Origin: Pancytospora philotis
Taxonomy: Eukaryota > Microsporidia
Direction of reading: 5' to 3'
NCBI GenBank assembly: GCA_023647555.1
Contig: JALRLY010000244.1
Span: 1 to 45,843 of the forward strand
Length of the DNA: 45,843 nucleotides
Under the pieces are notes generated by a model. It did no database searches, was not told the origin of the DNA, and saw only the letters and a list, made by a program, of their open reading frames with translations. Below are positions 1 to 45,843 of this stretch, piece by piece. The translations under genes and the position numbers were made by a program. The first letter of the stretch is position 1, and the number at the start of each line of letters is the position of its first letter.

Positions 1-303
1 ACAGTTGGCCACTCTGCGAACTTTAAGGCGCCGCTGCCATAGCCCGGAAGACAGCACCATGAGCGACAACTGACCCCGCGTGAAAAATTTACCACACTTG
101 CACACTTTTTTGGAGCACTGTATTTACTGCTAAAAATTTGTCAGGCGTCTGTGACACTTGATCCCATAAATCTAGGTATTCTGACTGATGAATAAAGGAG
201 TTAATTGAATCATATACAAACATAATCAAAATCTAAGGCCTTTTCCATTATTGAGTAGTGCTGTCCTGCAGTATTTAATTTCTGAATACAGTACTCCCCG
301 AAA
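1..303. other. no gene seen; left flank of transposon region
   Basis: I see no convincing coding frame here. The stretch carries the left copy of an imperfect direct repeat (82-120) whose partner lies at 449-487, just before the mariner-like transposase remnant. The base composition is patchy. It is probably old mobile-element debris, but I cannot assign it to a specific element. Confidence 0.4.
82..120. repeat. imperfect direct repeat, partner at 449-487
   Basis: Both copies read roughly GAAAAA-TTTA-CA-ACTTG, then a T-rich run, then GAGCACTG or GGAGCACTG. They differ by a few substitutions and one-base indels. The right copy abuts the remnant of a Tc1/mariner transposase, so the pair may be duplicated element-end or subterminal sequence. 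This was read by eye, with no alignment score. Confidence 0.5.
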
Positions 304-491
304 ATGCGCAAGTGTTGGTGGCTTTGTAGCGGCCGTCAGCGCATGCGGCTAGCAGCGACCAGCACCACGATGGCCGCCTGTCTGCGAATTTCTAATCACG
401 CCAACCCTGACCCACAATACACAACCACGACCAGTAACGAACCCCTCCGAAAAAATTTTACATACTTGCGCATTTTTGGTGAGCACTGTGT

Positions 492-1199
492 GTGCGGGCT
501 CTCAAGCCGCGCCTCACCACGGGGCACAAGAGAGCGCACCTCGGGTTTGCTTACGCGACCATCGGGTTTGCTTACGCGACCATCGGGTACTCGGACCGCG
601 CCTGGGAGCGCGTCGTGTTCACCAACGAGTGCAAGTTCACGGTCTATGGGCACGGCGGTCCGAGAACTGTATGGCGGCGCCGCGGGCCACCGACCGAACC
701 GCACCATTTCCGGCCGGTGCCCCACTTCGGCGGCTGGTCGGTGATGGCGTGGGGCGCGATTACGCACCGCGGAGTCGGCCGACTTGTCTTCATACCGACG
801 ACGATGAATGCCGAGCTGTTCGTTGCTACTCTCCGTGCCGGGTTCAACGCCACGCTTGGGATGGACCATCTGCGGGTCGGCTAGGTGTACCTGCAGATGG
901 ACAACGACCCGAAGCACACGTCGGCGCGGGCGCGGAGGTAACTCGATGCAGCTGGCATCCAAGTGCTGCCCTGGCCGAGCTACTCGCCAGACCTGAATCT
1001 GATCGAAAACGTCTGGGCCGATGTGAAGCGGCGCTATGACGGCCTCACCAACAAGCCAACTGACCCTGAAGAACTGAAGCGGGTCATCGCCAGGCTATGG
1101 TATGCTACGGACCCGGAGCTGATGCGTGAACTATATCGTAGCATGCGCCGCCGGCTAGAGCAGGTAATTCGCGCCCGAGGAGGCAATACGCCCTATTAA
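492..1199 (+). pseudogene. Tc1/mariner (IS630-type) DDE transposase remnant
   Basis: One reading frame holds a recognisable DDE transposase catalytic half. In order it has a W-x-x-VVFTNECKF segment (first catalytic position, Asn where Asp is expected), GWSVMAWGAI, QMDNDPKHTS (second Asp), and WPSYSPDLNLIENVW (third acidic residue, here Glu), then a basic C-terminal tail. The frame is interrupted by TAG at 882-884 and TAA at 939-941. The N-terminal helix-turn-helix region is missing or unrecognisable. A 21-bp tandem duplication lies at 543-584. The copy cannot make an active enzyme. No terminal inverted repeats were found at the expected distance. Confidence 0.88.
543..584 (+). repeat. 21-bp perfect tandem duplication inside transposase remnant
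   Basis: The unit GGGTTTGCTTACGCGACCAT plus C occurs twice in a row (543-563 and 564-584), so the encoded seven residues GFAYATI are duplicated in frame. It looks like replication slippage after the element lost function. Confidence 0.85.
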
Positions 1200-1215
1200 A
1201 ATTTTTGACGATTTT

Positions 1216-1403
1216 GTTCAACAATTGTTCAAGTGTTAAAGCCTGGATCTCGGCGCGCAGCGCGTGCCACGAGGCGCGGCTGCATTGGTACAGGCACAGG
1301 GACCGCCCCGCTGTAGACAAGCAAATAAATGCGGGCCACGCGATACGCACAACCGTAACGAGGCTGTATCTTTGGTCGACCAACACTTGAATAATTGTTG
1401 AAC
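1216..1403. mobile_element. 188-bp element with 22-bp terminal inverted repeats (MITE-like)
   Basis: The sequence at 1216-1237 (GTTCAACAATTGTTCAAGTG, then TT) is the reverse complement of 1382-1403 with one mismatch in 22. The interior has no coding frame of its own. The size and the terminal inverted repeats suggest a small non-autonomous DNA element. I see no clear target-site duplication, so a solo stem-loop or a piece of a larger element is also possible. Confidence 0.5.
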
Positions 1404-1410
1404 GGACTGT

Positions 1411-4180
1411 ATGCTTGCAGTCTACACACGGCCCAATCCTTATCCACAGGGCCCTCATAGTTTCCGGTGGGTCTTGGGGGTTATCGCAGCCCCCGACATC
1501 ATCAACAATCCCGCACTTGTCAAAGCAACCAGTGCCCAACTACTGAACACCAGTTCCCCGTCGCAAAATACGCGACAGTTCAGTTTCCCGTCGCAAAATA
1601 GTCGATACACCAGCTTCCCGCCGCGAAACACGCAGCACAACAGTCTCCCAACCTCAGCGTCTGCGAAAACCATATGCCCAAACCAGAAACATGCCACACC
1701 AAATGCCCCACGCGTAGACCACTCGGTTCCCGTCTCGATCAGAGACCTCGTCTTAAGACACACTTCCCTATTCCAACCCGAAATATCACACCTCAGCCTT
1801 TGCAAAGCCGGCGAACGCGCGATCGAAACCTTCTCTAACAAGCCGATCACCTGCCCCACAACCCGAGTACCAGTCCATTGGGAAAAGGACGTGGAGGCCG
1901 ACATTGCAAAACATCTAAGGCTAGGTATAATCAGAGAATCGTCCAGCCCATGAAACTCTCGCATCGTACCGGTAAAAAGAAGGATGGAAGCATCCGACTA
2001 TGCATCGACTACAGACCGCTGAATAAGATTACGATAGGTGACAGATACCCAGTTCTGCGAATCGATGAAATCCTCGACACACTCGCCGACGCATCAGTCT
2101 TTTCTACCCTGGATGCAACATCCGGCTACTTCCAACTAGCTCTCAAGCCCGAAGACATTCCCAAGACTGCATTCTCCTGGAAGGGCGGCCACTACGAGTT
2201 TACCCGCATGCCCTTCGGGCTTTGCAACGCGCCAGCCACCTTCCAGAGAGCAATGGACNCAGTCTTCCGCCGCGAAAAGTGGAGGTTTGTCATTCCCTAC
2301 TTCGACGACATTATCATCTTCTCAAANAGCATGGAAGAACACCAGAGACACCTCGAAATCATCCTGACCAAAATCCGAGCCGCAGGCCTAAGCCTCAACC
2401 CGCGCAAATGCAAATTCGCCCAACACGAAATGGAAATACTCGGAAACCTCGTGTCCAAAGGCCAGGTCAAGCCATCACCAAGCAAACTAACGGCCATAAG
2501 AGAGTACAAACTACCAGCCACCATCAAGGACCTCCGCGCATTCCTAGGCCTTGCCGGCTACGTGCGCGGATTCGCACCCAACTTTGCCAGCCTGGCCAAC
2601 CCTCTGACCGAACTTCTGAAAGGCGAATCCAAAACCTCCATCCGAACCATTGCCTGGCCAGAAGATGCTCGAAAGGCATTCTCTGCGATCAAAGACATCT
2701 TGTCATCCGGCCTCAAACGCGCCCAACCAGACTTCTCCAAGTCTTTCATACTTACCACCGACGCCTCCAAAATAGCTATTGGCGCTATACTCGTCCAGCG
2801 TAACACAAACGGAGAAGAAGTCATGATCAGATGCTTTAGCCAAGTCTTAGATGGGACACAGTCCCGTTATAGCGTCACCGACCGCGAGCTACTCGCGGTA
2901 GTCAAAGTAACCGATCACTTCCGACACTACCTTCTGGGCAAGCAGTTCACCCTTCGCACCGACCACAAGGCCTTATCATACCTCTGGAACTCAACGAACA
3001 TGAACAGCAGCCTTGTCAGATGGGCTCTCAAGCTACAGGACTTTGCCTTCACCCCCGAGTACATAAGAGGTGAAGATAACGCTGCCGGCGGTCTCAGCAG
3101 ACCTATCCGCGCAGTCCGCAATGAGGCGTCTAACCTGACCATCCCATCTGTCGCTTACCGCAACGACATCCTTAAGGAATACTACCTCATTTCCGGTCAC
3201 GGCTCCTCTGTAACCTTCAAGTTCCTCACTTCAAGCAAATACTCGTGGCCCGGCATGGCTCGAGATATTGAGTTCTTCTGCACAAACTGCCTAACCTGCC
3301 AGAGAGCCCAAAGGCCACGCATCAACACCAAGAACCGCGTAATTTCCGTCGAAAGACCCAACCAGCTCTGGACCTGCGACATCCTCGGCAGACTGCCCAC
3401 TACAGGCTCCGGAAAGAAATTCATACTTGTTGCTATAGACAGCTTCACTAAATGGATCGAATCCAAAGCCATTCCCTCCAAGGATGCCGAATCCGTCGCC
3501 AGAGCTCTTGACGAGATCATCATCCGCAAACACGGAACCCCCGAGCGCATACTCTCCGACAATGGTCGCGAATTTAACACCAGCTTATGCAGGGGTCTAG
3601 CCTCTGAACATGGATTCACCTGGGAATTCAGCTCGCCCGGCCATCACGAGACCACAGGCGCCGCCGAGAGAGCTATCCAGACTCTCTTCTAGAAGATTCG
3701 CAAACTGCCAACTTCTCACCGCGCAGCTGGGATGAGGTCCTTAGCAAAGCTACATATGCTACCAACATCTACCCATCACGCAGCACCGGCACTAGCCCTT
3801 TCACTCTCAAAACCTTCAAAGATCTACTGATTCCCATCGACTCGATAACGAAAGCCCACTACTAGCACTATTCACCTCAGAAGCTGCTAGCAGACCGAAA
3901 CGCGACATTCCTAGCTTACGCTCCAACTAATATCAAAAAGGGCAAAACTACGTGTCCCTACAATCTATACCCAGGCGATCCCGTCCTCTGCTACAAAGAG
4001 GTACTAGGCGACGAATTCAAAGCACGCTGGAACGGCGGCTTTACCATCACCAGACTAATCCCTCCAGATGCGTACGAAGTTTCAAACAGCACCAAAAGCT
4101 TTCGTCTCAACAAAGCTCACGTGAAACTAATGCCTGTGAATATGGTTTCCCCTTCCGACCGAGATGTCGCAATGATCTAA
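1411..4180 (+). pseudogene. Ty3/gypsy retrotransposon pol remnant (RT-RNase H-integrase)
   Basis: Domains in order are: a region upstream of reverse transcriptase (to about 1950); RT with [33 protein letters not shown] and the catalytic YFDDI; RNase H with LTTDASKIAIGA and TDHKALSYL; an integrase with a C-x2-C half finger and DDE-type motifs near DILG, SDNGREF and GAAERA; and a C-terminal GDEFKARWNGGF stretch near 4020. The frame is broken by a TGA at 1951-1953 at a conserved Trp position, a one-base shift near 1970, a TAG at about 3690 and a further frame change after it. Gag and protease are absent. Two undetermined bases lie at 2259 and 2327. No LTR was identified with confidence. The copy is dead. 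Confidence 0.9.
1551..1640 (+). repeat. 30-bp minisatellite, three units
   Basis: Units 1551-1580, 1581-1610 and 1611-1640 each begin CAG-TTCCCG and contain CGCAAAATA or CGCGAAACA. A partial fourth start (CAGTCTCCC) follows. The repeat encodes a ten-residue degenerate motif (S-F-P-S-Q-N-T-R-x-x) in the frame of the gypsy pol remnant. Confidence 0.75.
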
Positions 4181-4221
4181 TCATCTCATCATGATGATCC
4201 TACTGCTGATTATTAATAGCA

Positions 4222-4236
4222 ATATTCCCTGAGATG
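4222..4236. repeat. left target-site duplication of LINE insertion
   Basis: ATATTCCCTGAGATG is repeated exactly at 6714-6728. Together they bracket the reverse-transcriptase element. The last three bases supply the ATG that opens the long RT frame. Confidence 0.9.
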
Positions 4237-6501
4237 CGGGTGGCGAGGGGGCAAAGGCTCCTGGGAGAGGTGAACCAGCGCGAGGCATACAAATGGCTCG
4301 CCAGGACGTTAGGTGTCGAAATGGGGGGCGCATTGGATGGGCCGGTGCTGGACAAAGCCACGGGAATGTTGGCAACTAGTGGACGAGAAAAGCTAAGCAT
4401 AGCCAGGCAGCACTTCGCTGCACTAGCGGAGAAGGGAGAGGAACCGCCCGAGTATAGAGGAAGCGCGCCCCTCAGGGCTGAGATCGGAGCAATAATGGGT
4501 AAGCCGGTGGAATGGGCGGAGGTGGTCTGCGCGCTGAAGAAGTGCCAGAACAACAAAGCCGTAGGAGTCGACGGAATACCGTGCGAAGCCTACAAAGTGG
4601 CTATCGATGATAAGAGTGGCACGGCACCGCTGAGCAGAGCCATGGTGGGGATCATGAGCTACTGCATTGAGACTGGGTTCGTCCCGAAAGAGTGGGAGGA
4701 CAATATTCTGGTGCCCATCTTCAAGAAGGGCAACACGACAGACCTGGACAATTACAGGGGTATCACGCTAATCAGCACCCTGTCTAAGGTCTTCCTGAAG
4801 ATACTGGCAGCAAGGCTTGCGGAAGCGCAGGCCAAGCATAAGATCATCCGCCCGGAACAGATCGGCTTCATAGAGGGTGAGGAGGGACTGAGCGCGGTCA
4901 TGACTGCGCTAGAAGCCTGCGAGAGAAGGCGGGCCCACGGCTTAGGAACACATCTGCTGTTTATCGATCTGCAGAAAGCTTACGACAAAGTCCCGCAGTC
5001 GACGCTTGTTAGCAAGCTTAAAGGAGCAGGGCTAGGTGAGCGCTTCGTGCAACTTATCAGTAACCTATACAAGTGCACCCAGGTAAGGGTCAGAATCGGT
5101 GACGGATTATCAGAACCATTCGGATACGAGAGGGGAGTGAGGCAAGGATGCCCGCTCTCTCCACTCATCTTCGATCTTTTCATCAATGATCTGCTGGACG
5201 GAATGAAGAAGGTAGCGGTCCCCGGCATGTGGACAGGGCTGAGCGGGATATGCTTTGCTGACGACACCCTCATCCTCGCAGACAGTGCTGCGGATGCCCA
5301 AAGCAAAGCTGACGCGCTGGCCAAATGGATGGTGGCTAATGGGATGAGTGTAAACGTAGGAAAGTGTGGAATCCTCAGCGTGAACGCCCAGGGACTGGAG
5401 AGTATCACGTACATGGGTGGGACCATCCCGTGTGTCGAAAACTATGTCTACCTTGGAGTGGAGATAAACCGGGAGCTGGACTATGCCAAGATGGCGCGGT
5501 TTAGACTCAAGAAGGCGGGGGACTGCTTACGACGGATGGACCATGTCCTCAGGAACCCGGAGGTAGCCCTGGAACACAAGAAGCGGCTCATCGGTGGAGT
5601 GCTGGCTCCGCGAGCGCACTACGGGATAGCGGTGTATGCGCACAGCATAGGGAGCCTAGCAGGGCTGGCAAAGCTGTACAACAAAGCGGTTGCCAGGACC
5701 ACAGGCAAACCGAATGTCTGCACAAAGAGGGCACTGGAAGAGTTGCACTTGCCAACATTCCCGGAGATTGCGTACTACCACAAAGTAAAGAGTGTAATGG
5801 CTTGGCAGCGAGCCGGAGTGGGAGCTGGCGAGTTGATCGCAACGGCTGAGGCCTTCCGGAAAACGGGTGGGCGCGGAAAGCCGAGCACCTGGTGCTACAG
5901 AGCGCTGACGATCATGCGACGGATGGATGTTAGGCTCACCGACCCCCGCAGACGTGTGAAAGAGAAGATCGCTACCCATTTTAGCGGAGTGAAACGCTTG
6001 AACCCCGACACGCGGTCCCAGCGGCTCGCCGCTAGAGTAGGGCTGAAAGAAGGGAGGGACTGCCGGAAGCTGAACTTGGTAGGGCGAGAGAGTGAGGGCA
6101 GGCGAATGCAGCTACGCTGCAGACTGGGCACGGTGCTCACTCGGAATGACCTAGTTCGTATGAATCGAACCAGAGACAAGAGGCTAGGCCTATGCCTGGG
6201 GTGCGGAGAGCATACGGAGGAGACTGTCGAGCACATCGTCCTCGAATGCAGCCTAGTCGAAGAGGCGAGAAACAATGAGCTAAGAGATATAATGGAGGTG
6301 GTGGATGCCCGATGCCCGGCTAGAAAACGAGAGGTGATGCTAAGCTGGCTGCTGGGTGGCAGCAAGCATACGGTCATTAAAGGAGCGGGAAAACGAGCGA
6401 GCGAACAGCGGGAGCGCTTCTGGCAAGACGTCGCGATGAAGCGCAGAACAGCGCTGATAGAGCTAATGAAGGCTGAGAACAGTCCACCAGAGACTGTATG
6501 A
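4234..6501 (+). CDS. LINE reverse transcriptase (truncated ORF2-like)
   Basis: The 755-residue frame has the non-LTR RT signature blocks: NNKAVGVDGIP (block 0/1), NYRGITLIST, LFIDLQKAYDKVP, GVRQGCPLSPLIFDLFIND, the catalytic FADDT, then a long thumb and a C-terminal CCHC finger (CLGCGEHTEETVEHIVLEC). There is no stop or frameshift in it. No AP-endonuclease is present upstream and no restriction-like endonuclease follows the finger, so the family is closer to Jockey/I/CR1-type elements than to R2. The first ATG lies in the flanking target-site repeat, so it is an accident of insertion and the true ORF began further upstream in a full-length element. Confidence 0.92.
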   Translation: MRVARGQRLLGEVNQREAYKWLARTLGVEMGGALDGPVLDKATGMLATSGREKLSIARQHFAALAEKGEEPPEYRGSAPLRAEIGAIMGKPVEWAEVVCALKKCQNNKAVGVDGIPCEAYKVAIDDKSGTAPLSRAMVGIMSYCIETGFVPKEWEDNILVPIFKKGNTTDLDNYRGITLISTLSKVFLKILAARLAEAQAKHKIIRPEQIGFIEGEEGLSAVMTALEACERRRAHGLGTHLLFIDLQKAYDKVPQSTLVSKLKGAGLGERFVQLISNLYKCTQVRVRIGDGLSEPFGYERGVRQGCPLSPLIFDLFINDLLDGMKKVAVPGMWTGLSGICFADDTLILADSAADAQSKADALAKWMVANGMSVNVGKCGILSVNAQGLESITYMGGTIPCVENYVYLGVEINRELDYAKMARFRLKKAGDCLRRMDHVLRNPEVALEHKKRLIGGVLAPRAHYGIAVYAHSIGSLAGLAKLYNKAVARTTGKPNVCTKRALEELHLPTFPEIAYYHKVKSVMAWQRAGVGAGELIATAEAFRKTGGRGKPSTWCYRALTIMRRMDVRLTDPRRRVKEKIATHFSGVKRLNPDTRSQRLAARVGLKEGRDCRKLNLVGRESEGRRMQLRCRLGTVLTRNDLVRMNRTRDKRLGLCLGCGEHTEETVEHIVLECSLVEEARNNELRDIMEVVDARCPARKREVMLSWLLGGSKHTVIKGAGKRASEQRERFWQDVAMKRRTALIELMKAENSPPETV

Positions 6502-6713
6502 GACAGATGTGCCTGTCAGTGTGCGGCTGACATAAAAACATGCGCAGAACCAACCAAAGCACCCGGGTGTATGGTAACGGGCTTGGCCCGTGAGTTTACG
6601 CCATCCGGATGAGGAATTTTCCCCCTCGGTCAAACGAGGACTTTTTGACACGGATGGGTGGCGATGGTGATTGCAGCCAAATGCGCATTACCGATAAATA
6701 AACTAATTTATAT
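4237..6713 (+). mobile_element. 5'-truncated non-LTR (LINE) retrotransposon with intact TSD
   Basis: The element lies between two perfect 15-bp direct repeats (4222-4236, 6714-6728). It contains one open reverse-transcriptase frame, then about 210 bp of 3' UTR. The UTR has short hairpins (CGGGCTTGGCCCG; CCTCGGTCAAACGAGG) and an AT-rich tail with ATAAATAAAC rather than poly(A). No apurinic endonuclease domain precedes the RT, so the 5' part was lost, as is usual for incomplete target-primed reverse transcription. An undamaged TSD and open frame imply recent insertion. It landed just 3' of the gypsy remnant. Confidence 0.88.
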
Positions 6714-6728
6714 ATATTCCCTGAGATG
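6714..6728. repeat. right target-site duplication of LINE insertion
   Basis: This is the exact copy of 4222-4236. It directly follows the AT-rich tail of the LINE. Confidence 0.9.
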
Positions 6729-6927
6729 ATTGGCATTATCTTATAGCAAAACTATATAAGCGTGGACTTTTCCCATATGCAATAAATGACTGAGCCTGCC
6801 ATTCCGTCTTATCTTGACAAAATTTATTAGGTTTATCGGGGACCTAGCTATCCCCTCATTAAGAACAGTTGTGCTACATACAGTATTTATTTCAATTTTG
6901 CATCGCATTGTATAGTACTTACATAGT
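6729..6927. other. pre-insertion flank; possible gypsy 3' end
   Basis: Before the LINE inserted, this stretch was continuous with 4181-4221, just downstream of the gypsy pol stop. It has a TATA-like CTATATAAG (about 6749) and an AATAAA shortly after, which would suit the U3-R part of an LTR, but no matching 5' LTR was found. TTTATTTC at about 6884-6891 reads as AATAAA on the minus strand and probably serves as the polyadenylation signal of the neighbouring minus-strand gene. Confidence 0.3.
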
Positions 6928-8217
6928 TTAAGTGCAGCCTTCATCGTAGCGATGCTCGTATTGTTGACGGAACGCGCGTATTCGCGCCATAACGTCGTCC
7001 AGTATGTCGGGACATACTGTGCCATCGGGCGTCTCCTCCCATGCTTGATAAAGCATGATCATGCTCTCAATGTACAGATGTGCCCGGTCGGCGATGTGCC
7101 GCCGCAGCTGAACAACGCGGTGGTTTTCGTGACCAACGCTTATGTACGTCGTGAGAGGGCTGCACTGCACATAAGCGAGCGCGAACATGTCGGCCGCAAG
7201 TAGCGAGGCAGTAACCGCCGCAGGGACGACCGCATCTTCGCGCATGGCGTGCATGTCCATCAGATAGCTATGCATGGCGTGCATGAACATATCAACCGTT
7301 CTGCACTCGTCGACCACAAGCTGGAAAGTCTCCGCAATCGCTGCCATTGAGATGTAGGTCTGGAACGTGTTTCTGTTGAAGACAAGCTTGGCGAACAGCA
7401 AACGTGCAGGCTCGTCCAGCGCAGAATACGGCGTTCCGCTGCGCGCCGCATCCTTCAAAACGTTGAGATCAGCTTCTGATACGTAAAAGGCGCTGTTTGC
7501 TGCGTCGGATGTTCTGGCTGCCAGGAAGCGCGCAAATTGCGCGTCCTCGAAGTAGTATCTGAACAGCGATGGCGTCTTCACAGACTCGGAGTCTGCGCGG
7601 GCCCAGGACTGCGTGTCTGCCAGTATGCCGTATATGGCTGCTAGATTGCCATGGGCGTCAAGTTCTCCGCTTGCCGCCCTGGCGGCCGGTTGTGTGTCTT
7701 CCTCACCCGCCTGCCCGGCGTTGCCAGCATGGGCTGTTGTTGCGGGTATTGCGTTGTCCATGATTCTGTAAAGCGCCCTGCTGCTCTTGAGCTCGCTCCG
7801 TCGCGAGTTTCGCACGACGACTCGTTTGCGCGTTCTGGCGCGCGCGCCTTTCTGGCCGCACTGCTTTCGCTCCTTCATTCTCTGGCTGCGTTCGTATGAG
7901 TCGACAGCGCATGCGCGCTGCAGTATGGCCTCTGCACCTCTGGACCTGTCCGCGTGCGCGATCGTCGGCTGGCCCTCGAAGTAGCACTGGTAGAGCATGT
8001 TGTTGATGAGCGCGTCCTGCCGAAGCTTCTCCTCATCGGGCAGGGCGTTGTCGTAGCGCCTGACCGCATATGCGTTCCGCGTGCGAAAGAAAGGGTCTCT
8101 GTGTAGCGTGCCCCGCTTTACGACACCTGGGACGGACGCCACGGTGAGCAATGAAGCGAAGAAGATGCATATGCATGCCAAGATCGATAGCACTTGCATA
8201 TTCAAGGCATTGCTCAT
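6928..8217 (-). CDS. secreted protein of unknown function with basic segment
   Basis: The 429-aa product starts with a signal peptide (MQVLSILACICIFFASLLTV from the second Met at residue 7, 8199). It then runs into a polar, mainly helical protein. Residues about 110-145 are strongly basic (KERKQ..., RARTRKRVVVR, NSRRS), followed by an Ala/Gly/Gln-rich linker and a helical C-terminal half. I do not recognise the family. A signal peptide plus a nuclear-localisation-like cluster would suit an exported protein acting in the host, but that is inference; basic dibasic sites could equally be processing sites. Start 8217 or 8199. The gene is followed by an AATAAA on its own strand at about 6884-6889. 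Confidence 0.72.
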   Translation of the reverse strand: MSNALNMQVLSILACICIFFASLLTVASVPGVVKRGTLHRDPFFRTRNAYAVRRYDNALPDEEKLRQDALINNMLYQCYFEGQPTIAHADRSRGAEAILQRACAVDSYERSQRMKERKQCGQKGARARTRKRVVVRNSRRSELKSSRALYRIMDNAIPATTAHAGNAGQAGEEDTQPAARAASGELDAHGNLAAIYGILADTQSWARADSESVKTPSLFRYYFEDAQFARFLAARTSDAANSAFYVSEADLNVLKDAARSGTPYSALDEPARLLFAKLVFNRNTFQTYISMAAIAETFQLVVDECRTVDMFMHAMHSYLMDMHAMREDAVVPAAVTASLLAADMFALAYVQCSPLTTYISVGHENHRVVQLRRHIADRAHLYIESMIMLYQAWEETPDGTVCPDILDDVMARIRAFRQQYEHRYDEGCT

Positions 8218-8725
8218 ATTGTATTTAACAGAATAATATCATTGATTATACTTAAGATAATCACTTGATCATCTATACGTTATTTGTAGATATTAAGCCA
8301 TTTAAAGATGATATAGCTATTTAGCAAGATCTATTCAGCTTGTGGAAAACCTGTGAGCTGAAACTGGACTGGAGTACAGGAGTCGTTTCCCTGCAGCGAT
8401 GGCCCGTGCACATACGAACAAGAAGAATAATGCCAACTAGCCACAGATACACTGCAGCATGCGCTGTTACCCTCTAGCTAATGCTTTCATCATTCTCAGG
8501 GGTAGATAGACTGTAAGATAATCGCCACTCGGGATGCGCAGGTGGGCCGTACATGCTAGCGCTGGCATTTATTGTGGGCTATCGTGCGTGCCGAATTACC
8601 ACCGCAGTAGCCAACCAACCAGCCACATTCCTCTGCCAAGGCCGACGGTGTGCCTGCCGCCCAACGGCTGAAGATGATTCGCAACAGACAGAAATGCACA
8701 GTTCATCGCCAGTTCACAAATAAAT
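8218..8725. other. intergenic, nothing recognised
   Basis: These 508 bp lie upstream of the secreted protein and downstream of the small membrane protein gene. The part next to 8217 is AT-rich and probably promoter. No tRNA, snRNA or conserved ORF could be made out; the short minus-strand ORF overlapping its right end shows no family features. Confidence 0.35.
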
Positions 8726-9142
8726 TTAATATGCTGCGCTTCCCTTCGCCTCATTTGAACTATGTCTGAGCTCCACCATGTTGGAGGCATTGGCGTTGCT
8801 GGTTAGCCGCGACTCCTTCAGCTGCTGCTTGCCGGCATCGCTTCCCTTCGACTCGCTGCCGTCGGAGCTGCCGGAGCTGGGGTAGATGAAGCCGTAGATC
8901 AGCATGATAGCAAACACGAGGATCGTGACGCCGAGCAGGACGCCTGCGACGATCATGAGCCACTTCCAAATGCTCTTTTTGCTGGTGGAGGAATTTCCTG
9001 TTTCCGCAGTGACGCTGGGCATTGCGGGCAGTTTCTGGTTTTCCTTATATCGATGTGGTGAAACATGCTGTCGCAGAGTGGCGCGGCTTGTTCGCCGGCG
9101 CAGTTTCAGATCACGCAGCGCAGCCATGGGATTGGTGGGCAT
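8726..9142 (-). CDS. small single-pass membrane protein, unknown
   Basis: The 138-aa frame has a basic N-terminal part (RRRTSR, HRYKENQK), one strong hydrophobic segment at about residues 60-86 (WLMIVAGVLLGVTILVFAIM and onward), and a Ser/Lys-rich tail of about 50 residues. A second Met at residue 41 (9022) gives a 98-aa product in which the membrane segment lies near the N-terminus. I cannot decide between the two starts, as neither has the AAATTT block close by. The topology resembles tail-exposed single-pass proteins such as small secretory-pathway or coat components, but no family is recognised. Confidence 0.55.
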   Translation of the reverse strand: MPTNPMAALRDLKLRRRTSRATLRQHVSPHRYKENQKLPAMPSVTAETGNSSTSKKSIWKWLMIVAGVLLGVTILVFAIMLIYGFIYPSSGSSDGSESKGSDAGKQQLKESRLTSNANASNMVELRHSSNEAKGSAAY

Positions 9143-9536
9143 GATTCACGTCGCAGTGGAGATAACTGTAGCCGCGCTGCAGGCTGCAGGCTGGCGGGCA
9201 TCTGAAACGAAGAGGTAAACAGATGACCCGTCCAAACATTGTGTCAGCACGCGGCTTAAAAGCCTGCTGACCAATCGAGCCGGCCGCTTCGGTGTTGGAG
9301 CCGCAAGGCCAGAGCTTTGTATGTATGCCGTCCGGCAGACACCCACGCACTAACAGAGGGGAAAAAAGCAGCAGCTTTATCATCTCAAAAAAACTAGCTG
9401 CCAGCGCATGAACTCCATATGCCATGCCGGAAGCGTTTTGGCACACATTGATGGAATGTTTGCCCGCCCTGCGGCTAAAACGCGGAGCGAACAGCGCTTC
9501 GTATGTAGTTCAGTAGTAGTATACTAATTAAAATTA
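9143..9536. other. intergenic, nothing recognised
   Basis: This 394-bp stretch lies between the small membrane protein gene and tRNA-Leu. Minus-strand frames run through it, but they lack family features and an AAATTT-type start. The AT-rich block just before the tRNA may be its upstream region. Confidence 0.35.
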
Positions 9537-9618
9537 GGTTGGGTGGCCGAGTGGTTAAGGCGTTAGCTTAAGGCGCTAATATCATTGCGATGCGCGGGTT
9601 CGAGTCCCGTCTCAATCA
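9537..9618 (+). tRNA. tRNA-Leu (anticodon AAG)
   Basis: The cloverleaf can be drawn by hand. The acceptor GGTTGGG pairs with CTCAATC (two G-T pairs). The D arm is GCC...GGC with AGTGGTTAA. The anticodon stem TTAGC/GCTAA closes the loop TTAAGGC, giving AAG. A long variable arm of leucine type follows, then the T arm GCGGG-TTCGAGT-CCCGT and discriminator A. There is no intron and no encoded CCA. Internal A and B boxes (TGGCCGAGTGG, GGTTCGAGTCC) are present. Confidence 0.93.
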
Positions 9619-9703
9619 TTTTGCCCGCGCCCGCAAGCGGGCAGTAAAAATGAACGCCAGCACAGCTTAGTTAACTAGTTTATTGAACGGGGAGCCGCGT
9701 CGC

Positions 9704-10120
9704 CTACTCCGTGTACTCGTTCTGCGGCGCGCCCTCCTCCTCGGCGCGGTTCAGATAGGCGAGGTAGTCGACCTTCGCCTTCAGGAAGATCAGCTTGTTG
9801 AAGTCGTTCGAGCGCTCGATCAGCTTCTTGGAGAGCCGCTCGACGTGCCCGGCGTCGCACAGCAGCGTGTAGATGGTCTCCATGGCGTCGACGCGCAGCG
9901 GGCCGTCGAGGAACTCGGTGAGCAGGATGATGAGCTTCTCCTTGTTCGGGAACGAGAGCGAGGCGATGTCGTCTGCGCGCGTGCTCGCCAGCAGGAACTC
10001 CTGGATGTACGAGAGGTCCTCGTTCTCGATCGATGTAGCGAGGATGGAGGAGTGGTCCTTCGGCGTCTTGTGCTTGATCATGCTCGGGATGGTGACAAAC
10101 GCGTCGTCCTGTCCTGCCAT
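9704..10120 (-). CDS. helical protein, possibly Utp12-domain ribosome biogenesis factor
   Basis: The 138-aa product is all-helical. The stretch SILATSIENEDLSYIQEFLL, then LIILLTEFLDGPLRVDAMET, then a helix ending in VDYLAYLNRAEEE, resembles the short C-terminal Utp12 domain of small-subunit processome WD proteins such as Utp5/WDR43, here without the WD repeats. This is a pattern judgement, not a firm match. The start is supported by AAATTTTTGCGCCCGG and a CCCACCC stretch directly upstream. A minus-strand AATAAA at 9679-9684 follows the stop. It is divergent from the DHHC gene at 10371. Confidence 0.6.
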   Translation of the reverse strand: MAGQDDAFVTIPSMIKHKTPKDHSSILATSIENEDLSYIQEFLLASTRADDIASLSFPNKEKLIILLTEFLDGPLRVDAMETIYTLLCDAGHVERLSKKLIERSNDFNKLIFLKAKVDYLAYLNRAEEEGAPQNEYTE

Positions 10121-10370
10121 TTGACGGGTGGGAATACCGGGCGCAAAAATTTGCGCGTGCCGGCGGCAAAATGCCCGAGCCCAGCAGCGGGCGGGGAGCT
10201 ACGCGCAGCGCTGTATATGAAGCGGTAGCACCGTCTGTTTGATAAATAACCATCAATTGCTGATATTGGGTCTCTGGCTGCTGCATCTCATTGGTCGCTC
10301 TTCTCCACCATTCATTTGCGCCGACGCGCCCCTTTAAAGCGCAGTTAAATGCGCATTCGCCGCGCGCAGC

Positions 10371-10994
10371 ATGGAGCTCTACGAGGTTGCAAACCGAATT
10401 ACGAGGATGCTCGAGTGCGCGCTCGTTGGCGCAATAGCGGGCCTGTACCTAGTGCTCTTCGCGGTCTCGGCCTGGTGCGACAGGAGCATCCTCGCGTCGT
10501 ACCTGATTGCGACAGCGTTCATACACTATCTGCTTATCATCTGCGCCGGGCCCACGCCGCTCATCGACGACAAGAACGCGGCGGTGCGCGGGATCTGCGC
10601 GGTGTGCAACAAGGTGCGGGGCAGCAGGACCAAGCACTGCCGGGTGTGCAACAGATGCCACAGCCAGCGCGACCACCACTGCATGCTCATCGGGCGCTGC
10701 GTGACGGGCTACAACCTGAGGAGCTTCTACAGCTGCCTGCTCTTCACCACGGCCTTCCTGCTCTACTGGACGGTCACCAAGCAGTGCCGCGGGCTCCTTG
10801 GGCTCTTCGCGCTGGCCTCGCTGTGCGCCTCCGGGTGGTACAGCCTGTGCATATCGAGCGGCAAGACCAGCAGCGAGCTGCTGTCCTCTGAGCGGATTGC
10901 GGCGCACCAGATCAACTTGTACGTGCTGGCCAAGTTCTTCGGCGCCGATGCAACGGCGATGTTCCTCCCTGCGCTGCGGATTGGGCGCGGCTGA
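10371..10994 (+). CDS. small DHHC-type palmitoyltransferase
   Basis: The 207-aa protein has two N-terminal membrane helices (about 17-36, 40-58), a cysteine-rich domain (ICAVCNKVRGSRTKHCRVCN) with catalytic DHHC at residues 101-104, and two more hydrophobic helices after it. Such enzymes S-acylate cytosolic cysteines of membrane-associated proteins at Golgi or ER. The usual DHHC-P-W...NCVG continuation is altered to DHHCMLIGRCVTGYN, and the protein is short for the family. The first in-frame ATG is used. A second DHHC gene lies at 40308. Confidence 0.92.
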   Translation: MELYEVANRITRMLECALVGAIAGLYLVLFAVSAWCDRSILASYLIATAFIHYLLIICAGPTPLIDDKNAAVRGICAVCNKVRGSRTKHCRVCNRCHSQRDHHCMLIGRCVTGYNLRSFYSCLLFTTAFLLYWTVTKQCRGLLGLFALASLCASGWYSLCISSGKTSSELLSSERIAAHQINLYVLAKFFGADATAMFLPALRIGRG

Positions 10995-11243
10995 GCCAAT
11001 GCTCTATGATTAAATTCGCATGTAAAAACTTCTCCGCTGCAGACTATACTGCGCTGCAATTGTTGTTAATCCTCCTGCCACAGGGTGAGGCTGGGAACGG
11101 GCAACACTTTTGAGCCGCCCTCCACAAAAACATAAACATACGTACAAAAATATTCATTCCAAGCAAGTAATTTATATCCACAGAGAAAACGGGCGCATAC
11201 AAATAGTATAGCCAATGAGCAGCACACACATTGAAAAGACGCC

Positions 11244-11693
11244 TCACAGCTTGCTGATGCGCTTCTTGTTCGCATCACGGTTCTTGGTGTTCTGGCTGAT
11301 GCGCTGCTGCTTCTCCTTCTTGAGCTTGGAGATGCTCTGCTCCACCTCCACGACGCCGCCGCGCAGCTTCATGTTGGCGAGGCTCTGGCTGCCCCAGCGC
11401 GGGATCCACTTCTTGAGCTCCTCGCAGTACACCAGCTTGGACTTCTTTCTGAGCTTGAGGCCCTTCGTCTCGGCGAAGAGCTCCCAGCGCGTCTTCGTCT
11501 TCTCCTTGTTCACTGCGAGCGGCAGCGGGTACGCAGTCTCGACCGTCTCGAAGACGAGGTCGCCCTGCTTCCTCGTGGATCTGCCGGCCTTGATCTGCGA
11601 CACCAGCGCGGCAATCATGTCCTGCGCGCCCTTGTTGATGGAGGCGCACGGCTCGTGCGAGCTCGCGGCGAGCAGCTGCTGGTAAATCTTCAT
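11244..11693 (-). CDS. RRS1: RRS1 ribosome biogenesis protein
   Basis: The 149-aa product matches the RRS1 core: an acidic/helical N-terminus, then VETAYPLPLAVNKEKTKTRW, ELFAETKGLKLRKKSKLVY and ELKKWIPRWG, and a basic C-terminus. RRS1 works with RPF2 to load 5S RNP into the pre-60S particle in the nucleolus. The protein is shorter than the yeast form (about 200 aa), with the loss at the C-terminus. The start is confirmed by AAATTTTTTAGTCC immediately before ATG. It lies 77 bp downstream of VMA6 on the same strand, so the VMA6 3' end and the RRS1 promoter share sequence. Confidence 0.9.
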   Translation of the reverse strand: MKIYQQLLAASSHEPCASINKGAQDMIAALVSQIKAGRSTRKQGDLVFETVETAYPLPLAVNKEKTKTRWELFAETKGLKLRKKSKLVYCEELKKWIPRWGSQSLANMKLRGGVVEVEQSISKLKKEKQQRISQNTKNRDANKKRISKL

Positions 11694-11770
11694 GGACTAA
11701 AAAATTTGTGCGAATTTCGGCTTGCTCGATTTATCGTTTTACTCTGCGCCTGCAAAATGCACCGGCAGTG

Positions 11771-12676
11771 TCACTCGAACAGAATGATGTCGTTGATTTC
11801 TGCGCGGTTGCCCTGCAGAACGCATTCGCATATCCACAAAATGTTGTTCATCTCCTGCTCCTTGAGTCTGAAGTACGCGTAGAGGCAGGAGAGGTCCCCG
11901 TGCTGCCGGAACGCATTCGCGTACACCTTCATGCACTCCTCCACCGCGTGGGCTAGCGGCTCCTTGCCCGGCGGGCACACGATCTCCTGCACCTCCGCGG
12001 GGCTCCTGGCGCTGCCGAGCCTGAGCTTGTCGGCCTCCGAGACGCTGCAGCACGCCGGAAAGTAGGCCGCTCTGTCCTCCGGCGCGGCGCCGCCCAGACA
12101 GATCTCCAGCACCTGGCGCGTGCTCTCCGCCTCGACCACCTCTCTGAAGTAGCTATCCAGCGCTGCAGCGCCGTGGTGGTCGTAGTAGTTCTTGAGGACG
12201 CGCGCCATCGCCAGCCGCAGGTCCTGCCGCCCGTCGGCCTTCAGCACCGCGCCCTCGAAGTACCTTTCGAGCCGCGTGTCCTGCACGTACAGCCTGAACG
12301 CCTCCTCCGGCGACTTGCAGGTCGAGAGGCCGCGGAACTCGCGCGCAGCGCAGAGGACCGCCTCTTCGCTGCCCGTCTCGAGCGTGGCGAAGAACGCGTG
12401 TATTCTGTTGAGATCCGCGAAGTAGCTCAGGAAGATGCTCGGCCGGTCCTCGAACTCCCCGAGCTCGCCCATGATGCTGTTGTAGAGGCTGCTGCGGAGG
12501 CTGGCGACGGTGTGCTGCGTGTCGTCGCTGATGTACGGGAAGTAGTGGTTGAGCTTGGCCACCAGCTCCCGGAGGTCCTTGCAGTCGGCGAGGGCCGTGT
12601 AGTCGGGGCGGCGCAGCAGCTGGTCGAACCGGCCGTTCACATCCGCCACCACAAACTCGCAGTCCCTAGTTTCCAT
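11771..12676 (-). CDS. VMA6: V-type ATPase subunit d (VMA6)
   Basis: The 301-aa protein has the V-ATPase d-subunit layout. The start NGRFDQLLRRPDYTALADCK corresponds to the family's repeated helical unit opening, and the end CLYAYFRLKEQEMNNILWIC followed by ECVLQGNRAEIND is the characteristic terminal motif. Subunit d couples the central stalk to the proteolipid ring of the vacuolar proton pump. It is about 45 residues shorter than the yeast protein. No AAATTT block is evident at the start; the first ATG fits the family N-terminus. Confidence 0.9.
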   Translation of the reverse strand: METRDCEFVVADVNGRFDQLLRRPDYTALADCKDLRELVAKLNHYFPYISDDTQHTVASLRSSLYNSIMGELGEFEDRPSIFLSYFADLNRIHAFFATLETGSEEAVLCAAREFRGLSTCKSPEEAFRLYVQDTRLERYFEGAVLKADGRQDLRLAMARVLKNYYDHHGAAALDSYFREVVEAESTRQVLEICLGGAAPEDRAAYFPACCSVSEADKLRLGSARSPAEVQEIVCPPGKEPLAHAVEECMKVYANAFRQHGDLSCLYAYFRLKEQEMNNILWICECVLQGNRAEINDIILFE

Positions 12677-13240
12677 CGTTGTTGTGCGCTGCGCACCGGT
12701 AATCAGCTGAAACCGCCCAAATAATCAGCAGTTTCATCACTGCGTGATGCGGAGCCGGAGTCTAAGAATTTAAGCGCTGAGCGTATCTGTCGCTGCAAAG
12801 AAGAGAGCATACGAGGCGCGCAGCGATACGATCCAGCGATATGTCAGCGGCGTCCTGAGCCCGCGCCACATCAAAAATTTGCATATCGACACGTGTTCCA
12901 AAAGGATTTTCGATCATCGGTAATTCGCAGATACTTTCGGGGCCGGCTTGGGCGCGGAGCGCCCAGCGGCAGCTGCAATTGATCATCCATATCAGTGATA
13001 GCGCTCTCGCCGCTATCAGATATTATTCTTGCCGATAGGAGACCTGCAGGCGGCCAATGGGCGCGCGCTATTTCATTGGTGCGGCGTGCAATGCGCGCTC
13101 CCACGCCGCGTACCGCAACTAGCACCAACTTCTGCCATGTTATATACGTATGAAAATCTGATAAATTATTCTGCGATCAGTTCTGCGTGATAGATTAGTG
13201 ATCGTGCGCTCTTCTTAAGATGCACAAAAATTTAGCCCCT
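12677..13240. other. intergenic between divergent VMA6 and transporter 1
   Basis: These 564 bp are the shared upstream region of two divergent genes. They hold an inverted pair of CCAAT boxes (CCAATG 13054-13059, CATTGG 13074-13079) and, right before the transporter ATG, AAAAATTTAGCCCCT. An 85-codon minus-strand frame (12871-13128) looks like chance. No RNA gene was seen. Confidence 0.45.
13227..13240 (+). promoter_or_regulatory. AAATTT-CCC start-proximal signal of transporter 1
   Basis: AAAATTTAGCCCCT directly precedes ATG 13241. The same arrangement is found before many genes here, which favours this ATG over the one at 13220. Confidence 0.6.
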
Positions 13241-14452
13241 ATGTCGCACGCTGCTACGAAGACTTCGTCGGTGATCAGCGTGGTGGTTTCGACCCTCGGC
13301 ACGGGCATTCTTTTCATGCCCGCGAGCTTCCACCAGCTCGGCTGGATGTACGCGGTCGGCGCGCTCGTCGCCATGGGGCTGCTCACGTTCTTCACGCTCT
13401 ACGCGATCGCGTACGCAGCCCTCACAGTGGAGTGCCTCCACGACGCGTCCTACCCCAAGATCGCGTCCACCTTTTCCAAGAAGCTGCGCGTCCTCGTGGA
13501 CTTGGCCATGATCTGCAGCAACATCGGCTGCTGTGTGTTCATCAGCCAGACGCTCGCGCGTGTAGCCTCGCGGATGCTCGTAGAATTCGGCGTTGGCATT
13601 GACCAGGAGATTCTGCGGAAGAGCGTGCTGCTGCTTGCGCTGCTGCTGGTCTGGTACTTCGGCAGCAAGGAGGATCTCAGCTCGCTGGCCTTCATGTCCA
13701 AGGTCAGCCTCGCTGGTGTGTTCTACTACCTGGCGCTGACCGTCTACTACGCGGCGGTGTACGGCAAGGACACCGCGCAGCTCGTGGCGCGCAGCACAGA
13801 CGATCTCAGCACCGGCTTTATCCGCTTTGTGTTTGCGTTGCACTGCCAGTTTTCGTTCCCGTCGATCTTCAGCGATATGGCTGACAAAAGCGCGGCGTCG
13901 GTCTCGCAGGTGTGCGCGCTCGGGTCCGCGGCGGTGGTGCTTGTGTACGCTGCCTCCGGCTTCTTCGGCTACAAGGCCGTGGGTGCCGAGATCGGTGGCC
14001 AGCAGATCCTGAGCGTGTTCAACGATCGCAACGGCAGCTTCATGCAGCATGTGATGAAGAGCTCCTTTGACAAATACGGTGTACTTCCGGCCATTGCGCA
14101 GTCGCTCTTCCTCTTCATATGGTTCGGTTTCCTGTGCTTCGCTACCGCTCCTACCATTCCGATCCTCCAGTCGTACCTCACGTTCAACGGCAAGCCGCTC
14201 TCTAAGAAGGTCACTTCTCTGCTGATTGCTATGGGCCTTTTCCTGTGCGGCATACCCCCGGCGCTGCCTCTCGACACGATCCTGAGCCTCAACACCGCGC
14301 TCTTCACGGCTGCACTTAGCTTTGTGTTCCCTTCCATCTTTATGATCTACGTGTCGCCCAAGCTGAGCGCGCGCAGCATAACTGCTTATGGAGTGATTCT
14401 GTTCAGTCTGCTTGTCAGTGGAAGCATTATCAAGAGTGCGCTGTTCAACTAG
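13241..14452 (+). CDS. AAAP-family amino acid transporter, copy 1
   Basis: This is a 403-aa polytopic protein with about 11 hydrophobic segments. The first (SVISVVVSTLGTGILFMPAS) carries the GTGIL-MP signature of amino acid/auxin permease transporters. Such carriers import host amino acids in microsporidia, which cannot make them. I chose ATG 13241 because the AAATTT-CCCC signal lies between it and the earlier ATG at 13220, and because the resulting length equals copies 2 and 3 (405 and 403 aa). A central block from about 13700 to 14115 is nearly the same as in copy 2 although the flanks differ. Confidence 0.9.
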   Translation: MSHAATKTSSVISVVVSTLGTGILFMPASFHQLGWMYAVGALVAMGLLTFFTLYAIAYAALTVECLHDASYPKIASTFSKKLRVLVDLAMICSNIGCCVFISQTLARVASRMLVEFGVGIDQEILRKSVLLLALLLVWYFGSKEDLSSLAFMSKVSLAGVFYYLALTVYYAAVYGKDTAQLVARSTDDLSTGFIRFVFALHCQFSFPSIFSDMADKSAASVSQVCALGSAAVVLVYAASGFFGYKAVGAEIGGQQILSVFNDRNGSFMQHVMKSSFDKYGVLPAIAQSLFLFIWFGFLCFATAPTIPILQSYLTFNGKPLSKKVTSLLIAMGLFLCGIPPALPLDTILSLNTALFTAALSFVFPSIFMIYVSPKLSARSITAYGVILFSLLVSGSIIKSALFN

Positions 14453-14754
14453 TTAGTAAATTAATTTATTACTATTTTATTGGTGCATTATAATTATTAT
14501 TGCTGTAGCTTTGGCTGTCATTTCTGTTGCAACTACACTGTCCGCTTTTAATGTCACAGCTGATATTTGAACAGCAACAATCTTTGAGCGGATTGACGGG
14601 AGGATGCTATAAATGTGCGTACATTTTCACATCTTGTAAATGAAATAGATCCACCTATTATCTACTTTGTAAGTAACACATGGTCTCAACCATACGCTTT
14701 GCAGATTCACTAACTCTTTTACACTCAATACATCGGATTATTATTACACCTTTT
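14453..14754. other. AT-rich intergenic between converging genes
   Basis: The region between the 3' ends of transporter 1 and the 700-aa protein is AT-rich and holds nothing that I can recognise beyond short runs suited to transcript ends. Confidence 0.4.
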
Positions 14755-16857
14755 TTACTCAATGCGGTACAGCCACCCGTTAGTACTAATTAAGCTCCTA
14801 ATCTCAGCCAGCATCGCATCGTCGCAGACCGGCTCGAGCCGCGCAATGTTCGAGCGGATTAGGCTAATAGCGCCCTTGAAGTCGCGTAGTGTCGCAGTGT
14901 CGATCCCGCTGAGGAAAACGTAGAGCGCCAAGGGCCCGCGCTGCAGCAGCGAAGATACCAGCTCAGCCGCTCTGCTGTCGCTAACGATGCCTCTCTCCAC
15001 GGCTCTCATGTACGCGCCCGGGGAGTGGCTGATCCTGACGAACAGCAGCAGCTCCCCGTCTGTCAGATCGGTGGCGAGCAGCCGCAGGTAGACAGTAGTG
15101 GCGAGCTCCTTCAGGCCGGCGCGCTGGAACTGCTCGAGGAAGAGAAGCATGTTGCGGCGGAAAATGGGGGAGCCGTGATATACATACTGGCTGCCGCTAT
15201 CGTGGTTAGATTGAGCTTCTCTTCTTTTGATGTACCGAAAGTACTGCTCTTCCAGCTGTTCGTTCGTTTCCTGGTGCTGCTCGTTCAGCATCGACAGGAA
15301 CAGATGCACGGCCTCGTCGCTGGACTCTCCGAGCTCGCAGAGCATCAGCACCGCTTTGTACGCGGCCGGATGAGCGAGGTCCTGCAGATCCATCAGGAGG
15401 TTGAACAGGGCAGAGCAGAGCCAATCTCGCTGGTTCTCCGATAGTCCATCGGGCGCAAGGAGAACGAAAATATCGAGCTGGTCGGTGGCCGGCGCGTGGC
15501 ACTGGTGGAGCAGCGAGAGCACCACGAGCTTCAGGGATCCACTAAGGCTGTGGAAGCGGACGGCAACCGTTTTGGTGAGAGTAACGAGGCAGGCGCTGTC
15601 GAAATGCTTGTAGACTATTCTGAGGTATTCGAGGCACTCGCGCGGCGTGGGCAGCGCAAAGAGCATGCGCTCGGCACCAGCAACATCCTTTATTTTTAAC
15701 AGGTATTCAAACACGTGCTCCTTCTGCAGAGCCTGTGCGGTTTCGCTCTTCTCCTTAGCGTATTCATCGTACAATATGGCGGCGCTCTCGAGCATATTCA
15801 GCCTTACAAAGACCGGGAATAGAACATCGCTGGGCATACACTCACCGTACCTCTGGTACATGCTGTACACGCTGCGGTAATCCTCCTTCTTCGCCAGAAA
15901 GCGCGCAATCTCCGCAATGATATCGGCGAGATCGAGCGCTTCGGCGGGCTGCAGCGCATGGAGGTATACGAACTTCTTGGCGGCCCGCGCCAGCTTTATC
16001 GTCTTAGGCTCAAACAGGTACTTCCGCGACTCGATGTAGTGCAGGAGCCACGCGGCCCGGCGTGTGTCTCCGCGCTTTGCAAGGTTGACGATCGCGAAGC
16101 GTAGCAGCGCATCGCTAGTGGCCAGCGCGTAGACCAGCTGCTCCTCCCAGCCGGTCATACACGGCGCATGCACATCGCCCCGGGCGCCTTTGCGCGAGGC
16201 AGCAGCCTTTGGACGCCTAGCGCTCTGCGGGCGCTCCCTGGCCACGGGGAACCGATTGTCGAGCATGAAGAGCGAAACCACCGCGTGACCCTTCATCTCC
16301 CGGGTAGACATGCGGGCCAGCGTAGCAAGCAGCCTCAGGAACAGCACGGAGGCGGGCAGCCGCTGCTCGCACACTCGCTGCACGACTGCGCGCAGATCGC
16401 AGGGCTCAGTGGCGTAGCGCAGCACAATGTCCATAAACTGGTACTCAGCGATACGGCCCAGGCAGAAGGACAGCAGCTCCTTTGCGGAGAGCGCATGGGC
16501 ATCGTAGTAGATGACCAGCTGCATAAAATGTACGAACGCATTCGAGCTCATGCCAACCTCCAGGAGCAGCGTGCGCGTCTTCAGCTGCATCATCTGGGCC
16601 CGGCCGTCGCGGTCCAGCCGCTCCTCGGTGACCGCGCGCTTGATGGATTCCAGCGCCCGGGCGACGCAGTCCTGCATGCGCGCCTCGTCGTTGTGCTGCA
16701 GGTAGTCCAGCGCGAGGCAGTGGTAGAGCTGCGCCTTGACGCGGTGCTCAATCTCCAGTCCACTGAGGGTGTTTTCCAGCCTGACAATATCGTCGTAGTA
16801 CGGCTGTCCGCTGCTCTTCTTCTCGTTGATGGTGTCGACAAGCTGCTGGTATTCCAT
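14755..16857 (-). CDS. 700-aa helical repeat (TPR-like) protein, unknown
   Basis: The protein is almost entirely amphipathic helices without membrane segments. Helix pairs of about 35 residues, such as YHCLALDYLQHNDEARMQDC and the one near AAILYDEYAKEK, resemble tetratricopeptide or related alpha-alpha solenoids. A basic, disordered insert lies at about residues 210-230 (RERPQSARRPKAAASRKGAR). Scaffolds of this sort include cohesin loader, anaphase-promoting complex, proteasome lid and meiotic ZIP4/SPO22 proteins; nothing decides among them. The first ATG starts directly with the helical region and no in-frame Met lies upstream. It converges with transporter 1. Confidence 0.8.
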   Translation of the reverse strand: MEYQQLVDTINEKKSSGQPYYDDIVRLENTLSGLEIEHRVKAQLYHCLALDYLQHNDEARMQDCVARALESIKRAVTEERLDRDGRAQMMQLKTRTLLLEVGMSSNAFVHFMQLVIYYDAHALSAKELLSFCLGRIAEYQFMDIVLRYATEPCDLRAVVQRVCEQRLPASVLFLRLLATLARMSTREMKGHAVVSLFMLDNRFPVARERPQSARRPKAAASRKGARGDVHAPCMTGWEEQLVYALATSDALLRFAIVNLAKRGDTRRAAWLLHYIESRKYLFEPKTIKLARAAKKFVYLHALQPAEALDLADIIAEIARFLAKKEDYRSVYSMYQRYGECMPSDVLFPVFVRLNMLESAAILYDEYAKEKSETAQALQKEHVFEYLLKIKDVAGAERMLFALPTPRECLEYLRIVYKHFDSACLVTLTKTVAVRFHSLSGSLKLVVLSLLHQCHAPATDQLDIFVLLAPDGLSENQRDWLCSALFNLLMDLQDLAHPAAYKAVLMLCELGESSDEAVHLFLSMLNEQHQETNEQLEEQYFRYIKRREAQSNHDSGSQYVYHGSPIFRRNMLLFLEQFQRAGLKELATTVYLRLLATDLTDGELLLFVRISHSPGAYMRAVERGIVSDSRAAELVSSLLQRGPLALYVFLSGIDTATLRDFKGAISLIRSNIARLEPVCDDAMLAEIRSLISTNGWLYRIE

Positions 16858-17069
16858 TGCATAAACTGTGCAGGCTTAGAAGCAGTTTATGCGGGCGCTT
16901 ATTGAAAAGTGGATGATGGGCAGTATGCATGCATCATTCAGCGTAGTAGAAATAAGATAAGCGCATAGTGATTGGAGAGTGTCGACAGTGGCACCGCACG
17001 GAGCATCTTCGATGGTAAAAATTTGCAGCTCGCGCGCAACGCGATAACGCCGCGCAGCGGAGCCCTCCG

Positions 17070-17330
17070 ATGGAGCAGACGCAGCCGTTCACGCATCCGG
17101 TCATCGGCAGCCGCGTGCGCTGCAGAGTGGACAGCGCGTCGTTCGCAGCTGCCAACGTGAGTGTCATCGAGGTAGACGGGAGGCCGAGCAGTATTGCGTA
17201 CAGGGGCGTCCTCAAGGGCGGGATGGTCGCCGAGGGCACCTACGTCAACGAGAAGCTGCGGCCGGGCGACTGCATCAACTGCCTGGTGGTGGCGTACTCT
17301 GATGCGGGAGTTGTTGTCTCTGAGGAGTGA
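17070..17330 (+). CDS. CSL4: exosome cap subunit CSL4, minimal S1 domain
   Basis: This 86-aa protein matches the S1/OB part of CSL4 (EXOSC1): VGSRVRCRVDSASFAAANVS is the 'V-G-x-V-x-C-K-V' strand, and the end YRGVLKGG...RPGDCINCLVVAYSDAGVVV is the characteristic 'fRG-i...fRPGDiv-AkV' motif. CSL4 sits on the cap of the RNA exosome and helps recruit substrates. The usual N-terminal domain and C-terminal zinc ribbon are absent, so the protein is less than half normal size. AAAAATTTGCAG occurs about 45 bp upstream of the ATG. It is divergent from the 700-aa protein gene. Confidence 0.72.
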   Translation: MEQTQPFTHPVIGSRVRCRVDSASFAAANVSVIEVDGRPSSIAYRGVLKGGMVAEGTYVNEKLRPGDCINCLVVAYSDAGVVVSEE

Positions 17331-17628
17331 GCGGGGGAGCCGAATGCTTCGTAGCGTTAGCAAGTAAATACTTAGAGTTTTTTATTTATTTTTGCGCGGC
17401 AGGCTGATCTATAGTCTGAGTTTAGCGCAGCTATCTGCATCTGCTCTTACTTTGGCGGCACATTCTTTTCTTTCCTTCTTATCGATTGCTGCTGCATAGA
17501 GCTGCGAGCATTCAGATTATCTTATAGCATCGGTCTCTATTTGTACAGTTTTCATCTCCCAACAGCAGTATGCAATATGACGAACGCAAAAACGCAAATG
17601 CAGCAGTTTCCGGACCCCGAGAAACCGC

Positions 17629-18846
17629 ATGGCCTCTAAAATTTCATCTGTAATGTCGATCGTCGTTTCCTCGTTCGGAACGGGCATTCTGTACATGCCG
17701 GCCAGCTTCCGGCTGCTCGGCTATGCGTATGCACTCGTCGCAATCTCGCTTGTCGGGCTTCTTACTTACTTTACGCTGTATGCGCTCGCGTACGCCGCGC
17801 TCGTCAAGGAGGGCGCGCAGGACGTCGCCTACGCAGGGCTCGCGGGGCTGTTCTCGCCGCGGCTCAGGCGGGCCGTGGAGGTGACGCTCGTCGGCAGCAA
17901 CGCGGGCATAGCCGTTGCGCTGGTGCGCTACTTCTGCCGCAGCGCCTCGAGCGCAAGCGCCGCACTCGGGATCAGTCCCGCCGCGGATACGCTCTACCGG
18001 CCGGTACTGTGTGCCGTGGCCGTCGCACTGGTGCTTATCTGCCGACGCGACACGGTGCGGATGCGCAAGCACATAGTGCGCACCAGTCTCGCTGGCGTAC
18101 TCTACTACCTGGCGCTGGCCGTCTACTACGCGCTGGCACACGGCAAGGACACCGCGCAGCTCGTGGCGCGCAGCACAGACGATCTCTGCGCGGGCTTCAT
18201 CCGTTTTGTGTTCGCGCTGCACTGCCAGTTCTCGTTCCCGTCGATCTTCAGCGAGATGGCTGACAAGAGCGCGGCGTCGGTCTCGCAGGTGTGCGCGCTT
18301 GCATCCGCGGCGGTGGTGCTTGTGTACGCGGCGTCGGGCTTCTTCGGCTACAAGGCCGTGGGTGCCGAGATCGGCGGGCAGCAGATCCTGGAGGTGTTCA
18401 ACGACCGCAGCAGCAGCTTCATGCAGCACGTGATGAAGAACTCGTTCGATAAATACGGTGTGCTCCCGAGCATCGCCCAGGCTTTCTTCCTCTTCATATC
18501 GTTCTGGTCTGCCGTCTTCCTCAGCATCCCCGTCGTGCAGACGCTGGCGTCGCTGTGCTTCTCTAAGGACAGCAAGCACGCGCGCGCCATCTGCGCAGCT
18601 GCGCTCGCCCTGGTGTACTTCGCAGCCAACTACTCGCTCGCCTTCAACACGGACACCGTGCTCAACGTCAGCGCGGCGCTCTTCACCGCGCCCCTCAGCT
18701 TCGGGTACCCAGCGCTCTTCATGATCCTCGTGTCGCGCCGCTGTTCCGCCGCAAGCGTCCTCTCGTACCTAATAATCGCCGCTACCGCTGCGCTCGCCAT
18801 CAGCATCCTGCATGGTACACTGTTAGCCCCTGAACCCAGTAGTTGA
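17629..18846 (+). CDS. AAAP-family amino acid transporter, copy 2
   Basis: This 405-aa polytopic carrier is paralogous to copy 1. The first helix carries SFGTGILYMPASFRLLGYAY. The central part (GKDTAQLVARSTDDL through FSFPSIF to SGFFGYKAVGAEIGGQQIL) is nearly identical to copy 1, while the N-terminal third and C-terminal quarter have diverged much more. The TGA stop overlaps an AATAAA signal (18846-18851), and a tRNA-Asp follows within 60 bp. Confidence 0.9.
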   Translation: MASKISSVMSIVVSSFGTGILYMPASFRLLGYAYALVAISLVGLLTYFTLYALAYAALVKEGAQDVAYAGLAGLFSPRLRRAVEVTLVGSNAGIAVALVRYFCRSASSASAALGISPAADTLYRPVLCAVAVALVLICRRDTVRMRKHIVRTSLAGVLYYLALAVYYALAHGKDTAQLVARSTDDLCAGFIRFVFALHCQFSFPSIFSEMADKSAASVSQVCALASAAVVLVYAASGFFGYKAVGAEIGGQQILEVFNDRSSSFMQHVMKNSFDKYGVLPSIAQAFFLFISFWSAVFLSIPVVQTLASLCFSKDSKHARAICAAALALVYFAANYSLAFNTDTVLNVSAALFTAPLSFGYPALFMILVSRRCSAASVLSYLIIAATAALAISILHGTLLAPEPSS

Positions 18847-18851
18847 ATAAA
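18846..18851 (+). terminator. AATAAA overlapping stop of transporter 2
   Basis: The last base of TGA is the first base of AATAAA, which leaves essentially no conventional 3' spacer. Confidence 0.6.
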
Positions 18852-18900
18852 TACACGTTGCATCGTATCCCGCTAGTCCAGTGCCGCCGCTGGCAAAAAT

Positions 18901-18972
18901 CTCTTCGACCGAGAATCGAACTCGGATCTTCAGCGTGACAGACTAATATGCTGACCGTTACACCATCGAAGA
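18901..18972 (-). tRNA. tRNA-Asp (anticodon GTC)
   Basis: On the minus strand, the acceptor TCTTCGA pairs with TCGAAGA. The D loop is AACGGTCA. The anticodon stem TTAGT/GCTGA closes the loop CTGTCAC, giving GTC. The T arm is CCGAG-TTCGATT-CTCGG, and the discriminator is G as in eukaryotic tRNA-Asp. There is no intron. It lies between transporter 2 and PUS1. Confidence 0.94.
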
Positions 18973-19045
18973 TTAATTTATAAAGTAATGCACTCCAGGT
19001 TCCGGCAGCCGCTGCGCCCGCAAAGCCGCGGCGCAAAATTCCCCC

Positions 19046-20140
19046 ATGAAGCGGAAGGTCGGGCTCGTCGTCGGTTACAACGGCGCCGGCTACCACGGGC
19101 TGCAGTGGAACAAGGACATGCACACCATCGAGAGCGTGATGATGGAGATCCTGCATGCGAACGGCCTAATCAGCGACACGAACGCCGGCGACCCGCAGAA
19201 GGTCGACCTGAAGTCGAGCTCGCGCACCGACAAGGGCGTGCACGCGGCGTTCAACCTCGTCAACGTCAAGATCTGCCAGGAGCCCACGCCGGAGCTCGAG
19301 GCGGCGCTGAAGGAGGCCTTCGCGGCGCGCGGGCTGCGCCTGTACCGCATGGTGCGCCTCCCGAAGCGCTTCATGGGCTACAAGATGGCGCGCAGCCGGC
19401 TGTACCGGTACGCGGTGCCCACCTTCTTTCTGAAGGAGTCCGACTACGCGGAGGAGTGCGCGAGGCGGGCCGAGGAGGACCGGCGCGCGCCGGCTGCGCA
19501 GGACAGCAATGCCGCGCCCGCCGACAGCTCGGCCGAGGAGGACGCCGCGGAGCAGCCGGCTGGGAAGAAGAGCTTCTTCCGCAGCTACACGGAGGAGGAC
19601 CTGGCGGGCATCCGCGGCTACCGCTGCCAGAACGTGGATGTGTTCCGCGCGCTGATGGCGAAGTACGAGGGCAACCACGACTTCAGCAACTTCACGCTGA
19701 AGTGCAACCAGAAGGACTCCAAGCGCTTCATGCGGCGCGTGACCGTAGGCGAGCCCGTTGTGGTCGACGACGTCGAGTACGTGGGCATCGAGATACACGG
19801 CCAGAGCTTCCTCCTGCACCAGATCCGCAAGATGGTCTCGTTTGCCGTGCTGAACGCGCGGTACGCCGCGGACCGGGCGGATGCGAACTTCGCGCGGGTC
19901 TTTTCGGAGCCTGTGCACGTGCCCAAGGCGCCCGCGCAGTACCTCTACCTGGTCAGCGTGTTCTTCGACGACTACAACAACAAGGCCGAGGAGAAGATCG
20001 AGGTTGACGCGGCAGATCTGGACGCGTTCATTGCCGAGTCCATCCTGCCCTCGGTCTACGACGTGAAAAATCTCTACGAGTGGCTGCTGTTTTTTGACAC
20101 GGTCCGCTTCCACAGCAGCAACTTCGAGATTCTCAAGTGA
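19046..20140 (+). CDS. PUS1: tRNA pseudouridine synthase PUS1 (TruA family)
   Basis: The 364-aa protein opens with KVGLVVGYNGAGYHGLQWNK, the TruA/PUS1 N-terminal strand. Catalytic Asp62 lies in SSSRTDKGVHAAFN. Later family motifs include NFTLKCNQKDSKRFMRRV and FLLHQIRKMV. It isomerises uridines in tRNA (positions 27, 28 and others in yeast) and some snRNA and mRNA, in the nucleus. An acidic, Ala-rich insert lies at about residues 140-175. AAAATTCCCCC directly abuts the ATG, a variant of the AAATTT-CCC signal. Confidence 0.93.
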   Translation: MKRKVGLVVGYNGAGYHGLQWNKDMHTIESVMMEILHANGLISDTNAGDPQKVDLKSSSRTDKGVHAAFNLVNVKICQEPTPELEAALKEAFAARGLRLYRMVRLPKRFMGYKMARSRLYRYAVPTFFLKESDYAEECARRAEEDRRAPAAQDSNAAPADSSAEEDAAEQPAGKKSFFRSYTEEDLAGIRGYRCQNVDVFRALMAKYEGNHDFSNFTLKCNQKDSKRFMRRVTVGEPVVVDDVEYVGIEIHGQSFLLHQIRKMVSFAVLNARYAADRADANFARVFSEPVHVPKAPAQYLYLVSVFFDDYNNKAEEKIEVDAADLDAFIAESILPSVYDVKNLYEWLLFFDTVRFHSSNFEILK

Positions 20141-20581
20141 GCGCCTGTTCTGGCGCGTTACGACCGCCTTGGGCTCTCGTATCGACGAAGTTCCACAGTT
20201 GCGTGGGTGCTATCTGTCGGTCTGCTAGCTGGGGTCTAATTGCGCAATAAAGGTCTTTAAACAGGTGTATGAGTTTAGCGGACTCCGACCTAGGAGCCAG
20301 CCTGCGAAGGCGTGTTTAGGCACGAAAAGATCGGATGCCGGCATCCTAAGAGGCCAGAGGATTTGGCTTGAAAGGGTTTAAATAGGAAGTATTTGCTCGT
20401 GCAGATGATGGATAATCCTCAGCATTATCTAGAATGGCGAAGACGAGCTATTTAAACGCCCTTCAAAAAAGGAGGCGACGACCAGATCATTACAGAAAAA
20501 GGAGGTGCGCAGAGGGCAGACCCCGGCAATTGGCTACAGACCCCTTAACCGTATATGAAAATTTTGCAGAAACGTCCCCTG
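20141..20581 (+). promoter_or_regulatory. upstream region of secreted family 1, copy 1
   Basis: From about 20410 to the ATG this region is highly similar to the sequence before copy 2 (about 22275-22441), including TTCAAAAAAGGAGGC, GATCATT and CAATTGGCTACAGACCCC. It ends in AAAATTTTGCAGAAACGTCCC before the ATG. A peptide frame across it is not preserved between copies, so the conservation is regulatory or due to recent duplication rather than coding. The rest of the region shows nothing recognisable. Confidence 0.6.
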
Positions 20582-22009
20582 ATGCTCAGATCTGTTTCGA
20601 ACTTGCTAGCGCTCTTTGCGACTGCATCAGCAGGGGCGATTAAAGGCAAAAGAGTAAGGGAGGGCGACGGAGTTATAAAGCAAATCTGCGCGATCGACGA
20701 AGACCATACTTTAACAGAAAAAGAAGATGTGAATGCGCTAGGTGTGATGTATAAGAGCGCTATGCGGAAGTTTGGCATCAAAATAGCAGCAAATGGTAGC
20801 ATTATAGATAAGAAGGGGTACGATATTACTTTCAAGAGAAACGTTATGGCGCGCGAAATTGCGGCTTGTATAATCTCCGCCGATGACCCTATAGAACTGG
20901 TCCACTCTTTATTTGAGAGGAAAAAGCGGTTATCACGGTACGTAATGCTTTCGAAGATCATCCGCGAGGTGAGTGAAGGCAGAATTACGGCCGCGACTCT
21001 ATTTTATAAGCTTGTGTTCCGCACTGGTGATCAGGGTGTGCGGGATAAGACCCAAGAGGTGCTTCTGGACCTGGACACAGAAATCGAACGGCAATGCAAT
21101 CTCTCGCCCAAAGAATTTCTTGACGACTTGCTTCTCCAGAGCACGCCTAGCGATGTCCTGGTGTACCTGCTCAGGGGCAAGTTCAATGATGTAAAGGCTG
21201 TACAAGCCAGGTTTAGCGAACTAGTAAGAATCGGGTGCAATGATGACGGCTCTAGCGTTATTGCTATGAGGAGGGTAGTAGGCTTGATCAACAAGCTTGA
21301 AGCGCCCGAATGCTCAGAAATCAACAAGAAATACGGCTTCCATGATATTATGCTCGAGATCTTGACATCACAAAATAGCCCGAGAAGTGTCAAGATGCTG
21401 GACGAGATTAAGCTGGGGGCTCCCAAGGAGTTGTCGAAGCATAATATCACGCCCGGAAAGACCGCATCTGCGAGTCCGCACTCGGTGCTCCAAAGCTTCA
21501 GGCAAATCCCGAGGGAAGAATATGACAAACCCGGCAATTCGGCGATTACACGATTGAAGAGCTACTTCCTCGAGACGGAGTTCGCGTATGAGCGGTGCTG
21601 CATGCTCAAAGACGCGCCCGAGCTGCTTCGCACTATGCCTGAGGAGGTGCTCTGCAGCATTCTCTTTAAGATCTATCAGAAGGAAACACCCACTGGAAAG
21701 CCTAGCGCAGAACAGCCTGCAGAGGTGCCCCATCAGGACAACCCCGCGGATATGCCCGCCACAGAAAACCCCACGAATGCACCAAATATGGAAGAGCCCG
21801 CGGAAGAGCTTGGTGCGGCAAAGCCCGCGAGCGATCTCGTCTTGCCCTTGCTACTTAACCATTCGTTTGAGGGCATTGATCTGGAAAGGACATTCAAGAT
21901 TCATGCTTTGGCGATTTGGTATGACGACACCAACTTCATGAGTGCACTGAACCCGTACGTTATGCACTCTCTGAGGCGCTGCCTGAACGTGGGGCAGGCT
22001 TCCCAGTAG
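20582..22009 (+). CDS. secreted family 1 protein, copy 1
   Basis: The 475-aa protein has a signal peptide (MLRSVSNLLALFATASAGA). The rest is helical and charged, with no membrane segments. A linker at about residues 370-415 is made of repeated P-A-E-x-P / N-P-A-x-M-P units, and is followed by a conserved end (LVLPLLLNHSFEGIDLERTF). I know no matching family. It forms a tandem array with copies 2 and 3. ATG 20582 is used because AAAATTTTGCAG...CCCCTG lies directly upstream in all three copies, although an earlier in-frame ATG exists at 20555. The GC content is lower than in the conserved genes. It probably faces the host or its vacuole. Confidence 0.8.
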   Translation: MLRSVSNLLALFATASAGAIKGKRVREGDGVIKQICAIDEDHTLTEKEDVNALGVMYKSAMRKFGIKIAANGSIIDKKGYDITFKRNVMAREIAACIISADDPIELVHSLFERKKRLSRYVMLSKIIREVSEGRITAATLFYKLVFRTGDQGVRDKTQEVLLDLDTEIERQCNLSPKEFLDDLLLQSTPSDVLVYLLRGKFNDVKAVQARFSELVRIGCNDDGSSVIAMRRVVGLINKLEAPECSEINKKYGFHDIMLEILTSQNSPRSVKMLDEIKLGAPKELSKHNITPGKTASASPHSVLQSFRQIPREEYDKPGNSAITRLKSYFLETEFAYERCCMLKDAPELLRTMPEEVLCSILFKIYQKETPTGKPSAEQPAEVPHQDNPADMPATENPTNAPNMEEPAEELGAAKPASDLVLPLLLNHSFEGIDLERTFKIHALAIWYDDTNFMSALNPYVMHSLRRCLNVGQASQ

Positions 22010-22441
22010 TCTGAATGTATCGGCCAGGCTCGCCTCCGGAAATAAGGTATTATATTCACTAAATAGCACTGCGCGATTATTTATTGCCTACGCGCATGTC
22101 CTGATCGGAAAGGCGTATTTTATGGAGCTGAAAGGCGCCCAGTCGGGAGCCAGCCGCGGAGACGTGTACAACCGCCCGAAAGGAGCGACTACGGAGGTCC
22201 GACATTTTTAAAGGTTGAGCGATTTTGCCCGAGAGTGCTTATAAGGCCAAGTGTTGCACCTGCACGAGGTTACCCTCAGCATTATTATTTAGAATAGCGG
22301 AGACAAGCCATCTGAAACGCCCTTCAAAAAAGGAGGCAACGATCAGATCATTTCAGCAAAAAGGAGCTATGCCAGGCCAAACACCGGCAATTGGCTACAG
22401 ACCCCTTAACGGTATTTGAAAATTTTGCAGCAATGCCCCTT
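22010..22441 (+). promoter_or_regulatory. spacer and upstream region of family 1, copy 2
   Basis: The 3' part of copy 1 continues into a conserved trailer (ATTCACTAAATAGCA). The half next to copy 2 repeats the conserved block described for copy 1 and ends in AAAATTTTGCAGCAATGCCCCTT. No separate gene is supported. Confidence 0.6.
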
Positions 22442-23878
22442 ATGCAAAGATCCGTTATGAAGTTGTTAGCGCTCTTTGCGACTGCATCAGCAGGGGCGAT
22501 TAAAGGCAAAAACGGGAGGGAAGGCGACGGGGTTATAGAGAAAATCTGCGCGATTGACGAAGACTATACTATAACAGAAAAAGAAGACGTGGTTGCGCTT
22601 GGTGGGATGTATAAGAACGTATTGCGGGCTAATGGTATCGTGTTGGCATCTGGCAATAAGATTATAAATGCGAGGGGGTACAAGATCACCTACCATAGAA
22701 ACCTCATGGCGCGGGAGATTGCGGCATGCACACTTGAGGCCGAAGATCCCATGGAGCGGATCGAAAAAACCTTCGAGCCGAACGAGCGCCTATCAAGGTA
22801 CGTAATGCTTGCGAAAATTATCCACGAGGTGAGTGAAGGCAGAATTACGGCCGCGAATCTGTTTTGTAAGCTTGCGTTCCCCAGCGTTGATCAGGGTATG
22901 CGGGATAAGACCCGAGAGGTGCTTCGACAGCTGAACACGGAAATAGAACGGCAATGCAACCTCTCGCCTGCAGAGTTTGTGAAGATTTTGACCTCTGATA
23001 GCTTTCCACAAGATATTCTGGTGTACCTGCTCAGGGGCCGGTTCAATGACGTAGGTGCTGTGCGAGCTAGGTTTAGCGAACTGGTAAGAATCGGGTATGT
23101 TGATTACGATTTAGCTAGTGTTGCTGCGAGTAAAATAACGGGTTTGATCAACAAGCTTGAAAAACCCGAATGCTCAGAAATCAGAAAGGAATACGGCTTC
23201 CGCGATATTGTGCTCGAGGTTCTAACTTCCCAGGATGACTCGAAGAGTGCCAAGATGCTGGGCGCGATTAAGCTGCTTGGCGTGACTCCCCAGAGAATGC
23301 TGGAGTACATCAAAACCAGAAACCACGCATTCGTGAGCCCGCGTATCATGATCCAGTGCTTCAAGCAAATCCCGAGGGAGGATTATGACAAACCCGGCAG
23401 TTTCGAGAATGCACAATTAAAGGGCTTCTTCCTCGAGACGGAGTTCGCGTATGAGCGGTGCCGCATGCTCAGAAACGAGCCCGAGCTGCTTCGCACTATG
23501 CCTGAGGAGGTGCTCTGCAGGATCCTCTTCAAGATCTATCAGAGGGAAAACCCCACCGGAAAGGCTAGCGCAGAACAGCCTGCGGAGGTGCCCAGCGCGG
23601 AAAACCCCGCGGTGGTACCCGAGATCGAGGACCCCACGGGCGTGCCCAGAATGGAAAAGTCTACGGAAAGGCTTAGTGTGGAGAGGCCCGCGAGCGATCC
23701 CGTCTTGCCCTTGCTACTAAGCCGGTCGTTTGAGGGCATTGATGGAGCCAGGGCCCTCAGGATTCATTTATTGGCGAACGATTTGGGCGACATAAATTTT
23801 TTCCATGCGTTACTTCCGTACGTTATGTATTCTCTGAGGCAGCAATATGGTGCGACGCAGATGCCACTAACGGCTTGA
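22442..23878 (+). CDS. secreted family 1 protein, copy 2
   Basis: This 478-aa paralog of copy 1 has the same architecture: signal peptide (MQRSVMKLLALFATASAGA), a charged helical body with shared blocks (LSRYVMLAKIIHEVSEGRIT; VYLLRGRFNDV; ARFSELVRIGY), a Pro-rich repeat linker (AEVPSAENPAVVPEIEDPTG), and a hydrophobic-rich end. The start at 22442 is homologous to copy 1; another ATG three codons earlier (22433) cannot be excluded. Function is unknown. Copy-to-copy differences are spread over the protein, while the signal peptide and the MPEEVLC-ILFKIYQ block are nearly fixed. Confidence 0.8.
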   Translation: MQRSVMKLLALFATASAGAIKGKNGREGDGVIEKICAIDEDYTITEKEDVVALGGMYKNVLRANGIVLASGNKIINARGYKITYHRNLMAREIAACTLEAEDPMERIEKTFEPNERLSRYVMLAKIIHEVSEGRITAANLFCKLAFPSVDQGMRDKTREVLRQLNTEIERQCNLSPAEFVKILTSDSFPQDILVYLLRGRFNDVGAVRARFSELVRIGYVDYDLASVAASKITGLINKLEKPECSEIRKEYGFRDIVLEVLTSQDDSKSAKMLGAIKLLGVTPQRMLEYIKTRNHAFVSPRIMIQCFKQIPREDYDKPGSFENAQLKGFFLETEFAYERCRMLRNEPELLRTMPEEVLCRILFKIYQRENPTGKASAEQPAEVPSAENPAVVPEIEDPTGVPRMEKSTERLSVERPASDPVLPLLLSRSFEGIDGARALRIHLLANDLGDINFFHALLPYVMYSLRQQYGATQMPLTA

Positions 23879-24300
23879 AAGTAGTGAGTAGGTTCGTTTT
23901 GGATGTAGAGACACCCAAATTCATTAAATAGCATTGCACGAATACTTATAGCCCATGTCTATCAGTCATTATTGGAGTTGCACATCTATAAAACCGAAGA
24001 CTCACGCCCGGGAGCCAGTCTGCGGAGGGCCGCATAACACCAGAAAAAATAAAACGATTGAAGGCCCATCACCCTTAAGAGCGGTGATATAATCTGAGAG
24101 TATTTAAATTGGGAGCTATTTACTTGCACGGAGAACAGACTGCGCTCAGTATTTGTTTAAATACCAGAGATCAGTCGTATGAATACGTTTCAAATAAAGG
24201 GGTAGTGGTCGGATCATTTTACGAAAAGGGGTATACCGGACGCTGTCAATGTGATGTTGCTCCTTCAACGTATTTAAAATTTTGCAGAAATGACCCCCTG
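23879..24300 (+). promoter_or_regulatory. spacer and upstream region of family 1, copy 3
   Basis: This holds the trailer of copy 2 (ATTCATTAAATAGCATTGC) and a more diverged version of the conserved upstream block, ending in TTAAAATTTTGCAGAAATGA and CCCCCTG before ATG 24301. An open frame extends upstream from 24301 to 24109, but it has no counterpart before copies 1 and 2. Confidence 0.55.
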
Positions 24301-25665
24301 ATGCTTAGATCAGTTATGAATGTGTTAATGCTCTGTGCAACGGCTGCTGCCGGGGCTATTAAAAGCAAAAGAGGAAGAGCAGGCGACGGGGTGATGGAGC
24401 TAATCGGCTCGATCGACGAAGACGCCGCTTTGACACTGATAGAAGACAAGTCCGCAATAATAGCAATGTATAACGTCGTAAAGCGGGCAAACGGTATCGT
24501 AATGGGCAGCGGTAATAAAATTATCAATGCAAGGGGGTTCAAGATCTCCCACGAAAGAAAAGTTATGGTGCGCGAGATTGCGGCGCGGATACTTGAGGCC
24601 GAGGATCCCATGGAACGGATCACAGAATCCTTCGAGCAGAACAACCGCCTAGCTAAGTACGTAATGCTCGAGAAGATTATCCGCGCGGTGAGTGAAGGCG
24701 AGATTACGGCTGCAATCCACTTTTCTAAGCTCGAGTTGCCCAGTAATGATAAGGATGTGCAGGAGAAGATCAAAGTGGTGCTTCGGCAGCTGGACACGGA
24801 AATCAAACGGCAATGCAGCCTCTCGCCTGCGGAGTTTGTGAACGCGTTGACCGAAGAGAGCCTTCCACAGGACATGCTGGTGTATCTGCTCAGGGGTAGG
24901 CTCAGTGACGCAAGTGCTGTACGAGCTAGGTTTAGCGAACTGGTGAGAATTGGGTGCAATGGTGATAATTCAAACAACGTTGCAGCAGAAAAAGTAACAG
25001 GCCTGATAAATAAGCTTGAAAAGCCTGAGTGCACATGGATCAGAGAGAAGTACGGCATCCGCAGTATCGTGCTCGAGGCCCTAGTTTCCCAGGATGACTC
25101 GAAGAGTGTCAAGATGCTGAGCGAGATTAAGCTGCTTGGCGGGACTGCCAAGGGGGTTTTGGAGTACATCAAATCTGGAAATCACGCATCGGCGAGCCCG
25201 CACTTGGTGCTCCAATGCTTCAAGCAGATCCCGAAAGTGGGATATGGCAAACCCGGTAGTTCGGATATCGTACAGCTGTATGGCTACTTCCTCGAGACGG
25301 AATCTGCGTATGAGCGGTGCCGCACGCTCAAAGATGAGCCCGAGTTGCTTCACATTATGCCTGAGGTGATGTTGTGCAACATTCTCTGTTATGTTTATGA
25401 AAAGGAAAAACTCATGGCGTGCGCTGGCGAGTCTGCGGAAGTGCCCAGCATGGAGAACCCTGCGGATGCATCTGGGCTCGATAACCCCACGAAGGTGCCG
25501 AGCGTGGAAAAGCCCACGTACGGACCCATCTTGCCCTTGTTGATTATGCTGGCGTTTAATGGAATTGATGAGGACAGGGCCGAAAGGATCCAAAAATTAT
25601 CGGCCGCGGTTGGCAGCGGTGACTTCTTTGTCGAATTACTTTCGTGCACTATGCACGCTTCATAA
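24301..25665 (+). CDS. secreted family 1 protein, copy 3
   Basis: This 454-aa paralog is the most diverged of the three. The signal peptide is MLRSVMNVLMLCATAAAGA, and the body shares the LAKYVMLEKIIRAVSEGEIT and VYLLRGRLSDA blocks. The Pro-rich linker is shorter (VPSMENPADASGLDNPTKVP). Unlike copies 1 and 2, it lacks the last approximately 20 residues of the conserved tail. ATG 24301 is chosen by alignment with copies 1 and 2 and by AAAATTTTGCAG upstream; an in-frame ATG at 24109 would bury the signal peptide. Function is unknown. Confidence 0.8.
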   Translation: MLRSVMNVLMLCATAAAGAIKSKRGRAGDGVMELIGSIDEDAALTLIEDKSAIIAMYNVVKRANGIVMGSGNKIINARGFKISHERKVMVREIAARILEAEDPMERITESFEQNNRLAKYVMLEKIIRAVSEGEITAAIHFSKLELPSNDKDVQEKIKVVLRQLDTEIKRQCSLSPAEFVNALTEESLPQDMLVYLLRGRLSDASAVRARFSELVRIGCNGDNSNNVAAEKVTGLINKLEKPECTWIREKYGIRSIVLEALVSQDDSKSVKMLSEIKLLGGTAKGVLEYIKSGNHASASPHLVLQCFKQIPKVGYGKPGSSDIVQLYGYFLETESAYERCRTLKDEPELLHIMPEVMLCNILCYVYEKEKLMACAGESAEVPSMENPADASGLDNPTKVPSVEKPTYGPILPLLIMLAFNGIDEDRAERIQKLSAAVGSGDFFVELLSCTMHAS

Positions 25666-25947
25666 CGGCACGCTGATTCAGGACAAGTGCATTCAACGGC
25701 CTGAAAGGCTAGTACGCCCATTTTAGGAGCAGAAAACCAAAAATTCATTAAACGGTATTACTTAACTATTTATGCTCTATGCCTCTTGGCTATGACTGGC
25801 ATGGCTTTTTATAGCACCAACGAGCGCATTTTCCCGCTCGCGCAGCACAGATGGCTCGTGAAATGCGGCGCATGCATTCCGATTGGCGGCCTCGCTGCAG
25901 CCACTCAAAAAATTCCGGTCGACAAATTTCGCGTAAAGGGGGCGCCC

Positions 25948-27159
25948 ATGCCGCTTGCGCTGACTAACACGCAGGCTGTTCTTGCGATCATCACGTCGAC
26001 ATTCGGCACGGGCATTCTCTTCATGCCCAGCGGCTTCGCGCAGCTCGGGTACGCCTACGCCTCGATGGTGCTCCTCGCGATGCCGGGGTGCATTAGCTTT
26101 TCGCTCTTCGCGCTCGCGTTCTGTGCCGTCATGACGGAGTCGACGAAGGGCGGCGCCTCGTACTCCGCGCTCGCCGGCGCGTTCTCGAAGCGCCTCAAGC
26201 TGCTAATCGATCTGTCGATGGTGGGCCGCAATCTTGGCATCATGCTAGTGCTCACCCGCTACTTTTGCGTGTACGCCGCGCGGGCGCTGCAGGCCTTTGG
26301 TGTGCCCGGGAGCACCGCCGTGCTGGAGCACCTGTGCCTCCTCTTCTTTGTGCTGCTCGTCGGGTACTACAGCATGAAGACCAGCCTGGCGTCGCTCGCG
26401 TTCATGCAGAAGATAAGCTTCGCGGGTGTGCTGCTGTACATCGTGCTGCTGTGCTATTACGCGCTTGCTGTTGGTGCCGCGCCGAAGCCCATGGTCGCTT
26501 TTGGCACTGTGCGCTCGTCGTATGTGATCAAGTTTGTCTTTGCGATGCACTGCCAGTACGGCTTCCTCAGCATCTTCAACGAAATGGCCGACCAGGGCCT
26601 GCAGAACGCGCTGGGCCTTCTGGTCGGCACGTCGATGGCCATCGCGTTTATCTACGGGTTCACCGGCTTCCTCGGCGGCTACGTGTTCGGCAGCCTGCTT
26701 GGCGACAAGCAGATTCTCGAGATCCTTATGGACAAGGCGCACCCGTGCATGCAGCGGCTCGCACTGCTCACGTTCGACAAAAAGAACCTGCTGCCGCTGC
26801 TGCCGTGCGTGTGCTTCCTGTTCATCTGGTTCAACTTTGTGATTATGGCGCTGTTCCCGATGTTCAAGGTCATCGAGGAGCGCGCCAGCTTCTGCAGCAG
26901 GAGCTCCGCACGGACGTTCGCGGTGCTCGCGGCCGTGGCCTACCTCGTGGGCGGCACGCTGATACCGGGCCTCCCGCTCAACAAGCTGCTGAGCTTCTGC
27001 TCGGCCGCGTTCACCAACCCTCTGAGCTTCCTCTATCCCGCTGTCTTCTTCCTGCTGGTGTCCACCAAGGTGTGGTATATGAACGCCTTTGCTGTTTTCT
27101 TGATATGCGCGAGTCTCTATCTGATGTTCAGCGTTTTCTACGAGATGGTGGTGTATTAG
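25948..27159 (+). CDS. AAAP-family amino acid transporter, copy 3
   Basis: This 403-aa polytopic permease opens with LAIITSTFGTGILFMPSGF. It shares the overall pattern of copies 1 and 2 (FVFAMHCQYGFLSIFNEMAD; GDKQILEILMD) but not their near-identical central block, so it is an older paralog. ATG 25948 is preferred over 25786: CAAATTTCGCGTAAAGGGGG and CGCCC lie right before it, and the resulting length equals copy 1. An AATAAA follows at about 27209. Confidence 0.88.
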   Translation: MPLALTNTQAVLAIITSTFGTGILFMPSGFAQLGYAYASMVLLAMPGCISFSLFALAFCAVMTESTKGGASYSALAGAFSKRLKLLIDLSMVGRNLGIMLVLTRYFCVYAARALQAFGVPGSTAVLEHLCLLFFVLLVGYYSMKTSLASLAFMQKISFAGVLLYIVLLCYYALAVGAAPKPMVAFGTVRSSYVIKFVFAMHCQYGFLSIFNEMADQGLQNALGLLVGTSMAIAFIYGFTGFLGGYVFGSLLGDKQILEILMDKAHPCMQRLALLTFDKKNLLPLLPCVCFLFIWFNFVIMALFPMFKVIEERASFCSRSSARTFAVLAAVAYLVGGTLIPGLPLNKLLSFCSAAFTNPLSFLYPAVFFLLVSTKVWYMNAFAVFLICASLYLMFSVFYEMVVY

Positions 27160-27473
27160 CTGATAGTAGCCGATGTGATAGTGTCAAGCTCAGGCCATTG
27201 AAGGACTCAATAAATAGAATGACTCAGTTTGTTTTAAACCCCGGGAGTTGTATTAGTTCCCGGCATTTTCTTGCGTTGCCGTCCTCAGCGCACCATTTCC
27301 CACTAGGTAGAAATCGATAAGAAATAGAGAGCGTGAGAAGGGCGGCACCGAGCAAGCCCTTCACTTTTACGAACACACTAGCAGCCGCTTGCAGCACTTA
27401 GGCGCCGCAGAAGCAAAACAGACGGCGCGAGAACTTTATTGGCTGCTGGCGCCAAATCGGCCGCCCCTTTGTG
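27160..27473. other. 3' ends of converging genes
   Basis: This spacer holds the AATAAA of transporter 3 (about 27209) and, on the other strand, the AATAAA at 27435-27440 of the small gene to the right. Nothing else is recognised. Confidence 0.45.
27435..27440 (-). terminator. polyadenylation signal of 55-aa gene
   Basis: TTTATT on the plus strand reads AATAAA on the minus strand, 33 bp after the TGA of the small ORF. It supports that ORF being a real transcript. Confidence 0.5.
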
Positions 27474-27641
27474 TCACAGGCTCCCCCTGTCGGACCGGGC
27501 GAGGATGTGCTTCTGGCTGGTGATGAACGCGTTGATCTTCTTGTACTGCTCGGCGAACGCCTGCACGTTCGTGCTGAGCCGCTCCATGCCCGCGGCGAGG
27601 CGCTCAAGCGCCGCTGAAATATTCTCTCCGTCGGGACCCAT
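27474..27641 (-). CDS. 55-aa coiled-coil protein, possible DASH kinetochore subunit
   Basis: The product (MGPDGENISAALERLAAGME, then RLSTNVQAFAEQYKKINAF and a short polar end) is one helix with heptad-like spacing. It resembles the tiny DASH/DAM1 ring subunits (Dad4- or Dam1-like helices with L-x-x-N and I-N/FN positions), but the match is weak. An ATG at 27668 would add nine residues and overlap the neighbouring gene. The ATG at 27641 lies only 7 bp from the divergent XPR1/SYG1-like ATG (CAT-AAAAGGG-ATG). An AATAAA follows the stop. Confidence 0.45.
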   Translation of the reverse strand: MGPDGENISAALERLAAGMERLSTNVQAFAEQYKKINAFITSQKHILARSDRGSL

Positions 27642-27648
27642 AAAAGGG

Positions 27649-29709
27649 ATGGGCTTCGGCAACAGCATAAGAAGCAGCGCGGTCCCGGAGTGGCGGGATT
27701 TCTATGTGGACTACGACAAGCTGCGGGCGATGCTGCGGAGCAGGGAGTTCAAGACGGTGCTGGTGAACGAGCTCGCGCGCGTCAATAATTTTTATTTTCT
27801 GCTGGAGAAAAAAGCAGTTGACGAGAAGAACAAGATCTTCGACGACGCGGGCACCGAGATGCCGGGCAGCGCGCTCGAGGAGTTGCGGGCGCACACCGAG
27901 GACACGGACGGGGAGTCGCGCCATGCGCCGCGCGGCGGCGCGGCGCGCCGGCCCCTGGCGGCCGAGCACGGGCACGGGCACAGCGAGAACGAGCACGGCG
28001 CGTCGCGCAGCCTCGAGAGCGAGAACGAGGACCTGTCGTCCTGCGAGTTTTCGCAGAACATGCGGCGGAAGAAGAGCCAGATTGACTTTGGGCTGAAGCG
28101 CTTCATGGACATGCCGAGCGGGATCTCGCGGCGGCGGAAGGAGAAGAACATCACGGAGTTCCTGCACAGCCTGATTAAGATCGCGGCGTACCGCGACCTG
28201 AACGCGTCTGCGCTGCTCAAGCTCGCGCGCAAGTACGCCGACCAGCGCGGCGGCGCGTCGTTCTACGAGGATTTCTCCAAGAAGCTCAAGTCGGCGTATT
28301 TCTACAAGTCGACGCGCATCGAGCAGATCCGCGTGGCGACGAAGCGGCTCTACCGGCGGATTTTTGCGAAGAACCAACCGGAGAAGGCGAAGATGGTGTT
28401 CCACCGCATCCGCAAGGGTCTCAAGTCCTCCGACTGGGCGTTCATCGCGTCCGGCGGCATGATCGGGATCAGTGTCACCCTTGCGATCGTGTACCGCGAG
28501 CTGCTGGGCAACCGCCACATGTTCTGGGCGATCTTCAATATATTCATCGGGTTCATCCTCTTTGGCTTCTGCCTGAAAATATTCAAGAGCCGGCAGATCA
28601 ACTACAAGTTCATCTTCAACTTTGATATCTGCTCGTCGATGAACAACTCGCTGTATTTGCTGGCCGTGTCGGTGATGCTCTGTATCTACGTGCTTCTGTT
28701 CCTGACGCTGGACTACCTGGCGCACACGTACCCGGGCACGGTGAAGGCGCTGCGCAAGCCCGTCGAGTTTGCCACCGCCGCGGCCTACTTTGCCCTCTTT
28801 GCGTGCCCCTTCGATGTGCTGTTCTACAACTCGCGGATCTACCTGCTGGGTGTCTACGCGCACGTTCTGCTGAGCCCGCTCACCACGATTCGCTTCCGCC
28901 ATTTCTACTTCACCGATGTCGCGCAGAGCTTCTTCTACTCCTACAAGGGGATCTTCAACGCGTGCGGAGTCGAGAACAGGGCGGTGCTCTTCTGCGTGGC
29001 GGTGCTCTGGCCGTTCCTGCGCATCCTGCAGTGCGCCAAGCGTTACGCCACGTCCAAGCTGGCCTTCCCGCACATCCTAAACTGCACCAAGTTTGCGCTC
29101 GGCATCATCTTCACCATTTCCAAAATGGCCGAGCACTACGACCGCAACTTCCGCGACTACTCGGTCTTCTTTGGGCTGCTGAACTTCCTTGCCGGCTTCT
29201 TCTGGGACCTGCTCGTGGACTGGCATCTGCTGCGCAGCCGTTATCTGTACCCGAAGGCGGTCTATGCGGGAATCATCGCCTTTTCGCTCGTTGCGCGCAT
29301 CCTCTGGGTCATGCGCTATCTGCAGAAGGGCGACTACCCGCTGATGGAGGCGCAGGTGGAGATCGTGCGCCGCTTCCTCTGGACGCTCGTTCGCGTGGAG
29401 GTCGAGCACCTCAACAACTGCGATGCGCTGCGCACCAAGTCCGTGATCAACCTGACCGCGGGCGAGCTCTTCTACAAGCGCGACCAGGAGGAGGCGTTCC
29501 ACGGGCAGTCGGAGACCGAGGCTGAGACCGAGACGGGCATGGAGACGGAGGACGAGACCGCCGACGAGGGCAAGTTTATGCGCAGGGCCGATCCGGAGAC
29601 CGACGATGAGACGGAGGACGAGGAGCGCTTTGTGCGCCGCCCCGACCCTGGGACGGAGTCCGACACGTACGAGTCTAACGGCGGAGAGAGCTGCGATGAT
29701 GCATTATAG
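27649..29709 (+). CDS. SPX-EXS phosphate exporter (XPR1/SYG1 family)
   Basis: The 686-aa protein begins with an SPX domain (VPEWRDFYVDYDKLRAML; an acidic linker; KKSQIDFGLKRFMDMP; KLARKYADQ), which binds inositol pyrophosphates. It is followed by membrane helices and an EXS domain (about residues 330-590: the DICSSMNNSLYLLAV region; RFRHFYFTDVAQSFFYS; YDRNFRDYSVFFGLLNFLAG). The C-terminal tail is acidic, with Glu/Thr repeats. Members export phosphate or regulate its handling. The start at 27649 fits the family N-terminus (short leader before SPX) and is divergent from the 55-aa gene, with only 7 bp between the two start codons. Confidence 0.92.
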   Translation: MGFGNSIRSSAVPEWRDFYVDYDKLRAMLRSREFKTVLVNELARVNNFYFLLEKKAVDEKNKIFDDAGTEMPGSALEELRAHTEDTDGESRHAPRGGAARRPLAAEHGHGHSENEHGASRSLESENEDLSSCEFSQNMRRKKSQIDFGLKRFMDMPSGISRRRKEKNITEFLHSLIKIAAYRDLNASALLKLARKYADQRGGASFYEDFSKKLKSAYFYKSTRIEQIRVATKRLYRRIFAKNQPEKAKMVFHRIRKGLKSSDWAFIASGGMIGISVTLAIVYRELLGNRHMFWAIFNIFIGFILFGFCLKIFKSRQINYKFIFNFDICSSMNNSLYLLAVSVMLCIYVLLFLTLDYLAHTYPGTVKALRKPVEFATAAAYFALFACPFDVLFYNSRIYLLGVYAHVLLSPLTTIRFRHFYFTDVAQSFFYSYKGIFNACGVENRAVLFCVAVLWPFLRILQCAKRYATSKLAFPHILNCTKFALGIIFTISKMAEHYDRNFRDYSVFFGLLNFLAGFFWDLLVDWHLLRSRYLYPKAVYAGIIAFSLVARILWVMRYLQKGDYPLMEAQVEIVRRFLWTLVRVEVEHLNNCDALRTKSVINLTAGELFYKRDQEEAFHGQSETEAETETGMETEDETADEGKFMRRADPETDDETEDEERFVRRPDPGTESDTYESNGGESCDDAL

Positions 29710-29917
29710 AAATAACTATTAATAAACTAGTAATTGCTGTTATACTATTTTTAAAGTACTACTTGTATTAGATGTTGGATTTTGTGCTACTGATGATATT
29801 GTTACTAGAGTTATTCTACACACTATTTAAATAAATTTACTATCTCGGCAACTTCTCCCTATGTCTAGTTGTGCTCTTCAGTGCTTTATAAAAATTTATA
29901 ACACCTGGAAGATCCTA

Positions 29918-31717
29918 ATGCCCTTTGATAATATTTGTGTGTTTCCAAGGCCCATGCCAGGCTACGCTGGACAGGTAGGGCAGCTGATGCAGAGGCACGC
30001 GCTGGACGGCTTTCTGACGTACGTCGCAGACTGCCACATCAGCGAGTACGTCGGCCCGGAGGACCAGCGCCTTAAGCAGCTGACCGGGTTCACAGGCTCC
30101 AACGGCGTGGGCATCACCTGCAAAGAAAGTGCCCTGATCACCGACTCGCGGTACTTCATACAGGCAGCGAAGGAGTCGAGCTATCCGCTGGTCCACGACA
30201 CCGTCTCGGAGCTTCTGGTGAAGCGCGGCCTCAAGCGGGTCGGCCTCGATACGCGGACCATCAGCTCTACGGGCTTCCGCGCGCTCCAGAAGGCAGTGGG
30301 CGAGCACAGCATTGACCTTGTGGGCGTTACTGAGATCGAGTGCCCTGCGCGCGCGACCAGCCAGCTCATCGATCTTGAGAGCATCGTTCTTTCTGATTTT
30401 GTCGATGACTCTCTTCAAATAAATGGAAAGGCCTACGGCCCGAAGGCCCGGGAATACCTGGGCTCCATCGGCTTTACAGATCTGAAGCACGGTGTGACGG
30501 GCTCGTCTTATAAGGACAAGCTCAGGACCGTTAGAGAGATTGCAGGTGATGGCGCATGCCTGTTCACCGAGCTAGACACCATCGCATGGCTGCTGAACCT
30601 CAGGGCCTCGGATATCGAGTACAACCCGGTCTTCTACTCTTACATGATAGTTACCAGCGATGATGCACAGCTGTTTACTAACCACAGCGTTGACAGGGAG
30701 GGCGTGACCGTGCAGCCGTACACCGCATTCGAGTCTGCGCTGAACAGTATCAAGAGCAGGAAGGTTCTCGTTTCCGGTGACTGCAACCAATTCATATTTG
30801 CGCAGCTCGAGAACGCGGAGGTAACCGATGCCATCCGGCGGCTGCAGGCGACCAAGAACCAGACGGAGCTGGCAGGAATGGCGCTTTCGTACTTCTTCGA
30901 TGGCATTGCGCTTACGAACCTGTTCGGCTGGATGGCAAAGAACGAGCGGTACACCGAAGAGGACGTGGCCAACAAGCTGCACGAGTATAAAATGGCGTTC
31001 AAGGGGTATGTCGGCCCTTCGTTCGAGACCATCTCATCGACTGACACGAACAGCGCGATCGTGCACCACAGCAGCTCCGACAGGCCGGTGGATAAGTCGC
31101 GTGTCTTCCTGCTCGATTCCGGCTCTCACTATTTCTTCGGGACCACCGATACCACGCGTACGGTGCACATGCCTGGGTGGGAGAGCGGTGCGCCGGCTGA
31201 TTACATCAGCAGCATCGTGCACGACAATACGCTCGTATTCAGGGGCCATTTTGGTGCGATGATTAAAAAGTATGAGCTGGGCTCGAGCTACACGGACATG
31301 GATGCACTGGCGCGGAGCTTCCTCAAGGAGGAAAAGAAGGACTTCGGGCATGCCACCGGCCACGGGGTGGGCCACTTTCTGTGCGTGCACGAGGATCCGC
31401 CCTGCCTCGCCCCCGCGTGGGACAGAGCTAAGCTTGCGGACGCCCAGGTATTTTCCATCGAGCCTGGCTACTACCTGGAGGGCGAGTACGGAATCAGAAT
31501 CGAGAATCTCGTATTTTCCAGGGCGAGAGGGGACAGCGTGGATCTTGTTAACATCACGATGGTGCCGTACCAGCTTTCGCTCCTGGACCAGAAGCTGCTG
31601 AGCGATGATGAACGACGCGAGCTGAACATTTTCAGCAAGAAGTGCAGATGGCTCCTCGAGGACTTTGTTACGCCTGACGGGCTCGAGTATCTGCTCGAAA
31701 ATACCAGGGAGATTTAA
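29918..31717 (+). CDS. aminopeptidase P (Xaa-Pro aminopeptidase, M24B)
   Basis: The 599-aa protein has the two N-terminal creatinase-like domains (ISEYVGPEDQRLKQLTGFTG; SALITDSRYFIQAA) and the C-terminal pita-bread metallopeptidase domain. Its metal ligands are visible: Asp in LLDSGSHY, Asp in TTDTTRTVH, His in GHGVGHFL, Glu in SIEPGYYLEGEYG, Glu in IRIENL. It removes N-terminal residues preceding proline, in the cytosol. No signal peptide is seen. ATG 29918 is chosen because AAAAATTTATAACACC lies just upstream; an earlier ATG at 29861 would place that signal inside the coding part. The TAA stop lies inside AATAAA. Confidence 0.93.
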   Translation: MPFDNICVFPRPMPGYAGQVGQLMQRHALDGFLTYVADCHISEYVGPEDQRLKQLTGFTGSNGVGITCKESALITDSRYFIQAAKESSYPLVHDTVSELLVKRGLKRVGLDTRTISSTGFRALQKAVGEHSIDLVGVTEIECPARATSQLIDLESIVLSDFVDDSLQINGKAYGPKAREYLGSIGFTDLKHGVTGSSYKDKLRTVREIAGDGACLFTELDTIAWLLNLRASDIEYNPVFYSYMIVTSDDAQLFTNHSVDREGVTVQPYTAFESALNSIKSRKVLVSGDCNQFIFAQLENAEVTDAIRRLQATKNQTELAGMALSYFFDGIALTNLFGWMAKNERYTEEDVANKLHEYKMAFKGYVGPSFETISSTDTNSAIVHHSSSDRPVDKSRVFLLDSGSHYFFGTTDTTRTVHMPGWESGAPADYISSIVHDNTLVFRGHFGAMIKKYELGSSYTDMDALARSFLKEEKKDFGHATGHGVGHFLCVHEDPPCLAPAWDRAKLADAQVFSIEPGYYLEGEYGIRIENLVFSRARGDSVDLVNITMVPYQLSLLDQKLLSDDERRELNIFSKKCRWLLEDFVTPDGLEYLLENTREI

Positions 31718-31721
31718 TAAA
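31716..31721 (+). terminator. AATAAA overlapping aminopeptidase P stop
   Basis: The stop codon TAA (31715-31717) shares two bases with AATAAA. Confidence 0.6.
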
Positions 31722-31776
31722 TGCGGTTCTTGGCTGTGCTATTTCCACGATTTATAATGCAAAATCTTTTTATGCG

Positions 31777-32106
31777 ATGGCCTGCGACCGCGGAGCAAGA
31801 GGCACATACAAGATTGTGCAGATTCTGGACATTGCGGAGTCGCTGGCATCGCAGATCGAGAAGGAGTCTGCGAACAACCACGACAGCATCTTCAAGGCCG
31901 CTGTGGAGCAGGATGGAGCGCATTCGGTGCTGTATTTTGCGGGGCCGCTCACGTTCGGCCCAGGGAGTACCGTAGAGCTGCTCCATAAGCTGGCGGCGCC
32001 TATTCTGTTCCCTGGTGACTACAAGGTGGTGCAAAGCGTGCCCTACTCGCATAATCACGCACTGGTAGCGAAGCTGCTAGAAGAGAACCGCAAGAGTAAG
32101 CTGTGA
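31777..32106 (+). CDS. 109-aa protein, unknown
   Basis: This small soluble mixed alpha/beta protein has no signal peptide or membrane segment: a first helix (KIVQILDIAESLASQIEKES), strands (SVLYFAGPLTF), a helix (TVELLHKLAAPI), a strand (YKVVQSVPY) and a last helix with a basic end. The fold could suit a small adaptor or chaperone, but I recognise no family. It is separated from aminopeptidase P by 59 bp on the same strand. A T-rich stretch (AAAATCTTTTT) precedes the ATG in place of a clean AAATTT. Confidence 0.68.
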   Translation: MACDRGARGTYKIVQILDIAESLASQIEKESANNHDSIFKAAVEQDGAHSVLYFAGPLTFGPGSTVELLHKLAAPILFPGDYKVVQSVPYSHNHALVAKLLEENRKSKL

Positions 32107-32277
32107 CGTAAATGATATGTGGCTAGATAGTAAACATGTCTGCTTTAATTACACTTTCAGGTTAACAGCCATGCTATTCGCAATAAATTTTTATAACCAG
32201 CTGTAAAAGCACAAACTAGCACTCTGTCTACTTAAGGAAAGGATAGTTTTCATTTAAAGTAAGTAAAAAGCGACCAT

Positions 32278-33810
32278 TTAATTCTCGGGGCGCATCGCCG
32301 GGAAGAGCAGCACATCGCGGATGTTCGCAGCATTCGTCATGTACATGACAAGTCTGTCGATGCCGATACCGCAACCGCCGGTCGGCGGCAGGCCGTACTC
32401 GAGCGCCTGGCAGAAATCCTCGTCGGTGGGCATCGCCTCCTCGTCGCCGGCCTGCGCGTCGGCAGACTGCATTCTGAAGCGCTGGCGCTGCACCTCCGGG
32501 ATGTTCAGCTCCGTGTAGGCGTTGCAGAGCTCCTTGCCGTTGACAAACAGCTCGAAGCGCTCGGTGAGCCCGGGCCGGTCCCTGTCGTCCTTGGCGAGCG
32601 GCGAGGTGACCGTGGGGAAGCCGGTGACAAAGGTCGGGTTGACGCACTGCGGCTCGATGTACTCGCCGATGAAGAGATCGATAATGCGGTTCAGCGTGAC
32701 AGGCGCAGAGATGGACAGGCCGCGCTCCTTCGCGCAGCGCACCAGCAGATCGAGCGACTCGGGCTTGGCGATGCTCTCGCCGGTCAGCTCGAGACCGAGC
32801 ACGCGGTTGAGCTCCGTGAGAATGTCGAACTTCTGGAACGGCGCAGAGAAATCGAGCTCGATAACATTCTTGGTGTCGCTGCCCCTCTTTGCGATCTCGT
32901 AGCTGAAGCGCGTGGAGCCCTTCATCTCCACGGCCAGGCCGCTCAGCAGCTGCTCCACGTGCTGCATCATGACATGGTGGTCAGCGTACGCCTCGTAGAA
33001 CTCTACGCTGGTGAACTCCGGGTTGTGCGTAAGATCGATGCCCTCGTTGCGGAACTGCTTGCCCAGCTCGAACACTCTGTCGAGCCCGCCAATCACGAGC
33101 TTCTTCAGGTACAGCTCGGGGGCCACGCGCATAAACAGATCCATCTTGAGCTCGTTGTGGTGCGTCTTGAACGGCTTGGCCGCCGCACCGCCGTGTATCG
33201 CGTTCATCATCGGCGTCTCCACCTCGATGAAGCCGCGGCCGCCCAGGTAGTTGCGCACGTACTGGATCACGCGCGCGCGGTCGACAAAGCGCTGCTTGGA
33301 CTCCTTGTTGACAAGCAGGTCGATGTGCCGCTTCCGGTAGATCGTCTCGGCGTTCGTAAGCCCGGTCTTGGAAGACGGAATGACATGCAGACAGGGGGAG
33401 AGCAGAACGAGCTCCTCAACAAAGACAGAGGGCTCGCCGCTCCGCGAGCAGCCCGCGCACCCAGCGAAGCCGATAATATCGCCGCGACGCAGCAGCTCGG
33501 CGGTCCGGTAGATCTGCTCGTCGCCCTTGTTCAGGATGAGCTGCAGCTCCACACCGTCGGACTCGATCGTGAAGAAGAAAAGCTTGCCGTGGCCGCGGAT
33601 GGTGACGACACGGCCCGCAGACTGCATGCGCTCGCTGCCGCAGCTGTCCTTCTCGTACTTGGACGCGGCCTCCCGCGCCTCGCGCACGCTGTTGCGCACC
33701 TCGTACCTGTGCGGGTAGAGGTTGATCCCCTGGCGCGCGGCCTCGGCCAGCTGCTCCTTGCGCTGCGTGAAGAACTCCTCCTCGTTAAGCTCTTTGGTCG
33801 CCTTGGCCAT
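32278..33810 (-). CDS. lysyl-tRNA synthetase, class II
   Basis: The 510-aa enzyme has an N-terminal helix, an OB-fold anticodon-binding domain (GRVVTIRGHGKLFFFTIESD), and the class II core: motif 1 around FIEVETPMMNAIHGGA, motif 2 FRNEGIDLTHNPEFTSVEFY, motif 3 TGGCGIGIDRLVMYMTN. It attaches lysine to tRNA-Lys in the cytosol. The start is ATG 33810, directly after GAAAAAATTTACCCAG on the minus strand; a frame-extending ATG at 33849 lies beyond that signal. No organelle-targeting leader is present. Confidence 0.96.
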   Translation of the reverse strand: MAKATKELNEEEFFTQRKEQLAEAARQGINLYPHRYEVRNSVREAREAASKYEKDSCGSERMQSAGRVVTIRGHGKLFFFTIESDGVELQLILNKGDEQIYRTAELLRRGDIIGFAGCAGCSRSGEPSVFVEELVLLSPCLHVIPSSKTGLTNAETIYRKRHIDLLVNKESKQRFVDRARVIQYVRNYLGGRGFIEVETPMMNAIHGGAAAKPFKTHHNELKMDLFMRVAPELYLKKLVIGGLDRVFELGKQFRNEGIDLTHNPEFTSVEFYEAYADHHVMMQHVEQLLSGLAVEMKGSTRFSYEIAKRGSDTKNVIELDFSAPFQKFDILTELNRVLGLELTGESIAKPESLDLLVRCAKERGLSISAPVTLNRIIDLFIGEYIEPQCVNPTFVTGFPTVTSPLAKDDRDRPGLTERFELFVNGKELCNAYTELNIPEVQRQRFRMQSADAQAGDEEAMPTDEDFCQALEYGLPPTGGCGIGIDRLVMYMTNAANIRDVLLFPAMRPEN

Positions 33811-34162
33811 CTGGGTAAATTTTTTCACTGGTATTCGTTTGTGGCGCAAACGGCATTAGCGGTATCGCGGGAAGCGGGTGCATTCGATCGAGGGGTATAC
33901 AGCTGCTGCGGTGCTCCTAATAGATATGTGGCACTATCTGGGAGAGCGCATTGGTAGATTCTCGTATTCTCGGCGGTTTAGTTGAACTACTTCGCTGGGA
34001 AAATGCTCCAGTGACCTACTATGCAGGAAGTACATACTGTGCATGACAGTGTTGCTATATTTAATCTTGTCTTATGTGCTCATCGGGCTATTCTCTATAT
34101 TTTAAAGGCGCTAGATCAACTAGTAAGGTAAAGAGAAATTTTTTAAAGGTCGAATGCCCCGC
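33811..34162. other. shared upstream region of lysRS and family 2 copy 1
   Basis: This is a divergent intergenic stretch. The left end carries AAATTTTTTC (33818-33827, AAATTT signal of lysRS on the minus strand), and the right end AGAAATTTTTTAAAGG before family 2 copy 1. I recognise nothing in the middle. Confidence 0.5.
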
Positions 34163-35563
34163 ATGGTGTTCGCTAAGCTGCTCGCACACGCAGGTTGTGC
34201 TATACTGCTGTGCAAATATGCCTGCGCAACGAAGTGCAACGGAGCCAGTGTACCAGAGTCCGCAGATGCTGGCTCGGAGCGCACCTCAACTGGCAAGTAC
34301 AGCACAAGCACCATTCCAAGCCAGTGGATCCAATTTATCTTCGATCCCCTATATGATAAATGCAGGAGGTTGGACGAGAAACGGACCGACGAAACCAGGC
34401 TCACTTCTTTTGCGTACAACGGGAAGCTCGATAGCGCGGACAGGCAGCAAAAGCTGCAGTTCGTTTTGCTGTTCGTGTTCAGCAGCAGCAACCCGCTCGA
34501 GCAGTTCACGGAGCTGCTAAAGGAGATGCCATACGGTGTCATGGAGCGCCTCTACGACGAGCTAACCTCGTTCCACTACACCGGTAGCCTGGCGGCCTAT
34601 CTGCTGAAGAACTTCGAAATGGGCCATGCTGCAGAGAACGCCCTGTTCAAGAAAGGAGATGAGTGCCGCAGGGATCTAGAAAGGCTCGTGCTCGCGGAGA
34701 TAAGGCCTCCCACTTGCGTCATGGCGGTTGAGACCCTGATGGAGAGAGCGGACGTGAACGGGCCGCTGGATGCCTTTATGCTTCTGGACTGGCAGCTGTT
34801 CCAAGACCCAGACCCGAGCAAAAGCGGCTTTGCCAACCATCTAATGAGCATCCTGTGCGCCGTCGTAGTAAGAGAGGTCATCATTCCCGGCAGCAGTCTG
34901 TATGAGAGAATTGAGAAGTACATCAAGCCGCTGATGCAGATGATGTTCGTTTATTATAGCAAGGATGCGAAGGCCGTGCTGCGCTGCAAATGGGCGATGA
35001 TCACCTGCGCGAGCTCTATCGAAGATGATGCAATTTTTAGAATGTTCAGCTGGAGAGAGTATAAGAAGGATCCCAAGCCGACAGCGGCCGAATTTTTTGA
35101 GCATACTGCAATTGGCATCGATCACAGCCTTTATTTTGTCATCAATTTTATCCACCACTGCTTCAGAAGGGAAGTCCGGAACTACGCTCTGCCCGCTGAT
35201 GTGAACGATGAGCTCGCCAACTACTTCATCGAAGATGTTCCCGACACCGATAAACCGACGCGACTCGAGCTGTTCATCAGAGACCGCGCATTATTGCCAA
35301 AGCTGAACTGCGAAACGCTTTACCGGATACTGGAGGTGTATTATGAGAACATTGCGGACGTGTATGACGGGCACATTATGGAGGAGTATGACGAGAACAA
35401 TGATACATACAGAAAAAGAGTAGACATTTTGTCCAAGTTTCTCGAGTCCATATCCTTCATCAAACTCGCATTTATGGAAAAACTAGCGAGGGAAAAGAAA
35501 AATGAGCTGCTAGAGGAATTTATCTATGCAGTAAAGCAGTCATGTGTGGCTCAAAAATCCTAA
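34163..35563 (+). CDS. secreted family 2 protein, copy 1
   Basis: The 466-aa product starts with a cysteine-containing signal peptide (MVFAKLLAHAGCAILLCKYA). The long helical body has no membrane segment. Shared family blocks are QKLQFVLLFVFSSSNPLEQF, PYGVMERLYDELTS, CKWAMITCASSIEDDAIFRM and YFVINFIHHCFRR. Conserved cysteines occur in CRRLD, CRRDLE, RCKWAMITC and HHC. I recognise no family. An ATG three codons earlier (34154) also exists; 34163 is homologous to copy 2. The TAA stop is embedded in AATAAA. It heads a three-gene tandem array. Confidence 0.8.
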   Translation: MVFAKLLAHAGCAILLCKYACATKCNGASVPESADAGSERTSTGKYSTSTIPSQWIQFIFDPLYDKCRRLDEKRTDETRLTSFAYNGKLDSADRQQKLQFVLLFVFSSSNPLEQFTELLKEMPYGVMERLYDELTSFHYTGSLAAYLLKNFEMGHAAENALFKKGDECRRDLERLVLAEIRPPTCVMAVETLMERADVNGPLDAFMLLDWQLFQDPDPSKSGFANHLMSILCAVVVREVIIPGSSLYERIEKYIKPLMQMMFVYYSKDAKAVLRCKWAMITCASSIEDDAIFRMFSWREYKKDPKPTAAEFFEHTAIGIDHSLYFVINFIHHCFRREVRNYALPADVNDELANYFIEDVPDTDKPTRLELFIRDRALLPKLNCETLYRILEVYYENIADVYDGHIMEEYDENNDTYRKRVDILSKFLESISFIKLAFMEKLAREKKNELLEEFIYAVKQSCVAQKS

Positions 35564-35567
35564 TAAA
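35562..35567 (+). terminator. AATAAA overlapping stop of family 2 copy 1
   Basis: TAA at 35561-35563 overlaps AATAAA. Confidence 0.55.
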
Positions 35568-35913
35568 AGAACTATTTCTTTATATGACTGAATACTTCTT
35601 TGATTTTTGGGCGGAGAGCAGGCCTCATGATCGAGTTCAATAGAGAGTGTAAACTTCATCTTGGCTTTCTTCAACAAATGGCAAATACCTCATTCTTATC
35701 CTAATTAAAAAATGGCTACCGTTTGGATAGCTAGCGACGACGAAATTTATTTGCTTTGCGCAGCCATTCTCGAGCATTCAGTCGGCGGCTACCAAGCTGG
35801 ATTAGGCCCATAATGCGCGCTCATTGGCCTACTCCTTTATGGGCCCCTTTAGATGTCCGCTCGCTCACCGATATTAAAACGGGCAGAAAATATTCAGAAA
35901 TCAACTGCCCCTC
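35564..35913. other. spacer between family 2 copies 1 and 2
   Basis: This stretch is AT-rich at its left. The last 50 bp contain AAAATATTCAGAAATCAACTG followed by CCCCTC before the ATG of copy 2, a weaker version of the start-proximal signal. No gene was seen. Confidence 0.45.
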
Positions 35914-37347
35914 ATGGTGTTCGCTAAGCTGTTTGACCACGCAGCTTGTGCCATACTGCTATGCAAATATGCCCGTGCGACCGAGCCAGATAGCGCCGAA
36001 GTCCCGATGTCTGCGGATGATGGCCCACAATGCGCTCTAAAGGACGATAACAGCAAGCGTGATGTTTTAAATCACTGGATTCGGGATCTTTTCAACTCCC
36101 TATATGATACATGCCGGGCGTTGGTCACATCCCGGCCCGGCGGGCCTAGGCTCGTTTCTTCGGCGGATAATGAGAAGCTCGACCGCGCCAACAGGGTGCA
36201 AAAGATGCAGTTCGTTTTACTGTTCGTGTTCAGCAGCAGCAACCCGCTCGATCAGTTCAGGGAGCTGCTTCCAGAGATGTCGTACGGCGCCATGGAGAAG
36301 CTCTACGAGGAGCTAACTTCGTCTCGTCTTGCTGCTAGATTGCTGTCTTATCTGCGGAAGAACTTCAAAATGGGGTTTGCTGCCGCGAACTCCTTGTGTC
36401 AAATAGGAGTCAGATGCCGCAGGAATCTAGAAAAGATTTTGCTCACAGAAATAAGGCCTTCAACCAGCACCCCTGCGATAGAAACCTTGAGGGCGAAAGC
36501 AGACGTGAACAGGCCAGTGGACGCCTTCATGATTCTGGACTGGCATATGCGCCAGGATGCGGATCCGGTCAAAGGCAACTTCGCCGGCCATTTAGCAGGC
36601 GTTTTGCAGTACCTGCTGACGAGCGAGGATACCATCGGGGATAGTCTGGCTGACAGAATCGAAAAGTACATCAAGCCAATGATGGGAAAGATGCTCGAGT
36701 ATCATAATGAGAGTGAGGATGATGTAATGCGTTGCAAATGGCTGATGATCACCTGCGCGAGCACTATCGAAGACGATGCAATTTTCAAAATGTTCAGCTG
36801 GTCAAAATTCAGGGAGGACCCTAAGCCGACAGCAGCCGAGTTTCTGGGGCACGCTGCAATTGGTGCCGACCGCAGCCTTCATTTTGTCATCAATTACATC
36901 CACCACTGCTTTAGAAGAGATAAAAGGGATTTTCCCATGCCTTCCGATGTGGACGATGAGCTCGCCAACTACTTTATAGAAGATGCGCCCACAATAGAAG
37001 CCCCCGACTCCGATGAGCAGACGAGGCTCGAGCTGATCACGCAGGATCCAGCGTTATTATCAAAACTGAACTCTAAAACGCTTTACCGGATAATGGAAGT
37101 GTACTGCGAGAACACCATGGACGTATACTATGAAAACATCAAGGAAGTATACGAGGAGAATATTGCTCTGTACAGAAAAAGGATAAACATTCTGGCAGAG
37201 TTTTTGAACGCTATTTTCGGATGTCCTGTAAAATTTAGGTACATGGAGTCTTTAGCGAGGGAAAAGAAGGATGTTTTCCTATTGAACTATATTTATGAGG
37301 TTAAACAGCGATATTCGCCGCAACAATTTGAAGAAATCGTTCAATAA
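35914..37347 (+). CDS. secreted family 2 protein, copy 2
   Basis: This 477-aa paralog has signal peptide MVFAKLFDHAACAILLCKYA, and the body follows copy 1 closely (QFVLLFVFSSSNPLDQF; CKWLMITCASTIEDDAIFKMF; HFVINYIHHCFRRDKRDFPM). A stretch with YYENIKEVYEENIALYRKR repeats an acidic/Tyr pattern of the copy 1 C-terminus. No family is recognised. The TAA stop is inside AATAAA (37343-37348). Confidence 0.8.
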   Translation: MVFAKLFDHAACAILLCKYARATEPDSAEVPMSADDGPQCALKDDNSKRDVLNHWIRDLFNSLYDTCRALVTSRPGGPRLVSSADNEKLDRANRVQKMQFVLLFVFSSSNPLDQFRELLPEMSYGAMEKLYEELTSSRLAARLLSYLRKNFKMGFAAANSLCQIGVRCRRNLEKILLTEIRPSTSTPAIETLRAKADVNRPVDAFMILDWHMRQDADPVKGNFAGHLAGVLQYLLTSEDTIGDSLADRIEKYIKPMMGKMLEYHNESEDDVMRCKWLMITCASTIEDDAIFKMFSWSKFREDPKPTAAEFLGHAAIGADRSLHFVINYIHHCFRRDKRDFPMPSDVDDELANYFIEDAPTIEAPDSDEQTRLELITQDPALLSKLNSKTLYRIMEVYCENTMDVYYENIKEVYEENIALYRKRINILAEFLNAIFGCPVKFRYMESLAREKKDVFLLNYIYEVKQRYSPQQFEEIVQ

Positions 37348-37348
37348 A
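37343..37348 (+). terminator. AATAAA overlapping stop of family 2 copy 2
   Basis: The stop TAA at 37345-37347 lies wholly inside AATAAA. Confidence 0.6.
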
Positions 37349-37580
37349 TATTCCATCTTGTGACTGAATGCACCTTTATATTCAGATAGACAACGGGCCT
37401 CAGTTGGCTGGTAGTATAAGTTGCTCGCTATATATACGCAGTGTGGCTATTTTTTAGTATCTCAGTCACGGCAATACCACACAGTTGAGATTTGAGCTTG
37501 TACTTGTCGACCCGTCCTTCTGTTTACATTTTGTGGCGGCTTGCTGGCTCGACTATAAAACAGGTACCAAAATTTTTACC

Positions 37581-39026
37581 ATGCCCGTTCGCAAGATAGT
37601 GGCAAAGCTGACCGCATTCATTATCTCGACTCTATTGCTGTGCTGCCTTATAACTGCAACTAGGCAAGGTGATGCCCGAGAGCCAACAGTCGCTCGGGCC
37701 GACTCAATGCCTCGCGAGACGTCCAACCCACAGCCTTATAACCCCTGGGCGCATTCGGTGATCCGTCTCTATGATGCCTTGTATTCGCACTGTGAGGCAG
37801 TAAACGCAAAACGCCCAGCGGAATGCAGGGTGCATGCTTCAGAGGACAAAGCGCAGGACCCGGCGATCTATCGCAGGCAGAAGCAGTATTTTATCTTGCT
37901 GGTCGTGCTCCTGAGCGAGGACCCCTTGGGATTCCTGGAACAACTGATTCCGTTGATGTCGTATGGATGCCTCGACCTCATGCATAAGGAGGTCAGTCCG
38001 GACTTCAATGTTAGGCTTGTATCAAAAATGCTAACGGGCTGGAGGGTAAGCGAGAGCGCGGAGTATCGGATCAGAGGTGTATTCGACCACTACCTGCTGC
38101 TGATCAGAATGCGTCTGGGCGTTGAGATCGCCGCCGTAGTGAGCATGCCCGTGCAGCATGCTCTAAAGAGAGGGGCCATTTTGAGCGAGCCCGTCGAGGT
38201 ATTTCAGGTTCTGGCTCTACGAATGGGCGGTTTGAGCGTCACGTCGAACAATGACCTGCCTCTTATCATAAGCGCTGTGCTGGAAAGCACCGACTTGAAG
38301 GAGACGAGCATGCGCGGCAAAATCGACAATTTTATCAGACCGCTGATGCGGCATATTCTAAACCACTGCGACGGCAATAAGCGAGACATCCTATATTGCA
38401 AATACCTGATGATGTACTGCACGACTAGGGTTTCAGATTGCGCAGTTTTCCGGATGTACAGCTGGGACGAATTCAGAAGAAGCCCCACGCCCAATATTGC
38501 AATGTTTATAGAGAGTGCTGCTAAAAATGGTATAAAACCGTATTACATAATTAATCTCCTCCACACTTACTATATCAAAAGGGAATCGCGTGTTCACTAT
38601 ATCAAAAAGGAATCGCGCGTGCCCGAGAGCGAGATCTGTGCTCTCAGCAAATATTACTGGATAATCCTAGACTCTGCCACAAAACAGAGCAATTACGGCG
38701 ATGATCCTATCCACGAGGATCTAATAGAGCGTCTGCCAGCTAATACTGCCTACCAGCTGGTCTGCTCGTATTATAAAATTGCGATGACTGATTTCACCGC
38801 GTTTGCAGAAAAGAAAATGAAAATATTTGCATTGCTGAGCTTATTCAGGCCAAATATACTCGCTAAAGTTTCAAACCTTGTCCATAATAAGTGCCCTGGC
38901 CCTCTGTTGCAGTCATGTATAAAACTCGAATGGACAAGGCGCGCAACCAGCTCCCTGGCAGCGAGAGATGAGCGCGTTTGCGAGCCTGGGCCTAGCAGAA
39001 AAAGGAGGATTTCCTCAGAAGAGTAA
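37581..39026 (+). CDS. secreted family 2 protein, copy 3 (diverged, basic tail)
   Basis: The 481-aa distant paralog starts with MPVRKIVAKLTAFIISTLLL, a signal peptide. Family blocks are still visible: RQKQYFILLVVLLSEDPLGF, IPLMSYGCLDLMHKE, CKYLMMYCTTRVSDCAVFRM and YYIINLLHTYY. It carries a 27-bp in-frame tandem duplication (38572-38625, YIKRESRVH / YIKKESRVP) and ends in a basic tail SRKRRISSEE that the other copies lack. ATG 37581 is chosen because CAAAATTTTTACC lies directly before it; an earlier ATG at 37485 is less likely. The function is unknown. Confidence 0.78.
   Translation: MPVRKIVAKLTAFIISTLLLCCLITATRQGDAREPTVARADSMPRETSNPQPYNPWAHSVIRLYDALYSHCEAVNAKRPAECRVHASEDKAQDPAIYRRQKQYFILLVVLLSEDPLGFLEQLIPLMSYGCLDLMHKEVSPDFNVRLVSKMLTGWRVSESAEYRIRGVFDHYLLLIRMRLGVEIAAVVSMPVQHALKRGAILSEPVEVFQVLALRMGGLSVTSNNDLPLIISAVLESTDLKETSMRGKIDNFIRPLMRHILNHCDGNKRDILYCKYLMMYCTTRVSDCAVFRMYSWDEFRRSPTPNIAMFIESAAKNGIKPYYIINLLHTYYIKRESRVHYIKKESRVPESEICALSKYYWIILDSATKQSNYGDDPIHEDLIERLPANTAYQLVCSYYKIAMTDFTAFAEKKMKIFALLSLFRPNILAKVSNLVHNKCPGPLLQSCIKLEWTRRATSSLAARDERVCEPGPSRKRRISSEE
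38572..38625 (+). repeat. 27-bp in-frame tandem duplication
   Basis: TATATCAAAAGGGAATCGCG plus seven bases is followed by TATATCAAAAAGGAATCGCG plus seven bases, with four differences. The duplication is confined to copy 3 of family 2. Confidence 0.7.
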
Positions 39027-39260
39027 AGTTATTTTATACCGTAGCCTATCTATTATATCTTTGTAAAGGCCCAGTCTATTTAGATATCGCTCATGATTCA
39101 GCAGACTACATTTTAGTATATTGTGAGGGAGTTTGTGCCTCCACTGCCCTTTTTATAAAGCAACCACACACGCTCATAGCTTTACAAGCCTCGCAGCGGT
39201 GCCGCACAGCATTATTATTACCCGCCGCGCCGCCATCTAGATTAACGCTTTTAGAACAGG

Positions 39261-39587
39261 ATGATCCCAACGGCTCGCTTGCACGAAAGCATCCTTGTGC
39301 CCAAGCCCATGTACTTCAGCACCCTGGCGCCGGCAATGGAGAATGTAAACAGCTACAAGGTGTACGCCCTGGCGCTTGTAGATGCGAAGGTAAAGCCGAA
39401 TACGTATCGGGTGCGCTACGAGGCGAATACCGCTGTCATCTGCACCGATCGCGCCCTGGCCGTCGGCGCCTGGATTCGCTTCTGCGGCGTTGTCGACAAA
39501 GGCGTCATAGCGTGCGAGTATGTTGAGGCCTTGGACAACGTCGACACCAACCTACTGGTCAGGTGCATACAGAAGCTGGGTGCCTAG
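39261..39587 (+). CDS. TEN1-like OB-fold protein (CST complex candidate)
   Basis: The 108-aa protein has an OB-fold pattern. Its landmarks run in the same order as in animal/fungal TEN1: VPKPMYFSTLAP near the start, SYKVYALALVD (first strand), VICTD, VGAWIRFCGVVDKG, then VEALDNVDTNLLVRCIQK (the closing helix). TEN1 is the small subunit of the CST complex that binds telomeric single-stranded DNA with STN1. The identity rests on motif order seen by eye; RPA3 is an alternative small OB protein. No AAATTT is obvious before the ATG. Confidence 0.5.
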   Translation: MIPTARLHESILVPKPMYFSTLAPAMENVNSYKVYALALVDAKVKPNTYRVRYEANTAVICTDRALAVGAWIRFCGVVDKGVIACEYVEALDNVDTNLLVRCIQKLGA

Positions 39588-39653
39588 GCTGCATTCGGCT
39601 TCTCGGCTTTGGGCCACCCTTGCCTCAAATTATTTCAGCGCGGACTGTCCCAG

Positions 39654-40049
39654 ATGAGAGTGGTGGTGCAGCGCGTGGCGAGCGCCTCGGTCGTTCACGA
39701 GGGCGCGGAAATAGCGGCCATCGGAAAGGGCCTCGTCTTGTACATAGGCGTCTCCAAGGGCGAAGAGCCGGGTGCTGCCGAGTGGCTCATCCAGAAAATC
39801 CGCGGCACGAAAGAGGCCGGCGACGAGGTGCTGTGCCTCAGCCAGTTCACGCTTTTTGCTGCGTTCAAGGGGCCAAAGCCGTCGTTCCACAGGGCAGAGA
39901 GCCCGGAGACGGCGCGGGCGCAGTTTTACAGCATTGTCGAAGCGGTCCGCGGCGCATTCGAGTGCAAGGTCGCAAATGGTATTTTTGGCACAAAGCTCGA
40001 GATTAAGTTCAGCGGCAGCAGCATCCAGCCGCTTGTGCTCGAGCGGTAG
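39654..40049 (+). CDS. D-aminoacyl-tRNA deacylase paralog A (SQFTL kept, Gly-Pro lost)
   Basis: The 131-aa protein starts MRVVVQRVASASV, the canonical DTD start, so ATG 39654 is used (CAAATTATTTCAG and CCCAG lie before it). It keeps SQFTL (residues 63-67) and a GPKPSF loop (73-78) lining the active site. A segment of about 15 residues before SQFTL is missing. Where DTDs end in NDGPVT with the chirality-sensing Gly-cisPro, this protein has SGSSIQP (120-126). DTD removes D-amino acids from mischarged tRNA. On its own this copy should lack the cross-subunit Gly-Pro; see paralog B at 41242-41592. Confidence 0.88.
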   Translation: MRVVVQRVASASVVHEGAEIAAIGKGLVLYIGVSKGEEPGAAEWLIQKIRGTKEAGDEVLCLSQFTLFAAFKGPKPSFHRAESPETARAQFYSIVEAVRGAFECKVANGIFGTKLEIKFSGSSIQPLVLER

Positions 40050-40307
40050 GCCTGGGTGTTGTTGCTGTGTGCGTTGGCTCCAAGCGTTAGTGCGACGGGC
40101 TGTGCTCATCTCAGTTTTAAATTATGAGCAGCTAAATAAACCTCGTATATTCAAGCATCTGCATATTCATATTCATTTCTGTCCGCAATTGAGCTGCTAC
40201 ACCATGCTGCGAGGTTTATTGACCGGTCGCAGGTAGCTGAAAATTCCCCTTTTTCCCATTGGACCGCGGGGCGCGATTAAAATTTGACGGGACCGCCGCG
40301 CCCCTTT

Positions 40308-41072
40308 ATGGCCAGATATGTCCACGAGAGAGACACGCTTGGCCGCAAGCTCACGTCTCTCGTTATTCTTCTCATGCTCGTCTGCACCGCCTTCTGGTTC
40401 ATCCTGTGCGACGTGTCGCTCGCGCTGCGGATCCTCTGGCTGATCACGATGCCGATGCTGCTGCTTTCCTTCATCCAGCTTACGCTCTCGGACCCGGGCC
40501 GCATGCCGAAGCGGGAGTTCGGCGACGAGCGCGCCGGCGGCATGCTGCGCCTCTCCGACGGCACTGTCGTGCACACCAACTCCGAGCTGCTGCTGCGCGA
40601 CGTCATGATGAACGTTGACGGCGTCGACACCATGAGCAGGCGCTTCATGTGCACGTGCTGCCGGATGTTCAAGACCTACCGGACCGCGCACTGCTCCTTC
40701 TGCGACGCCTGCGTGCTGGAGAAGGACCACCACTGCTTCTGGCTCTCCAACTGCGTCGGCCGGAACAACCTGCGCTGCTTCATCATTTTTCTGCTGAGCA
40801 TCGGCGGCATGTGGTGCCTGACCGCGCACGCCTTCACCATGCTGTTCAGGCGCCATCACTTTTCCATCTACGTTGGGATCGGCCTGTACTCGATGGGCTG
40901 CGCCATCTGGCTGTTCTTTCTCTACTACATGTTCCTCGTCTCCCGCGGCATCACATCGCGGGAGTACCTGAGCGGATGCCACCACAAGGGCTTCATCGGT
41001 CTCTCACGGATGGTGCGCGCCTGCCTCACATTCCGGCCGCCGCTCACGTGCACGAATGCTTTTGTAGTTTAG
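40308..41072 (+). CDS. DHHC-type palmitoyltransferase
   Basis: The 254-aa protein has two N-terminal membrane helices (about 16-34, 39-60), a DPG motif (62-64), the cysteine-rich domain (CTCCRMFKTYRTAHCSFCDA) with DHHC at residues 140-143 and NCVGRNN after it, then two C-terminal helices and a TTxE-like region. It matches the family better than the 10371 gene. It S-acylates proteins at Golgi or ER membranes. ATG 40308 is the first true ATG, with AAAATTTGACGGGACCGCCG and CGCCCCTTT upstream. Confidence 0.93.
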   Translation: MARYVHERDTLGRKLTSLVILLMLVCTAFWFILCDVSLALRILWLITMPMLLLSFIQLTLSDPGRMPKREFGDERAGGMLRLSDGTVVHTNSELLLRDVMMNVDGVDTMSRRFMCTCCRMFKTYRTAHCSFCDACVLEKDHHCFWLSNCVGRNNLRCFIIFLLSIGGMWCLTAHAFTMLFRRHHFSIYVGIGLYSMGCAIWLFFLYYMFLVSRGITSREYLSGCHHKGFIGLSRMVRACLTFRPPLTCTNAFVV

Positions 41073-41241
41073 TCCGGCGCTAATTGCTGTAGAGGTGCTG
41101 TTTGCTATAGAGATGCTATTCAGTATAGATGCTGCTGGCATGGCATATGCGCACCACATAATAAAGAGTTTAATATATCTTTTAAGGCCTGTAGCAGTTT
41201 ATCACGCAAATTTTTATTTTTCCCGTATCATTAATTTTAAC

Positions 41242-41592
41242 TCAAAAATCCAGGATCATGGTGCACGGCCCATCGTTGATGAACTCAATGTGATCGCCGT
41301 CTTTGTATACTTCAGGGTGAAAACCTGCCCTGCCCATAGCATCAGCTAGACCGTCCACGCTATAGCCGCTGCTGCTTGTAACGATTACTCGCCCTGCTGT
41401 CTGGCTGACATTTTCCGTCCAGCCGTTCCACAGCCTCAGCGAAGCGATTTTAGTGGCTGCTTTATTCAGCACGGCATCGGTCTCTGCTCCTGATAGCGTG
41501 GCGTACAGGATAATACCAGGTCCTGACTGCGCCTTCCCACCGTGCTCTGGCGCAAACTGCGCATCTGCGAACCTCTGGATGACTATCTGCAT
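41242..41592 (-). CDS. D-aminoacyl-tRNA deacylase paralog B (Gly-Pro kept, SQFTL lost)
   Basis: The 116-aa protein starts MQIVIQRFADAQF, and SGPGIILYATLSG follows as in DTDs. It retains the RLW segment (RIF in bacteria) before the central strand, and ends HIEFINDGPCTMILDF, so the Gly-cisPro motif NDGPCT (106-111) is intact. The SQFTL motif is replaced by SSSGY (73-77), and the RPSF loop plus following helix are deleted. It is therefore the mirror image of paralog A. AAAATTTGGCACATC lies 25-30 bp upstream of the ATG on its strand, and AATAAA (TTTATT at 41213-41218) follows the stop. Not ATD: the PQATL motif is absent. Confidence 0.8.
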   Translation of the reverse strand: MQIVIQRFADAQFAPEHGGKAQSGPGIILYATLSGAETDAVLNKAATKIASLRLWNGWTENVSQTAGRVIVTSSSGYSVDGLADAMGRAGFHPEVYKDGDHIEFINDGPCTMILDF

Positions 41593-41805
41593 GGGCGAGC
41601 TGCTACACCATATGATGTGCCAAATTTTGCGTATGCTTTTCGCAAAGGCTCAACTATTCACGCAAGTTTTTACATATAGAAGGTTGCGACATAATAAAAT
41701 GCGATCAACGATCAGTAGAGTTCCCATACAGAAATGCTTTAGCTGCTTACCGCCATCCACTTTCTAGCAAACATTTATTCAAAGCATTCCCAAGCCGGCA
41801 GCCCG

Positions 41806-43371
41806 TCAGAAGTGCCCCAGCAGTATGTCGATGGAGCGCTGCTTGTCCTGGTCGCTGAATGTATTCTTGATCATCCGATTGGCAGAGATGATCAGGTCGT
41901 TGACGCGCCCCATCATCGAGAGCTTCCCCTTCGTGGCCAGGTCGGCCTTGAGCGCGTCCGAGCCTGTGTACAGCTTGCTCAGCGCGTTGCCGTTGTTCTT
42001 CCACATCTGGTTGATCGCACCGAAGTTGTAGGGGAGGAAGTAGCCGAAGATCAGCGACTGGACGAGGTTGGTCCTGTCCAGGCAGTCGAGGCAGTTCACG
42101 CGGAAGGTCACCGGCCGGTCGCGCCCGGGCAGCACCGCCAGCCCGGGCTCGGCCGCGGGGTGCACGCCTGTGATCTCCTCCAGCTTGTACTTTTTAATCT
42201 TGGCGAACAGCAGCTCCTTGAGCTGCTCGAAGTCGCCCGTGTGTTTGTTCACGTCGATGTGGACGTACTCGCGCTCCTTGCGGTGGCACACGTCGCGGTA
42301 CAGCTGGCTGAGGATGCGCTCGTATTTGCGGCTCCCGAGCAGATCGACCACGACCACCCGCCCGTACTTGCGCTCGAGCTCCTCGAAGTGCAGCCCGAAC
42401 GCCTTGGCCGCGTCCCTGTCCGCGCCGTCTATCTGCAGCTTCTGCGGGCGCAGCGGGTCGTCCTGCGTCCAGAAGAGCGGCACGGACCCGCGTATTATCA
42501 CGAACTCCTCGTCGGCCAGCTCGGAGGCCACGCGGAAGCGTGTCTCGACGAGGAAGGAGGCGTTGCCCGACTCGTCCACGCCGCGGCTGAGGAAGCGCGT
42601 GCCGATCTTGCGGTTGGAAATCAGCGACTGGATGGTCAGCCGGTACGTGCTGCCGTCCTGGCACACCCTGGACTCCAAGTACCCGCAGAACATGCTGGCG
42701 GCTACGTAGTTTGGGTGGGCGGGCGATGAGTGCTTCACCACGATAGTCTCGCTCAGGACGGAGGCGCTGCTCGATGAGACGGGGCTCTGCGGCGCCTCCG
42801 CGCGGCACGAGGACTTGATCAGGGCATCGAGCTTGGTTTTCTTTGGGCCTACGGCGCTTTTCCTGAGCGAGGGCGTCTTTAGAGAGGAGTAGCTGCCGCG
42901 GGAAAAGCAGTGGCGCTCTGGGGGAGCAGATGCGTCAGGCGCAGCGGCGAGCAGATGGAACGCCGAGCTGCAGTAGGAGTTGAACACCTTGATCAGGTGG
43001 TTGTTCCACGAGAACTCGTCGTCGAGCGGGTCGAAGCAGTAGTAAAAGTGGTTGTTTTCGATGAGCTCTTTGATGCCGTCGGCGGAGGGATTCGGGTCCG
43101 CGCCGCTGAGCGTGACGTACTCCACGCCCAGGATCCTGTACGCGCTGCCGCCCTTCGTTTCGCCGGCCAGCTCGGCGTCGGTCACAAAGAACAGATAGCT
43201 GCCCTCCACGGTCTCGAGAATGCCGAGCACGGCGTGCAGAGGGTACGTAGCTGCGTCCGCGTCGTGCACTCCCGCAGCCGATGCCGATGAGCTGTGGAAA
43301 ACCGACACCGTGCCGCTCGGCGTGTCGTAGCGCACGCCCCGTGTCTGTCTGGAGTAGTGCAGCTGCCCCAT
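41806..43371 (-). CDS. SAC-domain phosphoinositide phosphatase without membrane anchor
   Basis: The 521-aa protein carries the SAC domain, with catalytic FRVNCLDCLDRTNLVQSLIF (Cys427-x5-Arg433) and VVVVDLLGSRKYERILSQLY. Sac1-type enzymes dephosphorylate PI4P and other phosphoinositides at ER/Golgi. The C-terminal two-helix membrane anchor of Sac1 is missing; the protein ends soon after the SAC core (RSIDILLGHF), so it must be soluble or recruited by another factor. A Ser/Pro-rich, Lys-rich insert lies at about residues 165-210. The first ATG is 43371, just after GGGCACCCC. An AATAAA follows the stop. Confidence 0.9.
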   Translation of the reverse strand: MGQLHYSRQTRGVRYDTPSGTVSVFHSSSASAAGVHDADAATYPLHAVLGILETVEGSYLFFVTDAELAGETKGGSAYRILGVEYVTLSGADPNPSADGIKELIENNHFYYCFDPLDDEFSWNNHLIKVFNSYCSSAFHLLAAAPDASAPPERHCFSRGSYSSLKTPSLRKSAVGPKKTKLDALIKSSCRAEAPQSPVSSSSASVLSETIVVKHSSPAHPNYVAASMFCGYLESRVCQDGSTYRLTIQSLISNRKIGTRFLSRGVDESGNASFLVETRFRVASELADEEFVIIRGSVPLFWTQDDPLRPQKLQIDGADRDAAKAFGLHFEELERKYGRVVVVDLLGSRKYERILSQLYRDVCHRKEREYVHIDVNKHTGDFEQLKELLFAKIKKYKLEEITGVHPAAEPGLAVLPGRDRPVTFRVNCLDCLDRTNLVQSLIFGYFLPYNFGAINQMWKNNGNALSKLYTGSDALKADLATKGKLSMMGRVNDLIISANRMIKNTFSDQDKQRSIDILLGHF

Positions 43372-43686
43372 TGGGGTGCCCGCGGCCCAAGGCGCATTTT
43401 GCACGGCAAATGAAAGGCCCCAGCCGTTCCAGGCTGCGGCGTTCAGAGACCCAGTTAGAACGGTGCAGTTAAAACAAACAGCAATAAATGGGCGCGCTGT
43501 ATGGTGCGTATTCCGCTCAGCTACGCTGCTCCCCGTCTAATTCGTCCACCGCTGGAAATTCACTACCTGTTAAAATTGTGCGCGGGCACACGGCAACTGC
43601 GCCAGTGGTACGGTTATCAATATGCTTTCTCCGCTGGCCCATATTTATTTGAGGCAGTGTCATCATAACAAATATGAAACACGGCG
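43372..43686. other. divergent upstream region, SAC gene and RING gene
   Basis: This stretch shows no AAATTT block next to either start and no other recognisable feature. It must contain two promoters. Confidence 0.4.
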
Positions 43687-44634
43687 ATGAACTCGCGACA
43701 GGTGCAAATAAACATGAACGAGTCGGTACATCTCATTGTCCGCTTCCTGTTCATCGACATCAGCCTGCCCGTGCTCTCTGTCGCGCCCACGCCGCATGCT
43801 GCGTGCTCCTGCCTGGCCCGAGCCAGGGTGAAAAGCCACGTCGAATACCTGTCAGAGTACGGGGACGTGGTGCGGGATGCGGTCAGCGACCCGTCGGTGC
43901 TGGACATCTGCGTATACAGCGACAAGAACTACAGCGAGCGCCCATGGGTGGCCGACTTCGAATTTTTGGACTACACGGCTGGCGGACAAGAAGAAAAGAC
44001 CTTGGAGAACAATCCAGACACCTCAGCGCAGGAGCACGCGGCACCTGCCGCCGTATACAGCTTTTATAAGCCGCAGAGTACAAATGAAAATAAGCCCGAT
44101 TTAACCAGCTCCGATAACGGCGCAGGCGCTCCCTCGGCAACTCATTCTGGTAAAGATGCGGGCCCCCGCGGAGCGAGCCACTACGTCGCGCTTTCGCCTG
44201 CTAACAGCATTTTGTTCGCCATACTGCAGAAGTTCAGCCCCATAGAGTCTACGATCTCCTACCACTACACCGAGTTTGACTCGGTTCCGCTCTTCCTGCA
44301 AATTCTGCTCCACGTGCCGCTGATTCTGACTGGCCTGGTCATTTTCCTGGTGATTTTCACGCTCGACCCGGATTTTCAGGCATCCATGCTCAAAAAGGAG
44401 ATCGATAAGCTGCCGGCGTTCCAGTACGCGGAGGACATGCAGCTGGCCGACTGCTCGGTCTGTCTGGACGGCTATGCCAGCGCGCAGGAGCTCCGGCGGC
44501 TGCGCTGCAACCACGTGTTCCACAAGGCCTGCATCGACTCGTGGCTGCTGCAGAACCCGAAGTGCCCGATATGCAGAGACGCGGTGGCCAGTGCGCCGAC
44601 GTTCCCGCACTACAACGAATACATACACGTGTAG
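43687..44634 (+). CDS. membrane RING-H2 E3 ubiquitin ligase
   Basis: The 315-aa protein has an N-terminal signal anchor (after MNESVHLIVRFLFIDISLPV), a lumenal domain with an Asp/Asn/Gly-rich linker, one clear membrane helix (about 204-228, LILTGLVIFLVIFTL), and a C-terminal RING-H2 finger: Cys256, Cys259, Cys274, His276, His279, Cys282, Cys293, Cys296. The layout is that of single-pass ER/vacuole ubiquitin ligases (DSC/PA-TM-RING-like, without a PA domain). An alternative start at 43714 gives a cleaner signal peptide. Confidence 0.85.
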   Translation: MNSRQVQINMNESVHLIVRFLFIDISLPVLSVAPTPHAACSCLARARVKSHVEYLSEYGDVVRDAVSDPSVLDICVYSDKNYSERPWVADFEFLDYTAGGQEEKTLENNPDTSAQEHAAPAAVYSFYKPQSTNENKPDLTSSDNGAGAPSATHSGKDAGPRGASHYVALSPANSILFAILQKFSPIESTISYHYTEFDSVPLFLQILLHVPLILTGLVIFLVIFTLDPDFQASMLKKEIDKLPAFQYAEDMQLADCSVCLDGYASAQELRRLRCNHVFHKACIDSWLLQNPKCPICRDAVASAPTFPHYNEYIHV

Positions 44635-44956
44635 ACGCAAATTGGCCGGGCAGCAGACGCCTCTGCTAGCCTGGCACAATCACGCCGAGCTGAAACACAC
44701 TGCACTGTACAACCGCAAGATCAATAAATATTTAAAGTGTACAGCGCTTGATTTAGCCCCTGTACAGCACGACCTAGCGCTGAATTTACAGGACAAGTTC
44801 CTACCAATAGCGCATGTGCGCTACGATGCAACAGCTTCTTCTGAGCCGGCGCAGGGTACTCTGATACTATCAGCTGATTTAAATCAAAACCATCGGGGTT
44901 TGATATGTCTTGTTTGAGAATATAAACATGCTAAATAGCTTATTCGTAAGCGAGGC
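44635..44956. other. intergenic between RING and GATA genes
   Basis: I see nothing coding here. TGTAC-containing repeats occur near 44700-44770 (CACTGTACA, GTGTACAG, CTGTACAG), and AATAAATATTT lies near 44725. Their role is unclear. Confidence 0.4.
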
Positions 44957-45433
44957 ATGAAGCAGAAGGAAGAAAGAAGATGCATCAACTGCGAGGCGGT
45001 GGCGACCCCGCTGTGGCGGCGCTCGATGTGCGGCGAGTCGCTCTGCAACGCCTGCGGGCTGTACTACAAGAACCACCATGCGCACCGGCCGATACGGCGC
45101 TATTTGCCGGGGCTCGAAACCGCCACACAACCGTGCTTCCAGAGGGTAAACGGCCTGGGGACGCACAGCTCGCCGGGCCCACCCCGCGCACACATGGGCC
45201 AGCATGCACGTCTCGAGAAGCTGGCGACGGCTGCACTGATAGAGCTGCATAACAGGGGCGCACCGAGGTTCCCGCTCGGGCGGCCGAGCTTGGCCATGAG
45301 CAGCTTTTATGGCAAACCTGTGCAGCGCTGCGCGGCTAAGCAGCCCGAGGTATACGAGGATAACGGCACCGTACGGCAGCATAGCGAGGAAGGTCGCTAT
45401 GAGCCGAAATGCATGCACACCAACACAAGGTAG
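44957..45433 (+). CDS. GATA-type zinc finger transcription factor
   Basis: In the 158-aa protein the finger is at the very N-terminus: Cys9-x2-Cys12-x17-Cys30-x2-Cys33 with TPLWRR and LCNACGLYYK. It is followed by a basic arm (NHHAHRPIRRY) that contacts DNA outside the finger. The remaining 100 residues show no known domain. It probably binds GATA sites in the nucleus. Target genes cannot be read from this window. Confidence 0.94.
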   Translation: MKQKEERRCINCEAVATPLWRRSMCGESLCNACGLYYKNHHAHRPIRRYLPGLETATQPCFQRVNGLGTHSSPGPPRAHMGQHARLEKLATAALIELHNRGAPRFPLGRPSLAMSSFYGKPVQRCAAKQPEVYEDNGTVRQHSEEGRYEPKCMHTNTR

Positions 45434-45646
45434 ACGATTAAAGTAGTTTTTATTACAAATGCGATATCATTTCTATACATGGGTAACAGTTTACCGGCAA
45501 GGTGTAGCCCGCATACAAACTGGTGCGATAAAGAAAATATTAATCCAGTGTGACTGCAGAGCATAATACGAAACACTGAGCGTCAAATTGTTTACCCTGT
45601 TTGGCATGCAAAACTAGCCCATTTACGTATTGGCCGCGTAAACAAC

Positions 45647-45843
45647 ATGCTGCTTCTCGGAATGATCGCGCAGGCGTTCGCGTATACAATCACCGGTGCG
45701 CCCAATGAGTGCTTCATCGTCACGCGGGACGGCTGCCCGTACAGCCAGCGGGCGCGCGTGTTCCTGCGCAGTAAAGGCATCAGCTTCAAGGACTACAACG
45801 TCGATGCAGAGGGTGCTGATATAAGGCCACTCCTGATAGCAAA
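45647..45843 (+). CDS. glutaredoxin, 5' part (runs off window)
   Basis: The open frame begins MLLLGMIAQAFAYTITGAPN, followed by CFIVTRDGCPYSQRARVFLR, where CPYS is the redox-active glutaredoxin motif. SKGISFKDYNVDAEGAD then matches the second strand and helix of the fold. The frame is open to the last base. The hydrophobic leader suggests a secretory-pathway or exported glutaredoxin, although a cytosolic start at a later Met cannot be excluded. No minus-strand gene is likely here. Confidence 0.78.
   Translation, partial: MLLLGMIAQAFAYTITGAPNECFIVTRDGCPYSQRARVFLRSKGISFKDYNVDAEGADIRPLLIA

Follow-up and report, generated by a model that had tools for sequence, protein, structure and literature searches.

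A conserved Gly-Pro-less DTD and its possible Gly-Pro-bearing partner in the microsporidian Pancytospora philotis

Can two neighboring genes, each carrying a different part of the active site of D-aminoacyl-tRNA deacylase (DTD), provide a single deacylase between them? The question is raised by a locus of Pancytospora philotis, located in a window of 45,843 nucleotides (the whole stretch of DNA that was analyzed), which is one contig of an assembly of 3.68 Mb in 83 contigs. The canonical DTD (DTD1, known from E. coli, Plasmodium, and human) is a homodimer with a cross-subunit Gly-cisPro, and its site is composed of the SQFTL motif of one monomer and the NXGP(V/F)T motif of the other (PMC3845328). 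The same source describes this Gly and Pro as invariant throughout the DTD sequences and shows them to be essential. In detail, G149A and P150A abolish the activity of the Plasmodium enzyme (PfDTD), and mutants of the E. coli enzyme lead to the same conclusion (PMC3845328).

Two DTD genes of one locus

The genes of the locus are, in order, paralog A (39654..40049, + strand, 131 aa), a DHHC palmitoyltransferase (+), paralog B (41242..41592, − strand, 116 aa), and a SacI-domain gene (−). Both paralogs exceed the curated cut-off of the Pfam family PF02580 (25 bits), A with 93.8 bits (E 1.6e-26) and B with 34.9 bits (E 2.3e-8, match over residues 3–73), and they are thus members of the DTD family at the level of the fold. 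The NCBI equivalog TIGR00256 has a cut-off of 101.5 bits and both score below it (A 69.3, B 20.5). The same applies to three further proteins of the A family described below (59.8, 67.1, and 71.9 bits; four of the ten family members were scanned).

Paralog A resembles the canonical DTDs in its pocket. It carries SQFTL (residues 63–67, 39840..39854, +), a KPSF loop (residues 75–78, 39876..39887, +), and GxFG (residues 109–112, 39978..39989, +), corresponding to the Phe137-Gly138 of PfDTD that stacks on the adenine (PMC3845328). It differs from them in having no Gly-Pro, as GSSIQP (residues 121–126, 40014..40031, +) stands in the place of NDGPVT. Compared with 37 canonical DTDs (drawn from 110), A retains SQFTL, Pro76, Ser77, Ala87, and Phe111-Gly112, and is devoid of both NDGPVT and the FxDxxGxMN loop (14 alignment columns). 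At Lys75 of A, the 37 canonical rows have Arg, but the human and Plasmodium enzymes have Lys. The structural model of A has a pLDDT of 89.

Paralog B shows the reverse. It shares with the canonical DTDs the Gly-Pro, as NDGPCT (residues 106–111, 41260..41277, −), and Arg7 (41572..41574, −), the counterpart of the arginine which holds the Gly-cisPro of the same monomer (PMC5802732). It also has a eukaryote-like loop (LRxW/F...W..NV), which reads LRLWNGWTENV (residues 52–62, 41407..41439, −), aligns with LRLWNNDNKTWDKNV of PfDTD and LRVFEDESGKHWSKSV of the human enzyme, and is absent from A. Unlike the canonical DTDs, B has no recognizable pocket. In an ungapped reading, SQFTL is replaced by SSSGY (residues 73–77, 41362..41376, −); MAFFT instead places a small insertion there. 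Against the 37 canonical rows, B retains Arg7, part of the loop (LRLW...W..NV), and NDGPCT, and is without SQFTL, the PSF loop, GxFG with its adenine-stacking Phe, and much of the second helix.

An earlier note on this DNA, made from the letters alone, had given the same coordinates, strands, and motifs for both genes, that is, SQFTL, PSF, and GSSIQP for NDGPVT in A, and NDGPCT, SSSGY for SQFTL, and a lacking PSF loop in B. All of these are correct; the absent FxDxxGxMN loop of A had not been mentioned. The note had also considered that a third canonical DTD elsewhere in the genome would speak against its reading. The PF02580 profile gave two candidates across the 3.68 Mb, both inside the window (A and B), the B sequence as query added none in this assembly, which may be incomplete, and the DTD2 profile (PF04414) matched nothing in the whole assembly at E ≤ 1. 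The third canonical copy was rejected on these searches.

The family of paralog A

Besides itself, the sequence of A retrieved four close relatives and a single canonical DTD. With the alignment of these five (A and its four relatives) as the query, 171 proteins were found, the best 120 of which were considered. The ten best rows of the 171 (P0001–P0005 and P0008–P0012, A included) are referred to here as the A family, and P0008 belongs to Pancytospora epiphaga, which, like the gene content of the window, suggests a microsporidian source. The nine relatives are 40–55% identical to A, and the Gly-Pro is absent in all nine as it is in A. None of the ten rows has a Pro at motif column 124, and all of them have SQFTL. 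The region of the FxDxxGxMN loop is short in nine rows, and P0012 has its own insertion there.

The pocket of the family is strictly conserved. All 11 pocket columns (the five of SQFTL plus Lys75, Pro76, Ser77, Ala87, Phe111, and Gly112) are invariant in the ten rows, and they are found among only 26 invariant columns out of 131 (hypergeometric 2.4e-9), a figure to be read with the columns being hand-picked from papers and the alignment, and with a somewhat biased invariance, since the search by shared five-residue words favors rows which keep conserved blocks such as SQFTL. The residues K, P, S, and F78 of the KPSF loop are each invariant in 10/10. By contrast, the Gly-Pro motif has no invariant column among its six. 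Among the matches listed, the other 110 DTDs (B left out) have NxGPxT in 109 cases and SQFTL in 108. A single otherwise canonical DTD (P0044) has NDEPVT for NDGPVT, which may be an error.

In a tree of 25 rows (the A family, B, 12 canonical DTDs, and two database chains), the ten A-family rows form one clade with a support of 100/99. The most distant rows, P0010–P0012, have long branches, and the tool warned that the joining of P0011 and P0012 may be false. A new C-terminus with ER or EK is common to seven of the ten rows, and three of these have a further tail.

No relative emerged when GTDB contigs were scanned for patterns of the ten rows, and a scan of viral contigs with five rows gave none either. 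A prokaryotic origin of A or B was not retained; such short-pattern scans are blind to distant relatives.

According to these alignments, A is a member of a conserved DTD subfamily without Gly-Pro and with the tRNA-pocket residues intact, and this is the firmest new result of the analysis. The existence of such a subfamily breaks the invariance rule published for DTD (PMC3845328). It also alters the description of A in the earlier note as a half-degenerate gene: a form which is common to nine relatives, with an invariant pocket, is not the half-decayed gene of one genome.

In PfDTD, Phe40, Val86, Met141, and Ile143 are said to hold Pro150 in place (PMC3845328), and they align with Tyr30, Leu62, Leu115, and Ile/Val117 of the A family. 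The first three are identical in all ten rows, position 117 is Ile or Val, and all four are still hydrophobic. The canonical residues are Leu or Phe at 30, Val at 62 (31/37, otherwise Ile), and Met at 115 (37/37). Tyr30, Leu62, and Leu115 can be read either as a fit to the Pro of another partner or as a filling of the space that it vacated.

In a first alternative, A would act alone as a homodimer in no need of Gly-Pro, with its pocket remodeled by Tyr30, Leu62, and Leu115 and its chirality relaxed or altered, and B would be an unrelated or lineage-specific by-product. A may then be a tRNA deacylase which chooses chirality in another way, or does not choose at all. We regard this as doubtful, though a serious contender. 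In its favor, the clade has invariant residues near the site of the Pro which are peculiar to it, and seven of the ten rows share the new C-terminus. A precedent is found in ATD (Animalia-specific tRNA deacylase), a DTD paralog in which the chirality was altered by a change at the Gly-Pro motif, and which has a Gly-transPro and relaxed chirality (PMC5802732). ATD keeps its Gly-Pro, in trans, along with the signatures PQATL and TNGPYTH (PMC5802732), whereas A has SQFTL and no Gly-Pro. Both ATD signatures are absent from A, as they are from B with its NDGPCT. Against this alternative, point mutations in the Gly-Pro inactivate two DTDs (PMC3845328), and the six columns which would have to take over the role of the Gly-Pro hold no invariant residue. 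The same alternative leaves the NDGPCT and Arg7 kept by B unexplained.

The status and origin of paralog B

The NDGPCT of B lies outside its Pfam match and was for this reason scored separately. With a profile of the canonical C-terminus B obtains 14.0 bits, and 20,000 shuffles of B reach 13.7 at most; with a shorter profile of 21 columns, one of 20,000 shuffles equals B. The motif has Cys where the published NxGP(V/F)T has V or F.

Several lines of evidence bear on whether B is a gene. A run of 116 codons with no stop has a probability of 0.008 at the base composition of B under a plain random model. The own frame of B is the best of the six in codon usage, yet among 359 coding pieces it ranks no higher than the 17th percentile, and its score is matched by 16% of 1,795 off-frame pieces. 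The model of B has a pLDDT of 84 and a pTM of 0.76, built on an alignment of DTDs, which favors that fold. Given the open frame, the model, and the low codon score, B is likely but not certain to be a gene. The other two frames of its strand contain several stops each, and no SQFTL, PSF, or GxFG. The absent loop and Gly-Pro of A are also absent from its relatives. A frameshift or assembly error is therefore unsupported for either paralog, and the view of the earlier note that both ORFs are intact holds.

An AAATTT is located 35 bases upstream of B. In 106 genes of the window and of further loci (L004–L023), this hexamer is commoner near starts: counted upstream from the start codon, three successive 20-base bins contain it in 19, 12, and 3 genes. 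It is a possible start-proximal signal, and these frequencies in the three upstream bins mean that it says little as promoter support for B.

The word-based search among 5.8 billion proteins found no relative of B but B itself, and the searches of its own genome and of prokaryote (GTDB) contigs found only B and none, respectively. This is weak evidence, since at 35% identity a partner should on average have fewer than one five-residue word in common with B, and partners below about 40% identity were probably missed (both are estimates). As far as it goes, the lack of detected relatives among these proteins and prokaryote contigs would suit an A which acts alone.

Regarding its origin, B was aligned globally with 14 canonical DTDs and with the ten members of the A family. 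The z values lie between 5.2 and 12.1 for the former (8.9 for human, 8.0 for Plasmodium) and between 1.9 and 5.1 for the latter; the two ranges nearly touch. On this basis, B looks like a diverged DTD of canonical type rather than a late copy of A, and a recent duplication producing A and B is unsupported. Its branch in the tree (6.08 changes per column) is too long for B to be placed.

Tyr30 and Glu37 are common to the A family and B, in positions where the 37 canonical rows have Leu or Phe and Asp (36/37), respectively. The two residues may point to a common origin or to a common interface.

A second alternative is that B is a decaying relic or non-catalytic, that A serves in another tRNA-binding role, and that the proofreading of D-aminoacyl-tRNA was lost. 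The loss of SQFTL, the PSF loop, and the adenine-stacking Phe from B is in agreement with it, as are the very long branch, a GC3 of only 0.58, and the weak codon signal. It is also in line with the relaxed editing of Microsporidia, for which a review describes the loss of the LeuRS editing domain and, in Vavraia culicis, 5.9% mistranslation at leucine positions (PMC7017984). In the same species, the valine positions show 7.5% mistranslation with the editing domain intact (PMC7017984). Nevertheless, we find the relic unlikely: B has 116 codons with no stop or frame break, a model with a pLDDT of 84 (favored by the DTD alignment), and a kept NDGPCT, the pocket of A is strictly conserved over ten rows, and the genome has two matches to PF07973, a family of editing domains. 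The LeuRS editing domain PF13603 has no match in the genome, and this was not used as evidence because that model is of the bacterial type.

A possible composite site

The earlier note had proposed that A and B lost opposite halves of the enzyme. At the named motifs this was confirmed: out of 17 site residues picked from papers, nine are kept by A and lost by B, six are lost by A and kept by B, one is kept by both, and one is lost by both (Fisher p = 0.0037, with the residues hand-chosen and placed in a few linked motifs). It does not extend to the whole protein. Over the 59 columns conserved in the 37 canonical rows, both keep 9, A alone keeps 24, B alone keeps 9, and both lose 17, so that the losses show no complementarity there (p = 0.58).

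The best explanation, which we put forward tentatively, is that A and B are obligate partners in a heterodimer whose single deacylation site is a composite of the two. In such a pair, A would bind the 3′-terminal adenosine of the tRNA and position the ester via SQFTL, Ala87, and Phe111-Gly112. The Gly-Pro of B (residues 108–109), held by its own Arg7, would enter the pocket of A and, once inserted, would reject L-amino acids. The second site, made from the pocket of B and the C-terminus of A, would be dead. Dimerization, Gly-Pro insertion, activity, and substrate of the pair are all inferred from sequence.

The published mutants allow predictions for each combination. A homodimer of A should be inactive, as G149A and P150A abolish the activity of PfDTD and A has no Gly-Pro (PMC3845328). 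A homodimer of B should also be inactive: in PfDTD, Phe137 stacks on the adenine, and both F137A and A112F abolish activity (PMC3845328). The SSSGY of B alone is no proof of a dead site, because PfDTD keeps full activity when Gln88 or Thr90 is changed and loses only part of it in S87A (PMC3845328). It is rather the absence of GxFG and of the Ala112 region which should kill the own site of B. By the published rules, only A with B would combine a complete site, with the pocket of A and the Gly-Pro of B held by the Arg7 of B.

The proposed heterodimer has evidence on both sides. The conservation of the pocket throughout a family with no Gly-Pro strengthens the half of the idea which concerns A, the positions that would lie beneath the Pro of the partner are hydrophobic in A, and the assembly yielded no DTD-family gene other than these two. 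Against the pair, the searches above detected no relative of B, whereas A has nine, and the codon signal of B is weak. In addition, the pocket of A may no longer fit a Gly-Pro, as it has Leu62 and Leu115 where the canonical rows have Val/Ile and Met. A broader form of the proposal is that, in a microsporidian clade, DTD was split into two obligate subunits, a pocket subunit without Gly-Pro (A) and a fast-evolving donor of Gly-Pro without a pocket (B), which would make it the first heterodimeric DTD, with one proofreading site built from both; this we consider conceivable, and hold a shade more loosely than the pairing itself.

As a general kind, there are enzymes built as heterodimers in which one site is composite or one is dead. 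The division of labor proposed for the paralogs A and B resembles them. Among DTDs, no heterodimeric or Gly-Pro-less form was found in the literature searched, as judged by titles and the beginnings of abstracts. In PMC11295145, the "heterodimer" is PheRS, and in PMC7373986, the microsporidian passage concerns shortened synthetases and DTD appears in the references only. A gene of Nosema ceranae named D-tyrosyl-tRNA deacylase is tabulated among expressed genes (PMC13273367).

If B supplies the Gly-Pro, a symmetric enzyme would here have been divided naturally in two, with one half bringing the pocket and the other the specificity. Either answer bears on how parasites with reduced genomes keep or abandon the quality control of translation.

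Other features of the window were noted mostly by eye. Just upstream of A, an ORF of 108 aa (39261–39587, +) reads like a small OB-fold protein by eye, and its best Pfam match (DUF1757, E 0.094) is unconvincing. Two long ORFs (1878–3692 and 4234–6501, both +) resemble polymerases of retroelements, the first of the LTR type (with ambiguous bases) and the second of the LINE type. Three similar transporter-like ORFs with the look of amino-acid permeases (13220–14452, 17629–18846, and 25786–27159, all +) lie within 14 kb and are apparently a local family expansion. Two more local families, with three long ORFs each, are located at 20555–25665 and 34154–39026 (+). The two of these ORFs which were scanned had no firm Pfam match, and the four which were measured have a GC3 of 0.58–0.66, lower than most of their neighbors.
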